A stretch of 64,000 bases of DNA from Bradyrhizobium sp. ISRA430 (GTDB taxonomy: Bacteria; Pseudomonadota; Alphaproteobacteria; Rhizobiales; Xanthobacteraceae). Location: contig NZ_CP094516.1 in NCBI RefSeq assembly GCF_029909975.1, forward strand, positions 5,208,001-5,272,000, read 5' to 3'. Positions 1 through 64,000 of this stretch are shown one piece after another (position 1 is the first letter of the stretch; every line of letters starts with the position of its first letter). The notes beneath the pieces are model-generated. The model worked only from the letters and a program-made list of their open reading frames with translations. It was not told the DNA's origin and searched no databases. Made by a program: the position numbers and the translations under genes.

Positions 1-936
1 TCGACCGATGCCAGCATCGGCATCGCGCTTGCGCCGCAGGACGGCACCGATCTCGATCAGCTCATCAAGAATGCCGACCTCGCGATGTACGGCGCCAAGG
101 CGGAAGGGCGCCGCACATATCGCTTCTTCGTGCCCGCCATGGATGCGAGCGCCAAGGCGCGCCTCACCATGGAGCAGGATCTGCGCCAGGCCATGGTCGA
201 CGGCGGCTTCGAGCTCAATTACCAGCCGCTGGTCAATCTGCGCACCGGCGCGGTCTCCGGCTGCGAGGCGCTGCTGCGCTGGCGGCATCCCGAACGCGGC
301 ATGGTCTCGCCGGCCGAGTTCATTCCGATTGCCGAGGATACCGGCCTGATCACCGAGATCGGCGACTGGGTGCTGCGCACCGCCTGCGCCGAAGCCGCGT
401 CCTGGCCTGCCCATGTGCGGCTCGCGGTCAACGTCTCGCCGGTGCAGCTCAAATGCGATACGCTGGCGCTGAAGATCGCGGGCGCGCTCGCCTCCTCCGG
501 ATTAGACCCGCGCCGGCTCGAACTCGAGATCACCGAGGCCGTGCTGATCCGCGACGACGAGGCGGCGCTCTCGATCCTGCACCAGCTCCGCTCGATCGGC
601 GTGCGCATCGCGCTCGACGATTTCGGCACCGGCTATTCCTCGCTGAGCTATCTGAAGCGCTTCCCGTTCGACAAGATCAAGATCGACCGCTGCTTCGTCG
701 CCGACATCGCGGACGCGAGCGGGGCGCCCGTCATCGTGCAGGCAGTGGTGAACATCGCCTCTGCCAGCAACATGACCACGGTGGCCGAGGGCGTCGAGAC
801 CGAGGCGCAGCGCGAGATCCTGCGCATGCTCGGCTGCACCGAGATGCAGGGTTATCTGTTCAGCGCACCGAAGGCGGCGACTGAGGTGCGCAAGCTGTTT
901 GGTCCGGGTGCCGTCGCGGTGGCAGCGGTGGCCTAA
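1..936 (+). CDS. GGDEF-EAL cyclic-di-GMP protein, 5' end outside the window
   Basis: The reading frame is open from base 1 and ends at TAA 934-936, so only the C-terminal part is present. The first 40 or so residues match the end of a GGDEF domain (ADLAMYGAKAEGR type). They run into a full EAL phosphodiesterase domain with the signature EALLRW, the NVSP and ITE segments, and DDFGTGYSS about two thirds along. The EAL signature and the second metal-binding loop (DDFGTG) look intact, so c-di-GMP hydrolysis is plausible. Activity of the GGDEF half cannot be judged because its active site is outside the window. The gene lies upstream of tRNA-Arg and outside the predicted island. Confidence 0.93.
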   Translation, partial: STDASIGIALAPQDGTDLDQLIKNADLAMYGAKAEGRRTYRFFVPAMDASAKARLTMEQDLRQAMVDGGFELNYQPLVNLRTGAVSGCEALLRWRHPERGMVSPAEFIPIAEDTGLITEIGDWVLRTACAEAASWPAHVRLAVNVSPVQLKCDTLALKIAGALASSGLDPRRLELEITEAVLIRDDEAALSILHQLRSIGVRIALDDFGTGYSSLSYLKRFPFDKIKIDRCFVADIADASGAPVIVQAVVNIASASNMTTVAEGVETEAQREILRMLGCTEMQGYLFSAPKAATEVRKLFGPGAVAVAAVA

Positions 937-1226
937 GGATGTCGAACCGCCAGGGCCCGCGGGTCGCCACTGTGGTCAGGATCGCCGACGGCGGCGAGGA
1001 CGCCGGTGATCACGTCACTCTCAGCGTCGCAAGCCACATCCCCGGTGAGAGCGATGGCGGCCCCGACCGGCTGCTCGGGGGCCGCCCGAACGAGTCTTGG
1101 GCCGAGTTCGTCAGGCTCGACCGCAAAACGCCGGAGGTTCCGGCTCCCGCCGCGCAAATCGGCCTAGATGGAGGCAGCGAGAAGCGGTTGCCCGCCCCTC
1201 GCCAATCGGCTAAATGAGCGGTCACT

Positions 1227-1303
1227 GCACCCGTAGCTCAGCTGGATAGAGCGTTGCCCTCCGAAGGCAAAGGTCACACGTTCGAATCGTGTCGGGTGCG
1301 CCA
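1227..1303 (+). tRNA. tRNA-Arg (anticodon CCG), likely integration site
   Basis: A complete 77-nt cloverleaf. The acceptor stem GCACCCG pairs with CGGGTGC (1293-1299), followed by a discriminator G and an encoded CCA at 1301-1303. The D-arm is GCTCAGCTGGATAGAGC. The anticodon stem TTGCC/GGCAA encloses the loop CTCCGAA with anticodon CCG at 1261-1263. The T-loop is TTCGAAT. It decodes CGG. The 3' 30 bases are also the antisense of the last codons of the neighbouring serine recombinase, which suggests the 3' end of this tRNA is the attachment site. Confidence 0.96.
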
Positions 1304-2908
1304 GTTCGGTACAAAACTGGGCACTCCAAAACCTGCCGATTTTACGCCGGAAGCGGCGACGAGCGTGCGCAGGAGCACGCTTTTCGATCCCATGATGCGA
1401 ACCTCTTTCGCGTCGACTTCCACCCGTTGGGCCAGCGCTCGGAGGTGGTCGCGGCGGTAGCCGCCCGCCCCGGTCCGCATCCGCCTGCGGGCCTGGCCGG
1501 CGAAGGTCTTCAGCGTCTGCGGTGTGATGCTTGGTCCGGCTCGATCGAGCGCGCCCTCGGCCCGCTCTGCGTCGGCGCGGGCCTGGTCGCGGATGGACTT
1601 CAACTCGGTCACGCGCTCCTTGAGCATCGGGTCCGACACGTCAGCGATCCCATTTTCAATGGCGTCGTACAGCCGCTTGAGTTTGGCTTCTGCCTCAGTC
1701 GCACGCTTGCGCAATTCGGCGATATGCGTCGTTCGGCGCTCGGCGCGCTCCTTCCGGCGATGAAGGACGGCCGATAGGACTTCCTCGAGACGCTTGGGTT
1801 GCAATAGGCGTTGCTCGATATGCTCGGCCACCGCGCTGTCGAGCTTCTCCATCGGAACGGTACGGCCCGTGCAGCCAGTCTCGCCCTGCCGCGCCTTGGT
1901 CGAGCACGTGTAGTACCTGTACCGCCCACTCTTCCCGGTCCTCAGTGTCATCGCCCCGCCGCAGGTGGCGCAGAAGCAGATGCCGGTAAGGAGGGTCGGT
2001 CCGCTGACGACACGCGGCGCGTTCCTTGCGGGGCTACGTGCCTTGAGCAGCGTCTGCACAGCCTCGAACTCTGCGACCTCGATGATCGGCGGTACCGCCA
2101 TCTCGACCACTTCAGTGTCCGGTTTGCGCTCGCGGGTTTTCCAAAATTTGGTGTTGAAGCGGTGGCGGCCGATATACGTCGTTCGCGTCAGTACCTTGTG
2201 CACGGCATCGACGCCCCAGCGTCCACCATCGCGCGTTCGAATGCCAGACTCGTTCAGATGCTTGGCAATCGATTTGACGCCCATCGATCCGGATGAGCCG
2301 TTTCCTTCGCGCGCCAGGCGATAGATCAGCCGCACGGTCTCGGCCTGGATCGGATCGATCTCCAGTGTCTTCTTGGTGCGGTGGCCGCGCTGCTCGGCGG
2401 CTTCGACGACGCGGTAGCCGATCGGCGGCAGCGCGCCGTTCCAGAAGCCCTGGCGCGCGTTCTCCTTCATCGCCCGCAGCGTATGCTTGGCGTTCTCCTT
2501 GGACTGGTATTCGTCGAACAGCGCCATGATCTGGCGGATCATGTTGCTCATCGGGTCGTCGCCGAGCTCCTGGGTGATCGACACCAGACGCACACCGTTC
2601 TTGGCAAGCCGGCGGACATAAAACTCAAGCTGGAATTGGTCGCGGAAGAAGCGGCTGAAGCTGTGGACGAGGATCACATCGAATGCCGGCGGCTTGATCG
2701 TCGCCGCGTCAATCATGCGCTGGAACTCCGGCCGCCGATCGTCGGTCGCGGACGCGCCCGGCTCGACATAGTCGGCGACAATCTCCCACCCACGCGATGC
2801 GCAATAGCCCTTCGCCTGGCGGCGCTGATCCGGGATGGAGAGATCGCTGTCGGCCTGCCGTCCTGTTGAGACCCGCAAGTAGAGCGCCGCCCGAACCGTT
2901 GCAGCCAT
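1274..2908 (-). CDS. Large serine recombinase / integrase
   Basis: 544 residues. The N-terminal resolvase domain has the catalytic serine at Ser14 in YLRVSTGRQ and the [10 protein letters not shown] core helix. A recombinase DNA-binding domain follows at about residues 200-290. A zinc ribbon (CFCATCGG, then a second Cys pair) lies near residues 315-345, and a long charged coiled coil at about 375-460. This is the architecture of phage-type large serine integrases. The stop codon (1274-1276) falls inside the T-arm of tRNA-Arg, so the final residues (RTRHDSNV) are encoded by tRNA sequence. The C-terminus therefore depends on the site of insertion. A small ORF lies 12 bp upstream on the same strand. 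It probably mobilises the 1.3-42 kb island. Confidence 0.93.
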
Positions 2909-2920
2909 GGTGATGTCCCC

Positions 2921-3142
2921 TCAGCCTTTCCCAAACAACTCGTCGAACAGATCACCGAACCAGGCTTCGAAGACATCAATCTCGGTTTCGGTCACCGGCA
3001 CGTCCTTCGGCCAGTCGTCCGTCACCGCCCATGTCACCGAAGCGCGGTCAGGACGCGCGGGCGCCCGCACATAGTCGTAGAGATCGTCAATTGGTACGCT
3101 GTCCGGCGGACGCCGTCGCTGCGATTTGTGAGGGTGAGCCAT
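2921..3142 (-). CDS. Small acidic protein upstream of the integrase
   Basis: 73 residues: a basic N-terminus (HKSQRRRP) followed by an acidic, aromatic-rich tail (WFGDLFDELFG). I do not recognise a family. It ends 12 bp before the recombinase start on the same strand and is probably co-transcribed with it. In that position it could be a recombination directionality factor or a regulator of excision, but nothing in the sequence shows a DNA-binding fold. Confidence 0.55.
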   Translation of the reverse strand: MAHPHKSQRRRPPDSVPIDDLYDYVRAPARPDRASVTWAVTDDWPKDVPVTETEIDVFEAWFGDLFDELFGKG

Positions 3143-4195
3143 GGCGCCACTGTGGCAAGCCTGGCCACTTCACTGAACGGCCGATGTCTACGCCACGTTA
3201 CTCTGGGGTACTGCGACAGAGTCCAGCCGCTTAGGGCAGGATAAAAACGCGCAAGGTGCGCGGTCGGTTCGGGCAGGAAACACCAGCAAATTCCAACAAC
3301 GCGGCAAACATTGCGAGTATCCGGCGCAACTTGTCATTCTTGGCAATGCGCTGCTGTTGCAACGCTTTCGATACCCTGTGGCGGCTAAGTTGATCAGCAA
3401 TTGTCATTCCCCCGTCGATCTAGGTTGCTCGTTTCGACGCTGGTGCGGATGCTCTCGCACACGGCAAGCCATGATCGCTTGGCAGCCGAGAACCGGCTCG
3501 TCAGCAGCCGGTCAAGGCCGTAAGCCGGCGGAGCCGGTCGCGCGGAGCGCGAGCCTTGACGGGCTGACGCCGGGACGGCAGCGCTCGACCGAGCGATTAT
3601 GGCTTAGATTGACCTACCCAGCCCTTCGGCACGACAGGGTACGCTGGCTGGCGCTCGGAGCTTTGACGCTGATCCCTTTTCTGTTTGAGGCGCCAGCACG
3701 GCCTCTTTCCGTGCCAGCCATGCGCCATCTCAAAAACCAATGTGCAGACAGACACTTGCAACTCCGGCGAGGCGAGCGGGCGGCGCTCGCTTTTATCTTG
3801 CCCTCTTAATCGGTCGTGTCGTCTCTCTGATCTCACCCATTCTCGCTTCCTTTCTCGCTTGCGACAAGGCCCGCTGCGCCACGCTTGAACGCGCTGCGCC
3901 ACCACAGCCACGAGTCCCGGTGCGCCGTGCACTCTTCCGCGCTCAGCGACGGCATAATCTCGCTGCAGCAAGGCAGCGCGGACGCCGTCGCGGCGCATCT
4001 TTCCATCGGCATGACGGAGCCACATCACAGGCAGTCCGGCGTGGTCCACATCGCACGTCACGTGCGTGGCCACAGGCAAGATAGCGTGCGTTCCGTCGTC
4101 GTTGATCTGCACCAGGTCTCTTCCGCTTGTGGCGGAGCTCCGTGTTCAAAGCCTTGCGGTCATCGGGTCATTGATCTGCAATCGGCTCGGGTTGG
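3143..4195. other. 1-kb stretch without a confident gene
   Basis: Several overlapping frames are open but none resembles a known protein. The longest antisense frame (3597-4112) has low-complexity, shadow-like composition. The segment holds a strong imperfect hairpin at 3499-3569. It probably also holds the 3' end of the IS110 element, whose transposase stops at 4196; the exact IS end cannot be set by eye. Confidence 0.5.
3499..3569. repeat. Long imperfect palindrome / structured element
   Basis: The left arm 3499-3518 (cgtcagc..ccggtcaaggc) pairs with the right arm 3553-3569 (gccttgac..gggctgacg). Shorter GC-rich inverted pairs lie in between (ccggcggagccgg, cgcgcggagcgcg). It sits between the integrase and the IS110 transposase. 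It could be a REP-like element, an attachment or recombination structure, or a small RNA. No function can be assigned. Confidence 0.5.
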
Positions 4196-5284
4196 TCATG
4201 CATGGGCTCCGAGCAGCTTGCGCTCCTTGACGGCGGCACGTGCCCGCACGTCCGCCTGCGAGGCCGCCGGATCGCCGCAATAAAACGTGCCATCGACCCA
4301 CATCGCATGCATGATCACCGCGAGCTTGCGTGCCACCGCAACGGTCGCCTTGCGGTGGCTCGTGCGCTTGGCGATCGCAAGCCCCCAGGTCTTGACCTTG
4401 TCCTTGCGCTTGAAGCGGGTCAGCAACGCGGAGGCCGCCTCATAAAGCGCCCGCCGCACGTCGCCATCGCCCGCCTTACTGATCCGCCCCTTGACGTCGA
4501 TCGAGGAGCCGGACTGCCAACGCCGCGAGGTCAAGCCAAAATAGGCCGCCACATCGCGCGACCGCTTGAAGCGTGCGGGGTCGTCGATCGCCGTCATGAA
4601 GCTCAGCGCTGCCACCGGGCCGACGCCAGGGATCTGCATGAAGCGCCGGCACAGTTCATGGCTCGCCACCAGCTTGACCACGAGATCGTGCAGCCGGCAG
4701 TACTCCTTCCACAGCGCGGCGCGCGCATTCAGCATGGCGTCGATCAACTCGCTGACCAGCGCATCGCCCGCCACCGCCTCGCGTACGACTTGCGCAAAGC
4801 CGCCGCGGCCGACATGGCTGAGGCGAATGCCAAACACCTTCAGCGAGTGCCGGATCGCGTTCTCCAGATCCAAAAACTTGCGCTTCAGATTGCGCCGGTG
4901 CGTCAAGAGCAGCCGCAGCCGGTAGCAGGCTTCGCTCTTGATATGCGCCTTGCGGAACCAACCGGTGCGCATCAAATGCGCCAGGCCGAGCGCGTCCGTC
5001 CGGTCGGTCTTGTTGCGCTGCGCCTTCAGCGCCGCGCGGACGTGGAAGGTTTCCAGGCAGACCGCCGGCAAGCCGAGCTTTAACAGTTCCGGGTGCAGCC
5101 AGGGCGACAGCGACCCCGCCTCGTGGCCGAGCCGCCGCAAGCGGCCACGATACGGCGTGAGCGCCGCCTTGATCGCGTCCGGATCGGTCACCACCGCGAC
5201 CTCCAGCGCGACCTTGCCGCTGCCGTCCACCACGCAGATTGCCGTCTCGTCCATGCCGACATCCAGGCCACAGAAGTAGTCCAT
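4196..5284 (-). CDS. IS110-family transposase
   Basis: 362 residues counted from the ATG at 5284; the frame is open further upstream, but homology begins at MDYFCGLDVGMDETA. The N-terminal DEDD RuvC-like domain starts with D-V-G-M-D. The C-terminal transposase_20 domain contains the helix-hairpin-helix IPGVGPVAA and the downstream FGLTSRRWQSG and KAGDGDVRRAL segments. The length is normal, so the gene may be active. IS110 elements lack classical terminal inverted repeats and carry a guide RNA in non-coding sequence. Here only 112 bp separate the start codon from the lysR stop, and about 1 kb of non-coding sequence lies on the other side. Confidence 0.92.
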   Translation of the reverse strand: MDYFCGLDVGMDETAICVVDGSGKVALEVAVVTDPDAIKAALTPYRGRLRRLGHEAGSLSPWLHPELLKLGLPAVCLETFHVRAALKAQRNKTDRTDALGLAHLMRTGWFRKAHIKSEACYRLRLLLTHRRNLKRKFLDLENAIRHSLKVFGIRLSHVGRGGFAQVVREAVAGDALVSELIDAMLNARAALWKEYCRLHDLVVKLVASHELCRRFMQIPGVGPVAALSFMTAIDDPARFKRSRDVAAYFGLTSRRWQSGSSIDVKGRISKAGDGDVRRALYEAASALLTRFKRKDKVKTWGLAIAKRTSHRKATVAVARKLAVIMHAMWVDGTFYCGDPAASQADVRARAAVKERKLLGAHA

Positions 5285-5396
5285 CGCGCGCCTCCCGCGT
5301 TGCTCAAGGCGCGCAGTGTGCGGGTTATTCATCGCGCAGGCCACTTGCGCGGCCGCCGCAACTCCCGGCGCAGACCGATTACGGGCGGCAGTCTCT

Positions 5397-6254
5397 TTAG
5401 CCATGACGCTTGTGAAAACCCTCGCGAATATATCGCGCGAGTTCTGTAGTGAGAGCACCGACGCCCGTCGAGGGAAGTCTCATATTGACGAACTGCCTCG
5501 GCAGCTTCGGCAAATGAGAACCGCTAAACACAGCAAGGCGTTCAGGGACCGTCTTCGACAGAAATGGCGCAATTGCCATATCCGCTTCGAGCGTGGCGAA
5601 GACCGGCTCTAGGCTGCCCACCTGACATATCGCCCTCCATTCGATCTTTGCCTTGGTCAGCGCCTGTACGGCCGACGCGCGGAAGCCGCAGCTTTCCTGC
5701 CCGAGGGCAATCGGCAATGGACGGCGGTTATGGGCGTCGCCGCCTTTTGCACCAACCCAAACCAGCCGGTCAGAAAGCAGCAGAAGATCGCGCTCGCCGG
5801 GTTGCGGCTCGGTCAGCAGCGTCAGATCGACGTCGCCCTCGACGAGGCTCTGCTTCAAAGCACGGCTCGTATCGCTGACAAGTGTGACTAGGACGTTCGG
5901 ATGATCCTGTCGAAAGAGTCGCAGAATGGGTGGCATCAGCATGCCGACCACGTCATGGGGCACGCCGAGCCGCACTTCGCCTGCGAACTCGACGGCCAGC
6001 ATTTGGCTCATTACTTCGTCGTTCAGCGCGATGATACGATGGGCGGCAACCATCAACCGCTCCCCGCTGCGCGTTAGCCGCACCGCAGCGGCGTGCCGCT
6101 CGAAAAGAGGCGTGCGGAACAAATCTTCCAGCCGCTTGATCTGCTGACTGACCGCGCCCTGGCTCCGGTTCACGACCTTTGCCGCCGTCGTCATGCGACC
6201 CGTCTCAGCTACGGCCACGAATGAGCGCAGCAGACTCACGTCGATGTCGTCCAT
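5397..6254 (-). CDS. LysR-family transcriptional regulator
   Basis: 285 residues. The N-terminal winged helix-turn-helix (about 5-63) is typical of LysR: LLRSFVAVAETG.MTTAAKVVNRSQGAVSQQIKRLE. A substrate-binding domain follows (about 90-280) with the EVRLGVP strand and an LEADMAIAPF segment. It is divergent from the LysE-type exporter at 6367, with a 112-bp gap between the start codons. This LysR/LysE arrangement usually means ligand-induced control of an amino-acid or small-molecule exporter. The IS110 transposase lies just downstream; the C-terminus looks complete. Confidence 0.92.
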   Translation of the reverse strand: MDDIDVSLLRSFVAVAETGRMTTAAKVVNRSQGAVSQQIKRLEDLFRTPLFERHAAAVRLTRSGERLMVAAHRIIALNDEVMSQMLAVEFAGEVRLGVPHDVVGMLMPPILRLFRQDHPNVLVTLVSDTSRALKQSLVEGDVDLTLLTEPQPGERDLLLLSDRLVWVGAKGGDAHNRRPLPIALGQESCGFRASAVQALTKAKIEWRAICQVGSLEPVFATLEADMAIAPFLSKTVPERLAVFSGSHLPKLPRQFVNMRLPSTGVGALTTELARYIREGFHKRHG

Positions 6255-6366
6255 ACGATCCCCTCAATTAGAAAAATCAATAAGACCTATATGGATAATT
6301 AGCTCCTCCACTGGAGACAAGCCGGTTAGTCCTCAGCCGAGGACGGTCTCGGAGGGGAGCTTCGCG

Positions 6367-6966
6367 ATGGACAGGGTCGCACTCGGCCTATTTTTGATTG
6401 CGGCGATCGGATTGCTTGGATCGCCTGGGCCTGCGATTGCGGCCCTTGTCGCGGTCGGTCGCGCCCGAGGCCTTGTTGGTGGGCTGCCCTACTTCCTGGG
6501 GCTTCAATTGGGTCTGGCAATGGCTGCCGGCATTACGGCCGCGGGACTTTTTTCGTTATTGGCAGCATTCCCGTCCGCGCTACGCGGGATGACTATATCC
6601 GCCACGATTTATCTCGTCTATCTCGCCTACAAAATTGCGTCGTCACCGGTTGGAGAAGCTGCCCGGACAAGCAATGGCGCGCACGCATCACCTGCGGCGG
6701 GATTTCTCTTGGGTATGACAAATCCGAAAGCCTATTTGGCATTCGCATCTCTGCTCGCATCGTACACTTTGATTAAAGGTAGCACGCAGCAGGATGCTTT
6801 CACCAAATGGATTTTGCTGATAGCGGTGATGATCGTGGTAGACATCGTTTGGCTCTACTTGGGGGCCATTCTGCAAGGACTGATGCTGTCGCCAAATAGC
6901 GAACGCCTGCTAAATGTCACCTTGGGATTAGCGGTGCTAATCGCAGCCGGATTGGCATTCGTTTAG
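6367..6966 (+). CDS. LysE-family translocator
   Basis: 199 residues from ATG 6367, chosen because gaggggagc (6352-6360) is a good ribosome binding site and the signature LLGSPGPA follows directly. About six hydrophobic segments are visible, with the usual GMTNPKAYLAF motif mid-protein. This family exports amino acids or homoserine-like compounds across the inner membrane. It is transcribed divergently from the LysR gene, which is the likely regulator. The substrate cannot be inferred. Confidence 0.9.
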   Translation: MDRVALGLFLIAAIGLLGSPGPAIAALVAVGRARGLVGGLPYFLGLQLGLAMAAGITAAGLFSLLAAFPSALRGMTISATIYLVYLAYKIASSPVGEAARTSNGAHASPAAGFLLGMTNPKAYLAFASLLASYTLIKGSTQQDAFTKWILLIAVMIVVDIVWLYLGAILQGLMLSPNSERLLNVTLGLAVLIAAGLAFV

Positions 6967-7471
6967 CTGTCCGAGACAGGTCTTCTCACCCGTCACTAAC
7001 CGTTGTACCACCCGGCCGAATCGGGAAGGCCGCCGTCCGCGCGGCGTAGTGCAAGATCGCAGGCCGTCGCAGCTTTGTCGGTTGGAGCGCGTGGCGGATT
7101 GCGGCATCATAGCGCCACGGCGAAGCAATAGTGCCCATCTTCATCGGCCGTGGCGCGCCAACCAGGCTGCGACATTCCGCGAAATTCTACGACATTGTAC
7201 GATGCCGCCCCCGTCAGGCAGCGCAATGTCGCTTTCAGCTAATGCTTACCCCAGATTGCAGCAGCGGAATTTTGTGATTTGGCGGCCTCAATTCGCATCC
7301 GTCCGGGCTATTTAGTTTAGCCCGCCGAGCGTCAGCGCTCGAGGGAAAATCGGCTTTGGAGCGTGAGATAGGGAACGCGGAGTCCGGTTCGTAGCGGCCG
7401 GCAACGGCGTTCCGAATCCCCGGGCAGGCGGAAAATGAGCATAGCCATGGGCACGGTTTCCATCATCAGGC
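6967..7471. other. Intergenic, 505 bp, with one copy of a 41-bp repeat
   Basis: I see no coding signal here. It lies between the stop codons of the LysE and galE genes, which converge. The only notable content is the repeat at 7120-7160 that recurs near the far island end at 41039-41079. Confidence 0.6.
7120..7160 (+). repeat. 41-bp direct repeat, copy 1
   Basis: Begins gcgaagcaatagtg and ends ggccgtggcgcgcca. Matches 41039-41079 at 37 of 41 positions in the same orientation. The copies are about 33.9 kb apart. It may mark an older insertion boundary or a dispersed element. Confidence 0.75.
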
Positions 7472-8584
7472 TCATCGCCGTCGCGTCCTCTGTTCTTGAA
7501 CGAGTGTTGAACTTCCGGGCGGCAGACGCTTGTCCCCTCTCACCTTGCCGACGATGGGACGGAGTGGGACCGGCTGGGACGCTCTGGAGGGAGGCCTTGC
7601 ATTACTTTGTGCCAATCGTTTGCGTTCCCAGGCAAGCGCATGGCGGACGATCAGGGACAGATCATCCCATTGGGGCTGCCAGCCGAGCAGATTGCGCATC
7701 CGCTCCGCCGACGCCACGACCTCCGCCGGATCGCCAGGCCGGCGGGCGACGAGTTCGACGGGAAAGTCGTTTCCGGACTCGTGCCGCATGGCGTCGATTA
7801 CCTGCAAGACCGAAAAGCCGCGGCCGTAGCCGCAATTTAGCGTCAGGGACGTCCCATCATCGCGCAGATATGAAAGCGCGCGGCAATGAGCGTTTACGAG
7901 GTCGCTCACGTGGATATAGTCGCGAATGCAGGTGCCGTCGGGCGTGGGATAATCGGTGCCGAAAACCTGGATCTTCTCTCGTAGACCCACGGCGGTCTCC
8001 GCTGCAACCTTGATTAGATGCGTTGCCCCTCGCGTTGCCTGTCCAGTGCGCAGAGCGGGATCGGCGCCTGCTACGTTGAAATACCTCAAGATGACGTAGC
8101 GTAGGCCGTGAGCGCGCGCAGCATCACGCAGCATCATTTCGGCCATCAACTTGGATGAGCCGTAAGGTGACACGGGCGCGACGGGGGTTTCTTCCGTGAC
8201 AGGATTTGCCGGCGGATTCCCGTACACCGCAGCCGTCGAGGAAAGGATGAAACGCTGCACCCCGCTCCTGATTGCGAGCTCGATCAGGCTTCGTGAATTT
8301 GCGGTGTTGTTGCGATAGTATCGAAGCGGATCGGCAACCGACTCCGCAACAACTGCCGAAGCCGCAAAATGAATGATCTCCGAAATCCCATACTTCGCGA
8401 TCAGCGGCGCCACTCGCCGCTGATCGCCGATGTCCCTGGCGAAGATCGGAACGCCGGAGGGTATTGCGGCTTCGAAGCCCGATGAGAAATCATCGATGAC
8501 AATAGCTTGTTCGCCACGATCAGCGAGTTCGTATGCCATGTGGCTGCCGATGTATCCGGCACCTCCGGTGATAAGGATCGCCAT
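7472..8584 (-). CDS. galE: UDP-glucose 4-epimerase
   Basis: 370 residues. Extended SDR fold with the nucleotide motif GGAGYIGSH at residues 7-15, the catalytic SSTAAVYG serine region and YGSSK (Tyr-x3-Lys). The later FNVAGAD and DGTCIRDYIHV segments are diagnostic of GalE. About 30 residues of arginine- and proline-rich tail extend past the usual C-terminus. It interconverts UDP-glucose and UDP-galactose in the cytoplasm. Its neighbours are glycosyltransferases, so it probably supplies sugar for the glycan or glycolipid made by this cluster rather than for galactose catabolism. Confidence 0.95.
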   Translation of the reverse strand: MAILITGGAGYIGSHMAYELADRGEQAIVIDDFSSGFEAAIPSGVPIFARDIGDQRRVAPLIAKYGISEIIHFAASAVVAESVADPLRYYRNNTANSRSLIELAIRSGVQRFILSSTAAVYGNPPANPVTEETPVAPVSPYGSSKLMAEMMLRDAARAHGLRYVILRYFNVAGADPALRTGQATRGATHLIKVAAETAVGLREKIQVFGTDYPTPDGTCIRDYIHVSDLVNAHCRALSYLRDDGTSLTLNCGYGRGFSVLQVIDAMRHESGNDFPVELVARRPGDPAEVVASAERMRNLLGWQPQWDDLSLIVRHALAWERKRLAQSNARPPSRASQPVPLRPIVGKVRGDKRLPPGSSTLVQEQRTRRR

Positions 8585-8811
8585 TGCCAGTCAACCTTGG
8601 GAGGCCCGATTTTGACCCTCGGAACAAAGTTCCCTTCAGGCGTGTTATGAAAGCCCAGCCGTGGACAACACTTGAGGTGCGCTGACGGTTCGTTCGCGAT
8701 TAAGCAGTTGAGCGGTATGTCGCCTGTGATGCAGGCGGCAATGTCGGCCGATGGCAAAAACCGATCGGGCGCCCGAATTCCTTGTGCAGCCGCTCGATCG
8801 CAGGGCAATGC

Positions 8812-10509
8812 ATGGCGGTTGAACGGATAGATGACGACGGCTCTGGGTTTGCGAGGCCGAAACTCGGCCTCGTATTTGCTGCTCGCCATGCCGAGACGCT
8901 GCTCGTGCTCCTTGTGCTCTGCGTGGCCTTGATCATCGGGCTCGCGACTGCTGCGGATTACGGGGTGTCGACTGACGAATTCAACACAGAGGAGTACGGC
9001 CCCAAGGCGCTTGCCTGGTACACGAGCGGCTTTGCGGACCGGTCTCAGTTCGAGACGGTCGAAGAGTATCTGTGGATGTACGGGCCGTGGTTTCAGATCC
9101 TCGTCGCGGCCGTGCAATCGCTGGAGCTCGCGAACCCGCTCACGGTCCGGCACGCCATGACCTTCCTGTTCGGCCTCGCCGGGCTCGCCGCCGTCGTGCC
9201 GCTGGCGCGGCTCACGGTCGGGTACTGGGCCGGGTTGATGGCGCTCACCCTGTGCCTGCTGACCGGTTACCTGTACGGCAACCTGTTCTTCGCCCCGATC
9301 GACGTGCCGTTCCTGTTCGCCATGAGCTGGTCGACGCTCTTGATCGTCCTGATGGTCAGGCAGGCGGTGCCGGGCTGGCGTCTGACCCTGGCGACAGGCC
9401 TTGCCACCGGCCTCGCCATCGCGACGCGCACCGGCGGGGTGATCACGCACGCCTACCTCGTCGGCGCGATGAGCCTGTGCGCGCTCGAGGCGCTGCTGCG
9501 CCATGGCCGCGCGGGCTACGGCCAATTGCGCCGGATCGCCTTGCATACGTTGCTGGTCATCCTCATCGCCTGGCTGACGGCGATTGCGCTTTGGCCGTGG
9601 TTGCAGATCGGAAATCCGCCAACACAATTCCTGGAGGCCTATCGGCACTTTGAGACGCTCGATACCTCGTTCGATTTCCAGAACTGGGGCCGGCGCACGT
9701 TCACTGAGAACGTGCCCGCCTGGTACATCCCCGGACAGCTCCTGGCGCGCTTGCCCGAGGGCTTTTTGGTGTTGCTGTTGCTCGGCATGGCGGTCTGGAT
9801 CGGTGCTGCAGCATCATGGATCCGCGCCGCGCTCGGCGCCCTGCACAGGTCCGGCATCGCCGGACTGCGACCGGTTGCAGCCGAGCTCGCAGCGTCGCGC
9901 GCGGTGCTGGTCGTCGGTGTGGCGGCGTTCGGGCCGATCGCGGTGCTCATCCTGAAGGGCTCGACGCTCTATGACGGTATCCGCCACGTATTGTTCGTGA
10001 TCCCAATGCTCGCCATCGTGGCGGCGCGCGGGCTCACGAGCTTCTTGCCCTTCTTGCGACGCTTCCCGATCGTGTCCGTGGCCCTCGGGGGCGCGTACAC
10101 GGCCGCCATCGTGGCGACGCTCGTCATCCTGCATCCGCTCGAATACATCGCCATGAACAGTCTGGCAGGCGGCGTCGCCGGCGCTTACAGCCGATTCGAC
10201 CTTGACTATTGGAGCATGGCGGTTCCCGAGGCGCTGCGCCGCCTCGAGCACAGAATTGACGCCGAAGGTCGGTTCGCAGGCAATCCACCGCGCGTGCTGG
10301 TCTGCCTGGCCTGGCGCGAGCAACTGGCCGGCGTGATGCTCCCTCGCAATTGGATTGCCGAAACACATCTGGACAAGGCCGACTACCTGATCGCCACCGA
10401 GCGCTGGCCTTGTGCCGACGGCACGGGTGCCGTGCTGGTTGATGAGGTCACGAGATTTGGTCGCCCGTTCGCCAGGATCTACGCCAATCGGCGCGGGCTC
10501 GGCGAGTGA
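8812..10509 (+). CDS. GT39/ArnT-like membrane glycosyltransferase
   Basis: 565 residues from ATG 8812, preceded by gcaggg at 8800-8805. After a first membrane segment comes a periplasmic loop with STDEFNTEEYG, whose Asp-Glu pair corresponds to the catalytic acidic residues of GT39/GT83 enzymes. About ten further hydrophobic helices and a C-terminal soluble part follow. These enzymes transfer sugars from polyprenyl-phosphate carriers to lipids or proteins on the periplasmic side. The GT2 dolichyl-phosphate-mannose-synthase-like protein nearby would make the donor. It is transcribed away from galE and towards the DUF2304 operon. Confidence 0.82.
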   Translation: MAVERIDDDGSGFARPKLGLVFAARHAETLLVLLVLCVALIIGLATAADYGVSTDEFNTEEYGPKALAWYTSGFADRSQFETVEEYLWMYGPWFQILVAAVQSLELANPLTVRHAMTFLFGLAGLAAVVPLARLTVGYWAGLMALTLCLLTGYLYGNLFFAPIDVPFLFAMSWSTLLIVLMVRQAVPGWRLTLATGLATGLAIATRTGGVITHAYLVGAMSLCALEALLRHGRAGYGQLRRIALHTLLVILIAWLTAIALWPWLQIGNPPTQFLEAYRHFETLDTSFDFQNWGRRTFTENVPAWYIPGQLLARLPEGFLVLLLLGMAVWIGAAASWIRAALGALHRSGIAGLRPVAAELAASRAVLVVGVAAFGPIAVLILKGSTLYDGIRHVLFVIPMLAIVAARGLTSFLPFLRRFPIVSVALGGAYTAAIVATLVILHPLEYIAMNSLAGGVAGAYSRFDLDYWSMAVPEALRRLEHRIDAEGRFAGNPPRVLVCLAWREQLAGVMLPRNWIAETHLDKADYLIATERWPCADGTGAVLVDEVTRFGRPFARIYANRRGLGE

Positions 10510-10585
10510 CGCCAAGTCAATGCACGACTTGTCCAGCCCGACTTGTCCAGGCCCGACTTGGCCCGGCACGGCTTGGCCATCGCAT

Positions 10586-10996
10586 CTACTTTTTCGCCTG
10601 GGATTCGATCGGGGGTGCCTCGGTCTTTCGGCCCAACATGACCTGGCGACGCCCTCGCGGAGGGACTGCCTCTCGTCGGCTCTTCTTGGCGCGATCGATC
10701 GCAACGGCGCGCGCCAGCCGCGTGATCATGTCGAGCTGGCGCCGCAGCTTGAGATGCAAATTGAGCATGATGAGCAGGCTGATCACGACCCAGGTGTAGA
10801 CGATGAGGTCGACACCGCGGCCGATTCCCGCGAAGGCCGCAAGTGCTGTGGCGTGCGCCGGCACCCAGACAAAGTAGAGTCCGGCGAGCGCAGCGCCGCT
10901 CGCGAGCAGGCCGATGATCGGCACCGTCCGGTGCGCCGACCAGGCGTAGATCAGAACCAAGGCCAGAAGGGCCGTCAGCAACAGCTGCGCGATCAT
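10586..10996 (-). CDS. DUF2304 membrane protein
   Basis: 136 residues. Three N-terminal hydrophobic segments are followed by a basic cytoplasmic tail (LKLRRQLDMITRLARAVA). This is the DUF2304 pattern, commonly found next to GT2 glycosyltransferases. Its start overlaps the GT2 stop by 4 bp (10993-10996), so the two are translationally coupled. Its role is probably accessory to polyprenyl-sugar synthesis; the exact function is unknown. Confidence 0.8.
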   Translation of the reverse strand: MIAQLLLTALLALVLIYAWSAHRTVPIIGLLASGAALAGLYFVWVPAHATALAAFAGIGRGVDLIVYTWVVISLLIMLNLHLKLRRQLDMITRLARAVAIDRAKKSRREAVPPRGRRQVMLGRKTEAPPIESQAKK

Positions 10997-11682
10997 CGGT
11001 AGAGCCTCCGCGCAAACAGATCGATCAGGATGGCCATCGCATCGGTGATGCGTTGGCCCTTGGCCAGCGAATAGGCGCTGTACTCGATGTTCACCGGCAC
11101 CTCGACAAAGCGCAGGCGGCTCTGCGCGATCTGGTGCAGGATCTCGGACGCGTGCGCCATTCGGTTCTGTCGCAAGTAGATCGCGCGCGCGCCGCGCGCG
11201 GTCATCGCGCGAAGGCCATTGTGGGTATCGGTGACCGGCAGTCCGGTGCTGGCGCGCGTGAACCAGATCGCAGCGCTGAGCATCATGCGGCGCGACACCG
11301 GCAGATTTGCGGTCGCACCGGTGAGAAAGCGGCTGCCGAGCGCGAAATCGATGCCGGGCTGCTCGATCGCCGCGAGCAGTTCCGCGATGGCTATGGGGGA
11401 ATGCTGGCCGTCGGCGTCGAACGTGACGATCGCATCTGCACGCTGCTCGAGGGCGTAGTCGATGCCGGTCTGCAGCGCGGCGCCCTGTCCGAGGTTGACC
11501 GGATGCCGAAGGACGGTCGCGCCTGCGAGCAACGCGACGTCGCCGGTGCGGTCGGCGGAGCCGTCATCGACTACGACGACCGCGTATCCGGCGTGGCGAA
11601 TGCCGGACACGACGCTGCCGACCACTGGCGCTTCATTGTACGCCGCGACGACGACCCAGGGATTGCGAATCCGGCCGGTCAT
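10993..11682 (-). CDS. GT2 glycosyltransferase (polyprenyl-phosphate sugar synthase-like)
   Basis: 229 residues from ATG 11682, chosen because GT-A homology starts at once (WVVVAAYNEAPVVG). VVVDDGS and the metal-binding FDADGQH (DxD equivalent) are present, as are GSRFL and the NGLRAMT acceptor region. The length matches dolichyl-phosphate mannose/glucose synthases without a C-terminal membrane domain. It sits second-last in a four-gene coupled minus-strand operon (methyltransferase, EMR-like, GT2, DUF2304). Confidence 0.9.
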   Translation of the reverse strand: MTGRIRNPWVVVAAYNEAPVVGSVVSGIRHAGYAVVVVDDGSADRTGDVALLAGATVLRHPVNLGQGAALQTGIDYALEQRADAIVTFDADGQHSPIAIAELLAAIEQPGIDFALGSRFLTGATANLPVSRRMMLSAAIWFTRASTGLPVTDTHNGLRAMTARGARAIYLRQNRMAHASEILHQIAQSRLRFVEVPVNIEYSAYSLAKGQRITDAMAILIDLFARRLYR

Positions 11683-11687
11683 TCTCG

Positions 11688-12056
11688 TTAACCCACAACA
11701 AGTACAAGACCGCAGGCGATCACTGCGATTCCTGCCAAAAGACGTGCAGACAGCGGTTCGGCGAACACCAGCGCGCCGAGGACAGGCGTCAGCGCAAACG
11801 CGACCGCCACGAACGGATACGCGCGCGACAGCGGCGTGAATGTCAAAAGCCAGACCCACAGGACGGACAGCGCAGCATAGAGCACGATGGCGCTGATAAA
11901 CGGTGCGTTCTGCAACAGCAGCAGCGCACGCTTCGACAAGGGATAGCCGTCGCCGACGCGCAGCGCGGCGGCCTTGAACAGGAGCTGGCCCGCCGCCATG
12001 CCGGTCGCGTAGGTGATGAGCAATGCGATCTGGCCGAGGTTGAGGCGCTCTGTCAT
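11688..12056 (-). CDS. EMR/EamA-like four-helix membrane protein
   Basis: 122 residues from ATG 12056, which overlaps the methyltransferase stop by 4 bp. Four hydrophobic segments are visible, with YPFVAVAFALTPVLGALVF towards the end, as in small multidrug-resistance/EamA half-transporters such as ArnE/ArnF. In glycolipid clusters these proteins flip polyprenyl-linked sugars, which fits a location between a methyltransferase and a GT2. Flippase function is inferred from context. Confidence 0.75.
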   Translation of the reverse strand: MTERLNLGQIALLITYATGMAAGQLLFKAAALRVGDGYPLSKRALLLLQNAPFISAIVLYAALSVLWVWLLTFTPLSRAYPFVAVAFALTPVLGALVFAEPLSARLLAGIAVIACGLVLVVG

Positions 12057-12940
12057 GGGAGGCTCTGATCCGAACATGGGGGCGCCTTGCTCAAGACCAC
12101 GCGCATTGCGTCGAACAGGTTCACTGGAATAGCGAACCGGTTGCCGGTCGGGCTGGCCGCGATCTTGCGGCCGAGCATGCGACCGACCTGGAAGGCGATC
12201 AGCGAGAACGGCACGAATTTCCAGGGGTAATCGGAACTTTCGACGCGCAGGCCCACCGAATGGGCGAGAGACCCGATGCTGTCGCGGTTGAAGAACCACA
12301 GGTGCTGCGGAGGCGTCATCAGGCGCCAGTGCGCGCCGGTCAACCGCGCCGCCAAGGAACCGAAGTCTCCGGTCGTCAGCACGATGATTCCGCCCGGCCG
12401 GAGATGGTCCGCGAACAGTGCGAGGGCTTCCTGTGGGTCGGGCAGATGCTCGATAACATCGAGGAGGACGATAACATCCAAGGTGCCAAGCGACTTGAGA
12501 GTCGCTTCGCTCAGCAGGCCGCAGACGACGTTCAAGCCGAGATCGCCAGCATGGGCAGCAGCCGCTTCCGCCGGCTCGATGCCGCTCACCTCAAATCCGG
12601 CGCGGCGGGCCTCATCGAGAAAAAAGCCGTAGGCGCAACCGATCTCGAGCAGGCAGCCCTGTGGCTTGCGGTGCCGGATGAACTCGACCGTACGGGCGAA
12701 CTCGCGCCGTAGCACGGGTTCGGCGCCGCGATAATCGGCATAGCCGTCGGACTGACGGCCGGAAAAGTAGCCGTCGTCATAATAGGCGAGGGGATCGAAG
12801 CTCGATGCCTCGGTGCGTCCCAATCCGCAGTCACGACATTGAACGATTTCGCAGCCGTTCTTGATGTAAAGAAACCGATGCGGCGTCTCCCGACTGCACG
12901 CGGGACACTTAAGCGTAAGCGCAGTTCGGTCGTTTCGCAT
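12053..12940 (-). CDS. Class I SAM methyltransferase with N-terminal zinc ribbon
   Basis: 295 residues from ATG 12940. Two Cys pairs (CPACSRET; CRDCGLG) form an N-terminal zinc-ribbon-like element. A Rossmann methyltransferase follows with motif I LLEIGCAYGFFLDEA and the post-I acid GIEP. VIVLLDVIEHLPDP and LRPGGIIVLTTGD complete the SAM fold. This architecture is common in sugar or glycan O-methylation clusters. It is the first gene of the coupled operon on this strand. Substrate unknown. Confidence 0.88.
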   Translation of the reverse strand: MRNDRTALTLKCPACSRETPHRFLYIKNGCEIVQCRDCGLGRTEASSFDPLAYYDDGYFSGRQSDGYADYRGAEPVLRREFARTVEFIRHRKPQGCLLEIGCAYGFFLDEARRAGFEVSGIEPAEAAAAHAGDLGLNVVCGLLSEATLKSLGTLDVIVLLDVIEHLPDPQEALALFADHLRPGGIIVLTTGDFGSLAARLTGAHWRLMTPPQHLWFFNRDSIGSLAHSVGLRVESSDYPWKFVPFSLIAFQVGRMLGRKIAASPTGNRFAIPVNLFDAMRVVLSKAPPCSDQSLP

Positions 12941-13177
12941 CAGCACATGCGCCAAAGGCGTTCTTCTCAGTGCGAAAAAACGCCTCCGATGCCGAACGGT
13001 TCCGCTCGCCGAACAGCCACGGGGTCGCGGGCTGCCTGGCTGGCAGCTGCGAAATAGATCAAGGACGGTCCACACTCTCGCCGGTGCAGCACGGTGAGAC
13101 GGCGGTCATCCGAGGGTACGACGCCGGAGCTGCTGGGCGCCAGCGTGACGACGCTGGCCCCAGGGTCGGCTCGAGCT

Positions 13178-13295
13178 GATCTTAAGCGGCTTGGCCGAGT
13201 TGTCGCCCAGGATGCCGGCGCGCTGCACGTCCGCAAGCTCCGGCGTCTTCATGGCGTGCTCGATCGGATAGGAGGGCACGGCGTGTTCCCGGCTC
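13178..13295 (-). pseudogene. Amidohydrolase-2 C-terminal fragment
   Basis: About 35 codons in one frame read YPIEHAMKTPEL, then RAGILGDNSAKPLKI. This resembles the last helix and the N-A-x-x-L end of amidohydrolase-2 / aminocarboxymuconate decarboxylase-like proteins. No start and no active-site metal ligands are present. It is a remnant lying between the methyltransferase operon and the broken merB. The assignment is by eye and weak. Confidence 0.3.
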
Positions 13296-13539
13296 CCTCG
13301 CCTTACTCCATCACTTACTACTTTCGGCGCGATCTGGAATTAGATGGCGATCTCAAGCACATAAGAGTTCGCAGTTTTATTCTGGGTGGCGCGCCAATTT
13401 CTGTTTATTTGCAGCACGATGTGTGCACCCGGACCAGGACTTGGGCGCCGTCTCATTGATGCGAGTAAGCAATTCCGAATGAAACTGACCGTGCTCACTG
13501 ACGGCGCGCTCTCATCGAGAAGCATGTCACTCAGTGGAC

Positions 13540-13985
13540 GGCTCCCTCGGTGAGCATCGGCCACACTCAGCACCTCCATTCCCGGCTGCAGGTGTTGCCA
13601 GTCCCGCGCTGCAGTGGCGTAGCAAAGAAACGACCGGGATTGCAAAAGGCGGTGCGGACCGAGTTCATCTGCTCCGGCGTCACCATAGCGACGACCGCGG
13701 TCGACGGCTCTAGCGCGCTGACGCCGGTTGCCGGATCGACCGTCAACATGATGGGAATGCCGGTGATCGCGCAGGGAGATTCGAGATGAGCCGGACGGCC
13801 GATCACGGCAGGGAAGAACAGGGTGTCCAGTGCACACCATGTGTGCAAGCGTTTACCATCGATGTTGAAGCGGTGCGGTGTGGGACGCAAGGTTAGTGCC
13901 CAGCCAATTATGCGGCCTTGCTGATCGTATTCGGTATCATTCCAGCCGGCGACTGCACACTACTTCCGGCTTGGCCGACACTGGC
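13540..13985 (-). pseudogene. merB: Broken organomercurial lyase
   Basis: One frame reads [18 protein letters not shown], then PTPHRF and [10 protein letters not shown], then ESPC and [12 protein letters not shown]. These are the MerB landmarks, including Cys/Asp of WCALD, the structural Cys of ESPC and the catalytic Cys of the FCN loop. The frame then goes off. The expected continuation ([17 protein letters not shown]) is found in another frame from about 13612, so there is a frameshift near 13615. Upstream of NDTEYD the frame meets a stop after about six codons, and no N-terminal domain is seen. The gene is disrupted at both ends and cannot make active lyase. It is the last gene of the mercury locus. 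Confidence 0.82.
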
Positions 13986-14058
13986 GACTAGCCGATCGGA
14001 GAGATTTGCAGATGTGGATTACTGGCGCAACACGACACCGTGCTCCAACGTGATCGCT

Positions 14059-14286
14059 TTATCCCCCGCAACAATGCGCCGTACCGGACCTGCCTGAACG
14101 CTCGGCTTGGATTGGCGGGCACGGGACAGAGCCGTAGGAGCAAAACACGCAACAATCGCCTGGCTTTGGCCGCAGCCTCGCCCCGCAACCGGTGCAGTCA
14201 TAAAAGAACTGGCAAGCATCGGTCGGCATGATTTCCAGCTTGGCAGTAGCGCAGTGCGGACAGTTGATGATGGATTCGCGGGTCAT
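14059..14286 (-). CDS. GDCCVxC-domain small cysteine-rich protein
   Basis: 75 residues with two N-terminal CxxC-type pairs (CPHCATAK; CTGCGARLRP) and the signature GDCCVFCSYGSVPCPPIQ. This matches the GDCCVxC family of small proteins, some of which are selenoproteins, often found beside mercury genes. It starts 8 bp downstream of the oxidoreductase stop, in the same operon. A role in binding or shuttling metal or thiols is likely but unproven. The C-terminal tail after PPIQ is slightly longer than the conserved core. Confidence 0.85.
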   Translation of the reverse strand: MTRESIINCPHCATAKLEIMPTDACQFFYDCTGCGARLRPKPGDCCVFCSYGSVPCPPIQAERSGRSGTAHCCGG

Positions 14287-14294
14287 GGCGCTTC

Positions 14295-15638
14295 CTAAAG
14301 CATGTAGCCGATATCGGAGGCTCCGGTCGGATAGCCGAAGATCGTCGATTTGAGATCGTCGATCGTGAGATCGTTCCGAATCGCAAGCGCGAATAGATTG
14401 ATGACTTCATCGGCGTGCGGTCCGACGAGGTGTGCGCCGAGAATGCGATCGCTATCTTCGTCGACGAGCGTCTTGTAGCCGTAGACGGATTCGGCAACAC
14501 GGCGGGCGGTATACCAATTTGGCACGCTCGCGGACTTCACGCGCAATTTTGGTGCCTGCATACGGGCGGCGCTCTCGGAAAGCCCGACCGCGGCGATCGG
14601 GGGCAGTGTGAATGCGACGCTTGGGACGCCCCGATAGTCAGGCTTGTGACGATTGCCTTCCAGGATGTTGGCCGCGGCCACCTTGGCATCGTGACTCGAC
14701 ACGGGCGTCAGCGGCGGGCCCTTTGCCGCGGCGTCCCCCGCTGCATAGACGATCGGGTTGGACACACTCTGCAAGAAGTCGTTGAGTTCAAGTCTCCCGT
14801 CCGCGATGGCAACATTCGCGGCCGACAAATTGAGCTCTGTCAGATCAGGAACGCGGCCTGCTGCATGTACCACGAGATCGGCGTTCACGATCGCTTCGCC
14901 CTGCGGCGTCTGCACATGCACGCGGTATTCATCGCCGCACTGCTCGATCGCCGTCACCGCATTTCCAGTGCGTACGTCCACGCCGATTTCGGCAAATTTC
15001 TCCATCAGCCAGTCAACCAGTTCGGCGTCGAAGGCCGGCAGCATCCGTACCGCGCGCTGCAGGACCGTCACTCGGGCGCCTGCGCGCGCGGCTATGTGCG
15101 AGAATTCAGCGGCAATGTAGCCGCCGCCGACCATCACGATGCGCCCGGGCAGTTCCGCAAGATCCATGAAGGCATCGCTCGTGGTGAGATGCCCGGCGCC
15201 GGGGAAAGCGAGAGGGGCCGGCCGGGCACCGCTTGCAATCAACACGTGACGGCCTCGAAGGGTGTGATCACCCACCGCGATGCGATCGGGCCCGGCGAAG
15301 CGAGCCAGGCCATGAAACGCATCGATGCCTTGCTTGGCGAAGTCTTGCTCGCGCTTTTTCGGCACGGGATCAGTGAAGGATCGCCTGAAGGCGATCAGGT
15401 CTTTCCATTCGATGGATAGGTCTCCTATCACGCCGCGAGTTCGCATACGGCGCGCGAGATCGATGGCCTCGGCGCCGCTGACCATCATCCTCTTGGGATC
15501 GCAGCCGCGCAGGGCGCAGGTGCCACCAAATGGGCGATGGTCGATCACCGCCACCGACCGTCCCGCTTTGCGGACCCGGCTTGCAGCCACCTGAGCCGCG
15601 GTTCCAGTACCAATCACGATGAGATCATATGAATCCAT
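14295..15638 (-). CDS. FAD pyridine-nucleotide-disulfide oxidoreductase (MerA-like, no C-terminal CC)
   Basis: 447 residues. FAD motif GTGTAAQ at the N-terminus, redox-active GGTCALRGCDPKR (Cys-x4-Cys), a second Rossmann GGGYIAAEF, and the FAD-binding YAAGDAA near residue 310. The dimerisation domain is present, but the protein ends TGASDIGYML without the vicinal cysteines that pass Hg(II) to the active site in classical MerA. There is also no N-terminal HMA domain. Position between merP and the GDCCVxC gene argues for a mercury or thiol role. It may be an atypical reductase or a glutathione/dihydrolipoamide-reductase-like enzyme. Confidence 0.88.
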   Translation of the reverse strand: MDSYDLIVIGTGTAAQVAASRVRKAGRSVAVIDHRPFGGTCALRGCDPKRMMVSGAEAIDLARRMRTRGVIGDLSIEWKDLIAFRRSFTDPVPKKREQDFAKQGIDAFHGLARFAGPDRIAVGDHTLRGRHVLIASGARPAPLAFPGAGHLTTSDAFMDLAELPGRIVMVGGGYIAAEFSHIAARAGARVTVLQRAVRMLPAFDAELVDWLMEKFAEIGVDVRTGNAVTAIEQCGDEYRVHVQTPQGEAIVNADLVVHAAGRVPDLTELNLSAANVAIADGRLELNDFLQSVSNPIVYAAGDAAAKGPPLTPVSSHDAKVAAANILEGNRHKPDYRGVPSVAFTLPPIAAVGLSESAARMQAPKLRVKSASVPNWYTARRVAESVYGYKTLVDEDSDRILGAHLVGPHADEVINLFALAIRNDLTIDDLKSTIFGYPTGASDIGYML

Positions 15639-15690
15639 ACGTCACCCTCCGCGCAGGTCGAGGCTGGTGCACCCGCTTGGATTGCTCGGG

Positions 15691-15975
15691 CTAACCCTTG
15701 GGAGCGGAAGGATAGCCGGCATTGGTGGTGGCGGCAGTCAGCGCGTTCACGCCAGTTTTCTCATCATCGAAGGTCACGATGGCCGTCTTGTCCTTGTAAG
15801 ACACGGCGACCTTGGCCACGCCCGGCACCCGTTCCAGGCTTGCTTTGACGGTGTGAGGACACGCCGCGCAATACATATTCTTGACCGCAAGCGTAACCGT
15901 CTTCTCGGCAGCCAACGCAGCGGAAGACGCCAGCAGGCAAACTGCGAATGTCGTGGACATAAGCGCTTTGTTCAT
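15691..15975 (-). CDS. merP: Periplasmic mercury-binding protein
   Basis: 94 residues from ATG 15973-15975. A signal peptide (about 1-22, ending ALAA) is followed by a single HMA domain with NMYCAACPHTV, the Cys36-x2-Cys39 metal site. The domain ends NAGYPSAP. MerP captures Hg(II) in the periplasm and hands it to MerT, which is encoded 14 bp upstream. The oxidoreductase follows 52 bp downstream. Confidence 0.93.
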   Translation of the reverse strand: MNKALMSTTFAVCLLASSAALAAEKTVTLAVKNMYCAACPHTVKASLERVPGVAKVAVSYKDKTAIVTFDDEKTGVNALTAATTNAGYPSAPKG

Positions 15976-15989
15976 GGGGAACCTTTCAC

Positions 15990-16385
15990 TCATGAGTCGA
16001 AAAGCAGTGGCGCCAGGAAATCGAAACCAAGCGCCGCAACGACGAGGACCGTGGCCACGACCAGCGCGGTCTTGGCCAGCCGGTTCGGCAAAGGACGACC
16101 GCAGGCTTCGCCCTCGACGCAGGCCCTTTGCGATGCACGATGAACGAGCCAATAGCCAATTCCGAGACATACCACCGTGGCGGCGAGAAAATAGGGTTGA
16201 TAGGGCGCAAGCTGGGTGAAGTTGCCGATCCAGGCGCCGCTGATCCCGAGGCTGAACAGAACCACAGGCAGGATGCAGCAGGACGAGGCGGCGACCGCAC
16301 TCAAAAGGCCGCCTGCCGCCAGCAGGGTCGTTCCGCGCCCTGAACCGCCGGCAATAGGGTCTTGAGGATCTTGCTTGATTGTCAT
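15990..16385 (-). CDS. merT: Mercuric ion transporter
   Basis: 131 residues with three to four hydrophobic segments. The first carries the vicinal pair in ASSCCILP that receives mercury from MerP. A cytoplasmic loop with two further cysteines (RACVEGEACG) lies between the later helices. This is the standard MerT layout. It is the first gene of the leftward mer operon and starts 13 bp beyond the MerR-type promoter (16393-16423). Confidence 0.93.
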   Translation of the reverse strand: MTIKQDPQDPIAGGSGRGTTLLAAGGLLSAVAASSCCILPVVLFSLGISGAWIGNFTQLAPYQPYFLAATVVCLGIGYWLVHRASQRACVEGEACGRPLPNRLAKTALVVATVLVVAALGFDFLAPLLFDS

Positions 16386-16392
16386 GCAAACG

Positions 16393-16423
16393 AGGCTACA
16401 TCCCGTAGCGACTACAGGATCAA
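16393..16423 (-). promoter_or_regulatory. MerR-type mer promoter/operator
   Basis: Read on the minus strand: -35 TTGATC (16418-16423), then exactly 19 bp containing the dyad CTGTAG-tcg-CTACGG, then -10 TAGCCT (16393-16398). The long spacer with a central dyad is the hallmark of MerR-activated promoters. It lies in the 48-bp gap between merT and the divergent merR. Confidence 0.82.
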
Positions 16424-16433
16424 GGGGTTTCCC

Positions 16434-16883
16434 ATGGCTGCGATCACGGGTGCGCGAGCGGAGGAGATCACCATCGGCAAGCTGTCGCAGCTTACCGGAG
16501 TGAACATCGAGACCATTCGCTACTATGAGAAAATCAAGGTGCTGCCCGTCCCCTCGCGCGCCGAGAATGGGCGCCGGATGTACGGTCCGGCCGAACGGCG
16601 TATCCTCGCCTTCGTGCGGCGCTCGCGCGAGTTAGGGTTTTCGCTCGACGAGATACGCGCCTTGATGCGCCTAGGCGGCCCTCAAAAAGCCTCTTGTCGC
16701 GAGGTCCGGGAGATTGCCGCAAACCATCTCGATGACATCCGAGCCAAGATCAAAGACCTCCGCAAGCTCGAACGCTTGCTTACAAAAACCGTCGCCCAAT
16801 GCACCGGCACCACGGCGCCCGAGTGCCCGGTGCTGGACATTCTCGATGTCCAATCTCCAAGTCGCACGAGAGTGACGATCTAG
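16434..16883 (+). CDS. merR: Mercury-responsive MerR regulator
   Basis: 149 residues from ATG 16434. The winged helix is ITIGKLSQLTGVNIETIRYYEKI, with GRRMYGPAE following and a dimerisation helix at about 85-120. Cysteines at about 88, 123 and 131 correspond to the three metal-binding positions of MerR; the C-terminal pair is spaced CTGTTAPEC. It is divergent from merT across a 19-bp-spacer promoter and so should control the mer operon. The stop codon overlaps the convergent truncated merT fragment. Confidence 0.92.
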   Translation: MAAITGARAEEITIGKLSQLTGVNIETIRYYEKIKVLPVPSRAENGRRMYGPAERRILAFVRRSRELGFSLDEIRALMRLGGPQKASCREVREIAANHLDDIRAKIKDLRKLERLLTKTVAQCTGTTAPECPVLDILDVQSPSRTRVTI

Positions 16884-17020
16884 ACGCCGCTTGCGCCAAG
16901 CGTGAACAGAACCAGGGGCGGCATGCAACACGCCGATGTTGCGACCGCCGCAATGAGGCTGCCGATGGCAGCGGTGTTGCGAGCCAGTTCCTGAGCCCGC
17001 GTGAGCTGTTCGGTCGTCAT
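16880..17020 (-). pseudogene. Truncated second merT (first helix only)
   Basis: A 46-codon frame from ATG 17018-17020 to TAG 16880-16882. It encodes a short leader (TTEQLTRAQELARN) and one hydrophobic helix with the MerT signature ATSACCMPPLVLF followed by TLGASGV, then stops. Full MerT continues GAWIG and two more helices. It overlaps the merR stop by 4 bp, convergently. It may be a dead remnant, or a tiny membrane protein with a vicinal Cys pair. Confidence 0.6.
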
Positions 17021-17029
17021 GGTTTAGGC

Positions 17030-17728
17030 TCACACCGCCAACTCGGGTATCCAAATATAAACTGCGTTCAGCATGTAGAGCCCCATCACAATGAGTGTGA
17101 GGCCGCCGACAATTTCGAAGCCGCGCCGATATCGCGAAAAGATCTTCAGGTTTTCAAGCCAACCGACTGCGAAGGCGCCTAGGGCGATGGGGATCGCCCG
17201 GCCGATGGCGAATGCAAAAAGCAGGACGATGCCGAGCACGACCGAGCCGAGTCCGACCGTAACCCCAAGCAGCACGACCAGCGCAGGGGTGCACACCGGA
17301 CAGACGGCAACCGCGAACGGAATTCCGAGAAGAAAGGCGCCCCACGTAGCAGTCGGACGGGTCGCCTGGAAGCCGAACGAAGGCAGCGGAATGCGAAGCC
17401 AACCGGCCCACATGAGGCCAAGCACAATCAAGAGAGGTCCTAGAACGAGCCCCCATCCTCTTCCGGTAACGTCGGCGGCCCATTTGCCGCCAAGACCCGC
17501 TATGAAGCCGAGAACGACATGGGTGAGGATCATGCCCAGGATGAACAGCGAACCGAAAATCAGGGCTTGGCCCTTGTCCCGGCCCTTGGTCACATAGGCA
17601 AGTGAGACCGGGATGGAGGCCAGAGCAACTGGATTGAAGCTGAACGCGAGTCCTGCAAGGAAAGCCACGCCGACTGCAGCTAGGCCAGCGTGCTCCACGG
17701 CCGTCCGCAGCGCCTCCGCGTCCATCAC
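17030..17728 (-). CDS. CcdA/DsbD-like membrane protein, atypical
   Basis: 232 residues with six to seven hydrophobic segments in the CcdA pattern. The second repeat keeps cysteines in AVCPVCTPALVVLLG, but the first repeat reads FSFNPVALASIP where typical CcdA has SPC. One of the paired redox cysteines is therefore missing. The start overlaps the thioredoxin-like gene by 4 bp (17725-17728). The operon is MerR-type regulator, thioredoxin-like protein, CcdA-like protein. It may move reducing equivalents or a metal ion across the inner membrane. Confidence 0.85.
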   Translation of the reverse strand: MMDAEALRTAVEHAGLAAVGVAFLAGLAFSFNPVALASIPVSLAYVTKGRDKGQALIFGSLFILGMILTHVVLGFIAGLGGKWAADVTGRGWGLVLGPLLIVLGLMWAGWLRIPLPSFGFQATRPTATWGAFLLGIPFAVAVCPVCTPALVVLLGVTVGLGSVVLGIVLLFAFAIGRAIPIALGAFAVGWLENLKIFSRYRRGFEIVGGLTLIVMGLYMLNAVYIWIPELAV

Positions 17729-17985
17729 TTCCTCGCTCCGCTTCGTTCGACCAGTTCTTTGCAGAGTTGGACTCTTGTCGGCAGGGAGGTGAAAACGACC
17801 TCGCCGTCGATCACAACGGATGGCAGCGTGATGACACCAAGCTCGACAGCGGTGTCCATGTTGTCAAGGACGTTAACGTTCCGCCACTCTAGGTCCTTGA
17901 CCGCGTCTTGTGCCGCCGCGCGAAGCTCGGCCTGGCGATCCTCGCAGCCCGCGCAGCCTGGGCTATAGAACATCTCAACCTTCAT
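17725..17985 (-). CDS. Small thioredoxin/glutaredoxin-fold protein
   Basis: 86 residues. FYSPGCAGC near the N-terminus gives the redox pair Cys11-x2-Cys14, and LPSVVIDGEVVF provides the cis-proline and the following strand. The length suits a single minimal thioredoxin fold without a signal peptide, so it is cytoplasmic. It lies between the metal regulator (3 bp gap) and the coupled CcdA-like gene and is probably the partner of that membrane protein. Confidence 0.88.
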   Translation of the reverse strand: MKVEMFYSPGCAGCEDRQAELRAAAQDAVKDLEWRNVNVLDNMDTAVELGVITLPSVVIDGEVVFTSLPTRVQLCKELVERSGARK

Positions 17986-17988
17986 AGC

Positions 17989-18408
17989 TCACTGCACCGT
18001 CTTCGAACCGTTGGCCCGTTCCAGCGCAGCGATGATCGTGCATTCTTTCACCGGCTGCCCCTCGTTTGCACACTCGGCGATCAATTGATCGAGAGCCTTG
18101 GACATTGCCCTCATCGCCCGAATCTTGCTTTCGATCTGCAGCTTCTTCTCGATGGCTCGTGTGCGAACGTCCCCGCAACAGGCCTTGTCGCGACTGCGCA
18201 ACTCCAGAAGATCGCGGATTTCGGCCAGCGTGAACCCGCACTGCTGGGCGTGCTTGATGAAGTGAATGCGCCGGGCAGAATCGCGGTCGTACAGCCGATA
18301 CCCCGCAGGACTCTTCCCCGCCGGGCTGATCAGGCCTTCCTGCTCATAATAGCGAAGGGTGTCGTTGCTGACGCTCGTCAGGCCAGCCAACTTGCCGATT
18401 GTAAGCAT
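17989..18408 (-). CDS. MerR-family heavy-metal regulator
   Basis: 139 residues from ATG 18408. The helix-turn-helix is MLTIGKLAGLTSVSNDTLRYYEQEGL, with RLYDRDSARRI following. Cysteines at about 57, 77, 78, 112 and 123 give the three-Cys arrangement of divalent-metal sensors (MerR/PbrR/ZntR type) rather than the two-Cys CueR loop. It starts about 24 bp downstream of a strong MerR-type promoter (18432-18462), so it probably autoregulates and activates the thioredoxin/CcdA-like genes behind it. Metal specificity cannot be read by eye. Confidence 0.9.
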   Translation of the reverse strand: MLTIGKLAGLTSVSNDTLRYYEQEGLISPAGKSPAGYRLYDRDSARRIHFIKHAQQCGFTLAEIRDLLELRSRDKACCGDVRTRAIEKKLQIESKIRAMRAMSKALDQLIAECANEGQPVKECTIIAALERANGSKTVQ

Positions 18409-18431
18409 GCACTTGTACTCCAAGGGGCCCT

Positions 18432-18462
18432 TTCTGAACCTTGGAGTATACTCCAGGGTCAA
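18432..18462 (-). promoter_or_regulatory. MerR-type promoter of the thiol-redox operon
   Basis: On the minus strand: -35 TTGACC (18457-18462), a 19-bp spacer holding the perfect 14-bp palindrome TGGAGTATACTCCA (18442-18455), and -10 TCAGAA (18432-18437). The spacer length and central palindrome are characteristic of MerR-family activation. Confidence 0.82.
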
Positions 18463-18479
18463 GCCCATCGGGCGCGGCT

Positions 18480-20948
18480 CTAGACCGATTGCGGTGCCGG
18501 CACATTCACAATCGGCTGACCGACGCTGCGGATCGCGTCGAAGAACAGGCGCGGCGCCCCCCAAAGCGAATTGAAGAAGATCGCGGTGACGCTGACCGCC
18601 ATCGCCACCATGGCCCACACGGGGAAGATCAGGCCAGTCGCCGCGATCGGAATGCCAACGCCATTGAAGAGGAAGGCGAGCATGACGTTCTGGACCATCT
18701 TGCGGTAGCTGCGGCTGCTGATTTCGCGGGCCTCCGCGAGCGCATTCAATCGATTCGACAGGATAATGATATCGGCCGATTCGATCGCGATGTCTGTTCC
18801 GCCGCCCATGGCAATGCCGACATCGGCCTGCATGAGGGCCGGGGCATCGTTGATGCCATCACCAACCATGGCGACTCGGCCGGTGTTTTGAAGCTGGCGT
18901 ACGATCGCGGCCTTGTCCTGCGGCAATGTGCCGGCGTGGACCTCTTCGATCCCGATCCCGCGAGCCACCCATCGCGCCGCTCGCTCATTGTCACCGGTCA
19001 CAAGGATTGCTTTGAGGCCCTCCCGGCGCAGCGTGCCGATAGCCTGGACAGCGTCGGCTCGGAGCGTGTCGCCGAGCGCTATGATGCCCAACGCCTGCTT
19101 ATCCCGCGCCACTCCAACCACCGTCAGTCCGCTGGCCTCAAGAGCCTCGACGCGTGTACCGAGTTGGCTGAGATCGACCTCTTGATCCGCGAGGAAACGC
19201 GGATTGCCGACGATAACCTCGCGACCTCCGATCCGGGCAGTGATGCCCTTGCCTGGCAAGGCCTTGAAGCTTTCGACGTCCGGGGGTGTCACGCCGCGCT
19301 CGAAAGCAGCCGCGACCACTGCCTGGGCGAGCGGATGCTCTGAAGAGGCCTCGGCAGCCGCCGCAAGGGCGAGTAGCTCAGATTCGGCCGCGCCAAAGGC
19401 TTTGACCTCGCGTACGACCGGGCGTCCTTCCGTCAACGTACCGGTCTTGTCGAGTACGATCTGCTGCACCAAGCGGAAGCCCTGGAACGCCTCGCCGGTG
19501 CGCATCAGGATGCCTCGCTCTGCGGCTTGGCCGGCGCCGCGCACGATGGAGAGCGGCGCGGAAATGCCGACCGCGCAGGGATAGCCCATCACCAGCACGC
19601 TAAGGCCGGCGAAGACTGCCCGCTCGATGCCGGGATGCCCGCTGGCAAGCCATGAACCGACCAGCCAGCCGATGACAGCAAGTGCCGCCACCACGAGAAC
19701 GGTGGGCGTGTAAATGCGCAGCACCCGGTCAACGAGATGCAGAATGCCGGGCTTCAGCGCCCGCGCGTCTTCCACGTGCCGGATCACTTGATTGAGGAAA
19801 CTACCCTCGCCAACCGCCGCGATCTTCACGAGCAGCGTGCCGGTGCCATTGATGGAACCGCCGATCACGGTAGCGCCTTCCGTTTTTTCGACCGGGATCG
19901 ACTCGCCGGTGACCAGCGATTGGTCGACACCAGAATGTCCGCTGACCACGACGCCGTCGGCAGGAATGCGCTCGCCGGGCCGGACGCGCACGAGATCGCC
20001 AATGCGGACTTCCTCGATCGGCAATACGATTTCTTTGCCGTTGCGCACGACGCGAGCGGTCTCCGGCTGCAGATCAAGCAGCCGCTTGACCGCTTGGGAG
20101 CTGCGCGTCTTCACGACGAGCGACAGCCATTCCGAAAAAATATGATAGGTGCCAACCATCACCGAGACGGCAAAGAACGGCGCCGTCGGGTAGTCCGGCC
20201 GATTGAGCACGAGGCCGATGATGCCGCCAGCAATGCCCGCGAACGCGCCGATCTCAAGCAGCACATGCTGGTTGAGAATGCCGCGCCGGAGCGCCTGAGC
20301 GGCCATGTGAAGAATGTGTTTCCCGACCCCGAAGACGAGCACCAGGGCAAGGGCACCGGTCAACCATGGAGCAGCGCTGACAAGGTATCCGTGCAAATTG
20401 AGATACAGCAGCGTCAACGCCATCACCGCCAGGCCGATGAAGCTCGCGGTCGCGACCCAAAATCCGGCCGATCTCAGGACCAGGAAAACAAAAGTGCCGA
20501 GGCTCAGGCACACCAGGGCCGGAAGGAAGCCGATCCAGCCGACGGACGGATTGGCAATGATCGGGATCGACGCGACGCTCAGGACCACGGCCAGCACGAA
20601 CCGTCGCGCCTCGTGCACCAGGTCCCGCTCCTCTTCCTCAAAGGGTCTGAGCTTGCGGGGATCGGAAATTGTGTAGCCGATGTCGCGCAGCGTCTGCAGG
20701 AACTGGTCAGGGCGGGCAATGGCCGGATCGTATTCGACCAGCGCTTGCTCATGGGTCAAGCTGACGGCTACCTTATCGACTCCGGGTAGCCGCCCGAGTG
20801 CTTTCTCGATGGTGCCCGTACAGAGGGAGCAATGCAGGCCGCCGACGCGAGCCCGAATCTTCCGGCGATTTGGCCTCGCCGACGGCTCCTCGCTCCACGG
20901 CGTGACGGTGGAAGCAGTTCCCATCGCGATCGTCATTGCGTTCTCCAT
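18480..20948 (-). CDS. P1B-type heavy-metal (copper-type) ATPase
   Basis: 822 residues. One N-terminal HMA domain has GLHCSLC (Cys40-x2-Cys43). Eight membrane segments follow, then the actuator motif TGES, the phosphorylation site DKTGT, the nucleotide-binding SEHPLA, TGDN and GDGINDAP. The membrane metal site reads MGYPCAVG, with Tyr in place of the first Cys or Ser of CPC/SPC, so ion selectivity is uncertain. It lies 32 bp downstream of an HMA chaperone gene and shares its MerR-type promoter. It probably exports Cu(I) or a similar soft metal. Confidence 0.93.
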   Translation of the reverse strand: MENAMTIAMGTASTVTPWSEEPSARPNRRKIRARVGGLHCSLCTGTIEKALGRLPGVDKVAVSLTHEQALVEYDPAIARPDQFLQTLRDIGYTISDPRKLRPFEEEERDLVHEARRFVLAVVLSVASIPIIANPSVGWIGFLPALVCLSLGTFVFLVLRSAGFWVATASFIGLAVMALTLLYLNLHGYLVSAAPWLTGALALVLVFGVGKHILHMAAQALRRGILNQHVLLEIGAFAGIAGGIIGLVLNRPDYPTAPFFAVSVMVGTYHIFSEWLSLVVKTRSSQAVKRLLDLQPETARVVRNGKEIVLPIEEVRIGDLVRVRPGERIPADGVVVSGHSGVDQSLVTGESIPVEKTEGATVIGGSINGTGTLLVKIAAVGEGSFLNQVIRHVEDARALKPGILHLVDRVLRIYTPTVLVVAALAVIGWLVGSWLASGHPGIERAVFAGLSVLVMGYPCAVGISAPLSIVRGAGQAAERGILMRTGEAFQGFRLVQQIVLDKTGTLTEGRPVVREVKAFGAAESELLALAAAAEASSEHPLAQAVVAAAFERGVTPPDVESFKALPGKGITARIGGREVIVGNPRFLADQEVDLSQLGTRVEALEASGLTVVGVARDKQALGIIALGDTLRADAVQAIGTLRREGLKAILVTGDNERAARWVARGIGIEEVHAGTLPQDKAAIVRQLQNTGRVAMVGDGINDAPALMQADVGIAMGGGTDIAIESADIIILSNRLNALAEAREISSRSYRKMVQNVMLAFLFNGVGIPIAATGLIFPVWAMVAMAVSVTAIFFNSLWGAPRLFFDAIRSVGQPIVNVPAPQSV

Positions 20949-20980
20949 TGCGGCTGCCCCTCGCCTGCGTCGGACGTAGG

Positions 20981-21214
20981 TCAGCGGGGGCTTCCGTCGG
21001 TCTCGCAGGACACGACCTGAAATCGGCGCCCTTGGATCACGTCTACAAGGCGGTCTTCCTGAACGGCTTGCGGATCAAAGAGGACACGCGCTTGCCGATC
21101 CGCGAACGAAACCGACGCCATGCGCACGCCCGGCTCCTTCTCAAGGAGGCTCTGGATGTTGTCCGCGCACCCGTCGCACTTCATGCCGTCAATGTTGAAG
21201 ATGATCGTTTTCAT
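20981..21214 (-). CDS. HMA-domain metallochaperone (CopZ-like)
   Basis: 77 residues from ATG 21214. A single HMA domain has DGMKCDGCADNI (Cys13-x2-Cys16) and a classic strand/helix pattern; there is no signal peptide, so it is cytoplasmic. It lies directly upstream of the P1B ATPase and probably delivers metal to it. A MerR-type promoter sits 39 bp before the start. The C-terminus is slightly extended. Confidence 0.9.
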   Translation of the reverse strand: MKTIIFNIDGMKCDGCADNIQSLLEKEPGVRMASVSFADRQARVLFDPQAVQEDRLVDVIQGRRFQVVSCETDGSPR

Positions 21215-21252
21215 CAGGCTCCTCTTATGGCATCCGTCTAATGTAGACGTGA

Positions 21253-21283
21253 GACTAACCATTGGACCTAGCTCCAAGGTCAA
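21253..21283 (-). promoter_or_regulatory. MerR-type promoter of the chaperone/ATPase operon
   Basis: On the minus strand: -35 TTGACC (21278-21283), a 19-bp spacer with the interrupted dyad TTGGA-N6-TCCAA, and -10 TTAGTC (21253-21258). It resembles the promoter at 18432-18462 in its -35 and half-sites, so the same regulator may act on both. Confidence 0.78.
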
Positions 21284-21466
21284 GCCCGCAAACCGAACCG
21301 CCGTTAGCCCCGGAATTCCGCTCTCGCGATCGTGCCTGCCGACATAGTTGCGGTGATCTTCGAAGGCCTGGAGGCGACCCGGTGCGCTACGCGGCGGGAG
21401 CGATCACGTTGGTCAACGACATCGCCGAGAACGATCGCGTCCAGCAGCGTCAATGTCCAAAGAACA

Positions 21467-21703
21467 TCACTGTTCTTGGTGCATTTTGCGAATTTGGAAG
21501 GAGACCGCGCCATATGTGCAAACAGCATACGGGACGAAGTAAGTCAGAATCATCTTGATCCAATTGATTGACGCTGCGCCAAAGAGAGCGTCCCCCTGAT
21601 TGATCACGTTCAACACCGTCCCAACAATAAGGGCGACAAGAAATGAACGGCGAGGCACGCCATCAGAAAAGGCACAACGACAGGCGAGCCTCAACATCGA
21701 CAT
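21467..21703 (-). CDS. nrtS: NrtS-like nitrate/nitrite transporter
   Basis: 78 residues with two hydrophobic helices and the family pattern VGTVLNVINQGDALFG, then WIKMILTYFVPYAVCTYGAVS. This matches the short NrtS proteins. It has no obvious operon partner; the haloacid dehalogenase upstream on the same strand is 19 bp away and may be co-transcribed. The start is not certain because basic residues precede the first helix. Confidence 0.75.
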   Translation of the reverse strand: MSMLRLACRCAFSDGVPRRSFLVALIVGTVLNVINQGDALFGAASINWIKMILTYFVPYAVCTYGAVSFQIRKMHQEQ

Positions 21704-21721
21704 CTATCTCCCGACTTGCGT

Positions 21722-22420
21722 TTATATTTGTCGGACCGCTCCGACGATTCTCGGCAGGTCCGCCAGCGTTTCGATCTCGTGGTCGGGGTTTCCCGGCAGA
21801 CGCTCTTTGCGCTGTCGGTAGCGATTGCACCAGATGACTTTCATCCCAAAGGACGATGCGGCGTAAGCATCCCAGGCGTTTGAAGACTGAAAAGAGATTT
21901 GCGGGGCTGGAATGCCTAGTTGATCAACCGCAAGCTGATAGACTCGAGGATCCGGCTTGTAGACGCCGACGTCTTCGACCGACAGCACCGCATCAAGCAA
22001 GCTATCGATCCGCGCATTCTTTACCGCCGAATCAAGCATCGCGGGCGTTCCGTTCGACAGGATTGCGGTCTTCAGCCCTGCAGCCTTCAACTGCTCGAGA
22101 ACGCCTTGCACTTCCGGGAACGTGTCGAGCGTCAAGTAAAGTTCCATCAAACGATCGCGGAGCCCCTGCTGATCCAGCATCAAAGTCTCCAACGAAAAGT
22201 CCAAAGCGTCGCCCGTCACCTGCCAGAAATCAGCGTGACGTCCTTGTGCGGCGCGAAGCCAGGTGTATTGGAGCTGCTTTTCGCGCCAAAGGGTGGTCAG
22301 CTTGTCGAAGCTATCGCCGAGCACATCGCGGCAGCGGCGCGCAGCGGACGCAAAATCGAATAGCGTCCCGTAAGCATCGAAGACACAGGCCCGCACGGCG
22401 CCCGACAAGTTCGTGCTCAT
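21722..22420 (-). CDS. (S)-2-haloacid dehalogenase, type II
   Basis: 232 residues of the HAD superfamily. The nucleophile Asp is in ACVFDAYGTLFD near residue 15, motif II is ILSNGTP, the motif III lysine is in VYKPDPRVY, and motif IV is QSSNAWDA. The SSN and W/Y residues around the cap fit haloacid dehalogenase type II rather than a phosphatase. It hydrolyses 2-haloalkanoic acids to 2-hydroxy acids. The gene is intact. Confidence 0.9.
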   Translation of the reverse strand: MSTNLSGAVRACVFDAYGTLFDFASAARRCRDVLGDSFDKLTTLWREKQLQYTWLRAAQGRHADFWQVTGDALDFSLETLMLDQQGLRDRLMELYLTLDTFPEVQGVLEQLKAAGLKTAILSNGTPAMLDSAVKNARIDSLLDAVLSVEDVGVYKPDPRVYQLAVDQLGIPAPQISFQSSNAWDAYAASSFGMKVIWCNRYRQRKERLPGNPDHEIETLADLPRIVGAVRQI

Positions 22421-22776
22421 AGCCTTAACCTCCCTCGATCTCTAGACGGTCGAGCTTTGCGTGAGGTCCTATCCCTCCGGAAACCGCAAGTTGCGCTTTG
22501 GGCCTATTCGTTCTCGGCCCGCCGAATGTTACACCGATATCGACCAATCTTATTGCCAAGCCGATCTTATTGATAAGCCGAAGCCCAGGCTAGGCGTTGG
22601 CGAGTTTGGTCGCGGCGCGGTCATTCAGCGGCCTCCCGGGTAACCTGTGGTCAGTTCGAGGCATCAACGCGCAAGCGGAATTTTCTGAGATGGCCTGGTA
22701 ACTTTTCGGGCCTCCGAGCGAACTAGTGCCGCAGGGACCTTGAGGTTCGTGCGGCAACCGACGGAGATCGAAAATC
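22421..22776. other. Intergenic, 356 bp, with a possible sigma-F promoter
   Basis: No gene is visible. It separates the leftward dehalogenase from the rightward thioredoxin/CcdA pair. It contains short A/T-rich repeats near 22546-22580 (two gatcttattg-like words) and the promoter-like element at 22698-22722. Confidence 0.5.
22698..22722 (+). promoter_or_regulatory. Weak sigma-F-like promoter before the thioredoxin/CcdA pair
   Basis: GTAACT (one mismatch to GTAACC) at 22698-22703, a 15-bp spacer beginning tttcgg, and CGAA at 22719-22722. It resembles the bufA1 promoter element in spacer length and in the tttcgg start. The start codon lies 55 bp downstream. Confidence 0.45.
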
Positions 22777-23157
22777 ATGCCTTCAAAACTCCACATGGCC
22801 TCGCTGGCGACGGCGACACTCCTCATGTCGTCACTTGTCGCTTGGGCGGGGCAACCGTTTGACGCGAAGGCGTTTCAATCCGCCCAAGCCGAGGAAAAGG
22901 CCATCCTCGTTGACGTTACCGCGTCCTGGTGTCCGACCTGCAGGCAGCAACGGCCGACTGTCCAGCAGATCGAGAAGGAAAAGCCGGACCTCGTTGTCTA
23001 TGAGGTCGATTTCGACAAGGCGAAGGACGTGCTGAAGCAGTTTCGTGTCCAGTACCAGAGTACGCTCATCGTCTTCCGCGGCAATAAAGAGGTTGCACGT
23101 TCGACCGGTGAAACCGACCCCGCTCTCATCCGCGGGTTGATCGCGAAGGCGTTCTGA
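22777..23157 (+). CDS. Periplasmic thioredoxin-family protein
   Basis: 126 residues: signal peptide (about 1-25, ending AWAG), then a thioredoxin fold with TASWCPTCRQQRP (Cys52-x2-Cys55) and a FRVQYQSTLIVF segment where the cis-Pro loop normally lies. The cis-Pro position appears to read QST rather than xP, which is unusual. It is followed 2 bp later by ccdA, which would supply electrons. Likely role: periplasmic disulfide reduction or metal-stress thiol repair. Confidence 0.88.
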   Translation: MPSKLHMASLATATLLMSSLVAWAGQPFDAKAFQSAQAEEKAILVDVTASWCPTCRQQRPTVQQIEKEKPDLVVYEVDFDKAKDVLKQFRVQYQSTLIVFRGNKEVARSTGETDPALIRGLIAKAF

Positions 23158-23159
23158 CG

Positions 23160-23885
23160 GTGGTCGGTATCGGCAACCTGGCGCTCGGCTACGCTGCCGG
23201 CGCGTTATCGACGTTGTCGCCCTGCGTGCTGCCTATTCTGCCCATCATCCTTTTCGCGGTGATCGAGCGGAACCCATGGGGACCGCTCGCGCTGGCTGCG
23301 GGACTCTCGACTTTGTTCGCGGCCGTCGGAATTGTCGTCGCGGCGGTCGGCTTCAACATCGGAATTGATCCGTCTACGTTGCGGCTCGTGACTGCTGCCC
23401 TGATCGCCGGAATGGGAATCGTTCTTCTCATTCCGACTCTTCAAGGCAGATTGACAACCATTGCGACGCCGGTGGCAACCAAGGGACAAACCCTGCTTGA
23501 GCGGGTTCAGCCGTCGGGACTTGGCGGCCAGTTCGTCCTTGGCACTCTGCTTGGAGTGATCTGGTCTCCTTGTTCGGGCCCCACGCTTGGGGCAGCGGTT
23601 GGGCTCGCCGCCCAGGGCAACAGCATCGCGAGCGCAGCGGTCACCATGATCAGCTTCGGTCTTGGTGCAGCGACGCCGATCCTGGCTCTCGCCTACGGCT
23701 CAAGACAAGCCATCTTCGCGCGCCGCGACTGGCTGAAGCGCGTGTCGCTCATCGGAAAGCCTCTCATGGGCGCGGCCTTCGTTGGCATCGGCGCCTTTGT
23801 CCTTACCGGCCTCGACAAGATCGTCGAGGCCGCCTTGACGCGCGCCATGCCGGAGTGGCTGGTCACCGTGACGACGCGGTTATAA
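23160..23885 (+). CDS. CcdA-family thiol-disulfide membrane transporter
   Basis: 241 residues from GTG 23160, 2 bp after the thioredoxin stop. Six to seven hydrophobic helices carry both redox cysteines: LSPCVLPILPI near residue 22 and WSPCSGPTLGAAVG near residue 137. Unlike the CcdA-like protein at 17030-17728, both halves are complete. It moves reducing equivalents from cytoplasmic thioredoxin to periplasmic partners, most likely the preceding gene product. Confidence 0.92.
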   Translation: MVGIGNLALGYAAGALSTLSPCVLPILPIILFAVIERNPWGPLALAAGLSTLFAAVGIVVAAVGFNIGIDPSTLRLVTAALIAGMGIVLLIPTLQGRLTTIATPVATKGQTLLERVQPSGLGGQFVLGTLLGVIWSPCSGPTLGAAVGLAAQGNSIASAAVTMISFGLGAATPILALAYGSRQAIFARRDWLKRVSLIGKPLMGAAFVGIGAFVLTGLDKIVEAALTRAMPEWLVTVTTRL

Positions 23886-24017
23886 CCGCACCGTCGGGTA
23901 GGAAGTGGCACCGCAGGGCGATAGTTGGGTGCGCTGCCGGGCTCCGGACCCGGCCGCGAAATCTTGGCATGATTGGAATCGCGCCGCGCCACTTTCACCA
24001 ATGCCAGTGAAGCAATG

Positions 24018-24254
24018 CTAGCGGTGCGCCCTGACGTGCCGTTTCGCGTGGCTCTTGCCCGGAGGCAGGAATGCCATCGCGGCCAGGCTGTGCGCCGGCG
24101 TGCGCACGCCTGCATGCAGGATACCTGCATTCGGATGCATCGACGCGAATGCACCCGGCTCCTGTTGGGCGAACTGAGAGGGCTGTGCGAATACCGGCGT
24201 TGCCGCCATCATCAACAGAATGGTCGCCGCACTGAGGCTTGTGAGTTTGGTCAT
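24018..24254 (-). CDS. Small secreted protein, putative sigma-F target
   Basis: 78 residues from ATG 24254 (aGGAGaaa-like site ahead of it). A clear signal peptide (TILLMMAATPVFAQ) is followed by a short mature part rich in Ala, His and Gln, with several His and Met residues (SMHPNAGILHAG) and a basic C-terminus. No cysteine is present. I do not recognise a family. An exact GTAACC-N16-CGAA element lies about 195 bp upstream on this strand. The His/Met content would suit weak metal binding, which is only a guess. Confidence 0.6.
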   Translation of the reverse strand: MTKLTSLSAATILLMMAATPVFAQPSQFAQQEPGAFASMHPNAGILHAGVRTPAHSLAAMAFLPPGKSHAKRHVRAHR

Positions 24255-24448
24255 GGCGTTTCTCCATGTATCGATCACTAGCGAAATTCGTAGATCCTCG
24301 AAGAACGACTCGGGCAAGTCCGTCCGATCGTTGATGACGCGCGGACTCTCCTGTCTGCGCTCCTCAACGCTCAAGAAGGCCTAGCGAGAGCGAGTCGAGA
24401 ATCGTTTGAATTGCGGAATGCACTTCTGTTGAATTATTTGTTGAATTA

Positions 24449-24474
24449 TTCGGAGTAACGTCTGCGAAGGTTAC
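24449..24474 (-). promoter_or_regulatory. Sigma-F-type promoter (exact N16)
   Basis: On the minus strand: GTAACC (24469-24474), 16 bp, CGAA (24449-24452). It points towards the small secreted protein gene at 24018-24254. The 356-bp gap 24255-24610 holds nothing else that I can see. Confidence 0.72.
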
Positions 24475-24610
24475 GCTCTCGCGGCGACGAGAAGCCGCCT
24501 GCCCTTACCTTCGCAACAGCCGCCCAAGTGCCGCGCCCGCGAGCGCACACGATACGATTGCAGGAGCTGTCGATGGGCCTACAAAGAGGTCACGTGCGCG
24601 GCAACGAGCG

Positions 24611-25642
24611 TCACTTGCGATTTTCCGGACCGGCCGATGCTCTCTTGTGAATGGGGCTGTCCGGCCTGAAGGCGTGGAATGCAAATGCAAAGGCGACGTC
24701 GTAAGGAATGTCGGACAACTGTCCGCCTTGCTGTCGCTGCACGACGACATTGCCGATGTCGCGGCCACCTGCGACGGTCCCCTTGTCGAGCGCGGAGGTT
24801 TGCCCGGCCTCCCATTTGAGAACGATATCGCCGGCTTCGATCGTGCCACGCTCTCTCAGCAGCGGCAGCGACCATGCTTCGTGATACCCCGGCCTGGTTT
24901 CGACGGCGATGACGCGTTCCATCGGATCGATGTCGTCAGGCAACGAGCCGTCATAGAGGAACGGCTTTTGCCCGCTCGCGTCGTACCCGGCATAAGGATT
25001 CCTGCCGTAGTTGCGCGCGCCAGGGTCGTTCGGGATCAGCACCTGCCCGTGAGGAAAGCGCTGACGGAAGCGCTCAAAGGATTCCAGGCGCGAAGGAACC
25101 AGCCGAAGGTGTTTCCCGCTCATGACGCCCACGATGGCATCGCCCCCGAATTGTTGCCACCAGCTCTCGGTCTGACGGTCGTACATCACCAGATCCGAGT
25201 TTCGGAGCTTGCCCGTCGTGCCGAAATCGAGAACGCGGTTCTCAATTGTGCGCTCGAAGACAAGCGAGCTGTTGCAGAGCGGGCAATAGGTGATGGTTAC
25301 AGGCATACCTCCCACAATATCGTTCACAATCTCGTGCCAGATCAGGATGCTCAGCGGGTACGCGCGCGCGTCGTCGCGGATGGCAAGCGAAATGACCGGC
25401 TCCGCGTTACCGATCCGGGCGGCCGATGCGGAGGCAGCGCCGTCGTTAAGTCGCTCGAAGCGAGGCTTATCGATCGACCGAATGCCGTCCTTGGGCGGGC
25501 CGCCTGACTTGATCTCATTTAGCGGGACGGTGTGCTGCGAGAAATCGGTGTGGGGCCATTCTGCTCGCCAACGACTTGGCTCGGCCGCGGCACTGCCAAC
25601 AATCGTGGTGCCAGCGACGACAAGCGCCGGGGCAAGCGCCAT
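24611..25642 (-). CDS. DUF3179 periplasmic protein, putative sigma-F target
   Basis: 343 residues from ATG 25642. The frame is open upstream to 25762, but that start lies inside the predicted promoter. The internal ATG gives a proper signal peptide (ALAPALVVAGTTIVGSAAA). The DUF3179 core contains VTITYCPLCNSSLVFER, a Cys-x2-Cys, then RNSDLVMYDR and SWWQQFGG. The biochemical function of the family is unknown. The CPLC motif could bind metal or undergo redox reactions. The gene is divergent from the bufferin operon and has an exact sigma-F-type element about 100 bp upstream. Confidence 0.85.
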   Translation of the reverse strand: MALAPALVVAGTTIVGSAAAEPSRWRAEWPHTDFSQHTVPLNEIKSGGPPKDGIRSIDKPRFERLNDGAASASAARIGNAEPVISLAIRDDARAYPLSILIWHEIVNDIVGGMPVTITYCPLCNSSLVFERTIENRVLDFGTTGKLRNSDLVMYDRQTESWWQQFGGDAIVGVMSGKHLRLVPSRLESFERFRQRFPHGQVLIPNDPGARNYGRNPYAGYDASGQKPFLYDGSLPDDIDPMERVIAVETRPGYHEAWSLPLLRERGTIEAGDIVLKWEAGQTSALDKGTVAGGRDIGNVVVQRQQGGQLSDIPYDVAFAFAFHAFRPDSPIHKRASAGPENRK

Positions 25643-25743
25643 CAAACGTATCCAGTTTGCCAATCTCAATGTTTCGCCGTTGAGGATTCTTAATCTTGCC
25701 TCAGCGCCTCGGATCACGACCGGAGTCGATTTAATCTCCACTG

Positions 25744-25769
25744 TTCGCTTGATGGACCACAATGGTTAC
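25744..25769 (-). promoter_or_regulatory. Sigma-F-type promoter of the DUF3179 gene (exact N16)
   Basis: On the minus strand: GTAACC (25764-25769), 16 bp, CGAA (25744-25747). It implies a transcript start near 25737 and a 5' leader of about 95 bases to ATG 25642, and it rules against translation from 25762. Confidence 0.75.
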
Positions 25770-25936
25770 CGGCGGGTCGGGTTGCGAGGCGAGGCTCCCC
25801 GCTGACGAAGGACGGCTTTGCCGCGGTTACGCGGCGCTGCACACAAACCGCGGCAAAGGCGTCATGAATTCCACCCAGCTACCGACCACCTCCAGCCAAC
25901 CGGCTTTGCGGAACCGGGGGCTCCAGGTCTTTCGGC

Positions 25937-25961
25937 GTAACCTTTCGGCGTCCCGAACGAA
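25937..25961 (+). promoter_or_regulatory. Sigma-F-type promoter of the bufferin operon (N15)
   Basis: GTAACC at 25937-25942, a 15-bp spacer starting tttcgg, and CGAA at 25958-25961. It lies 82 bp before the bufA1 start and back to back with the DUF3179 promoter. The rest of the 25643-26043 gap shows no gene. Confidence 0.62.
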
Positions 25962-26043
25962 TCTTTTCTTGGCGGGCAGGTTCGGCCTGCCGCACGGGCG
26001 ACTGCGTACGCTCGCACAACAACCTGCAATCGGAGGAACAGAA

Positions 26044-26391
26044 ATGTCCAATCGCACGCTATCCGCACTGGTCGCCGGCGCCTTTGTCGCAGCCGTGGGA
26101 TCGCTCGCCGTCGCACCGGCCGCGGCGCAGATGAAGAAGGGCGACATGGAAAAAATGATGAAGGAAAAGCAAGCCGAGACAATGAAGGCGCTGAAGGGCG
26201 GCAAGGTGGAGAAGTGCTTCGGCGTGGCGCTGAAGGGTCAGAACGACTGCTATGCGGGGCCGGGCACGACCTGCGCCGGGACCAGCACGGTCGACTATCA
26301 GGGCAATGCATTCAAGCTCGAGGCCAAGGGTACCTGCACAACCATACAGACGCCAAAAGGGCCGGGAAGCCTGACCGAGAGGAAGGCCTGA
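26044..26391 (+). CDS. bufA1: Bufferin precursor (BufA1 type, DUF2282)
   Basis: 115 residues from ATG 26044, with cggagga ahead. Signal peptide (about 1-29, APAAAQ), a charged linker, then the bufferin core with four cysteines at about 58, 69, 77 and 98 in [20 protein letters not shown] and KGTC. In the family, an MNIO enzyme with a partner protein modifies some core cysteines into heterocycles, giving a periplasmic copper- or soft-metal-binding peptide. The next two genes encode that pair. The modification itself is inferred from homology. Confidence 0.9.
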
Positions 26392-26451
26392 TACCGTATC
26401 GTGGGCGGGCACCCCGCTGCCTGCCCACTCTCCTCTGATCGGAGGTTGCCC

Positions 26452-27339
26452 GTGTCGCTTCCGTCGTCTTGCACAAGAAGTTGCATCCCCGCACGCGGCG
26501 GCGTCGGCCTGAAGGCCGAGCATTACCGCACGATCCTCGAGCAGCAACCCGACATCGGCTTCTTCGAAGTCCATGCGGAAAACTACATGGGCGCGGGCGG
26601 GCCGCCGCACCGCTATTTGTCGGCCATTCGCGAGCGATATCCGCTCTCGCTCCACGGCGTGGGTCTTTCGATCGGCGCCGATCGGGCGCTCGATAAGGAA
26701 CATCTTAAGCGCCTCAACCGGCTAATTCTTCTCTACAGGCCAGGCTTGTTTTCGGAGCATCTGGCGTGGTCATCCCACGACAGCGGGTTTCTCAATGACC
26801 TGCTGCCTGTTCCCTATACCGCCGAGACGCTCACGCGCGTCATCGAACATGTGGATCAGGTGCAGAACGCACTCGGCCGGCAGATGCTGCTGGAGAATCC
26901 GTCGACCTACCTCGCCTTCGCCGAAAGCACTTACTCCGAGATCGACTTCATCACCGAGGTGGTCCGGCGCGCTGGCTGCGGCCTTCTGCTCGACGTCAAT
27001 AACGTCTACGTCGCCTCCACCAACCAGCAGTGGGATCCGTTCGCCTACATCGACGCCTATCCGCTCAAACATGTTCGGGAAGTTCATCTCGCCGGCCATA
27101 CGCGAGACGCCGACGGCAAGGGGCGGCCACTCCTGATCGACACCCACAATCACCCCGTCGACGAAATCGTTTGGGATCTCTACGCGCATACGGTCCGGCT
27201 CACCGGGCCGCTTCCCACCTTAATCGAATGGGACGCCGACGTGCCGACCTGGCCCACGCTGCAACGCGAAGCCGAATGCGCCGAGGCGATCATGTTCGCA
27301 ACCAAATCGGAGGCCGTACGTCGTGCAGCAGCTCGCTGA
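26452..27339 (+). CDS. bufB: MNIO (DUF692) bufferin-modifying enzyme
   Basis: 295 residues from GTG 26452, with cggagg 6 bp ahead; the frame is open upstream but the homology and ribosome site favour this start. TIM-barrel DUF692 family: GVGLKAEHY, FFEVHAENYMG, SLHGVGLSIG, LLLDVNNVYV and EVHLAGHT provide the His/Glu/Asp ligands of the multinuclear iron cluster. It should oxidise cysteines of the bufA1 product. bufC begins inside its last codons. Confidence 0.93.
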   Translation: MSLPSSCTRSCIPARGGVGLKAEHYRTILEQQPDIGFFEVHAENYMGAGGPPHRYLSAIRERYPLSLHGVGLSIGADRALDKEHLKRLNRLILLYRPGLFSEHLAWSSHDSGFLNDLLPVPYTAETLTRVIEHVDQVQNALGRQMLLENPSTYLAFAESTYSEIDFITEVVRRAGCGLLLDVNNVYVASTNQQWDPFAYIDAYPLKHVREVHLAGHTRDADGKGRPLLIDTHNHPVDEIVWDLYAHTVRLTGPLPTLIEWDADVPTWPTLQREAECAEAIMFATKSEAVRRAAAR

Positions 27340-28111
27340 AAGGCAGCGCGATTTCGCTGCATCTGTGCTCGATCCAGCGCTCCCGATGCCCGAGGGTCTT
27401 CTTGGCCCGGACGGTGAGCCGGATGCGAAGCGGTTCGCCGTCTATCGCAACAATGTCGTGGTCAGCCTGATCGAAGCGCTGCAGCACGCGTTCCCGGCCG
27501 TGCACCGCGTTGTTGGCGACGATTTCTTTCGCGCCATGGCACGCGCCTACGTCATGGTCCAGCCGCCGCGCTCGCCAATCATGCTTGACTATGGTGCCGG
27601 CTTCCCGGACTTCATCCGGAACTTCAAGCCCGCGGCCGGGCTGCCCTACTTGGAAGACGTTGCACGGATCGAGCGCGCCTGGACGGAAGCATATCACGCA
27701 CCCGAGGCTTCGCCGATTGATCCAAGCGCATTCAGCGAGGTCGCCCCCGATGAGCTGCCTGCAATGCGGCTCGAGCTTCATCCTTCGCTGCGTCTGGTCC
27801 GATCGCAGTTTCCCGCGCTGGCCATCTGGCAGATGAACGTCGGCGACGGCATCCCGGCTCCGGTCGATCTGGCTTCCGGCGGCGAGGACGCGCTGATCAT
27901 TCGCCCCGCGGCCGACGCTGAGGTTCGCTTGATCCCAAAGGGCAGCCTGGAGTTCATCCAGGCACTGCGCGACGGAAGGCCGGTGCTCGCTGCGTTAAAG
28001 GAAGCTTTGACTGCGAATTACCGCTTCGATCTCTCGGCCAATCTTTCCGATCTAATGCGCGCGGGTGCCCTGGTCGGGTACAGCCTGGCACAAGAGGCGG
28101 CCCAGACATGA
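27323..28111 (+). CDS. bufC: BufC-type substrate-recruiting partner (DUF2063)
   Basis: 262 residues from GTG 27323, overlapping bufB by 17 bp with ggagg at 27309-27313. The N-terminal DUF2063 'putative DNA-binding' domain starts LAERQRDFAASVLD and contains RFAVYRNNVVVSLIEALQ and FPAVHRVVGDDFF. A C-terminal domain follows from about residue 140. The partner protein presents the precursor peptide to the MNIO enzyme. Overlapping reading frames support a stable BufB-BufC complex. Confidence 0.9.
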   Translation: MQQLAERQRDFAASVLDPALPMPEGLLGPDGEPDAKRFAVYRNNVVVSLIEALQHAFPAVHRVVGDDFFRAMARAYVMVQPPRSPIMLDYGAGFPDFIRNFKPAAGLPYLEDVARIERAWTEAYHAPEASPIDPSAFSEVAPDELPAMRLELHPSLRLVRSQFPALAIWQMNVGDGIPAPVDLASGGEDALIIRPAADAEVRLIPKGSLEFIQALRDGRPVLAALKEALTANYRFDLSANLSDLMRAGALVGYSLAQEAAQT

Positions 28112-28611
28112 CCGTGCATGTGAACATCGCAACGCTCGAGAGTGCCACTCGCGTACTGGCCGATTGGCTCGCCCGCGTCGCTCGGGTGTTGGCTCCGCCG
28201 GTGCTGCGGATCGCGCTTGCTGTGCCCTTCTTCAAATCCGGGCTAACCAAGTGGGACGGCTTCCTGTCGCTGTCGCCGGCTGCCGAGTTCCTCTTCGAGG
28301 ACGAGTTCAAGCTGCATATTTTTGGTCAAGCTTATGACTTCCCTTTGCCCACCGTGGTCGCATACCTCGACGGCATCGCCGAGATCGTGCTCCCCATCCT
28401 GCTCGTTGTTGGCCTTGCAACTCGTTTTTCCGCACTGGGGATCCTGGTCATGACCGGCGTTATTCAATTGGTCGTGCCGGAGGGATGGGCGAATTTCCAT
28501 CTGCCGTGGGCTGGCTTGGCAGTAGCCATCATCGCGCTTGGACCTGGGACGCTCTCCGTCGATCATTTGCTTGAACGGCTGCCGCGGCCCTGGAAGCAGG
28601 GAGGCGCCTGA
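28108..28611 (+). CDS. DoxX-family membrane protein of the bufferin operon
   Basis: 167 residues, start overlapping the bufC stop by 4 bp. Four hydrophobic segments in DoxX order: VLRIALAVPFFKSGLTKWDGF at the start, IAEIVLPILLVVGLATRFSALGILVMTGVIQ in the middle and LPWAGLAVAIIALGPG at the end. DoxX-type proteins are frequent fourth genes in bufferin operons. The function is not settled; quinone-linked redox support of thiol chemistry at the membrane is one possibility. Confidence 0.88.
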   Translation: MTVHVNIATLESATRVLADWLARVARVLAPPVLRIALAVPFFKSGLTKWDGFLSLSPAAEFLFEDEFKLHIFGQAYDFPLPTVVAYLDGIAEIVLPILLVVGLATRFSALGILVMTGVIQLVVPEGWANFHLPWAGLAVAIIALGPGTLSVDHLLERLPRPWKQGGA

Positions 28612-28669
28612 TGTTGGCGAGCTCCCGTTCCTCGTTATATGTGCCTCGAGCCCAATGGAACGCTCGGTC

Positions 28670-29302
28670 ATGACGCACGACTCTCGCAGCCGCGGACTTT
28701 CGCTCAGGCTTGTCGGGAAGCATGAGAGCGGCGCGCACGAGACAGCGTCGGTCGCCAGAGATGTCGACTGGTCGATCCTGATGGCCTGTGCACAGGAGGG
28801 AGACCGAACCGCCTATCACCGGCTGCTGCAGGAAATCACGCCGTATTTGCGTTCTCTTGCGGCGCGGTGGCACCGTGACCCCGGCGATGTTGAAGACTCT
28901 GTTCAGGATGTCCTTCTGACCATCCATTCGATCCGAAAGACCTACGACCCGGCCCGGCCATTTGCGCCGTGGCTGGTTGCAATTGCGAACCGGCGTTTCA
29001 TTGACCGGCTGCGCCGTCAGGGCCGCACCAGAGACCGTGAAATACCTTTAACCACCGAGCATGAAACCTTTTCCGAACCTCAAGCGAACCTGGAAGTGAA
29101 GCAGGACAGGCTGGAGCTTGAAGGCATGGTCAACGATCTGCCCCCTGCGCAGCAGAACGCCGTCCGGCTGCTCAAACTCAAGGAGATGTCATTGAAGGAG
29201 GCCGCGGCGCTGAGCGGCATGTCGATCAGCTCCCTCAAGGTCAACGTCCACCGTGCGCTGAAGAGCCTTCGGAAAATGCTGGTCGATCGGAGCGAACCGT
29301 GA
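28670..29302 (+). CDS. ECF sigma factor (SigF-like)
   Basis: 210 residues from ATG 28670 (ATG 28655 is the alternative). Sigma region 2 covers about residues 35-105 (AYHRLLQEITPYLRSLAARW, DVEDSVQDVLLTIH, PWLVAIANRRFID). Region 4 covers about 145-200 (LPPAQQNAVRLLKLKEMSLKEAAALSGMS, SSLKVNVHRALKSLR). It overlaps the NrsF-type gene by 4 bp. The pairing and the bufferin context match the Caulobacter SigF/NrsF metal-stress system. It should recognise the GTAACC/CGAA elements found around it. Confidence 0.9.
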   Translation: MTHDSRSRGLSLRLVGKHESGAHETASVARDVDWSILMACAQEGDRTAYHRLLQEITPYLRSLAARWHRDPGDVEDSVQDVLLTIHSIRKTYDPARPFAPWLVAIANRRFIDRLRRQGRTRDREIPLTTEHETFSEPQANLEVKQDRLELEGMVNDLPPAQQNAVRLLKLKEMSLKEAAALSGMSISSLKVNVHRALKSLRKMLVDRSEP

Positions 29303-29970
29303 TCAAGACACCCGATCTCATTGCTTCCCTTGCGGCGAACGCCACGCCGGTACGGCGGCTGCGGCCGCCGGTCATGCGGGCGGCGTGCTGGCTCCTGCTT
29401 GCAGCGGTCGTCTTGACGCTGCTGGCCGTCAACCAGGGAATTCGCCCCGACCTGGTTCGGCGGCTGCAGGAGCCGGCCTTTGTCGTCTGCATAGCGGCCT
29501 CGCTTCTGACCGGGGTACTCGCGGCGATCGTTGCCTTCCTCGTGAGCCTCCCCGACCGGTCGCGGCTCTGGCTTCTGCTTCCGATCCCGGCGCTGATCCT
29601 GTGGCTTTCGAATATCGGCTATCAGTGCCTCACTCAATGGGTCGCTATTGGACCTGACGGCATGAGTTTTGGGGAGGCCGCGCGCTGCTTCGCTACGCTC
29701 GTGCTGACCAGCCTGCCATTGTCGCTCGCGATGCTGGTGATGCTGCGCTATGCGGCTCCGCTTCGCCCAATCGCCGCGACCTTCATGGGTAGCTTGGCGG
29801 TCGCTGCGATCACGGCAACGGCACTGTCGCTCTTCCACGTCATCGATGCGACCGCGATGGTCCTGATGTGGAACTTCGGAACCGCAGCTCTGTTCGTCGG
29901 CCTGGCAGGTCTGTTCGGTCGGACAATGTTCCGATGGGCCGCGCCTCGAACGCTATACGCACGAGACTAG
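29299..29970 (+). CDS. NrsF-type membrane anti-sigma factor (DUF1109)
   Basis: 223 residues from GTG 29299, overlapping the sigma gene by 4 bp. A short cytoplasmic N-terminus (LIASLAANATPVRRLRPP) that would hold the sigma factor is followed by six hydrophobic helices. Two membrane or loop cysteines (VVCIAAS; GYQCLTQW) and one more (ARCFAT) are visible. In the family such cysteines sense metals or oxidants and release the sigma factor. This is the likely sensor of the island regulon. Confidence 0.9.
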   Translation: MIKTPDLIASLAANATPVRRLRPPVMRAACWLLLAAVVLTLLAVNQGIRPDLVRRLQEPAFVVCIAASLLTGVLAAIVAFLVSLPDRSRLWLLLPIPALILWLSNIGYQCLTQWVAIGPDGMSFGEAARCFATLVLTSLPLSLAMLVMLRYAAPLRPIAATFMGSLAVAAITATALSLFHVIDATAMVLMWNFGTAALFVGLAGLFGRTMFRWAAPRTLYARD

Positions 29971-30093
29971 GCGTTGAGGTCACTGAAAACGTTCGGTGAC
30001 GGCAGGCCGCATTTCTTCCCGCGCCCAGGGCTCAGGGGATCACAGGCCTCGATGCCGAGTTCTGATAGAAGAAACTGAGAAGGAGCAAGACAC

Positions 30094-30663
30094 ATGACCG
30101 ATTTCCCACACCTGTTTCCGAGGCGGGCCGTTCCACCTCTTCGAGTTGACCTCGCGAGCGGCGGCACCTTCGATCTTGCGCGCGAGAAGCCTGCGCAGTT
30201 CACGCTTCTCGTGTTCTACCGCGGCCTTCACTGCCCGATCTGCAAGACCCAGCTTAGGGACCTGGAAGCAAAGCTCGATGAGTTCGACAAGCGCGGCGTT
30301 GCGGTGGTGGCCGTATCGTCCGATACGAAAGAGCGGGCCACACAGACCATGGACGGCTGGGGATTGACGCGGCTGCGTCTCGGCTACGGCCTCGATCTGG
30401 CGGCGGCGCGGCGGTGGGGCTTGTTCATCTCGTCAGGGCGCGGCATGACCTCCGTCGGAGTCGAAGAGCCCGCGCTTTTCTCCGAGCCGGGACTCTACCT
30501 GATACGGCCGGACGGCACGCTCTACTTCGGCAGCGTCCAGACCATGCCGTTCGCGCGACCGCACTTCGCCGACATTCTCGCCGCAATCGACTATGTCCTG
30601 AAGAACAATTACCCGGCGCGCGGCGAAGTCATGGATCTGTCGGAAGCAGCCCCGGCAGCGTGA
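30094..30663 (+). CDS. AhpC/TSA-type peroxiredoxin-like protein
   Basis: 189 residues, no signal peptide. FYRGLHCPICKTQLRDLE gives a Cys47-x2-Cys50 pair at the redoxin active site, where a typical peroxiredoxin has a single peroxidatic Cys preceded by PxxxT. This is the 'AhpC/TSA family' form resembling thioredoxin-like reductases. GLYLIRPDGTLYFGSVQ is the cis-Pro-side strand region. It follows the anti-sigma gene by 123 bp with its own ribosome site (gaaggagc). Likely thiol peroxidase or disulfide reductase. Confidence 0.85.
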   Translation: MTDFPHLFPRRAVPPLRVDLASGGTFDLAREKPAQFTLLVFYRGLHCPICKTQLRDLEAKLDEFDKRGVAVVAVSSDTKERATQTMDGWGLTRLRLGYGLDLAAARRWGLFISSGRGMTSVGVEEPALFSEPGLYLIRPDGTLYFGSVQTMPFARPHFADILAAIDYVLKNNYPARGEVMDLSEAAPAA

Positions 30664-30734
30664 CGCGACGCAACGGCACTCCGCGAAACGCACGCGATGA
30701 GCGTGATCGCGCTGGGCAAAGCTGAAAATGGGCC

Positions 30735-31721
30735 ATGAGAATTGCTATCGCGCCATTGGTGCTGGCAATGGCGCTCCGATTGGGGGCGGCGATACCTGCT
30801 ACTGCCCAGACATTTACTGAATTCACTTTACCTACTCCCGCCAGCCGTCCCTCCGCAATCACGGCAGGACCAGACGGCGCGCTGTGGTTCACCGAGGCCG
30901 CGGGGAAGATCGGGCGAATCACCTCCGATGGCACCATAACCGAGCTCCCAATCAAGGGGGGCGGCATTTTGCATTCCATTACAACGGGGCCTGACGGCGC
31001 GTTGTGGTTCACAGAGTTCACCTCCAAGAGGATCGGGCGCATTCCGACCACCGCCACGGCAGAAAACCTGCAACTAACCGAATTCGCGATCCCTGGGCCG
31101 GCCGGACCACTTGGCATAACGAGCGGGCCAGATGGTGCCCTGTGGTTCATCGAGCCGGTCGGAGGCAAAATCGGGCAGATCACGACCACCGGCGTGGTCA
31201 CCGAATTCCCGATCCCCTCGGCCAAGAGCGGAGAGATCACGGCTGGACCAGACGGCGCGCTGTGGTTCACATATGCTCGTGGCAAAATCGGGCGGATTGC
31301 CACCACGGGCGCGGTCACCGAATTCACGATCCCTCCGGAGGATAGCAGCCCCGGGAGTATTACGACCGGGCCCGACGGCGCGCTGTGGTTCGCCGAACCG
31401 GTGAGTGGCAAAATCGTACGAATGACTACCGATGGCAAGATAACCGAATTCGCGCTTCCCAATCCCTATTCCCAGCCATGGGGCATCACGACGGGGCCAG
31501 ACGGCGCCTTGTGGTTTACCGAATCCGCTTGCGTTCGCCAGCCGGGTCCACGCTGCGCCATCGGCAACAAAATCGGTCGGATCACGACGACCGGTTCAGT
31601 CACCGAGTTCGCGATCCCGTCGGACGGTAGCGGGCCTCACAGCATCACGAACGGGCCCGACGGCGCGCTGTGGTTCACCGAGTACTATGGAAGCAGGGTC
31701 GGACGCCTGGTGCTTCCTTGA
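30735..31721 (+). CDS. Secreted virginiamycin B lyase-like beta-propeller
   Basis: 328 residues. Signal peptide to about residue 24 (IPATAQ). Seven repeats of about 40 residues follow, each with GPDGALWFTE-like blades ending GKIGRI and TEF.IP. This is the Vgb/streptogramin-lyase propeller. Vgb-like folds are widespread and mostly not antibiotic lyases; here it may be a scaffold or binding protein. The repeats are highly similar at DNA level, suggesting recent repeat turnover. Context is metal stress, but no link is shown. Confidence 0.88.
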   Translation: MRIAIAPLVLAMALRLGAAIPATAQTFTEFTLPTPASRPSAITAGPDGALWFTEAAGKIGRITSDGTITELPIKGGGILHSITTGPDGALWFTEFTSKRIGRIPTTATAENLQLTEFAIPGPAGPLGITSGPDGALWFIEPVGGKIGQITTTGVVTEFPIPSAKSGEITAGPDGALWFTYARGKIGRIATTGAVTEFTIPPEDSSPGSITTGPDGALWFAEPVSGKIVRMTTDGKITEFALPNPYSQPWGITTGPDGALWFTESACVRQPGPRCAIGNKIGRITTTGSVTEFAIPSDGSGPHSITNGPDGALWFTEYYGSRVGRLVLP

Positions 31722-32208
31722 CCTACACGATTGTCGTTGGAGATGGAGAAAACACAGACGCGCCGTGGTATCGTCCAGCCAAACGCCGCGGTATTCTTCA
31801 TGTGCCGACTGACATCAACAGGGATCATCGCGATGATGGAGCCCGTGGTCGGTCTGGTTGAACGTCTCCTGAAGCGAGTCATCGTCGTCGCGATCAAGGT
31901 AGACGACAACTTCCACATCAATGCCAACCCGGCTTCTTAGCCGATTTCTATCGCCGCAAAAGAGAAGTAAGCGGGTTCAGCCTCATCAAGGCGGCGAGGA
32001 GGGTGGCTACAGCGCGGCGCGGTTGGGCTGTGCGACCATGCAACCTTGAGCCCGAGGAAATGCTTGTCCCGAGACCGTCTGACCCAAAATTTATTCTCAA
32101 TGGCCGTAACCTTCTCGGCAGAACTATCGAATGGCATTTTGGGGTAGCTGCACGTCTCGCTCGGCGCGAACCGTCTTGCGTCCTCATCAATCTTGGAGCA
32201 GGGATTCA
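31722..32208. other. Intergenic, 487 bp
   Basis: A 69-codon frame (31731-31940, TTG start) is open but resembles nothing I know and lacks a good ribosome site. The clear signal here is the sigma-F-type promoter at 32106-32131. Confidence 0.5.
32106..32131 (+). promoter_or_regulatory. Sigma-F-type promoter (exact N16)
   Basis: GTAACC at 32106-32111, 16 bp, CGAA at 32128-32131. It points towards the secreted protein starting at 32209, 77 bp downstream. Confidence 0.75.
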
Positions 32209-32874
32209 ATGAACCTAGCAAACTATGCAGGCCGCTCGTTCGGTGCACTACTCACGTTGGCACTGACGGTCCTTTCGGTACCTAGTCAAGCCGACGAGGC
32301 GATTCACCTGGATTTCACGGCGCACGCCTCCTTTTTCTCGGCTGAGACGCATCAGCCGAAACCGCTTGACCCGCATGTCTTCGTTGCGGACGCGTCCGCA
32401 GCCGCCGCGGTGGGACCTCAAAATATACAGCACGTGGCTGGCATCCGCCCGGCGCTGATTGACCAGGACCCAAAGACTGCCCCTCTCGTCAACGCCAAGG
32501 GTGAAGCCTTGGGATTCGATCTCGGCGACTGGCTCGCGGCCAAAGGCACCGTTACCATCACTCCGTCTACCGGTGGCAAGGTCGAGATTTCGGTTCAGTT
32601 CAGCCACTTGCAACCGGGCGGCCATTACAGCCTTTTCGAAAATCATTTCGACCAGAAGCCCGTCGGCTTCACCCCGCTCGACGACACGGGCAAGACGAAC
32701 GATTTCGTGGCCGGAGCGGATGGAACCGCCAAGCTTACGGTGATGGCTCCGCAGAAGCTGACCCACGACAATGCGGTACTGCTCGTCTACCACAGCGATA
32801 AGACCGCACATGGCGAGCAGCGCGGCGAAATCGGCGTCAACGCCCATCATCAGCTCATCGCCAGGATACAGTAA
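32209..32874 (+). CDS. Secreted protein of unknown function, putative sigma-F target
   Basis: 221 residues from ATG 32209, with tggagcaggg ahead. Signal peptide to about residue 28 (VPSQADE). The mature protein is His- and Asp-rich (HASFFSAETHQPKPLDPHVF; HYSLFENHFDQKP) and ends in a domain with LLVYHSDKTAHGEQRGEIG and NAHHQLIARI. The second half has the look of a CHRD- or superoxide-dismutase-like beta fold, but I cannot assign a family. No cysteines. The His clusters and the upstream sigma-F element suggest a periplasmic metal-binding role. Confidence 0.78.
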   Translation: MNLANYAGRSFGALLTLALTVLSVPSQADEAIHLDFTAHASFFSAETHQPKPLDPHVFVADASAAAAVGPQNIQHVAGIRPALIDQDPKTAPLVNAKGEALGFDLGDWLAAKGTVTITPSTGGKVEISVQFSHLQPGGHYSLFENHFDQKPVGFTPLDDTGKTNDFVAGADGTAKLTVMAPQKLTHDNAVLLVYHSDKTAHGEQRGEIGVNAHHQLIARIQ

Positions 32875-33089
32875 GCCTACAGGGGTAGGAGTGATCGCCT
32901 CGCGCGGCCCCTTCCAGCTCATCGTTCCGGATGTGCCGAGCATCGGCGCCACCGGCGCCTATCCGGATGTGCTGTCCCCTGATTTCGTGGTGCCAAGCTC
33001 GATTCTGCTGCACGCGTTGTCGCTGCGGCAGTTGTACCGGCGAGCCAAGCCTCGTGCCTAGGCCGCGCGAGGCTTCGTTGTTGCCCGGA

Positions 33090-33920
33090 CTATCCTCCTT
33101 TGGCAGCAATCAAGATCGCGTAGCCTAACTCGCCCGCCCCTATCGCTTCCAGCACGCGCCGCGTGAAATCCTTCACCATCGCAATATCGAACCCTGGCAG
33201 CGATAGCTTGTTCAAGCCCACCATCACTTCGGTCATGAGAAGTCGCGTGCGGATCTGGTTCACGAAGTCGATCAACGCGCCATTGTGCACTTCAGTTGCC
33301 ACTACCCTTAGACCGGCTGCGGCGAGCAGGGCCCCGTATTCCGTGAGCGGCTGAGCATCGGCTATGCAGGCAATCCACGCCGCAAGGCACTGAAGTTCGG
33401 ACGGCAGGGTCCCTCGGCGCGTCGGGTCGCTTAGACCGACTTGCCCACCCACGCGAAGCACGCGCGCAAATTCCGTCGCGGCAGACGCCTTGTTTGGGAA
33501 CGTGCACAGCGCGCACTCGCAAACGATTGCGTCGAACGAGGCATCGGCAAAGGGCAATCGCTCGGCATCCCCGCAATAAAAGGTGACCTTGTCGCTCAAG
33601 CCTCGCTCGCTGGCGCCGCGTTTCGCCTCCTCGATATTGCGCGGACTATAGTCAAGGCCGATCACCTCGCACCCGAACCGCGTCGCAAGCGTCAACGCCG
33701 TTGTTCCCCGGCCGGCGGCAACATCCAGAACCCGCTTTCGCGGTCCCAAGCCCAGCATGCGGCCGAGCCGCTCGGTCATCTCGGTGCCGCCTGGATGCAG
33801 CGCGTCGCCCAGCAGCAGCTTCACTGCGTCGCTTTCATAGACAGTTGCGCAGCACTGCTTAATCGCCGTGGGCGAAAGTGCGCCTGGCTCGGTTGTGCGC
33901 TGGTTGTCCGCCTCGTTCAT
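33090..33920 (-). CDS. Cysteine-containing class I SAM methyltransferase
   Basis: 276 residues. SAM motif I VLDVAAGRGTTALTLA, post-I GLDYS, motif II FDAIVCECALCTFP, motif III LRVGGQVGLSDPT. Extra cysteines are notable: KQCCATVY near residue 23 and CECALC in the active-site strand. This recalls arsenite-methyltransferase-like enzymes that bind soft metals, although the full ArsM cysteine set is not evident. Its start overlaps the radical SAM stop by 4 bp, so the two act together. Substrate unknown. Confidence 0.85.
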   Translation of the reverse strand: MNEADNQRTTEPGALSPTAIKQCCATVYESDAVKLLLGDALHPGGTEMTERLGRMLGLGPRKRVLDVAAGRGTTALTLATRFGCEVIGLDYSPRNIEEAKRGASERGLSDKVTFYCGDAERLPFADASFDAIVCECALCTFPNKASAATEFARVLRVGGQVGLSDPTRRGTLPSELQCLAAWIACIADAQPLTEYGALLAAAGLRVVATEVHNGALIDFVNQIRTRLLMTEVMVGLNKLSLPGFDIAMVKDFTRRVLEAIGAGELGYAILIAAKGG

Positions 33921-35482
33921 CGGACGTGCGTGCGGTCGCCGAAGTCGAATACGACGGGTCTTGGCTTGTAGGCTCGGCCTTCCCGCCTGGCGCGCCGTCG
34001 CTCTGGCTCCATGGCATTGAGCTGCCGCCGCGCCTGCTCGCGATAGCCGACCGAATTGTAGGCGCAGAACGGAATCTGCTTATCCCCCGGCAGCAGAAAT
34101 TCCTTGCAGCACTTCATGAGGTTCTTTTGATTGAAGGTCCAGGGGTCCATGAAATCTTGGAGCATGATCATGATCATGCTTTTCGCGATCTCGTTGATCG
34201 CCAGCCCATCCGGAAGCGCGCACGCTTGGCACGATATCGCGACCTGCTGCAGCGATTTTTCCGAACCTGCGACAGAGGACGACGACCACAGGCCTTCCAG
34301 CGCCGTCCTGACTTCGTGGCTGAAATCCGGTACGATCCGGTTGGTGATGTAGTCGAGGTAGTCGTTGACGTTGATGATGCGCGGCAGTGGGGTGACCTTA
34401 TCGCCTTCGACGAAGGCATAGGTCACCGAATTGCACGTCGGAAAGCAGCACGGCACTGGCACAAAGTCGGAGGCGACGAATTTGCCGCCCGTTTGGATCT
34501 CGATCTGCCGAATGATATCGGGAATCGTCATCCGGCTCATCGGGTCGTGGTTCATATGCCGGCCTGCGTGAAATGCCGGCTGAAAGGTGATGCCGCGGAT
34601 GGTCGGATGTTCGATCGCAAATTCGACGATTCGGCCGATTTCACGCTCGTTGACGCCGCGCTCGATGGCGGGGACGATGGTCACGTCCAAGCCGATCTGC
34701 GCGAGCCGGTCCAGGGCGAGAAGCTTTTCCTCCAGGAGGTCCGGCTCGCCGCGAATGATCCGATAGGTATCCCGCTCAAAGCCGTCGAACTGGAAGTAGA
34801 GCGCGGGCCTCACCTCGTTGAGCTGTTCGAGGAATCGATCGTCGCGGGCGATGCGCTTTCCGTTGGTGTTGATCATAACGAAGCGGATATTGCGGGCGTA
34901 TGCGGCGCGGACGAAATCGATGATCTGCGGGTGCATCGTCGGCTCGCCGCCGGAAAACTGCACCACCTCGGGCTGACCTTCCGTCCGCACGTAATCGTCG
35001 AGCATCTGCTCGACTTCTTCCACGGTGAGGCTGAAGCCGGGCGCTGCATCGGCAAAGCAAAGGGGACAGTCCATGTCGCATGCACTATTGACCTCTATGA
35101 TGCCGAGGCAGGCGTGCTGCTCGTGGTCAGGACAAAGGCCGCAATCATGCGGGCAGCCATGTTCGACAGCCGCTCCGTGGGCCAGCGGGATCGTGCCCGG
35201 CTTGTTGTAGCGCGCGAACGAGATGTAGGCATCGGCATCGCCGTACACGAGCGACATGAACGGCCCGCACTGCGGGCAACGCTTGCTCATATAGACTTTG
35301 TTGTCGCGCAGAAGAATCTTGGCATCGATAACCCGCCGGCAGGCAGGGCAGATACTTCGCGTCAATTCATGGAATACATAGTCTGAATCGCCACGATGAC
35401 CGTTGGCAATCTCGCTTGCGCCGGCGTCCCGACCAACGTCAATGGCCTGCTTGGCACCTAAGTCAAGAATGCGCTCGTTCAT
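33917..35482 (-). CDS. Radical SAM enzyme of the tetraether-synthase/MJ0619 type
   Basis: 521 residues. N-terminal rubredoxin-like knuckles (Cys45-x2-Cys48; Cys69-x2-Cys72) are followed by a cysteine cluster HGCPHDCGLC (Cys110, 114, 117) and Cys125. The radical SAM motif is CDMDCPLC (Cys135-x3-Cys139-x2-Cys142), then the SAM-binding FSGGEPT. A SPASM-like cysteine-rich C-terminal region has VPCCFPTCNS, SCQACA and MKCCKEF. The layout matches the family containing archaeal tetraether lipid synthase and MJ0619 pterin methylase. It is coupled to a methyltransferase and lies 7 bp after a VKOR gene. In bacteria such an enzyme could modify lipids or a small molecule. Confidence 0.9.
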   Translation of the reverse strand: MNERILDLGAKQAIDVGRDAGASEIANGHRGDSDYVFHELTRSICPACRRVIDAKILLRDNKVYMSKRCPQCGPFMSLVYGDADAYISFARYNKPGTIPLAHGAAVEHGCPHDCGLCPDHEQHACLGIIEVNSACDMDCPLCFADAAPGFSLTVEEVEQMLDDYVRTEGQPEVVQFSGGEPTMHPQIIDFVRAAYARNIRFVMINTNGKRIARDDRFLEQLNEVRPALYFQFDGFERDTYRIIRGEPDLLEEKLLALDRLAQIGLDVTIVPAIERGVNEREIGRIVEFAIEHPTIRGITFQPAFHAGRHMNHDPMSRMTIPDIIRQIEIQTGGKFVASDFVPVPCCFPTCNSVTYAFVEGDKVTPLPRIINVNDYLDYITNRIVPDFSHEVRTALEGLWSSSSVAGSEKSLQQVAISCQACALPDGLAINEIAKSMIMIMLQDFMDPWTFNQKNLMKCCKEFLLPGDKQIPFCAYNSVGYREQARRQLNAMEPERRRARREGRAYKPRPVVFDFGDRTHVR

Positions 35483-35489
35483 TCGGCTA

Positions 35490-35948
35490 TCACCCTAATT
35501 TCCATACCGACCACAGCAGCACCGGCGATAAGAACGCAGTCGTCAGGCAATAGAAGCAATAACCTCCAAAAATCATCATATCGCGCACACCGAGAATGTT
35601 TGCGAGCGTTGCCGCGGTCGAAAGCACCAGCAACACGATCCAGGCCCAGCGACCCAACGGCGCGAGCAATAACGCGACGATCACGATGTAAAGGGCGGCG
35701 CCGATATAGCCGTCGGGAATGCCAAACGGTCGCGCGAACGGAGCATTGGCGACCCCTTCGCAGCCCTCGCCGAAAAAGGGACAAATGAGGCGACCGACGA
35801 GCCGGCTCTGATATAGCCCGACGTAGAGCATGGCTGCAGCACTCGCTAGTGCGACAGCAAATGCAATATAACGATACACGCTCATTCGTCTGGCCAAATC
35901 CCTCGTGGCTTCAAATGCCGCAGTAGGCTGGGCTCGATGATTTATCAT
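35490..35948 (-). CDS. Vitamin K epoxide reductase-family membrane protein
   Basis: 152 residues from ATG 35948 (ATG 35885 is possible). Four hydrophobic helices. Loop cysteines are in LICPFFGEGCEG (Cys56, Cys63), the quinone-side segment is FGIPDGYIGA, and the active pair is GGYCFYCLTTA (Cys131-x2-Cys134). This is a bacterial VKOR with all four redox cysteines, able to make disulfides using quinone. It lies 7 bp upstream of the radical SAM gene and downstream of an exact sigma-F-type promoter, so it is the first gene of a three-gene stress operon. Confidence 0.88.
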   Translation of the reverse strand: MINHRAQPTAAFEATRDLARRMSVYRYIAFAVALASAAAMLYVGLYQSRLVGRLICPFFGEGCEGVANAPFARPFGIPDGYIGAALYIVIVALLLAPLGRWAWIVLLVLSTAATLANILGVRDMMIFGGYCFYCLTTAFLSPVLLWSVWKLG

Positions 35949-35997
35949 CAACCGCCTGCCGCGCCGCGCCTGCACAAAATGATAGCCGTTGTGGAGG

Positions 35998-36023
35998 TTC
36001 GGCTGGGCTCTGAGAAAGGTTAC
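35998..36023 (-). promoter_or_regulatory. Sigma-F-type promoter of the VKOR/radical SAM operon (exact N16)
   Basis: On the minus strand: GTAACC (36018-36023), 16 bp, CGAA (35998-36001). It lies 50 bp upstream of ATG 35948. The remaining gap to the FTR1 gene (36024-36326) shows no gene. Confidence 0.75.
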
Positions 36024-36326
36024 CAGCACTCAGAAATTTTATTGCGTAGAACCCTTTGCAGCTCGTTTTTGAGAGCGGCTGATGTCCCAGCATGGTCACC
36101 GCCCGCCGGGACCTCGATGCTGTTCACTTCGAGGCAGGCGACACAGCACTTCTCGGGTCGCGTGCATGCGGCTTGCGCCTGGCGCAGTTGGCAGCGAGCG
36201 GGTCAGCGGCCCGGCGGACAGGCCTCAAAAGAAGTTGACCTGGAGCCGAATTAGAACGCCTCAAATTGCACCGACCCGAAACCGGCGGTACGACCATCGT
36301 CGGGCCCAACTTTCAATTGGCATCCC

Positions 36327-38261
36327 GTGAAGCTGCTATCCTTACCATCTCGTCTTGTAGTGCTCGCCATGCTGCTGGCTCTGGCTTTCTTTGGCGCAGC
36401 GAGGGCCGAGACAAGCGATGTCGAGACCACATGGCGACTATTGGATTACATCGCGGTGGATTACGCCGGCGCCGTGTCGCACGGTACGGTTACGAGTCCT
36501 TCCGAATATGCCGAGCAGAACGAGTTCGCGGCGACCATCGCTGCGAAGCTCGCTGCGCTCCCGCCCAAGCCGGAGCGGCAAGCGCTTGCGACTGAAGCTG
36601 CCCGCCTGCAGCGTGCCATCGCCGACAAGACTGACGCCGAGCAAGTCGCAACTATAGCGCATGGCCTGGCGGCGGCGTTGCTCGCGGCCTACCCGGTGCC
36701 GCTGGCGCCGAATAAGGTTCCGGACTTCGCACGCGGCGCGACGTTGTTCGCTCAGAACTGCGCCACCTGCCATGGCGAGGCCGGCGACGGCCATGGACCA
36801 GATGCCGTCAAGCTTGATACGCCGCCCATCGCGTTCACGGATGCCGAGCGCGCTCGCCAGCGCAGCGTGTTCGCACTCTACCAGGTGATCACCCAAGGTC
36901 TCGACGGAACGGCGATGTCGAGCTTCGACAGCCTACCGACCGATGATCGTTGGGCTTTGGCGTTCTACGCTGGTCATTTCGCCTTTCCCGATCCAGCAGC
37001 GGCCGAAGGCGAACGGCTGTGGAGGCAGAACGCCTCGCTTCACCGGCTCGTTCCCGATCTGAAGACGCTCGCCGGCACAACACCCGCAGCGCTCGCGAGC
37101 AAGATCGGACAGGACAAGGCCGACGCTCTCATGGCTTATTTGCGTCGCCATCCCGACGCGGTCCTGCTGCAGCAGGGCGGATCCCTGTCACTGGTGCGCG
37201 GTCGCCTGACCGAGAGCCTTGCCGCCTATCGTGCAGGGGACCGCCTGCATGCCGGCGAGCTGGCTTTGTCTGCCTATCTCGATGGATTCGAGCCGATCGA
37301 ACCGGCGCTGGGCGCGCGCGATCGTACGCTCATGGAGCGGATCGAGGGCGCGATGGGCGACTATCGCGCCGCCATCCAGAGCGGAGAGAATGCCGACGCG
37401 CTCGCCGATCGCGTGCAGGTCCTCGACGATCTTTTTGACGACGCCGAGGCGTCGCTCTCCCCCGATGCGGCAAGCGGCCTCTCAACGTTTATCGGGGCGG
37501 CGACGATCCTGCTGCGCGAGGGGCTGGAAGCGCTGCTGATCGTCGTTGCGATGATCGCTTTCCTGCGCAAGGCCGAGCGGATGGAGGTCATGCCCTACGT
37601 CCACGCGGGTTGGGTGGGCGCCCTCGTCGCCGGCCTCCTGACCTGGATCGTCGCGACCTGGGTGATCGGAATCAGCGGCGCGAGCCGAGAGCTGACGGAG
37701 GGGTTCGGGTCGGTCTTCGCCGCCGTCGTCCTGCTCTCGGTCGGCATCTGGATGCATGGCAAGGCACAAGCCGACCAATGGCAACGCTACATTCGCGAAA
37801 GGATGGCGAATGCCTTGTCCGGAAGTTCGGCCTGGTTGCTGTTTGGGCTCGCTTTCATCGTCGTCTACCGAGAGGTGTTCGAGACGATCCTGTTCTACGC
37901 GGCGCTGTGGGCCCAGGGAAACGGCAGCATGATACTCGCCGGAGCACTGAGCGCGTGTGCAGCACTTGGGGGCATCGCGTGGGCGATGCTGCGCTATAGC
38001 AGTCGGCTGCCGATCGGTAAGTTCTTCACCTACAGTTCGTGGCTCATGGCGGTTCTGACGGTCGTGCTGGCCGGCAAGGGCATCGCAGCTCTGCAAGAGG
38101 CCGGCATCGTCAGCATCGCCCCGCTACGCTCGGTGCCGCGTATCTCGTTGGTTGGTCTGTTCCCAACTGCGCAAACTGTTGCGGCCCAGGTGCTGATGAT
38201 CGCGGCTCTGGCCATAGGGTTCGCTCTCAATCGTCGAAAGATCGCATGGAAGGATGGATAA
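36327..38261 (+). CDS. FTR1-family iron permease fused to cytochrome c
   Basis: 644 residues. Signal peptide to about residue 27, an alpha-helical domain, then a cytochrome c domain with CATCH (Cys145, Cys148, His149). A helical spacer leads to the FTR1 permease, with seven hydrophobic helices and the iron-binding motifs REGLEALL near residue 392 and YREVFETILF near residue 515. The heme domain could oxidise or reduce iron at the entry gate, replacing the separate EfeO/EfeB proteins. It is divergent from the VKOR operon; I see no sigma-F element for it. Confidence 0.92.
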   Translation: MKLLSLPSRLVVLAMLLALAFFGAARAETSDVETTWRLLDYIAVDYAGAVSHGTVTSPSEYAEQNEFAATIAAKLAALPPKPERQALATEAARLQRAIADKTDAEQVATIAHGLAAALLAAYPVPLAPNKVPDFARGATLFAQNCATCHGEAGDGHGPDAVKLDTPPIAFTDAERARQRSVFALYQVITQGLDGTAMSSFDSLPTDDRWALAFYAGHFAFPDPAAAEGERLWRQNASLHRLVPDLKTLAGTTPAALASKIGQDKADALMAYLRRHPDAVLLQQGGSLSLVRGRLTESLAAYRAGDRLHAGELALSAYLDGFEPIEPALGARDRTLMERIEGAMGDYRAAIQSGENADALADRVQVLDDLFDDAEASLSPDAASGLSTFIGAATILLREGLEALLIVVAMIAFLRKAERMEVMPYVHAGWVGALVAGLLTWIVATWVIGISGASRELTEGFGSVFAAVVLLSVGIWMHGKAQADQWQRYIRERMANALSGSSAWLLFGLAFIVVYREVFETILFYAALWAQGNGSMILAGALSACAALGGIAWAMLRYSSRLPIGKFFTYSSWLMAVLTVVLAGKGIAALQEAGIVSIAPLRSVPRISLVGLFPTAQTVAAQVLMIAALAIGFALNRRKIAWKDG

Positions 38262-38335
38262 GGCCTAGGTCGAGATTTATGAGCGGCGGCTTGCCGAGTT
38301 GCCCCGTGATTAGACGTGGATGATTCTGACTCGGC

Positions 38336-38539
38336 TCAGCGACGAGGCCGCCAAGCGGCGGTCCACCTCAGTAGCAGGCCGCAGCCGGCGCCGCCCGGCG
38401 GCCGCACGACCACCCAGCGCTTGCCGCCACCGAGCGGTGTGTCTTCGCAGAGCTCGAAATTCAAAGCGCGTGTGAAGAAGGTGATCGCTTCGTCATAGTC
38501 CGCGACCACAAGACTGACGAGGGACAGACGCTGATTCAT
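38336..38539 (-). pseudogene. Truncated VOC/glyoxalase-fold gene
   Basis: The frame from ATG 38539 starts like a VOC protein (RLSLVSLVVADYDEAITFFTRALNFEL) and continues to RWVVVRPPGG, then runs into unrelated residues and stops after 67 codons. Normal VOC proteins have about 120-130 residues, so the second beta-alpha-beta unit is lost. Confidence 0.72.
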
Positions 38540-38675
38540 TGCCGAACCGAGAGGATGAGACAAGCTTGCAACGGCAAGATCAGGTTACATCGGCCCAATT
38601 GTTGTCGGACTCCAAACGAGAGGCGAGCCTGTGTCGATATTCGCGCGGTGCGACCTTTCCACGCAAGAGTCGCCG

Positions 38676-39107
38676 CTAACCGATGCCGTGCTGCTTCAAA
38701 AGCGCCTGCTCATCGCCTGACACCCAGCCGAAGACCTTCGGGGTCCCATTCAATTTTTGAACGAAGTAGTGAGTATCGAAATCTATCGGCATGTCCGGCT
38801 GACCTTTGCGGGTGTAGATCGCCGTCCAGGCGACGTGGGCCACGCAATGAGATTCGTCGATTGGGGAAAGGCGGATATTGCGTATCCGCACATCCTTCGT
38901 CCCGATCGCCCGATAGTGGGCATACCCCTGCGCCATGACCTGCCTGAATTGGTCGTCGTTCCTTCCGGTCCTGACCCCAGCAGGCGCGGCGCCAATAAAC
39001 TCGGACGCATATAGCGAGGCGACCTCATCCATATCCACGTCGCCATCGAGGGCTTGATTGAAAAGGCGCTGATATCGCTCGAATAGTTTCCTGACGTCGG
39101 CTTCCAT
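38676..39107 (-). CDS. NTF2/SnoaL-like protein
   Basis: 143 residues from ATG 39107. Cone-shaped NTF2-like pattern: helical N-terminus (LFERYQRLFNQALDGD), then LYASEFIGAAPAGVRTG, VAHVAWTAIYTR and THYFVQKLNG. No catalytic residues can be assigned. Its start codon shares bases with the stop codon of the truncated protoglobin gene (TAATG), so translation was probably coupled. It may be the intact survivor of a damaged operon. Confidence 0.78.
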   Translation of the reverse strand: MEADVRKLFERYQRLFNQALDGDVDMDEVASLYASEFIGAAPAGVRTGRNDDQFRQVMAQGYAHYRAIGTKDVRIRNIRLSPIDESHCVAHVAWTAIYTRKGQPDMPIDFDTHYFVQKLNGTPKVFGWVSGDEQALLKQHGIG

Positions 39108-39346
39108 TATTTGCTCTCCAAGTGCTGGGATCCGATGATCTTGCGCCATCCGTCGACGAGCGCTTCGGACTCACCTGCGACCAACTCCCCGGCATCCTGG
39201 AGAGCGCGCTTGTCATCATCGGTGAAGCCCACCACAGCCTGCAGCCGCATGAATTCCTCCAGCGTCACCGGCGAGCGTTGGACCTTGCCATAGTCATATC
39301 CGGAATGTGGGAGACCGGCATCTCTTGCTCCCTCGCCGCCCCACAT
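39107..39346 (-). pseudogene. Truncated protoglobin-like gene
   Basis: From about residue 14 the frame reads SGYDYGKVQRSPVTLEEFMRLQAVVGFTDDD, then LQDAGELV and LVDGWRKIIGSQ, the N-terminal half of a protoglobin heme domain. It stops after about 79 residues, whereas protoglobins have about 190. The proximal histidine helix is absent, so heme binding is not expected. Confidence 0.68.
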
Positions 39347-39468
39347 GTCCCGTAATCGTCGCAGCGATCGTGCGTTCCTATTTCTCCCGTCGTTCAGTCC
39401 TGCGCTGGACTGCCAGGATCGCCTCCGCGAACGCCACGGGTGCTTGTCTCGGCGCGAAGCCAAGCGAG

Positions 39469-40839
39469 TCAACGCTCCGACGCTGGAGCCGACCTGGCAT
39501 TGGCTTGCATGGGCCCGCGCGTATAGCCCTCCGGGATCACGATCGAGGGATCGGCCGGATCCAGCGCATCATGCGTGACCACCGTGCCCACAAGTGCGGT
39601 TGTGGCAAGATCGAACTCGGTCTTGCGCGGGGAGGTAAGCGAGGCCTGGACACGTGTGCGGTAGAATACGTAGGCCGCAAGCAGCGCCTGGGCTATCGCG
39701 GTAAACAGGAATAGCGCGCGCGGTCCTGCCGCCGACATGAAGGTGGCGGCAATGAGAGGCCCGACCACCGAACCGAGGCCGTTGGTAAGCAGGATTGTAG
39801 CAGCGATCGCTACGACGTCACTCGCTGGGGTCTTGTCGTAGGCGTGGGCCGCGGCAAGCGAATAGCCGGGCAGCGCGAGCGCCCCGAAGAGAATGCCAAA
39901 TAGCAGCAGCGTCGCTCCCGATGCGGCGATCAGCCATGAGGCGACGCCCGCGGCGGCAGCTCCTATCAAGAGAACAAGCAGAACCCAGCGACGATCGACG
40001 CGGTCGGATAGACGGCCGACCGGGAGCTGGACGATCGCGCCGGCCAGCACCGCGGTACTCATGAACAGCGCCACCTGATCGATGCTGAGGCCGCTGCCGG
40101 CGGCCGACAGCGGCGCAAGGCCCCAGAATGCACCATTAGCGGCTCCAATCATGAAACTTGCGACCAGCGCAACCGGCGCCGCGCGATATAGCTGCCCGAC
40201 GCGAAAGCTGACGATGGTAACCGGTGCTGGTTGCGCGGCGCGGGTCAGTGCCACCGGAACAATGGCCAACGAGGACAGTATGGCGGCCACCATGAAGTTC
40301 CCGGCTTCGGCGACCGGATAAAGCGTCACCAAACTCTGACCAAGTGTGATGGCGCCATAATTGACCATCACATAAGCCGACAGTACGAGTCCGCGCGTCT
40401 CGTTCGAGGCCCGATCGTTGAGCCAGCTCTCGACCACCAGATAGAGACCGGCGAGGCAGAGGCCAGTTACGCCGCGCAGCACGATCCAGGCCGCGACCAC
40501 CGGCGCGAGCGCGTAGGCAAGCGCCACGGCAGCCGCCACCGCGACCATTGCTGTAAAGGCGCGAATGTGTCCTGCGCGCAGGATCAGATAAGGCGCGAGC
40601 AGGCAGCCGCTGACGAAGCCGACATAATAGGCTGAACTGATGACGCCGAGCGCAAGATCGTCAAAACCTTCCGCGCTGCCCCGCAGCGGCAGCAAAGTGA
40701 ATTGCAGGCCGCTGCCTGCCAGCAGGAACGCGAGCCCCAGGAGCAACGACACGATCGGGCGCAAGGTCTTCGGCATCCGGATCGCCCCAGCAGTCATCGA
40801 GTCCAGATTCATCGAATCCACAATCTCTTGGCAAGACAC
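39469..40839 (-). CDS. MFS transporter (YcaD-like)
   Basis: 456 residues with 12 hydrophobic helices and a short, polar C-terminal tail. LGVISSAYYVGFVSGCLLAPYLILRAGHIRAF carries the loop 2-3 region, and GRLSDRVDRRWVL is the second-half loop signature. ESWLNDRASNETRG is typical of YcaD/Rv-type MFS proteins. The start may be at MPKTLRP (about residue 22). Substrate unknown. It is the last large intact gene before the island's right-hand remnants. Confidence 0.88.
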   Translation of the reverse strand: MSCQEIVDSMNLDSMTAGAIRMPKTLRPIVSLLLGLAFLLAGSGLQFTLLPLRGSAEGFDDLALGVISSAYYVGFVSGCLLAPYLILRAGHIRAFTAMVAVAAAVALAYALAPVVAAWIVLRGVTGLCLAGLYLVVESWLNDRASNETRGLVLSAYVMVNYGAITLGQSLVTLYPVAEAGNFMVAAILSSLAIVPVALTRAAQPAPVTIVSFRVGQLYRAAPVALVASFMIGAANGAFWGLAPLSAAGSGLSIDQVALFMSTAVLAGAIVQLPVGRLSDRVDRRWVLLVLLIGAAAAGVASWLIAASGATLLLFGILFGALALPGYSLAAAHAYDKTPASDVVAIAATILLTNGLGSVVGPLIAATFMSAAGPRALFLFTAIAQALLAAYVFYRTRVQASLTSPRKTEFDLATTALVGTVVTHDALDPADPSIVIPEGYTRGPMQANARSAPASER

Positions 40840-40895
40840 GATAAAGAGCTGCGTACCAATTCAGAGGTGTGTCCGGCGAGATCGTTCTCGGAACC

Positions 40896-40944
40896 TTCGC
40901 CTCGAAGGCAAAAGATCGCGCGTTCGAAACGTGATGCCTGCACA
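40896..40944 (+). repeat. Decayed tRNA 3'-end-like sequence (candidate att remnant)
   Basis: tcgaaggcaaaa, then gatcgcgcg, then ttcgaaacgtg align with the anticodon-to-T-arm part of tRNA-Arg (1261-1292) with about four substitutions and one inserted base. The acceptor end has diverged. The 5' side also folds as ccttcg-cct-cgaagg. Confidence 0.45.
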
Positions 40945-41038
40945 CGATCGATGGCCTACGAACTGGAAGGAAACAAACAGCGGCTACGATTGACGTCGCC
41001 CGGGACGGTTGCGCCATGTCAGAGGGCTTCGCAGAATA

Positions 41039-41079
41039 GCGAAGCAGTAGTACCCATCCTCATCGGCCGTGGCACGCCA
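41039..41079 (+). repeat. 41-bp direct repeat, copy 2
   Basis: Same orientation as 7120-7160, differing at four positions. It overlaps the left arm of the hairpin at 41061-41088, which copy 1 lacks. Confidence 0.75.
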
Positions 41080-41088
41080 CGGCCGATG
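41061..41088. repeat. Perfect 13-bp hairpin
   Basis: catcggccgtggc (41061-41073), two-base loop, gccacggccgatg (41076-41088). There is no T-run on either side, so it is not a standard Rho-independent terminator, though it might act as a transcription barrier between the MFS and secreted-protein genes. Confidence 0.7.
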
Positions 41089-41173
41089 AGTGATTGTCCT
41101 GTCTCACCGCGGTGCGGTGTCTCGATGCGCGGTCTTGAGACGCGATTGCGCGCCTCGGAGGCGGCCCGCGAGG

Positions 41174-41533
41174 TCACCGGGACTGGTAGTCGGGGCTCTT
41201 CATGTGTTTCCTGGTACCGCTTACGCCGACAGATCGCTTCGAAGGACGCTCACGCATCTCGGCACGAGCGTTGTTCGGATTGTTCGCGTTGCCCATAGCA
41301 TTGGCGGAGCCCGCTGCAGCATTGGCGGAGCCCGCTGCGTTGGGGGAACCTGCAGCGCCACCCGGCCCTATGAGGCCCGACTTTCCGGCGGGCGTCTGCG
41401 TATTTTTGTTGAGGGCATCACGATCCGGATACATTGCGCAGTCTACGCATTGCGCGGACGCGAAGGATGTCAGGGAAATCGACATCAAAACCGACATCAA
41501 AGATGTGGCGACCAGGGTCTTGTAGTTCATCAT
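41174..41533 (-). CDS. Secreted low-complexity protein
   Basis: 119 residues. Signal peptide to about residue 27 (TSFASAQ), a single CVDC near the mature N-terminus, then a Gly/Ala/Asn/Ser-rich stretch with the repeated unit GSANAAA/GSANAMG, and a basic C-terminus. The DNA carries a matching tandem duplication around 41300-41340. I do not recognise a family. The CVDC pair and the island-edge position are the only clues to function. Confidence 0.62.
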   Translation of the reverse strand: MMNYKTLVATSLMSVLMSISLTSFASAQCVDCAMYPDRDALNKNTQTPAGKSGLIGPGGAAGSPNAAGSANAAAGSANAMGNANNPNNARAEMRERPSKRSVGVSGTRKHMKSPDYQSR

Positions 41534-41679
41534 TGGATCTTCCCTTGGTTTTGTCGTTGCCCAGCTAAGCCGGGATTCTCGCCGATCGCTCGGCAGAGTC
41601 TGCTACCCGAGAAACAGTTCGGCGTGCTTTGGTTCGCCGCCTCACGAACAGGGCTGATGTGCGCGCGCGTCAGGGCGAT

Positions 41680-41890
41680 CGCCCGACGCTCTTGACCGGC
41701 GATACGGTGCTGAGAATGCTCCGCAACGAGCATCCGCACACCGTCCTGGGCCCGTCGATGGAAATGAAACTCAGAGCGGAACTGACAGCGGAAGAAGCGG
41801 CTGAAGCTGTGGACCAGGATCACGTCGAGCGGTGGCCGCCTGACCCTGCCGCCAAGGTCGTCTATGACCTCAATCCCAGCAGCGTACGTC
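41680..41890 (-). pseudogene. Serine recombinase remnant
   Basis: One frame retains [19 protein letters not shown] followed by FHFHRRAQDGVR, clearly related to the active integrase at 1274-2908 ([20 protein letters not shown]). Upstream similarity to the [10 protein letters not shown] region continues in a shifted frame. The catalytic serine segment and the DNA-binding domains are missing. It is a decayed second integrase about 40 kb from the intact one. Confidence 0.82.
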
Positions 41891-42002
41891 GTCGGGCCAG
41901 CCATGAATCAGCATGAGAGGCCCGCCCGCGCCGACGGGCCATTACGACGTCCCGCTGCTGCGAGCGCAGACATCAGGCTCCCTCTGCCCCGGCGATCGAT
42001 CG

Positions 42003-42431
42003 CTAGAACTGCGTATGCTCGCCGCCAGGCTCGGATATCTGGGCAAGAGCCACACCGGCGCTCCCGTTCGCCTTGCGTGCGACATCGCCGAGTGCAATCA
42101 CACCAACGAGGCGTTTGTCGCTGTTAAGGACCGGCAGCCGGCGAACCTGAAGATCCCCCATGGATTGACAGGCCGCTTCGACGTCTTCGTCTTCAAAGCA
42201 ATACATCACGTCCGCGGTCATAGCCTCGGCGACCGGTGTCTCGGGCCCTCGCCCTTTGCCAATCGCGCGAATAGCGATGTCCCGGTCGGTGATCATTCCG
42301 ACGAGCCGGTCATCGGCGCCAACCGGCAGAAAGCCGACGCCAAGGGCGGACATGAGCTCTGCGGCGGATTGAATCGTGTCCTGGGGATTGACGACTTTTG
42401 GTTCGGTGGTCATTGCCTCGCGAACAAGCAT
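42003..42431 (-). CDS. Tandem CBS-domain protein
   Basis: 142 residues from ATG 42431, with ggagc ahead. Two CBS motifs: MTTEPKVVNPQDTIQSAAELMSALGVGFLPV with LVGMITDRDIAIRAI, then ADVMYCFEDEDVEAACQSM with QVRRLPVLNSDKRLVGVIALGDVA. Such stand-alone CBS pairs bind adenine nucleotides and regulate partner proteins, often under stress. The C-terminus is short and polar. It has no operon partner. Confidence 0.92.
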   Translation of the reverse strand: MLVREAMTTEPKVVNPQDTIQSAAELMSALGVGFLPVGADDRLVGMITDRDIAIRAIGKGRGPETPVAEAMTADVMYCFEDEDVEAACQSMGDLQVRRLPVLNSDKRLVGVIALGDVARKANGSAGVALAQISEPGGEHTQF

Positions 42432-42567
42432 CTGGGTGCTCCTATTTGGCGCGGCGAATTTACGATCGGTAACTGCCGGCGATGCGGTCCCCCGCCGGCA
42501 CAAGTCTCGTTTGCGGCTGCCGAAGATCGACTCACCGTCTATTGAAGGCGCCGATCCGAGTGGCCTC

Positions 42568-42861
42568 TCAGTGTTTCACGTGCTCGAACACCACGATCAC
42601 GCCGGTTGGCTCGGGTTCATGTGCCATCAGGCGCGTCAGATCCGAATCGCCCCAGTCGGCCAGGCTCACGACTTCGCCGCTCTGGCGATCGGCCCCGACC
42701 GACTGCGCGGGCTCGAGAACCTTGAGTCCGCTCTCGTCGACGAAGAACGTGTGCTCGCCAAACATGCTGTTGAGTTGCGGCATGGCGGGATGCTCGTCGG
42801 GGAGCACCTGAGCACCCAGTTGCCTGACGGTCTGCTTCACCTGTTCGGACGTTAGCTTCAT
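42568..42861 (-). CDS. Conserved-looking small soluble protein
   Basis: 97 residues from ATG 42861, preferred over upstream ATGs because cggagc lies just ahead of it. Predicted soluble: KLTSEQVKQTVRQLGAQVLPDEHPAMPQL, MFGEHTFFVDESGLKVL and GVIVVFEHVKH. No motif that I recognise. It neighbours the CBS gene on the same strand, 136 bp upstream of it, so co-regulation is possible. Confidence 0.65.
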   Translation of the reverse strand: MKLTSEQVKQTVRQLGAQVLPDEHPAMPQLNSMFGEHTFFVDESGLKVLEPAQSVGADRQSGEVVSLADWGDSDLTRLMAHEPEPTGVIVVFEHVKH

Positions 42862-43074
42862 GGGCTGCTCCGTTTCTGTCATGTCAGGTTTCATAGCGGC
42901 CGAGGCGAACGTTCCATGCGCCCTGGTTCGCCTGGCTCAAGTTTCCGAACGGGTGCTGCGGACAAATGTTCCAGCGCAATGCATTTCGTGATGACGGATT
43001 GCATCCGCCGCGCTGATGGCACTGGATCGCCACGATAAGCACATCATTGAGCGACCCGGTACGACCGGATCCGG

Positions 43075-43761
43075 CTATTCGCTCCGGTTCTCGCCGACCG
43101 ACAGCGCGCAGATCCGCGACATATGCGTGTAGGGCAGACCGGTCTCCTCGGCCCAGGCGTTGAACTGCGCCTGCACCTTGGCGAGATCGCCCTTCGACTT
43201 CACCTCCTCAGCAATGTCGAGGCCGGCGCCACGCAGGCAGGCAACGACGTCCTTAGATGTGACAAAGCCGTCCCAGCCGATGAAGCGCAGCAGCATCTGG
43301 CCGGTGTTGCCTCCGAGCCGGCTGCCGCGCTTGGTAAGGAGATCGAGCAGGCCGATCTCGTCGGATGAGGGCCACTTCGCTAGGAACTTGCCGAAGCTGC
43401 CGTGCTCTCGTGCGATCTCCTGGACGAAGGCAGCGTTCTCGCGCACCGACATGATCTTGGCGCCATTGCGAACGATGCGCGTGTCGCGCATCAGGTCCTC
43501 CCAATAGTCCTCGGGCTGGAAGGCCAGCTTGGCCGGCTGGAAGCGCAGGAATGCATCTTCAAACCCGTCCCATTTGGTCTCGATCACGCTCCAAGCGAAG
43601 CCTGCGCAAAACACCCGCTTGGTCATCTCCGCAAGGATGCGATCGTCGCCTAGTTTCGTCAGCCGCTTCAGGTCGGGCTTTGCCGGCATCAGCTTTTCCA
43701 GTGCCGTGGGCCCGCCCTTGCGCTTTTCGGCACGGGCACGAATGGTCTTGAAGGAGGTCAT
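43075..43761 (-). CDS. DNA-3-methyladenine glycosylase I-type protein
   Basis: 228 residues. A helix-hairpin-helix glycosylase pattern: FCAGFAWSVIETKWDGFEDAFLRFQPAKLA at the substrate pocket, DTRIVRNGAKIMSVRENA, and RLGGNTGQMLLRFIGWDGFV near the hairpin. It resembles Tag family members but has an N-terminal extension and lacks the obvious C-terminal zinc-binding His/Cys set, so it belongs to a divergent branch. Role: base-excision repair of alkylated adenine. Confidence 0.85.
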   Translation of the reverse strand: MTSFKTIRARAEKRKGGPTALEKLMPAKPDLKRLTKLGDDRILAEMTKRVFCAGFAWSVIETKWDGFEDAFLRFQPAKLAFQPEDYWEDLMRDTRIVRNGAKIMSVRENAAFVQEIAREHGSFGKFLAKWPSSDEIGLLDLLTKRGSRLGGNTGQMLLRFIGWDGFVTSKDVVACLRGAGLDIAEEVKSKGDLAKVQAQFNAWAEETGLPYTHMSRICALSVGENRSE

Positions 43762-43958
43762 ACGGTCACCGCGGGTGGGGGCGCATCACGACAGCAGACT
43801 TCGATGACTTCGTCCAGTGCGGTGCCGCCAACGGCCTCCGCGAGCGCGAACGCGGTGCAATACGAACGCGCGCCAATAAGCGTCCGATGACCGGTCGCCG
43901 GCTGATTTGACGCGGCAGGCAGGCACTGGGCTGGTCTGGTTCTTGCTTTTCCAATCAT
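43758..43958 (-). CDS. Possible small ORF coupled to the glycosylase
   Basis: 66 residues. The C-terminal half (ALAEAVGGTALDEVIEVCCRD) looks protein-like and the stop overlaps the glycosylase start by 4 bp, which favours a real, translationally coupled gene. No family is recognised and the N-terminus is low complexity. It lies where the promoters of the divergent genes would be expected, so it may be spurious. Confidence 0.3.
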   Translation of the reverse strand: MIGKARTRPAQCLPAASNQPATGHRTLIGARSYCTAFALAEAVGGTALDEVIEVCCRDAPPPAVTV

Positions 43959-44002
43959 CCGGATTGCCGGCTTCGTTCATTTCCTGGGCAATTGGATTTT
44001 CA

Positions 44003-44830
44003 ATGCGCTGCCTGGTCGTTGCAGACCTGCACTACTCGCTGCCGCAGTTTGACTGGCTGGTGAGCGCCGCGCCGCATTTCGACCTGATCATCTTTGCCGG
44101 CGACGCCCTCGATGTCGGCTCCATGGTGGACTTTCGCGCACAGATCGTGGTGGTGAGAAAGTACCTTGCGCTGCTGGCCGGTCAGACGCGCGTCATCCTT
44201 TGTTCCGGCAATCACGACCTCGACGAGCGCAATGCGGAGGGCGAGAAGATCGCACGCTGGATCGCGGGGGTGCGCGAGCTCGGGATCGCCTGCGACGGCG
44301 ACAGCCTCACCATCGACGACACGTTGTTCACGGTGTGCCCGTGGTGGGATGGGCCGCAGGTCAAGCAGTGCATCGCGGACCAGCTTCGCGACGCCGCCGG
44401 CAAACGGCCGCAGCGATGGATCTGGGCCCATCACGCGCCGCCGGCGGATTCGCCGACGAGCTGGGACGGCAAGCGCTTCTTCGGCGACGTCGAGCTCGTG
44501 CAGTGGATCATGCAGTATCAGCCCTCGATGGTGATCTCGGGCCACGTGCATCAGTCGCCGTTCATCAAGGACGGCTCATGGTTCGACCGGCTGGGTCCGA
44601 CCTGGGTGTTCAACGCGGGCCTACAACCCGGCCGGCCGCCGACACATATCGTACTGGATCTCGATGCGAACCGGGCGTTCTGGCTTGCCGCCGGCGAAGC
44701 ACAGTGGATCGGTCTCAACGCGCCGCTGAAGCGGCCCGCTGCATTTGTCGAGGAGCCGCCGGACTGGCTCACATCCTTGGATCGGATTGCCGATCCGAGC
44801 CTGGCGAGACCTCAAGCGGCGGCAGGTTGA
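44003..44830 (+). CDS. Metallophosphoesterase
   Basis: 275 residues from ATG 44003. Calcineurin-like motifs in order: VVADLHYS (D-x-H), FAGDALD (GD), CSGNHDLD (GNHD), WAHHAPP and ISGHVHQSPF (GH-x-H). All metal ligands are present. It is a soluble phosphodiesterase or phosphatase of unknown substrate. The last 62 bases overlap the convergent cyclic-nucleotide-binding gene. Confidence 0.9.
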   Translation: MRCLVVADLHYSLPQFDWLVSAAPHFDLIIFAGDALDVGSMVDFRAQIVVVRKYLALLAGQTRVILCSGNHDLDERNAEGEKIARWIAGVRELGIACDGDSLTIDDTLFTVCPWWDGPQVKQCIADQLRDAAGKRPQRWIWAHHAPPADSPTSWDGKRFFGDVELVQWIMQYQPSMVISGHVHQSPFIKDGSWFDRLGPTWVFNAGLQPGRPPTHIVLDLDANRAFWLAAGEAQWIGLNAPLKRPAAFVEEPPDWLTSLDRIADPSLARPQAAAG

Positions 44831-45257
44831 TCATGCTCTGGAGCACCTCGCCGACCATCGCCAGATGCGTGCCGTGGCCAGCATATTGCCGCTTGAGATC
44901 GGCGAGATAGGTGTTGGCGACGTTGAGCCGCTGGGCCAGCATGCGCGCGATCAGGATCGCCACATCCGGCTCCCGCTTGAGGAAAGAGGCGGCATCGTCG
45001 AATTCGTAGATGATCGCATCGGAGCAGGCCCGCACCGTCGCGGTGTGTGGCTGGCCGAGCAGCACGGACATTTCGCCGAGCACCGCACCGGGCTCGGTGA
45101 TGGTGGCGACCACCATGTCGCCCTTGATCACCTCGAGCTTGCCCTCCATCAGAACGTAGAGATGGCCTGTGGTCCCGCCCTCGGCGATGACGAGCGTGCC
45201 GGCCTTGACCTGCCGCTCCGTCCCGCCGGTGCAAAAGTCCAAAACTGAGGGCATCAA
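44769..45257 (-). CDS. Cyclic-nucleotide-binding-domain protein
   Basis: 162 residues (second Met at 45254 is an equal start). A single cNMP-binding beta-roll: VKAGTLVIAEGGTTGHLYVLMEGKLEVI, then AVLGEMSVLLGQPHTATVRA as the phosphate-binding cassette, and a C-terminal helix (FLKREPDVAILIARMLAQRL). No DNA-binding helix-turn-helix follows, so it is not a Crp-type regulator and probably controls a partner protein. It overlaps the convergent phosphoesterase gene by 62 bp. Confidence 0.9.
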   Translation of the reverse strand: MMPSVLDFCTGGTERQVKAGTLVIAEGGTTGHLYVLMEGKLEVIKGDMVVATITEPGAVLGEMSVLLGQPHTATVRACSDAIIYEFDDAASFLKREPDVAILIARMLAQRLNVANTYLADLKRQYAGHGTHLAMVGEVLQSMINLPPLEVSPGSDRQSDPRM

Positions 45258-45383
45258 CGATACTCCCGATGCGGCCGAGACTAGGCGCGGGATCGACAGA
45301 CGTCGAAGCGATAAATGTTGCGACGTTGCTCAATTTTTCGGCATCACGGCCGATGCTAAAGAGCCGATGCTAAAGACTTGGCG

Positions 45384-46115
45384 CTAAAGACTTGGCGCCG
45401 GCTCCAGCGGCAGGGACTGGAGGCCGCCAAAACGGCGTTCACGGCCGTGGAAGGACGCCAGCGCCTCGGCAAGATCATTGGCGTCGAATTCGGGCCACAT
45501 CCGCTCGGTGAAGTGCAGCTCGGCGTAGGCGCCTTCCCATAGCAGGAAGTCTGACAGCCGTTTCTCGCCGGAGGTGCGGATGATCAGATCGACGTCGCGC
45601 AAGGACGCTTCCCCGGTGACGAGCTGGGAGAATGCCTCGCGGGTGAGGCTCGTCAGCGCGGCCGCCTTGGCCGCGGCGTTGAGGATGGCATCGCGCGCCG
45701 AATAGTCGACGGCGATGCGCAAGTGCAGCACGTTGCCATGCGCCGTTGCGTCCTCAGCACGCGCGATAGCGGCGGCGATGCCGTCCGGCAGGCGGTCGCG
45801 GCGGCCGATCACGGTGAGGCGCACGCCGTTCTTCAGCAGGCTCTGCACCTCGTTGGCGAGATAGAAGCGGAGCAGCGTCATGAGTGCGGCGACCTCGGCC
45901 TTGGGCCTGCGCCAATTGTCGGTCGAGAAGGCATAGAGCGTCAGCGTGCCGATGCCCTGCCTGGGCGCGGCCTCGACGATGCGGCGGATCGCCTCGACGC
46001 CGGCTTCATGGCCGCGTGCGCGCGACAGGCCGCGGCGCGTCGCCCATCGTCCGTTGCCGTCCATGATGATGCCAACGTGAAGCTTCTCGTTCTGGGACGT
46101 GACGCCACTTTGCAT
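45384..46115 (-). CDS. uppS: Polyprenyl (undecaprenyl) diphosphate synthase
   Basis: 243 residues from ATG 46115, with cggaga ahead. cis-Prenyltransferase signature HVGIIMDGNGRWATRRGLSR near the N-terminus, TLYAFSTDNWRRP, and the C-terminal IRTSGEKRLSDFLLWEGAYAELHF. It makes long-chain polyprenyl diphosphate for cell-wall or glycolipid carriers. Its separate location from cell-envelope genes and the tie to a winged-helix regulator suggest this is a second, conditional copy. A 17-bp palindrome overlaps its start codon. Confidence 0.93.
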   Translation of the reverse strand: MQSGVTSQNEKLHVGIIMDGNGRWATRRGLSRARGHEAGVEAIRRIVEAAPRQGIGTLTLYAFSTDNWRRPKAEVAALMTLLRFYLANEVQSLLKNGVRLTVIGRRDRLPDGIAAAIARAEDATAHGNVLHLRIAVDYSARDAILNAAAKAAALTSLTREAFSQLVTGEASLRDVDLIIRTSGEKRLSDFLLWEGAYAELHFTERMWPEFDANDLAEALASFHGRERRFGGLQSLPLEPAPSL

Positions 46116-46123
46116 TGCAAAGT
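46107..46123. promoter_or_regulatory. 17-bp palindrome over the uppS start (shared operator)
   Basis: ACTTTG-N5-CAAAGT with a fully symmetric centre. It contains the uppS start codon. The same ACTTTG-N5-CAAAGT occurs at 47180-47196 ahead of the operon's first gene, so the winged-helix protein encoded between them is the obvious binder. Confidence 0.6.
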
Positions 46124-46146
46124 CTCCGGTCAAAAAGGGGGGACGA

Positions 46147-46524
46147 TCAGGTCGGAAGGATGCCGAGCCTGCCGAGCGGCGGCGCTTCGCGGCCGGCGGC
46201 CTTGGCGGCGTCGCGCACGAGGCGCTCGAGCACGGCGAGATAGTCGAGGAAGCGGCGGCGGCCGGTCTTGGTCAGGCGGCAGGTGGTGTGCGGACGGTTG
46301 CCTTCGTAACCCTTGGTCACCTCGACGAGGCCGGCTTCCTGGAGCACGGCAAGATGCCGGCTGAGATTGCCGTCAGTCAGGCCGCAGAGCTGCTTGAGAT
46401 CGGCAAATGCCAGGCCTTTGGGATAAGCCATCAGCGAGGTCAGGAGCCCGAGCCTCGCCTTCTCGTGGATCACGCGGTCTAACCCCTCATAGGAAAACGG
46501 CGCGCTGTCAGTCTTCGACATCAT
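46147..46524 (-). CDS. Winged-helix transcriptional regulator
   Basis: 125 residues. VIHEKARLGLLTSLMAYPKGLAFADLKQLCGLTDGNLSRHLAVLQEAGLVEVTKGYEG is a complete winged helix-turn-helix of the MarR/ArsR-like 'winged helix DNA-binding' type, followed by TTCRLTKTGRRRFLDYL. No metal or ligand site is visible. It overlaps the upstream membrane-protein gene by 17 bp and lies 31 bp before uppS, forming a three-gene unit bracketed by two identical half-site palindromes. Confidence 0.9.
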   Translation of the reverse strand: MMSKTDSAPFSYEGLDRVIHEKARLGLLTSLMAYPKGLAFADLKQLCGLTDGNLSRHLAVLQEAGLVEVTKGYEGNRPHTTCRLTKTGRRRFLDYLAVLERLVRDAAKAAGREAPPLGRLGILPT

Positions 46525-47170
46525 TGTCTCCGGACGCGAAATACAGAATGGCCGCCATCACCGACTGGCCGATCACGAAGGGCAGGCCCATGGTCCATGG
46601 CGACAGCGTGTGGGTCCCGCTCGCCAGCACCACCACTGCGAAACCCGAGACGAAATACCAGGCGCCGGCAAGCGCGACGGTGCGCGGCAGCGAGCGGACG
46701 GAGGCGAAGATGCCGAGCGACACCAGGATCTGCCACAGGCCCGGCAAGAGCCAGAGCGTCTCGGCGGCGAACTTCCACATCACCACTGCAAGCAGCACGC
46801 CTGCGATGCCGGCGGGAAGGAACTGCTCGGCCGCCTGATGGATCATGGCATCGGCGAGGCCGGAGTGATGGCGGCGCGAACGCGCGCGCATTTCGATCCA
46901 GATCATCAGGCCGGACAGGACGGCGGCAATGAACCAGCCAAGGAAGAAGCGGAGCGGCTCGCCGGTGGGATCGCCGAGCAGCCAGAATTGCAGGAATGCG
47001 GTGATCAGCGCGACGGCGCCGGTTGCCGCCATGGTCGCGGGGCCGTAGCCGCGAAACGCCGTGCCGGCCGCGATCTGGCTGCGGATCGCCACGATATCGG
47101 CCAGTGCCTTGTCGAGATCGCGCATCTGCGACGCCAATATCTCGCTCCGTCCGCGTTTCCTTGTGATCAC
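46508..47170 (-). CDS. Integral membrane protein co-transcribed with the regulator
   Basis: 220 residues from GTG 47170 (ATG 47125 is possible). A short helical N-terminus (MRDLDKALADIVAIRSQIAAG) is followed by about six hydrophobic segments. No catalytic motif. Membrane protein plus small winged-helix regulator pairs are common in rhizobia and often respond to envelope conditions. The 3' end overlaps the regulator. Confidence 0.75.
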   Translation of the reverse strand: MITRKRGRSEILASQMRDLDKALADIVAIRSQIAAGTAFRGYGPATMAATGAVALITAFLQFWLLGDPTGEPLRFFLGWFIAAVLSGLMIWIEMRARSRRHHSGLADAMIHQAAEQFLPAGIAGVLLAVVMWKFAAETLWLLPGLWQILVSLGIFASVRSLPRTVALAGAWYFVSGFAVVVLASGTHTLSPWTMGLPFVIGQSVMAAILYFASGDNDVED

Positions 47171-47179
47171 TTACCGTTC

Positions 47180-47196
47180 ACTTTGTATCGCAAAGT
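47180..47196. promoter_or_regulatory. Second ACTTTG-N5-CAAAGT operator
   Basis: A 17-bp near-palindrome just upstream of the membrane-protein gene (start 47170). A further half-site (gtatcgcaaag) follows at 47202-47212 as a direct repeat. Probable autoregulatory site. Confidence 0.6.
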
Positions 47197-47328
47197 ATAC
47201 CGTATCGCAAAGCAACGGCAAGCCTGAAAGTCGATTACGGCGACACGGCCCCGAGCCAACAACTGCCGGTTGCACAGAATCGTGTCAGGCAGATAAGATG
47301 CGGATCATGGCATTCCGGGGGCGTTAAT

Positions 47329-48576
47329 ATGTTGAAGTCGGCTGTCATCGCGTGCCTGCTGCAGGCGCTCGCGATCGGAGTTGCGAATGCAGCGGGACCG
47401 TTCGGCTCGGTGAGCACCGGCAATTGGATCGGCGGTGCCTTCACCAATGATGAAACGCGCGCCTTCTCGCATTGTGCGGCGACCGCGCCCTATGCCAACG
47501 GCGTCAGCCTCGTCGTCGGCCAGAACGTGGCCGGTTCCTGGCTTTTGAGCTTTGCCAGCCCCGCATTCAAGTTCACCAAGGGCGAGAACGCCGCGATCGA
47601 CGTGATCTTCGACGGCCAGGAGCAGGCTCGGCTGTTCGCGACCGCCAATGCGCCGAACATGCTCACCGCCATCATGCCGCCCAACGTCACGCGCACGTTT
47701 CAGAAGGCGAGCCTGATGGTGGCGACCGCGGGTCGTACCGCGCTGCAGTTCCAGTTGACCTCGACCGCGCCCTTGATCGCGGCGCTCGCCAATTGCGTCA
47801 CCAGGGTGAAAGCCGACGGGATCGACAAGGCCGGCGATTTTACGAAGGTTGCCGCAAAGCCCCCGGCTGCCGCGGATAAGCAGACGCCCTCGCCAGCAGG
47901 CAAATCCGGTCGAGCCGTGAGCATCAGCGGCACGGGCTTCGTGGTCAGCCCGAGCGGGCATATCGTGACCAATCATCACGTGATTGACGGCTGCGTCGGG
48001 GATATCAAGGGCAATCTTGCCGGCGAGGCCGCGATGGTCTTGCGGGTCGTATCCAGCGATGCAACCAACGATCTCGCGCTGCTGCGAGCGCCGGCAACGG
48101 TCACATTCAAGGATTTTGCAAGAATCCGCGACCGCTCGATGCACTCCGGCGATTCCGTCGTGGCCATCGGCTTTCCCTTGCACGGCTTGCTCACCTCCGA
48201 CCTGACCGTGACCACCGGCGTCGTGAGTTCACTCAGCGGCATCCGCAATGACACAGGTCGCTTGCAGATCAGCGCGGCAATCCAGGCAGGCAACAGCGGT
48301 GGGCCGTTGTTCGATATGTCCGGCCAGGTGGCAGGCGTCGTTGTGTCCAAACTCAATGCACTGAGGATGATCAAGGAGACCGGGCAGCTTACCGAGAACA
48401 TCAACTTCGCCATCAAGACCGGTGCGCTGCGCGACTTCCTCGACAATTCGGTGGTGCCCTATCAGACCGCGGAGCCCAAGGGCGAGCTCAAGACCACCGA
48501 CATCGCCGGCAATGCACGCCCCTACACCATGCTGATCTCCTGCAACGGCACCGAGCAGGCGGACGCGAAGCGGTAG
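47329..48576 (+). CDS. Secreted trypsin-like serine protease
   Basis: 415 residues with a signal peptide (to about residue 21). The first about 170 residues have no recognised motif. The catalytic half has the triad: His in IVTNHHVIDG, Asp in DATNDLALLR, and Ser in IQAGNSGGPLFD. It resembles DegP/HtrA-type S1C peptidases but has no PDZ domain. Likely periplasmic protein quality control or processing. The 158-bp upstream region separates it from the regulator operon. Confidence 0.9.
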   Translation: MLKSAVIACLLQALAIGVANAAGPFGSVSTGNWIGGAFTNDETRAFSHCAATAPYANGVSLVVGQNVAGSWLLSFASPAFKFTKGENAAIDVIFDGQEQARLFATANAPNMLTAIMPPNVTRTFQKASLMVATAGRTALQFQLTSTAPLIAALANCVTRVKADGIDKAGDFTKVAAKPPAAADKQTPSPAGKSGRAVSISGTGFVVSPSGHIVTNHHVIDGCVGDIKGNLAGEAAMVLRVVSSDATNDLALLRAPATVTFKDFARIRDRSMHSGDSVVAIGFPLHGLLTSDLTVTTGVVSSLSGIRNDTGRLQISAAIQAGNSGGPLFDMSGQVAGVVVSKLNALRMIKETGQLTENINFAIKTGALRDFLDNSVVPYQTAEPKGELKTTDIAGNARPYTMLISCNGTEQADAKR

Positions 48577-48605
48577 GGTGATGGGCGCAATGGCCGGCGC
48601 GCCCC

Positions 48606-49343
48606 TCACCCGTGACAGCACGCCCCCTTGGTCGCCTGCGGCTCGTACTGGTCGCGCAGGCGGACCCAATCCATTGGATATGGCAGCCCCTCCTCGTGAC
48701 GGCCGAGCGGCGTGAGGTCGAGGTACTGATAGGCGGCATTCATCATGTCGAGGCCGCGCGCAAAGCAGGAATAGGTGTGAAAGATCTCGCCGGCCTCGTT
48801 GCGGTAGAACACGCTGATGCCGGGCAGCTCGGGGCCATAGAACGGCGTGGTACCGAAATTGTACTTCGGCACGCCCTTGTCGATTTGCTCGCGACTGAAC
48901 GTGACTTCGTAGTCGGAGTTGAAGTCGTTGTCGCCGGAGGAGACCCAATCGAAGGTCCAGCCCATCCGCTTCTTGAAGGCCTCGAGCTTGGCCACCGGCG
49001 CCAGCGAGACCGCGACCATAGTGGTGTCGCGCGCGGCGAGGTGCGGCACCATGCGCTCAAACCCGTCGGCCCAGAACGAGCAGCTCTTGCAGGCGGCGTC
49101 CCAGTCGGGCGCGAACATCACGTGCTGCACCACGAGTTGCGGCCGGCCCTTGAAGAGATCGCCGAGGGTGATCTTACCGTTCGGGCTGTCGAAGACGTAG
49201 TTCTTGTCGACCTTGACCCACGGAAGCCGGCGGCGTTCCTCGGCGAGGCGCTCGCGCGCCTGTGTCAGCTCCTTCTCATGCGCCAGATGGGCTTTGCGGG
49301 CCGCAATCCATTGCTCGCGCGAGACGATCTGATGTTGTTGCAT
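48606..49343 (-). CDS. DUF899 thioredoxin-like protein
   Basis: 245 residues from ATG 49343. Typical DUF899 opening (VSREQWIAARKAHLAHEKELTQARERLAEERR), LVVQHVMFAPDWDAACKSCSFWADGF with a Cys-x2-Cys at the thioredoxin-like position, and SVFYRNEAGEIFHTYSCFARG. It lies 20 bp after the SRPBCC gene in an ArsR/SRPBCC/DUF899 operon, a common bacterial arrangement of unknown physiological role. It ends with CCHG. Confidence 0.9.
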   Translation of the reverse strand: MQQHQIVSREQWIAARKAHLAHEKELTQARERLAEERRRLPWVKVDKNYVFDSPNGKITLGDLFKGRPQLVVQHVMFAPDWDAACKSCSFWADGFERMVPHLAARDTTMVAVSLAPVAKLEAFKKRMGWTFDWVSSGDNDFNSDYEVTFSREQIDKGVPKYNFGTTPFYGPELPGISVFYRNEAGEIFHTYSCFARGLDMMNAAYQYLDLTPLGRHEEGLPYPMDWVRLRDQYEPQATKGACCHG

Positions 49344-49363
49344 GGCGTCCTCCTCTGAAGGGA

Positions 49364-49831
49364 TCAGGCGACGAAGGCGTCGAGCTTGTCGAAGAACGAG
49401 CTCCAGCCGCGCTGATGGTTGTCGCGTGCGGTTTCGTCGAAGAACTGGGCGTGATGGAACACCATCAACGTGCCGGTGCTGTCCGGCTTCAGTGTGATCG
49501 TCACGAGCGATTCGCGCTCTGGCGTCGAATGCCAGGCCCAGGTGAAAACCAGCCGCTCGTTCGGCACCACCTCGCGGTAGGTCCCGCCGGCTTCGAAATA
49601 TTCGCCGTCGTCGCGGGTGAAGCTGATCCGGTAGCGGCCGCCGGCGCGGACGTCGAGCTCGGCGTTCAGCGTGGCCGGTTTCATGTTCGGCGGCCCGAAC
49701 CATCGCACTAGCTGCTCGGCTTGCGTCCAGGCGGCGTAGACCTTTTCCGGCCGCGCGCGGAGGCGGCGCGTGAGCGTGAGGCTTGGGCGTTCGGCGGCAC
49801 GGAGATCGGCGCCAGCGGCTGCGTTGGCCAT
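49364..49831 (-). CDS. SRPBCC-domain (AHSA1-like) protein
   Basis: 155 residues from ATG 49831. START/Bet v1-like fold: LTLTRRLRARPEKVYAAWTQAEQLVRWFGPP, GGRYRISFTRDDGEYFEAGGTYREVVPNERLVFTW, and RGWSSFFDKLDAF at the C-terminus. It binds a hydrophobic ligand of unknown identity. Its first 124 bases overlap the end of the ArsR gene in another frame, an unusually long overlap. Confidence 0.9.
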   Translation of the reverse strand: MANAAAGADLRAAERPSLTLTRRLRARPEKVYAAWTQAEQLVRWFGPPNMKPATLNAELDVRAGGRYRISFTRDDGEYFEAGGTYREVVPNERLVFTWAWHSTPERESLVTITLKPDSTGTLMVFHHAQFFDETARDNHQRGWSSFFDKLDAFVA

Positions 49832-50160
49832 GGGTTTTCCTCCACAAAGGCGGCAAGGCGATCGAGATTGTCGGACCAGAACTGCGCGTAGCGATTGAGC
49901 CAGTTCATCGCCTGCTCCATCGGCCTCGCGGTGAGCCGGCAAGAGACCGTACGCCCGCTCTTCTCCCGCACGATCAGTCCGGCATCCGACAACACATCGA
50001 GATGTTTCATGATCGCCGGCAGCGAGATCGGAAACGGCGCGGCCAGCTCACTCACCGACAGGCTGTCCTGCGCGCCGAGGCGTGCCAGCAGCGCGCGCCG
50101 CGTCGGATCGGACAATGCCGCAAAGGTGCGGTCCAGCGTCTCGTCCTGATACTTAACCAT
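49708..50160 (-). CDS. ArsR-family regulator
   Basis: 150 residues from ATG 50160. Winged helix: LDRTFAALSDPTRRALLARLGAQDSLSVSELAAPFPISLPAIMKHLDVLSDAGLIVREKSGRTVSCRL. There are no metal-binding cysteines in the ArsR positions, so it belongs to the SRPBCC-linked subgroup. The C-terminal 40 residues are Arg/Pro/Ser-rich and encoded within the SRPBCC overlap. A 12-bp palindrome covers its start codon. Confidence 0.9.
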   Translation of the reverse strand: MVKYQDETLDRTFAALSDPTRRALLARLGAQDSLSVSELAAPFPISLPAIMKHLDVLSDAGLIVREKSGRTVSCRLTARPMEQAMNWLNRYAQFWSDNLDRLAAFVEENPWPTQPLAPISVPPNAQASRSRAASARGRKRSTPPGRKPSS

Positions 50161-50166
50161 ATGGTT
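50155..50166. promoter_or_regulatory. ArsR operator candidate
   Basis: The perfect palindrome AACCATATGGTT overlaps the ArsR start codon (50158-50160). Sites of this kind are usual for ArsR regulators paired with SRPBCC proteins. Confidence 0.6.
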
Positions 50167-50280
50167 TAGTATAGGGGCGAACGAACGGACGTCAAGCCGG
50201 AACCCACGCGGGGCGGGTTGCACGACTGCGTGATTGGGCGACAAGACCGCCCACGGAACGATCAGACTGGAAAAGCGCCT

Positions 50281-50571
50281 CTAGTACGGCGTGACGGGCC
50301 GCGCGCGCCGACGCGGCTGCGGTAGCGGCTGCGGTTGCGGCCAAGGCGCCTGACCATAGGCGACAAGCGGATTGGGACCGCAGTACAACAGCCGGCCGGA
50401 GACGCTGGCCAGACATTGCTCATAGGTGCTGTAGGCGCATTCGCCGGGATAATCGAACTCGCCGCCCTGGGCGCACCAGGGATAGTCGCGCGCCGCCGCG
50501 GGAGTGACGCTGACAACACCGGCAAGGACCGTCGCACCCAGCGTCAGCAACGCCAATTGCGTCTTGCGCAT
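50281..50571 (-). CDS. DUF3551 small secreted protein
   Basis: 96 residues from ATG 50571. Signal peptide to about residue 27 (VSVTPAAA), then RDYPWCAQGGEFDYPGECAYSTYEQCLASVSGR, the DUF3551 core with conserved cysteines, and a Pro/Gln/Arg-rich tail. The family is abundant in Bradyrhizobium and relatives and its function is unknown. Confidence 0.9.
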   Translation of the reverse strand: MRKTQLALLTLGATVLAGVVSVTPAAARDYPWCAQGGEFDYPGECAYSTYEQCLASVSGRLLYCGPNPLVAYGQAPWPQPQPLPQPRRRARPVTPY

Positions 50572-50669
50572 GATCCCAACTCCTCTCTTCACGGCGCGAG
50601 ATGCAGCGCCATCCATCATCAGGTCTCGGCACACCGTTTTATTCCGGATCAACCGGACTAGGCACCAAG

Positions 50670-50697
50670 AAAAAAAGCCCTGTCATACGACAGGGCT
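50670..50697 (-). terminator. Rho-independent terminator of the Bug gene
   Basis: On the minus strand: AGCCCTGTC, four-base loop, GACAGGGCT, then seven T. It lies 35 bp downstream of the Bug gene stop. Confidence 0.88.
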
Positions 50698-50731
50698 CCA
50701 TTCCTGGCCGCCTCCGGCCATCACAAGACCG

Positions 50732-51706
50732 CTACTCGACCTTGAGGCCGGCGAATTCGACGACCTTCTTCCACTTGTCGGTCTCGGCCTTGATGTCATC
50801 GCCGAACTTTTCCGGCGTCTGGACCAGTGGATCGCCGCCGAGCTCGACCAGGCGCTTCTTCATATCGGGCTCGGCGAGGATCGCGTTGATCTCACTGTTG
50901 AGCTTGGCGATGATCTCCTTCGGCGTGTTCTTCGGCGCGCCCATGCCGAACAATGCGCTCGCCTCATAACCCTTCACGGTCTCTGCGACCGCTTGCACGT
51001 CGGGCAGCAGCGGGGAACGCTCCGTCGTGGTCACGCCGATCGCGCGAAGCGCGCCAGAACGGATGTGTTGGATGATCGAGGGCATGTTGTCGAAGATCAC
51101 CTGCACCTGGCCGCCGAGCATGTCGGTGATCGCGGGCGCGGCGCCACGATAAGGCACGTGCTGCATCTTGCAGCCGGTCATCGCCATGAACATCTCGCCG
51201 GACAGATGCACCGAGGTGCCGTTGCCGGACGAGGCCATGTTCACCTTGCCGGGATTGGCCTTCACATATTCGATGAACTCGGCGACGTTCTTCGCCGGCA
51301 CGTCCTTGTTGACGGTCATCACGTTCGGCACGCGCTGGAACGAGGCGACCGGTGCGATGTCGCTCACGAATTTGAACTTCAGATTGGCGTAGAGCGAGGC
51401 GTTGATGTAGTTGGCCGGATTGACCAGCAGCAAGGTGTAGCCGTCGGGCTCAGCGTTGACCACAGATTCGGTACCGATGTTGTTGCCGGCGCCCGGCTTG
51501 TTCTCGATCACGAATTGCTGGCCGAACTTTTCCGACAGCCGCTGGCCGATCAGGCGCGCCAGGATATCGGTGGCTCCGCCCGGCGGATAGCCGACAACCC
51601 ATTTCACCGGATGCGCCGGATAATCGGCGGCAAGCGCCTTCGACAGCGGGGTGGCTGCAAGCGGACTGGCTGCGAGCAGGCCCAGCGCGGTACGGCGTGT
51701 GATCAT
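50732..51706 (-). CDS. Bug-family substrate-binding protein
   Basis: 324 residues from ATG 51706. N-terminal export signal with twin arginines (ITRRTALGLLAA) and Ala-rich cleavage site. Bug/TctC fold: YPAHPVKWVVGYPPGGATDILARLIG, the ENKPGAGNNIGTESV loop, and DMLGGQVQVIFDNMPS. It is a periplasmic binding protein for organic acids or similar anions, usually without adjacent TctAB membrane genes, as here. Confidence 0.93.
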   Translation of the reverse strand: MITRRTALGLLAASPLAATPLSKALAADYPAHPVKWVVGYPPGGATDILARLIGQRLSEKFGQQFVIENKPGAGNNIGTESVVNAEPDGYTLLLVNPANYINASLYANLKFKFVSDIAPVASFQRVPNVMTVNKDVPAKNVAEFIEYVKANPGKVNMASSGNGTSVHLSGEMFMAMTGCKMQHVPYRGAAPAITDMLGGQVQVIFDNMPSIIQHIRSGALRAIGVTTTERSPLLPDVQAVAETVKGYEASALFGMGAPKNTPKEIIAKLNSEINAILAEPDMKKRLVELGGDPLVQTPEKFGDDIKAETDKWKKVVEFAGLKVE

Positions 51707-51840
51707 CTCAAAATCTCTCCCGACTTGTTGTTCTTGAAAGCGTCGTGGGCGGCGTTGTAACAAAGCTTGCCGCATGCGGAAAGTGCGCGCGGCACGCCGC
51801 GACGAAAGGATAAGGCAAAGGATAAGCAAAGGATAAAGAC

Positions 51841-52251
51841 ATGCCGGTCAAGGTCGAGGCTCTCGATCACCTCGTGATCAATGTCTCTGACGTCGCACGC
51901 ACCACCGAGTGGTATCGCAAGATCCTCGGCATGGAAGTCAAGGTCTTCGACCCCGGTGGCGGCAAAGCGCCGCGGACTTCGCTTCAATTCGGTAACCAGA
52001 AGATCAACGTCCGGCCGCGCGATGCCGACAGGGTGGAATGGTTCACCGCGGACCGGGCGACCGCCGGCAGCGAGGATCTGTGCTTTCTCACCTCCGCCAC
52101 ACCCGATGAGGTCGTGGCGCATTTGCAGGCAAACGGTGTCGCGATCGAGGAAGGCCCGGTTCCCAAGCAGGGCGCCCGCGGCACGCTGCGCTCGGTCTAT
52201 TGCCGCGATCCGGACGGCAGCCTGATCGAAATTTCGTCGTACGAAGATTAG
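51841..52251 (+). CDS. VOC-family (glyoxalase-fold) protein
   Basis: 136 residues. Two beta-alpha-beta modules: LDHLVINVSDVARTTEWYRKILGMEVK and CFLTSATPDEVVAHLQANGVAIEEGPVPKQG, ending CRDPDGSLIEISSY. The His/Glu/Glu metal ligands (LDHL; SLIEI) are present, so a metal-dependent lyase or dioxygenase function is plausible. Short tandem copies of aaaggataag (51805-51838) include its ribosome site. Confidence 0.9.
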   Translation: MPVKVEALDHLVINVSDVARTTEWYRKILGMEVKVFDPGGGKAPRTSLQFGNQKINVRPRDADRVEWFTADRATAGSEDLCFLTSATPDEVVAHLQANGVAIEEGPVPKQGARGTLRSVYCRDPDGSLIEISSYED

Positions 52252-52421
52252 GGCGTGCGGGCGCCACTCGCTCGATCCTCAAGCCCGGCCATGACGATGG
52301 TGAGAGCGCGTGTGCCATAGCCGCATGTCGCGCATGCATTTGCCCCTCGCCCCATCCGATGGCAGAAAGACTCCCGACACAAAAGCAGCCGCCACCCAAA
52401 ACAGGCTGCACGGGAGGACAC

Positions 52422-54002
52422 ATGCCGAATTCGCAAGCCGTAGCCGGAGTAGTGGGTCCATTTGCAGGTCTCGACGTGCCCTGGCTGCTCAAGATGCGCG
52501 CCGAGGTGCGCCGCGATCATCCGTTTCTGATCTGGGCGCCGTTCGACGCGCCGGCGCGGCGCTGGAGCTACGGCGAATTCCACGAGCGGGTCGGCGCACT
52601 CGCGGCGGGACTCGCAAGACGCGGCGTGAAGCCGGGCGAATATGTACTGATCCATCTCGACAATTGCATCGAGGCGATGCTGGCCTGGTTTGCCTGCGTC
52701 GAGCTCGGCGCGATCGCGGTGACCACCAACACCCGTTCGGCGCCGGCCGAGATGGAATATTTCGCCGGTCATTGCGGCGCGGTCGCCGCGATCACGCAGC
52801 CGGCCTATGCGGAAATCGTCGCAAAGCACTGCCGCGAGCTGCGCTGGATGGCGGTGACCTCGCATGATGCGGGCGCGACACCCGCGCAAGCCATAGCGCG
52901 CGGCGACAGCTTCGAGGCGCTGTTTGCCGACAGCGCCGACCGTCCGCGGCGCGCCACCGATCCGCTCGCGCCGTGCAGCGTGCAGTACACCTCGGGCACG
53001 ACGTCGCGCCCGAAGGCGGTGCTCTGGACCCACGCCAACGCGCTGTGGGGTGCCAAGATCAACGCAGCGCATGAGGACCTGCACGCCAGCGACGTGCACC
53101 AGACCTATCTGCCGCTGTTTCACACCAATGCGCTGGCCTATTCCATGCTGGCGACGCTGTGGGTCGGCGGCTCCTGCGTGATCCAGCCGCGCTTCTCGGC
53201 GAGCCGCTTCTGGGGTGTCGCGCGCGAGCACGGCTCGACCTGGACCTCGACGATCCCGTTCTGCATGAAGGCGCTGCTCGAGCACGAGATCCCCCGGGAT
53301 CACAAATTCCGCCTATGGGGCACCGCGGTCAACGAGCCGCCGGCCTTCGCGGCCCTCGGCGTCAAAATCATCGGCTGGTGGGGCATGACCGAGACCATCA
53401 CCCACGGCATCATCGGCGAGGTCGATCAGCCCAACATCCCGATGTCGATCGGCCGCGCCGCGCCGGAGTATGAGATCCGCATCACCGATGACGATGGCCG
53501 GCCGACGGAGGTCGGCGACACCGGCAATCTCTCGATCAAGGGCATTCCCGGCCTGTCGCTGTTCGCGGAATATCTGCACAACGAAAAGGCGACACGCGAG
53601 AGCTTCGACGAGCACGGATTCTTCATCACCGGCGATCGCGTCGTGCGGCTCGACAACGGCTACATCCGCTTCGGCGACCGCGCCAAGGACATGCTGAAGG
53701 TCGGCGGCGAGAATGTCGCGGCGTCCGAGATCGAGCAGGTGATCGCGCTGGTGCCGGGCGTGCGCGAGGCGGCCGTGGTGGCCAAGAAGCACCCGATGCT
53801 GGACGAGGTGCCTGTGGTCTTCATCATCCCGCAAGGCGGCGTCGCCGGCGCGCCGCCCGACCTGCACGACACCGTGATGGCCGCCTGCCGCGCCGGCCTT
53901 GCCGACTTCAAGCTGCCGCGCGAGATCCGCTTCGTCGACGACATGCCGCGCTCGACGCTGGAGAAGGTGGCGAAGGCGGAGCTGCGGAAGATGGTGGAGT
54001 AG
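52422..54002 (+). CDS. AMP-dependent acyl-CoA synthetase/ligase
   Basis: 526 residues from ATG 52422, with cgggagg ahead. ANL superfamily: P-loop CSVQYTSGTTSRPKAV, WWGMTET near the middle, FFITGDRVVRL, the hinge FGDRAKDMLKVGGENVAASEIE, and a C-terminal catalytic Lys region (STLEKVAKAELRK). All core motifs are intact. It activates a carboxylic acid to acyl-CoA; chain-length preference cannot be inferred. Confidence 0.93.
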   Translation: MPNSQAVAGVVGPFAGLDVPWLLKMRAEVRRDHPFLIWAPFDAPARRWSYGEFHERVGALAAGLARRGVKPGEYVLIHLDNCIEAMLAWFACVELGAIAVTTNTRSAPAEMEYFAGHCGAVAAITQPAYAEIVAKHCRELRWMAVTSHDAGATPAQAIARGDSFEALFADSADRPRRATDPLAPCSVQYTSGTTSRPKAVLWTHANALWGAKINAAHEDLHASDVHQTYLPLFHTNALAYSMLATLWVGGSCVIQPRFSASRFWGVAREHGSTWTSTIPFCMKALLEHEIPRDHKFRLWGTAVNEPPAFAALGVKIIGWWGMTETITHGIIGEVDQPNIPMSIGRAAPEYEIRITDDDGRPTEVGDTGNLSIKGIPGLSLFAEYLHNEKATRESFDEHGFFITGDRVVRLDNGYIRFGDRAKDMLKVGGENVAASEIEQVIALVPGVREAAVVAKKHPMLDEVPVVFIIPQGGVAGAPPDLHDTVMAACRAGLADFKLPREIRFVDDMPRSTLEKVAKAELRKMVE

Positions 54003-54041
54003 CGCGTGGCCGGTCGTTGTCGCGTGAACCATCGCCACAAC

Positions 54042-54067
54042 GTCGTCCTGGCTTTCGCCAGGACGAC
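54042..54067. terminator. 11-bp hairpin between convergent genes
   Basis: gtcgtcctggc (54042-54052), loop tttc, gccaggacgac (54057-54067). No T-run. It lies between the stops of the ligase and the HD-GYP gene and may be a bidirectional terminator or a REP-type element. Confidence 0.55.
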
Positions 54068-54073
54068 ACCGAG

Positions 54074-55168
54074 TCAGAACGACCCCAGCGCCACGGGCCG
54101 GAACGCCTGCAGGAGCTGCTGGTCGAGCTTGCCGCCCATGCCTTCCATCATCGCGAACGCCCGGGAGTGGGTGAAGGGCATGCGGTAGGCGCGCTTCTCC
54201 ACCAGCGCGGCGTAGATGTCGACGATGGTGGTGAGTCGCACGATGTCGCTGATCTGGTTCGACGACAGGCCATTGGGATAGCCGCTGCCGTCGAGAAATT
54301 CGTGGTGATGCAGGACCACATCCAGCATCTCCGGCGGAAAGCCGCCTTGAGCTGCGAGCGCATCATAGCCGCGGCGCGGATGCTGGCGGACCTCGTCCAT
54401 CTCCTCGTCGGTGAGCTTGCCGGGCTTGTCGAGCAGTGCGGTCGGAACGAAGGCCTTGCCGACGTCGTGCAGCAGCGCGGCCCGGGTGAGCCGGCGCTGG
54501 TCGTCCTCGCGCATGCCGAGATGCTGCGCGAAGGCGACGGCAAAGCCGGTGACGAACAGGCAATGCCGATAGCTGCCGACATGGTGGCAGCCGACGGTGG
54601 TGAGCCACTCGCGCAGCGAGGAATGCTTGATCGCCTTCAAAATCTTGCTCTCTGCGGCGATCACATCGTCGAAGGTCAGGGGCACGCCGAGCGGCAGCTT
54701 CTCGAACATCTTGGTCAGGACCGCATGCGCCGCCTCGACGCCGCGATTGAGCGTCTTGCCGCGATCGGTTGCATCATAGGCGGCAGTGTCGGGGAAGGCA
54801 GCGCGGATCCGCTGCAGGATGGCCTCGGCCTGGAGCGGCCGCGAGATCGTGTCGGTGGCCCCGAGCGCCCAGGCCTGCATGGTGCCGTGATGCAGGGCAT
54901 CCGCGAGCACGAACAGCCGCGGCATCGAGCGATAGGCATCGCCGCGCAGCTTGTTGCGCACCCGCTGCACGCTCTCTGGCGAGCGCAGGTTGATGTCGAC
55001 CACGATGCCGGAGAGATCGCGCCCCGGCTGCTCGGGGATGTCCTCGGTCGAAACCGTCGAAACGTCGCCGACCGCCTGCAAAATGCTGGCGAGTTCGCTG
55101 CTCTCGTCGCTCCGATCGGAGGCGAGCAGAAGCCGGCGTTTGGCGGCTGGTTTGGCTGAGGCGGTCAT
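54074..55168 (-). CDS. HD-GYP c-di-GMP phosphodiesterase with receiver-like domain
   Basis: 364 residues. The N-terminal about 125 residues resemble a degenerate response-regulator receiver (LLLASDRSDESSELASIL, VVDINLRSP). The HD-GYP domain follows: LTRAALLHDVGKAFVPTALL, HPRRGYDAL, HHHEFLDGSGYPNGL, LTTIVDIYAAL. The HD pair and the GYP signature are intact. It should hydrolyse c-di-GMP, opposite to the GGDEF half of the protein at the start of the window. Confidence 0.9.
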   Translation of the reverse strand: MTASAKPAAKRRLLLASDRSDESSELASILQAVGDVSTVSTEDIPEQPGRDLSGIVVDINLRSPESVQRVRNKLRGDAYRSMPRLFVLADALHHGTMQAWALGATDTISRPLQAEAILQRIRAAFPDTAAYDATDRGKTLNRGVEAAHAVLTKMFEKLPLGVPLTFDDVIAAESKILKAIKHSSLREWLTTVGCHHVGSYRHCLFVTGFAVAFAQHLGMREDDQRRLTRAALLHDVGKAFVPTALLDKPGKLTDEEMDEVRQHPRRGYDALAAQGGFPPEMLDVVLHHHEFLDGSGYPNGLSSNQISDIVRLTTIVDIYAALVEKRAYRMPFTHSRAFAMMEGMGGKLDQQLLQAFRPVALGSF

Positions 55169-55397
55169 GGCTTCCCCAAAGCAACTGAGAGCACGTGCGT
55201 ATTGTGCGACAGCCTAAGCCGGATCAGGTTCTCCGGCCCTTAAGATGCGTGCTCAATGGAACCCTGCGGGGAATGGTCAAATTTTAGGGAATTTGGCAGC
55301 GCTGGCGCGCCCGAACCAAAATCTCGAAAACAACCCCATGCAAAGTAGCAGGGCCATTGATGACAAAGGAGATTTCGAGCTCTGAAATCTCCTCACT

Positions 55398-55497
55398 GTC
55401 ATCGCCCGCGAACGCGGGCGATCCAGTACTCCGAGATGTCGGTCGAATACGGAGAGGCCGCAGCGTACTGGATGCCCCGCCTTCGCGGGGCATGACA
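55398..55497. repeat. Palindromic intergenic element
   Basis: Outer arms tgtcat/atgaca enclose two hairpins (cgcccgc/gcgggcg and gccccgc/gcggggc) and the inverted pair ccagtac/gtactgg. Typical of the REP/RPE-like elements of Bradyrhizobium genomes. Confidence 0.75.
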
Positions 55498-55523
55498 GAG
55501 AGACTGCGGAGACGGCATGCCAC

Positions 55524-55557
55524 AAAAAAATCCGCCGGAGGTTGTCCTCCGGCGGAT
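55524..55557 (-). terminator. Rho-independent terminator of the molybdenum enzyme operon
   Basis: On the minus strand: a 12-bp stem (ATCCGCCGGAGG/CCTCCGGCGGAT) with a 4-base loop, followed by seven T. It lies 27 bp downstream of the large-subunit stop. Confidence 0.9.
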
Positions 55558-55584
55558 CGTCTGACCTCGCGACCGCGAGCCGGC

Positions 55585-57870
55585 TTACGCCTTCATGCCC
55601 GCCTTCACGGCCTCGGCCGTGATCGGCAGCGCCCGCACGCGGGCACCGGAGGCGTTGAAGATGGCGTTGCCGATGGCGGGGGCGACGACCGTCACCGCGG
55701 GCTCGCCGACGCCGGTGGCTTTCTCGCCATTGGCGATCACGGCGACCGCGATCTCTGGCATCTGGCTCATGCGCAGAGGCGTGTAGCTGTCGAAGTTGGT
55801 CTGCTCGATGCCACCATCCTTCAGCGTCGCCTTTTCGTACATCGCCAGCGACAGGCCCCACAGCGCCGCGCCCTCGACCTGGGCGCGGATGTTGTCGGGA
55901 TGCACCTGGGTGCCGACGTCGGTCGCGACCGTGAGCTTCTTCACGGTCACCTCGCCCGAGGGCGCGACGGCGACATGGGCGACACACGCCGTCCAGCTTG
56001 CGGTGGCACGCTCCTGCGACGACACGCAGGCAACGCCCATGCCCTCGCCTTTCGGCAGCTTCTTGGTGCCGTAGCCGGAGAGTCCCATCGCCGCGAGCAG
56101 CGTGTTGCGCAGCCGCTGCGCGCCGCCATCGTTCTTGCCCTTGCCGTCGAGCAGCGCGATGCGGAACTGCGCCGGATCCTGGTTGGTCGCAGCCGCGATC
56201 TCGTCGATCATGCTTTCGACCGCCCAGAAGGTCCAGCCGGGCGCCACCGAGCGGAGCTGACCGGACGGCGTGGCATTGTGCGCGAGCTCGTTCTTGATCG
56301 CGCGCACGTAGTGGTTGGGCACGGTGTAGAAGAAGTCCGCACCGTTCACCGTGAAGGAGTCGAGCGGCCCCTTCTTGTCGACCGAGGGCGTCAGGAAATC
56401 GGGGATTCCCCAGCGTGCGGTCGGCCAGGCCGAGACCACGTCGTGGCTAATCGCGACGAGCTTGCCGTCGCCGTCCACGCCGGCCTTCACCTTCTGGTAG
56501 GTGAGGGGACGCGAGAAATCCATCGTCATGTCGTTCTCGCGCGTATAGATCACCTTCACCGGCTTGCCGACCGCCTTGGCCGCCTGCACCGCCGGCACCA
56601 TCATGTCGGCGTCCAGCCTGCGGCCGAAGCCGCCGCCGAGCCACATCTGGTGCATGACGACGAATTTCGGATCGATCCCGGCCGCGCCCGCAGCGATCGC
56701 GCCGGAGCGCGTCGCGAACTGGTTGCCGGAATAGATGTGCAGGATGTCGCCCTTGAACTCCGCGGTGGCGTTCATCGGCTCCATCGGCGCATGGATGTTG
56801 ATGTTGGTGGTGTATTCCGCCTCCAGCACCTTGGCCGCCGAGCCGAACGCGGCCGTGGGATCGCCATCCTTGACGAAGAACTGGCCGGAATCGTCGAGCT
56901 GCTGAAGCCGCTTGGCCTCATCGAGCAGCGACTGGCTCGACAGCTTTGCATTCGGACCGCCGTCATAGGCGACCTTCAGCGCCGCCGCCGCCTTCTTGGC
57001 GTTGGCGTAGGTGTTGGCAACTGCCACAACCCACCCCGACGTCGTCCCCGTCTTGTCGTCGAGGGTGACGGTCTTGATGAACCCCGGCACCTTCTTCGCG
57101 CCGCTGTCATCGACCGATTTCACCGTCGCGCCGAAGCGCACCGGCGGCGTGACCACCGCGCCGTGGACCATGCCCGGCAGCATCACGTCGATGCCGTACT
57201 TCGCCGTGCCGTTGGTCTTGGAGGGGATGTCGAGCTGCGGCACCGACACGCCGATCATGGTGTATTGATCCGGTGTCTTCAGCGTGATCGCCTTGAGCTC
57301 GTCCGGCGTGAACGTCTTTGTCGCCTTGCCGCTTCTCACGACGTCGGCGAACGACATCTGCTTCTTCGACTTCGGATGCGCGATCACGGAATCGCGCACC
57401 ACGAGCTCTGAGGCCGGCACGCCCATTGCCGCGGCCGCACCTTCCGTCAGCGCGATGCGGCCGGCGGCACCCGCGCGGCTCATCGCCTCGAAGTTCATCA
57501 TGGTCGACCAGCTTCCGCCGGTGATCTGCGCGCCCAGCACGGGATCGTTGAACTTCGGATCGTTGGAGGCAAGCGCAACGCGCATGTCGCTCCACTTCGC
57601 CCCCAGCTCCTCGCAGACGATCTGCGCCATGGTGGAGGCGATGTGCTGGCCCATGTCGGCCTTGCCGCAGGTCACGGTGACGAGACCATCGGGCGCGATC
57701 GCATACCAGACGCTCGGCTCGAAATTGGCGGGAGCTGCAGCGAGTGCTTCGCCGATGCCGGGCACGCCGGCATAGCCGAGCACGAGCCCGGTCGCAGCGG
57801 TGCCGACCAGGAACGAACGGCGGCTGAGGTCAGCCGTCTCGGGGGTAACGTTCTTCACGTGCCGATTCAT
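55585..57870 (-). CDS. IorB-like molybdopterin aldehyde/isoquinoline oxidoreductase, large subunit
   Basis: 761 residues from ATG 57870. Twin-arginine signal ([15 protein letters not shown]), then the xanthine-dehydrogenase-type Moco domains: [37 protein letters not shown] and [17 protein letters not shown] with the catalytic Glu of GVGEP. It is a periplasmic molybdenum hydroxylase that oxidises aldehydes or N-heterocycles. Its start overlaps the 2Fe-2S subunit stop by 4 bp. Confidence 0.93.
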
Positions 57871-58358
57871 GTGTGCCTCCGCTCGTTGCCGGAGGCGGAT
57901 GCGGTGCGCATCTCGGATGCGGCGCGCATGATCGCCTTCTGGATCCGCGAATAGGTCATGCAACGGCAGAGATTGCCGTCCATGTGCGCGACGACCTCTT
58001 CCTTGGTCGGGTTGGAATTCTTCGCAAGCAGCGAAGCTGCCTGCATGATCTGTCCGGACTGGCAGTAGCCGCATTGCGGGACCTGCTCGGCGATCCACGC
58101 CTTCTGCAGCGGATGATCACCCTTGGCGGACAGGCCTTCGATGGTGGTGATCTTCTTGCCGGCGACATCGCCGACCATGGTCTGGCACGAGCGCACAGCC
58201 TCGCCGTTGACGTGCACGGTGCAGGCACCGCACAGGCCGGCTCCGCAGCCGAACTTGGTGCCGGTCATCTGCAATTGCTCGCGGATCGCCCAGAGGAGCG
58301 GCGTGTCGTTCGCCGCATCCACGGACATACTCCGCCCGTTGATGGTGAGAGTTGGCAT
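57867..58358 (-). CDS. IorA-like (2Fe-2S) small subunit
   Basis: 163 residues from ATG 58358. The plant-type cluster is [20 protein letters not shown] with a later Cys in RSCQT. The second cluster has [11 protein letters not shown] and GNLCRCMTY. Both 2Fe-2S sites are complete. It passes electrons from the molybdenum subunit encoded by the overlapping downstream gene. No FAD subunit is present, as expected for periplasmic IorAB-type enzymes that use a cytochrome. Confidence 0.93.
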
Positions 58359-58651
58359 AGGCGTCTTCCCCTGCCGGTGCATGAAGCCGCTTACGGCGGC
58401 AACTTGTATGGCGGGCGCCCACCGGGCCCGCGCCCGCCTTGGCGGCAAGAATGATCGCGTTCAGGCGCCGAGGCAAATGCAATTTGGAATCGATCGAAAC
58501 AAACCGGCCGCTGCCTGTTGTGCGACGCGACAAGGGCATCCGTGCACCACGAAGGTTCAGCCTCGAGCATGCATGCCATCGCGGCCAGGCGGTTTCCTCC
58601 GAGTAACCCGGCGGCTAGAGTATGATGAGATGAAGGCGTCCGCCGCGTGTC

Positions 58652-58794
58652 CACCTCTCCCCAGCGGGGAGAGGTCGGATTGCGAAGCAATCCGGGTGAG
58701 GGGCCGCAGCATCTAGTGAGACTGTTACCCCTCACCCGGATCGCATCTTTCGATGCGATCCGACCTCTCCCTTCGGGAGAGGTGAAGCGCCAGA
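58652..58794. repeat. Pair of inverted palindromic elements
   Basis: A module (cacctctcc..ggagaggtcgg..ccgggtgagggg, from 58652) is followed by its inverted copy (cccctcacccgg..ccgacctctcc..ggagaggtg, to 58793). The modules contain different inner hairpins. They fill most of the 465-bp gap 58359-58823, which has no gene. Confidence 0.8.
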
Positions 58795-58823
58795 TGGGCG
58801 TCGAAACATAAAGGGCGGATGCA

Positions 58824-59597
58824 ATGCCAAGGATCGATCGGGACGGCGTCGGGATCTATTACGAGGTGCATGGCGAGGGTGCGCCGCTGCTGCTCACCCA
58901 CGGCTATTCCTCGACCTCGGCGATGTGGCACGGCCAGATCGACGCGCTCGCAGCGAACCATAAGCTCGTTTTGTGGGATATGCGCGGCCACGGTCAGTCC
59001 GACTATCCGGACGATCCGAACGCTTACAGCGAAGCGCTCACGGTCGGCGACATGGCGGCGATCCTCGATGCGGTCGGCACCGATCGCGCCATCATCGGCG
59101 GGCTATCGCTCGGCGGCTACATGTCGCTCGCCTTCTGCCGCGCCCATCCGCAGCGCACCCGCGCGCTCCTGATCATCGACACCGGCCCGGGCTTCAAGAA
59201 GGACGATGCACGCGAGGCCTGGAATGCGCGTGCGCTCGCCACGGCCGACAAGCTCGATCGCGAAGGCCTCGACGTGCTGAAAGCGGCGACGCGCGAACGC
59301 GCGACCGCCAGCCATCGCAACGCCAAGGGCCTTGCGCATGCCGCGCGCGGCATGCTGACCCAGCGCGATGCGAAGGTGATCGAGCTCCTCCCCGACATCA
59401 GGGTACCGTCGCTGATCGTGGTCGGCGCCGACGATGCGCCATTTCTCGCGGCGTCCGACTACATGGCGGCAAAGATCCCCGGCGCACAAAAGGTCGTGAT
59501 CCCCGCGGCCGGACACGCCGTCAACATCGATCAGCCGCAGGCTTTTGTTGACGCGGTCGTGCCTTTCCTGAAGAACTTGCCGCGACAAACCGGTTGA
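58824..59597 (+). CDS. Alpha/beta hydrolase
   Basis: 257 residues. Oxyanion-side HGYSSTSAMW, nucleophile elbow GGLSLGGY, acid in VVGADDAPF, and His in IPAAGHAVNID. The catalytic triad is complete. There is no signal peptide. It resembles 3-oxoadipate enol-lactonase/esterase-type hydrolases. The substrate cannot be assigned. The next gene starts 14 bp after its stop and may be co-transcribed. Confidence 0.92.
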   Translation: MPRIDRDGVGIYYEVHGEGAPLLLTHGYSSTSAMWHGQIDALAANHKLVLWDMRGHGQSDYPDDPNAYSEALTVGDMAAILDAVGTDRAIIGGLSLGGYMSLAFCRAHPQRTRALLIIDTGPGFKKDDAREAWNARALATADKLDREGLDVLKAATRERATASHRNAKGLAHAARGMLTQRDAKVIELLPDIRVPSLIVVGADDAPFLAASDYMAAKIPGAQKVVIPAAGHAVNIDQPQAFVDAVVPFLKNLPRQTG

Positions 59598-59611
59598 ACG
59601 AGGGTGCGGCA

Positions 59612-59959
59612 ATGAAGCAGGCGATGTTGGCCGCCGGCATGGTGGCGGTGGTCATCTCAATGCCGGCCTCAGTACAGGCCGATCCGTTCGGCGCGCCACC
59701 GCCGCGCCTGCCCTTCGTAATGACGCTCTCGAACAATACGCCGTTGGCATTCGGCATGGACACCGAACAGACCACACGGGCATTGGGCCAGCCCTTGCAA
59801 TATGTGCGGGGCCGCCCGGGCAACGAGCTCTATCTTGCTCTGCGCAACATCGGCGGCAGCCGGCTGATACCGTATCGCCATCGCCTCTTCCTGCAATTCC
59901 GCCATGGACGGCTGGCAGGATGGAAGGAGGATTACGGTGAGAACTGGATGTGGGAGTGA
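59612..59959 (+). CDS. Small secreted protein
   Basis: 115 residues from ATG 59612 (gagggtg ahead). Signal peptide to about residue 23 (PASVQA), then a domain with TTRALGQPLQYVRGRPGNELYLALRNIGG and LFLQFRHGRLAGWKEDYGENWMWE. The DTEQTTRALGQP segment and the end with FRxGRLxGWKxDYGENW look like a conserved family of rhizobial secreted proteins, but I cannot name it. Confidence 0.75.
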   Translation: MKQAMLAAGMVAVVISMPASVQADPFGAPPPRLPFVMTLSNNTPLAFGMDTEQTTRALGQPLQYVRGRPGNELYLALRNIGGSRLIPYRHRLFLQFRHGRLAGWKEDYGENWMWE

Positions 59960-60149
59960 TTGCAGCTCTCATTCTTCACGGTGAGGAGCGCCGCCAGGCG
60001 CGGACGATGCTGCGTATCGCCGCGAGAACCATGAAAGGCCCCGCTGCCACCTCTCGGCCTTCATCCTCCGAGTCGCGCTGACGCGCTCCTCGGGATGAGG
60101 GGTGAGAGCGGGGCTCGCGATCGACGATCAACAAAGAAGGACGACCCGC

Positions 60150-60821
60150 GTGGGACAAGACATCAAACTGACGGCTTCCGACAATTTCCAGCTCGGTGCC
60201 TACCGCGCCGATCCCAGCGGCGCGCCGAAGGGCGCGATCGTGGTGATCCAGGAGATCTTTGGGGTCAATCACCACATCCGCTCGGTATGCGATCGCATCG
60301 CCAGCGAAGGTTATGTCGCGATCGCGCCGTCGATCTTCGACCGCACCTCGCCCAATTTCCAATCGGGCTATTCGCCCGATGAGATCGCCGAGGCGCGCAA
60401 GTTCGTCGCCAGTCCCGACTGGACCGCGATGCTGCGCGACACGCAGGCCGCGATCGATGCGGTGAAGAATGTCGGCCCGGTCGGCATCATCGGCTTCTGC
60501 CTCGGCGGCAGCGTCGCCTATGTCGCGGCCACGCGTCTGTCCGGCCTCAAGGCCGCGATCGGCTATTACGGCGGCGCGATCGTGCGCTTTGCCGACGAGG
60601 CGCCGAAGGTGCCGACGCAGCTCCATTTCGGCGAGAAGGATGCCGGCATTGCCTTGACCGATGTCGAGACCATCAAGACGAAGCGGCCGGAGGTCGAGGT
60701 CTTCATCTATCCGGGCGCCCAGCACGGCTTCCATTGCGACGAGCGCGCGAGCTACGACAAGGCCAGCGCCGACACCGCCTGGCCGCGCAGCCTGGCGTTT
60801 TTCGCGAAGCATTTGAAATAG
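60150..60821 (+). CDS. Dienelactone hydrolase family protein
   Basis: 223 residues from GTG 60150, with agaagg ahead. DLH features: IVVIQEIFGVNHHIRSVCDRIASEGYVAIAPS, nucleophile GFCLGGSVAYVAA with Cys as nucleophile, Asp in FGEKDAGI and His in GAQHGFHCDE. All triad residues are present. It hydrolyses lactones such as dienelactone in aromatic degradation, or related esters. Confidence 0.92.
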   Translation: MGQDIKLTASDNFQLGAYRADPSGAPKGAIVVIQEIFGVNHHIRSVCDRIASEGYVAIAPSIFDRTSPNFQSGYSPDEIAEARKFVASPDWTAMLRDTQAAIDAVKNVGPVGIIGFCLGGSVAYVAATRLSGLKAAIGYYGGAIVRFADEAPKVPTQLHFGEKDAGIALTDVETIKTKRPEVEVFIYPGAQHGFHCDERASYDKASADTAWPRSLAFFAKHLK

Positions 60822-60839
60822 CGCGCGGCTCTCACCGCC

Positions 60840-60966
60840 GTCATCCCACGTTGCGCAAGTGCGCAACGGGGATGCGCCGCAAGGCGCAGGCCCGGACTCC
60901 ATCGTATCTCAGAGTTGGTGGCGCGATGGAATCCGGGCTCGCGACTTCGTCGCGCCCCGGAATGAC
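60840..60966. repeat. Palindromic intergenic element
   Basis: Outer arms gtcatcc and ggaatgac bound nested pairs (gttgcgca/tgcgcaac; ggactccatc/gatggaatcc). Same general class as 55398-55497. It lies between the dienelactone hydrolase and the convergent export gene. Confidence 0.7.
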
Positions 60967-60980
60967 GGAGGAGAGAGCTT

Positions 60981-61721
60981 TTAGAACCAGCGCTCGCCGA
61001 CCAACACCGTGTCGCCGGGGCTCAAGGGGGTGCCGAGCGGCACCACGGCGCGCATCGCGCCGCCGGCTTCGGTATGCGTGACAGTCACTGCGTCACGTTT
61101 CGCACGCGGCGAGAAGCCGCCGGCGATTGCGACCGCGCTTTCGACCGTCATGTTCGGCACATAAGGATACTGGCCGGGCGCGGTGACTTCACCGAGAATG
61201 AAGAAGGGGCGATAGGCCTCGATCTCGACCGCGACCGAGGGCTCGCGGATATAGCCGTTGCGCAGGCGCGCCGCGATCTCGCTGGCGAGCCCCGCCGTGG
61301 TGCGGCCACGCGCCGGCACGGCGCCGATCAGCGGCATGGTGATCGCGCCGCCGGCATCGATCGCATAGCTGTTGGTGAGGCCTTCCTGGCCGTAGACCAC
61401 GACGCGGAGCTTGTCGCCGGCATCGAGATGATAGGAGGCAACATAGCGGCCCTGCGCGGGCGCGGCATAGCCGGCGGGCATCGGCCCAGGCGCTGCGGCA
61501 AAGGAATTGCGGAGTGCGCTGATGGCGCCGCCACCGGACGTGTCGGCGACGGCAACTGCTTGAGGCCCACCAGGCTGGCCATACGCCATGTAGTCGAGAT
61601 CGCTGCCCGGCTGCGCCATCGCGACTGGGCCCGTGGTCTGCATGCAGCCGCCAAGGGCGAGCGCCGCGGACGCAACCAAGACCGACCATCGAAACGCGCG
61701 TGCAACCGGCACCGGACCCAT
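60981..61721 (-). CDS. Polysaccharide export lipoprotein (Wza-like)
   Basis: 246 residues from ATG 61721. Lipoprotein signal with lipobox LALGGC. Poly_export domain: YHLDAGDKLRVVVYGQEGLTNSYAIDAGGAITMPLIG, RTTAGLASEIAARLRNGYIREP. An SLBB-type domain follows: FFILGEVTAPGQYPYVPNMTVESAVAIAGGF. It forms part of the outer-membrane channel for exopolysaccharide. No other export genes are adjacent in the window. Confidence 0.9.
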   Translation of the reverse strand: MGPVPVARAFRWSVLVASAALALGGCMQTTGPVAMAQPGSDLDYMAYGQPGGPQAVAVADTSGGGAISALRNSFAAAPGPMPAGYAAPAQGRYVASYHLDAGDKLRVVVYGQEGLTNSYAIDAGGAITMPLIGAVPARGRTTAGLASEIAARLRNGYIREPSVAVEIEAYRPFFILGEVTAPGQYPYVPNMTVESAVAIAGGFSPRAKRDAVTVTHTEAGGAMRAVVPLGTPLSPGDTVLVGERWF

Positions 61722-61990
61722 CCCTTGAAGGAGACAGCTCCAGTCTTGCACTGGGTATGGTTAATAAAGCGTTTCGGAAACCCTCCCTGGAGGGATCCGA
61801 GACGAGCGTAGCTCGCTCGTGGGTCGATCGCGCGAAGCGCGAGCGGGTGGGATGACGGTCTCTCCGCATCGAACACTGTCCGCGTTGAGAGATCACCCCA
61901 CCCCGTCTCATATTTCTATTTCGGTGCGCTCAATATGAGCCGACCCTCGCCCTCCAGGGGAGGGTAACCGCGATGCATATCGATTTGCGC

Positions 61991-62647
61991 TTACGCGCTC
62001 ACGCCGACGCCGATCGGGCAGGACACGCCGGTGCCGCCGAGACCGCAATAGCCGGCCGGATTCTTGGCCAGATATTGCTGGTGGTAGTCTTCGGCAAAGT
62101 AGAACTCGCCGGCCGGCGCGATCTCGGTCGTAATCGCATCGAGCCCCTTGGCTTTGAGCGCCTTCTGATAGAGCGCCTTCGATTCCTCGGCCGCCTTCTT
62201 CTGCACGTCGCTGAAAGTGTAGATCGCGCTTCGATACTGCGTGCCGACGTCGTTGCCCTGGCGCATGCCCTGCGTCGGGTCGTGGTTCTCCCAGAATGCC
62301 TTCAACAGCCGTGCATACGAGATCTTGTTCGGATCGAACACGACCAGCACCACCTCGGTGTGGCCGGTGCGCCCCGAGCAGACTTCCTCATAGGTCGGGT
62401 TCGGCGTGTGGCCGCCTGCATAGCCGACGGCGGTGACATGGATACCATCGCCGAGCTCCCAGAACTTGCGCTCGGCGCCCCAGAAGCAGCCGAGCCCGAA
62501 CACGGCCTGCTCGAGGCCCGCGGGATAAGGCGGCTGCAGCTTCGCGCCGTTGACGAAGTGAGTGGTCGCGGTGGGGATCGGTTGCGCACGGCCCGGCAGC
62601 GCTTCGGCTGCGCTCGGCAGTGCGGTGGACTTGCGCATGAACAGCAT
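61991..62647 (-). CDS. msrA: Peptide-methionine (S)-S-oxide reductase
   Basis: 218 residues from ATG 62647, with cggag ahead. Active-site [15 protein letters not shown], then [27 protein letters not shown] and [16 protein letters not shown], all diagnostic of MsrA. Resolving cysteines are present near the C-terminus ([13 protein letters not shown]). It repairs oxidised methionine using thioredoxin. Confidence 0.96.
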
Positions 62648-62791
62648 GATCGGATCTCCGGGACGAGCTCACCGTCCCCCGAGCCAAAGGTTCAAACCAG
62701 GCGCTCGGGCGGCGTGCTCGTGACTACGGGTGGAATATAGGCAATTACGTCGGGACGGGCAGCCCCGTTACGCGCCCGCGCGCGCAGGACC

Positions 62792-63109
62792 TTAGTCCCG
62801 CGAATAGCCGATCAGCGGTTTCCGCGGCCGGAACAGGATCATCAGGAGGATGCCGAGGATGCCAAGGACGGCGAAAGCCGGCTGGTCCAGGATCACGCGG
62901 ATCACGGAGGTCCAGAGCCAGGGCGCCTTGGCCTCCACCCAGGTCCGGACCGCCTGCTGGCTGGCCTGATGGACATCGTTCCAGAACTGGCCGAAGCGGG
63001 TGAACCGCAGGGTCTGGTCGGCCACCCAGCGGGCGCCGTCATAGACCATGAAGACGAAGCCGCCGGCCAGCAACAACAGCCCAATCAGTCGGAAAAAGCC
63101 GCGGATCAT
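62792..63109 (-). CDS. Small two-helix membrane protein
   Basis: 105 residues. Two hydrophobic helices (FFRLIGLLLLAGGFVFMVYDG near the N-terminus; FAVLGILGILLMILF near the C-terminus) with a soluble segment between (ARWVADQTLRFTRFGQFWNDVHQAS). It looks like a conserved rhizobial petrobactin-unrelated hypothetical protein of unknown function. Confidence 0.8.
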   Translation of the reverse strand: MIRGFFRLIGLLLLAGGFVFMVYDGARWVADQTLRFTRFGQFWNDVHQASQQAVRTWVEAKAPWLWTSVIRVILDQPAFAVLGILGILLMILFRPRKPLIGYSRD

Positions 63110-63480
63110 GCGTCACCTTATAGGGCCGCCCGGTCGGGGCGGCCTCGAAGCGCCGCCAGCCAATAGCGGGCTAACGGCAGAAATTCAACCTCATCAGCAC
63201 GTTACGGCCCTCTCCGGACCGTCCGGGGCCGGCCTTCCCAGCCCTAGAGGGCGTTGACGGTGCGGCAGACCCCCTCTATAAGGACGCCAACTGGCGGCGG
63301 GTGCAATCCCGCCGCCGCTGTTCTTTGAGCAGACGAAGGTGACGCCGCAAGGCGGTCGCTCATGCTCCGGGGACGGCCTTAGCAACCGAACACCCTAAAT
63401 CCGAGCGTCGATTACGCGGTTCAAGCAGCCGGCGCTACCCGACCAAAACGCGACCGGTTACCGCAAAGGACATTGAGACT
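63110..63480. other. Intergenic / probable rpsT leader, 371 bp
   Basis: No gene. It contains a perfect 9-bp hairpin at 63293-63316 (ggcggcggg-tgcaat-cccgccgcc) and a second hairpin-forming stretch near 63330-63360. S20 is autoregulated in enteric bacteria, so a structured leader is plausible here, but no binding site is identifiable. Confidence 0.5.
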
Positions 63481-63747
63481 ATGGCCAACACCACTTCCGC
63501 CAAGAAAGCGACGCGCAAGATCGCCCGCCGCACCGCCGTCAACAAGTCGCGCCGCACCCAGATGCGCGGCGCCGTCCGCACTGTCGAAGAAGCCATCAAG
63601 ACCGGCGATCGCACCGCTGCGCTGAAGGCGCTGGCGACTGCGGAGCCCGCCCTGATGCGCGCCGCCCAGCGCAACATCATTCACAAGAACAACGCCAGCC
63701 GCAAAGTCTCGCGGCTCACCGCGCAGATCGCCAAGCTCGCCAAGTAA
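63481..63747 (+). CDS. rpsT: 30S ribosomal protein S20
   Basis: 88 residues. Basic helical protein starting [29 protein letters not shown] and ending [27 protein letters not shown], the S20 pattern. It binds 16S rRNA early in 30S assembly. In rhizobia and relatives rpsT usually lies next to dnaA, so the replication initiator gene is probably just beyond the window end. Confidence 0.97.
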
Positions 63748-63786
63748 GCTTCCAAGCAAGCTTCCAAGCAAGCTTCCAAGCAAGCT
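63746..63786 (+). repeat. 12-bp tandem repeat overlapping the rpsT stop
   Basis: aagcttccaagc three times in a row followed by aagctc. The first copy begins with the last two bases of the stop codon. Confidence 0.9.
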
Positions 63787-63837
63787 CTGCGAGTCATCCG
63801 ATCGATTGATCCGATCGATCATCGCGCGCATCAATCA

Positions 63838-63862
63838 GCCCGGCATCCTGCCGGGCTTTTTT
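63838..63862 (+). terminator. Rho-independent terminator of rpsT
   Basis: gcccggca, loop tcc, tgccgggc, then six T. It lies about 90 bp downstream of rpsT. Confidence 0.93.
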
Positions 63863-63904
63863 GTTGTCTGTCACAATTCAAGCACGCGCTCGCACGACGA
63901 TGAG

Positions 63905-63980
63905 CCTTCGGTCGGAAGAGCCTTGGGTCGGAAGAGCCTTGGGTCGGAAGACTTGGGTCGGAAGACTTGGGTCGGAAGAG
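63905..63980 (+). repeat. Five-copy tandem repeat downstream of rpsT
   Basis: Units of 14-16 bases with the core CTTGGGTCGGAAG (first copy CTTCGGTCGGAAG). It lies between the rpsT terminator and the expected dnaA gene. No DnaA box (TTATCCACA) is visible in it. Confidence 0.88.
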
Positions 63981-64000
63981 AAGATGCGTGTCGCCGCGGG

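Follow-up and report, generated by a model that had tools for sequence, protein, structure and literature searches.

A putative island-borne ECF16 regulon in Bradyrhizobium sp. ISRA430: sigma-F-type promoter elements clustered around a sigma/NrsF pair

Six spaced sequence elements that cluster around a sigma/anti-sigma gene pair on a genomic island of Bradyrhizobium sp. ISRA430 are probably promoters for the ECF16 sigma factor that the island itself encodes. Together they would define a regulon that is held by an NrsF-type anti-sigma factor, released by stress and directed at the cell envelope. What we read directly from the DNA are the boxes, their restriction within the genome, their conservation, the gene families and the insertion of the island. 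The window is the whole 64,000-nt stretch analysed (NZ_CP094516.1, forward-strand positions 5,208,001–5,272,000), and coordinates are positions in it (Table 1) unless genome positions are named.

The earlier note on this DNA had spoken of an island, and the call, which is based on synteny, bears this out. The flanking sequences (to 1303–1305 on the left and from ~42,552 on the right) are separated by 0.5, 1.6 and 5.9 kb in three aligned relatives, versus 41.2 kb here. These three (G002, G008 and G011) were the ones out of 20 relatives with both flanking genes close together on one contig; in the remaining relatives the right-hand gene was absent, the flanking genes were split between contigs, or the left-hand gene was represented by paralogues only. 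A second copy of the tRNA end, which would form a flanking direct repeat, was not found within the window. Among the direct repeats between 900 and 46,000 are a 109-nt pair (77%, 2589/41735) and a 41-nt pair (90%, 7120/41039).

Table 1. Features of the insert and its edges. Leader lengths are the distances between CGAA and the start codon.
Feature	Position	Strand	Remarks
tRNA-Arg (CCG)	1227–1303	+	left edge of insert; synteny with three relatives stops at 1303–1305
Large serine recombinase-type gene	1274–2908	-	tRNA end of insert; PF00239, PF07508, PF13408
41-kb insert (island) carrying the cluster	1304–42551	none	right edge between ~42,552 and 42,577
Possible seventh box, GTAACA-N16-CGAA, before HAD gene (21722–22420)	22507–22532	-	one mismatch
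Box GTAACT-N15-CGAA before Trx-CcdA	22698–22722	+	one mismatch; 54 nt to thioredoxin start
Thioredoxin-like protein (Trx)	22777–23157	+	signal-peptide-like start; PF00085
CcdA/DsbD-type membrane protein	23160–23885	+	PF02683
78-aa protein	24018–24254	-	signal-peptide-like start; no family match
Box GTAACC-N16-CGAA before 78-aa gene	24449–24474	-	exact; 194 nt to start
DUF3179 protein	24611–25642	-	start inferred at ATG downstream of box; PF11376, 270 bits (longer frame)
Box GTAACC-N16-CGAA before DUF3179	25744–25769	-	exact; 101 nt to downstream ATG
Box GTAACC-N15-CGAA before bufferin operon	25937–25961	+	exact; 82 nt to bufA
bufA1, bufferin precursor (DUF2282)	26044–26391	+	PF10048; four cysteines in translation
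bufB, MNIO enzyme	26476–27339	+	start approximate; PF05114, 356 bits
bufC (DUF2063)	27323–28111	+	PF09836
DoxX	28108–28611	+	PF07681
ECF sigma factor, group 16 type	28670–29302	+	PF04542, PF08281; NrsF partner; boxes
NrsF-type anti-sigma factor	29299–29970	+	C110 and C130; PF06532, 110 bits (cut-off 26.8); start overlaps sigma stop
Box GTAACC-N16-CGAA before 221-aa secreted-protein gene	32106–32131	+	exact; 77 nt to start
221-aa protein	32209–32874	+	signal-peptide-like start; predicted Cu,Zn-SOD fold; no Pfam family
Methyltransferase (MT)	33090–33920	-	nearest NCBIfam model DVU_1556 family, 136 bits (cut-off 155)
Radical SAM protein (rSAM), Tes/TrsS kind	33917–35482	-	Zn-ribbon and radical SAM domains
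VKOR-type membrane protein	35490–35885	-	start taken at MSVYRY, open frame longer; PF07884, 55.2 bits (cut-off 27.5)
Box GTAACC-N16-CGAA before VKOR-rSAM-MT	35998–36023	-	exact; 112 nt to VKOR start

The pattern GTAACC-N16-CGAA occurs exactly four times in the window, at the positions and on the strands given in the earlier note; the shuffle mean was 0.04, and 0 of 100 shuffles reached four. That note had added two N15 variants to make six elements. The variant before the bufferin operon is exact and is the single exact GTAACC-N15-CGAA in the window, but the one before Trx-CcdA carries one mismatch, and the count was corrected to five exact elements and one near match, perhaps with a seventh at 22507. 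As had been claimed, each of the six is aimed at a gene, with leaders of 54–194 nt. If as much as one mismatch is tolerated, the window contains 6 N16 and 4 N15 sites where chance predicts 1.8 and 2.0; because about two per spacing are expected, near matches alone are little proof. The one-mismatch sites at 6996, 26544 (inside bufB) and 29063 (inside the sigma gene) were taken as chance. The 29063 site recurs in the sigma genes of relatives, as conserved coding sequence would give.

Whether the pattern is equally common elsewhere, one of the points on which the idea had been said to stand or fall, was examined genome-wide. The exact N15/16 pattern has 14 sites in the 8,564,906-bp genome, five of them within this 11.6-kb stretch and nine elsewhere. 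The rest-of-genome rate predicts 0.012 sites per 11,575 bp, giving a Poisson P of 2e-12 for five. The backward-read control pattern has 50 genomic sites, so the total of 14 is not high; it is clustering, rather than total number, that sets the exact sites apart. In addition, TT directly follows GTAACC in four of the five exact sites here versus 0 of the nine others. The refined pattern GTAACYTT-N13/14-CGAA has five sites in the genome, all within 22698–36023 (backward control, 2), a count that is not an independent test because the TT extension was picked after viewing the boxes of relatives and the window's own; the independent genome test is the count of the exact pattern.

The refined pattern was also counted in relatives. 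Six that carry the sigma gene have 27 sites (backward control, 13), of which 24 lie in sigma-containing clusters, and 12 relatives without it have eight (backward control, 30). Outside the sigma clusters, the six sigma-bearing relatives retain three sites, per genome no more than the 12 sigma-less relatives. This low background (three versus eight sites) supports, at the promoter level, the earlier proposal of a self-contained regulon. That regulon would cover only part of the island, because the island's CopA, CopZ, CueR, FTR1, Vgb and SelL-like peroxiredoxin genes have no box in the window.

Orthologous genes tended to share the boxes. An orthologous promoter was counted as boxed if a box lay no more than 330 nt upstream. 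For the window-boxed genes together, 47 of 56 orthologous promoters were boxed with the window's own seven included, nine lacking a box, and 40 of 49 without the window. For the window-unboxed island genes the counts were 1/26 and 1/20, respectively (SelL-like peroxiredoxin 1/10, FTR1 0/2, Vgb 0/3, CopA 0/4, CueR 0/4, CopZ 0/3). The counts without the window (40/49 and 1/20) are the fairer ones, because genes were picked by box presence or absence in the window itself. Boxes were found before 11/11 bufA orthologues (leader 78–84 nt), 11/13 of Trx, 5/5 of DUF3179 (leader 88–103 nt), 10/12 of VKOR, 5/6 of the 221-aa gene, 3/3 counted of the 78-aa gene (leader 186–194 nt) and 2/6 of HAD. Starts were trimmed to MALAPALVV for DUF3179 and to MSVYRY for VKOR; untrimmed queries, which start upstream of or inside the box, gave 3/5 and 7/12. 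Left out of these counts were matches below 40% identity (for example bufA of L043, 34%, though boxed 51 nt upstream), L038 (Trx) and L037 (CopA), whose upstream sequence was too short, and the stretches G036 and G009b; L040 and L042 are near-identical and were counted as two. The relatives are related to each other, so the conserved boxes are not independent events.

Gene order around the boxes varied among the relatives. A fusion in L043 has one box followed by bufA-bufB-bufC-DoxX-Trx-CcdA-VKOR-rSAM-MT on a single strand, and G016b and G034b have box-Trx-CcdA-SigF-NrsF as one run. In G009b the bufA-like and bufB-like genes are preceded by boxes. G036 carries a sigma/NrsF pair, and a GTAACT box stands 446 nt ahead of a Trx-like match there.

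It is possible, though we think it the less probable case, that most boxes are true targets but that the one at 22507 before HAD, and perhaps also the one at 24449 before the 78-aa gene, arose by chance or has decayed. Such a reading is compatible with an island-driven regulon. It draws on the chance expectation of roughly two sites per window when as much as one mismatch is allowed, on the low share of boxed HAD orthologues, and on the 78-aa gene having been counted in only three genomes, with a weaker relative in G095 (48% over 42 aa, slightly beyond the E cut-off) that has no box nearby. Against it, all three counted 78-aa genes are boxed with closely similar leaders, and G095 retains a nearly identical GTAACA box before HAD.

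The earlier identification of a sigma gene beside an NrsF-like gene proved correct: regions 2 and 4 are both present in the former, and the latter scores well above the NrsF cut-off (Table 1). The promoter consensus given at that time likewise agrees with the literature, where GTAACC-N16-CGAA is the sigma-F-binding sequence in Caulobacter (PMC3511200) and tGTAACc-N16-CGAA the consensus of ECF group 16 (PMC3420878). Judged by its sigma-70 regions 2 and 4, adjacent DUF1109/NrsF gene and tGTAACc-N16-CGAA target boxes, all of them features of sequence, the pair is of the ECF16 type (Caulobacter SigF, Bradyrhizobium EcfF) and stands beside a bufferin-1 operon.

By alignment, the island anti-sigma belongs to the NrsF family but is not of the C129/C179 type. 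Its C130 is equivalent to C129 of OsrA, but it has V at the C179 equivalent and C110 instead. C179 is the residue of OsrA needed for release (PMC3420878); because the island NrsF has V there, the published release mechanism is not transferable unchanged. Among 49 alphaproteobacterial NrsF genes (a subset of 62 matches that leaves out the two of G000 and 11 further ones), 19 had the C110 and C130 equivalents only, 22 the C129/C179 pair only, one (L177) all three cysteines and seven the middle cysteine only, where a cysteine within two columns was counted and the alignment is uncertain for the most divergent sequences. Because 19 of 49 sampled NrsF proteins and the island's lack the sensor cysteine underlying published models, ECF16 sensing may need a second model. 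Cysteine type was rejected as a cue to box use: exact boxes (N15–N17) were found in 10/20 loci of the C110/C130 type versus 7/22 of the other type.

A second, resident ECF16 system is present in the genome, with an NrsF gene of the C129/C179 type at genome positions 2409795–2410403, an adjacent sigma gene and an upstream GTAACA-N15-CGAA box, in which base 6 and mostly the following two bases are not those of the island boxes. Cross-activation between the two systems is possible, above all at GTAACA/GTAACT boxes. We consider it improbable, however, that the boxes, as real ECF16 promoters, answer chiefly to the resident EcfF/OsrA-type system, with little contribution from the island sigma. The resident pair with its similar box, and the control of a Trx/DsbD-like pair by EcfF in B. 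japonicum (PMC3420878), speak for such a driver. Against this, the motif published for EcfF has the form GTAAC(g,a)-N14-15-(c,t)CG(t,a) (PMC3420878), whereas the island boxes mostly read GTAACC-TT, and refined sites go with the sigma clusters of sigma-bearing relatives (24/27), sigma-less relatives being at background. With two ECF16 systems and different boxes in one genome, promoter specificity is directly testable. That the spaced words are chance or another repeated DNA element, and not promoters, is very improbable, given that spacers vary between boxes, the refined form occurs nowhere else in the genome, and boxes are kept upstream of orthologues at similar distances.

From the preferred reading, an island regulon under its own sigma factor, we infer transcription, the inducer, the release mechanism and the function of each product as follows. 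In unstressed cells, the NrsF-type anti-sigma would hold the sigma factor at the inner membrane. Periplasmic copper, another thiol-active metal or an oxidant would act on NrsF, probably at the C110/C130 pair, the sigma factor would be released, and RNA polymerase would initiate at the six boxes. With sigF-nrsF lying behind the buf operon in the same direction, the system may be autoregulated. The bufferin-1 gene set is present by Pfam profiles (DUF2282 precursor, MNIO, DUF2063, DoxX), and the bufferin peptide with its maturation enzymes would bind copper in the envelope. Trx-CcdA and VKOR would manage disulfides there, and further envelope products would be DUF3179, a small secreted peptide and the 221-aa protein, for which a Cu,Zn superoxide dismutase fold is predicted and in which some His residues are conserved. 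The Tes-like radical SAM/methyltransferase pair may modify an envelope compound, perhaps a lipid.

The last operon was followed through other genomes. Radical SAM membership is indicated by PF04055 (68.4 bits) and by a CX3CX2C motif (C135, C139, C142) invariant in 12 sequences. Neighbour genes of 80 radical SAM loci (the best 80 of 122) point to no function. The methyltransferase gene is directly downstream in 73/80, and three of the other seven end within 160 nt; VKOR is adjacent on the same strand in 14/80. With crude gene calling, a Pyr_redox family (named from one member) lies within 5 kb in 35/80 and an MFS family nearby in 18/80; a CDP-alcohol phosphatidyltransferase (named from L088) in 8/80 is a faint lipid cue. 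In a quick tree, the sigma-linked genes form one clade within a mainly acidobacterial part. ECF sigma matches, at 45, 32 and 33%, are present in three acidobacterial loci (L067, L076, L091) along with exact boxes, none of which immediately precedes the radical SAM gene. A bolder reading, which we hold to be doubtful, is that a mobile ECF16 module, set apart from the host ECF16 by its −35 end (GTAACC-TT versus GTAACA) and its anti-sigma cysteine pair, captured a Tes-like radical SAM/methyltransferase operon once from an Acidobacteria-centred family, and that under copper stress membrane lipids would be covalently altered, by tail joining or related C-C chemistry, at the same time as bufferin is produced. 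If true, this would be stress-inducible lipid cross-linking in a proteobacterium.

The six boxes over ~13 kb offer a bounded regulon for testing. They link several uncharacterised families to a probable response to copper/thiol stress, namely DUF3179, the secreted family of predicted SOD fold, and the Tes-like radical SAM protein together with the methyltransferase and VKOR. Among the matches listed from the open-access literature, none of DUF3179, the SOD-fold protein, the 78-aa protein or the VKOR/Tes-like operon was found in an ECF16 regulon; DUF3179 appears there in three papers, two about selenoproteins and one about Idiomarina. The available text of PMC8224329 does not contain VKOR, vitamin K, radical SAM, tetraether or DUF3179. 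That of PMC12452194 has no thioredoxin, DUF3179, VKOR, vitamin K, DsbD or tetraether, and radical SAM in its references only; that of PMC10087280 names ECF sigma in its references only.

Among known systems, Caulobacter SigF-NrsF shares with the island the NrsF partner, GTAACC-N16-CGAA and a DUF2282-DUF692-DUF2063-DoxX operon beside sigF (PMC3511200, PMC8224329). There, buf-type operons are under SigF control and NrsF cysteines matter (PMC3511200), and a sigF::Tn5 mutant grows poorly with copper (PMC8224329). The Caulobacter regulon differs in taking in another buf-type operon as well as one of the YedY/MsrPQ type, whereas the island links boxes to Trx-CcdA, DUF3179, SOD-fold, 78-aa and VKOR-rSAM-MT genes, all on one insert, and its NrsF cysteines differ. 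B. japonicum EcfF-OsrA, whose cysteine type also occurs in the ISRA430 genome, is of the same sigma group with a Trx/DsbD-like pair in its regulon, but has a GTAAC(g/a) box, methionine sulfoxide reductases, C129/C179 in OsrA and an H2O2 response (PMC3420878). Published bufferin-1 clusters have the DUF2282 precursor, MNIO, DUF2063, DoxX, sigma and NrsF genes (PMC12452194); the other box-linked operons are the island's difference. Finally, the island radical SAM protein resembles the tetraether lipid synthase Tes, and TrsS, in its Zn-ribbon and radical SAM domains, and 13 of the 18 invariant cysteines in its family alignment align with a Tes cysteine (7tol). It differs in scoring under both curated cut-offs (Tes, NF045702, 316.5 bits against 450; TrsS, NF045646, 315.1 against 490) and in having a VKOR gene before it and a methyltransferase gene behind.

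The earlier note counted four GTAACC-N16-CGAA boxes in the window, and four were indeed present compared with 0.04 expected. Of its two N15 elements one is exact, the window's only GTAACC-N15-CGAA site, and the other, at 22698, carries one mismatch. The note's main point was right and its counts slightly off. The genome is a single contig of 8.56 Mb (window at 5,208,001-5,272,000) whose nearest named relatives are mostly Bradyrhizobium. A scan of this genome for the exact N15/16 pattern found 14 sites, five of them in this stretch, and confirmed the clustering: at the rest-of-genome rate 0.012 exact sites would be expected in 11,575 bp (P = 2e-12). Read backward, the same pattern reached 50 sites genome-wide, so a total of 14 is not striking in itself and the weight falls on the clustering. 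TT after GTAACC was absent at all nine exact sites elsewhere in the genome. The refined pattern GTAACYTT-N13/14-CGAA, its TT extension taken from boxes in relatives, occurred five times genome-wide, each time within 22698-36023 (backward control, 2).

The boxes lie on an island, as the note had proposed. In three aligned relatives (G008, G011, G002) sequence matched up to 1303-1305 and again from about 42,552-42,577, and the flanks were 1.6, 0.5 and 5.9 kb apart, respectively, versus 41.2 kb here. All three carry tRNA-Arg (CCG) at the corresponding edge; the window yielded no further copy of the tRNA end. Against the NCBIfam models for Vgb(A) and Vgb(B), the virginiamycin B lyase family protein scored 253 and 232, far short of the cut-off of 600, and nothing marks it as a resistance gene.

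Features of the insert and of the resident ECF16 locus
Feature	Position	Remarks
tRNA-Arg (CCG)	1227-1303	insert edge
Large serine recombinase-type gene	1274-2908	abuts tRNA-Arg at left insert edge; three domains of large serine recombinases
Pyridine-nucleotide-disulfide oxidoreductase (Pfam kind)	14295-15638	18 kb from radical SAM gene; a family member lies <=5 kb from the radical SAM gene in 35/80 loci (L036-L115)
CueR-type regulator, copper P-type ATPase, CopZ-type protein	17989-21283	on insert
Virginiamycin B lyase family protein (Pfam)	30735-31721	internal 114-nt repeats
FTR1 iron permease and cytochrome c domains in a single protein	36327-38261	divergent from VKOR operon
Second NrsF/sigma pair (L124)	G000:C1:2409795-2410973	OsrA cysteine type; own GTAACA-N15-CGAA box

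Conservation was scored in 19 stretches, the window among them. A box counted when GTAAC[C/T/A]-N15/16-CGAA stood at most 330 nt before an orthologue (>=40% identity and enough upstream DNA). Boxes preceded bufA (11/11), DUF3179 (5/5), the 78-aa gene (3/3), Trx (11/13), VKOR (10/12), the 221-aa gene (5/6) and HAD (2/6), and 1/26 orthologues of island genes unboxed in the window. With the window excluded, the values were 40/49 for boxed genes versus 1/20 for unboxed genes. Both strands of the 19 stretches (430,590 bp) held 72 boxes versus 2.8 expected after base shuffling. Distance to the start was similar among the orthologues of each gene while spacer sequences varied: 78-84 nt for bufA, 88-103 for DUF3179, 186-194 for the 78-aa gene, 34-64 for Trx and 77-114 for the 221-aa gene, and more loosely 21-128 for VKOR. 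Trx was unboxed at loci L041 and L043. VKOR lacked a box in G009a, where it sits beside nrsF, and at L043, where a single box precedes an unbroken bufA-bufB-bufC-DoxX-Trx-CcdA-VKOR-rSAM-MT run. HAD appears a weak target, and perhaps the 78-aa gene too. Extra boxed genes at L039-L042 encode a DUF427 protein, a DUF6789 membrane protein and a secreted redoxin; regulon membership seems to differ from host to host.

Six sigma-bearing relatives held 27 refined sites, 24 in sigma-containing clusters (backward control, 13), and twelve sigma-less relatives (no sigma match at E 1e-30) held 8 (control, 30). G067, G095 and G118 were counted as sigma-bearing from their loci; locus L037 lies on the G067 contig. 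Because the genomes are related and some shaped the refined pattern, this co-occurrence is support rather than independent proof. Close sigma orthologues (>=60% identity) occurred in 3/35 same-genus relatives (G009, G016, G034).

The sequence analysis demonstrates the boxes, their restriction to the cluster, their conservation, the gene families and the insertion. In Caulobacter, chromate releases sigma-F from the membrane, and the regulon responds to chromate, cadmium and copper (PMC3511200, PMC8224329). By analogy, the island sigma would be freed from the membrane by such inducers, with stress probably sensed via NrsF C110/C130. Its target products may guard the envelope through copper binding, disulfide repair, superoxide removal and modification of an envelope compound; the island's copper ATPase, CopZ and CueR genes lack SigF boxes. 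Mutation of sigF impairs Caulobacter in the presence of copper (PMC3511200, PMC8224329) and does not heighten its sensitivity to dichromate or cadmium (PMC3511200), so the cited text supports a resistance role only for copper and, reportedly, stationary-phase peroxide.

The surprising parts are the putatively captured radical-SAM operon, the predicted SOD-fold family and a second NrsF cysteine type. The island switch pairs a sigma containing regions 2 and 4 with an NrsF anti-sigma. Published ECF16 anti-sigmas, from Caulobacter SigF-NrsF (PMC3511200), B. japonicum EcfF-OsrA (PMC3420878) and the Brucella pair (PMC8315932), are described with cysteines 50 residues apart (131/181 or 129/179). Instead, the island NrsF has C110 and C130, with valine at the third cysteine place. 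The C110/C130 pair occurred in 18/19 NrsF sequences compared, the exception being this genome's second NrsF (C129 and C179), and in 20/49 of a class-wide sample, 19 of these 20 without the third cysteine. Judged from these sequences, it is therefore a common second architecture, absent from the ECF16 descriptions cited. The sigma beside the second NrsF shares 38% identity with its island counterpart, and cross-talk between the two systems is possible. The resident box, about 51 nt upstream of the sigma match, agrees with the motif described for B. japonicum EcfF (PMC3420878).
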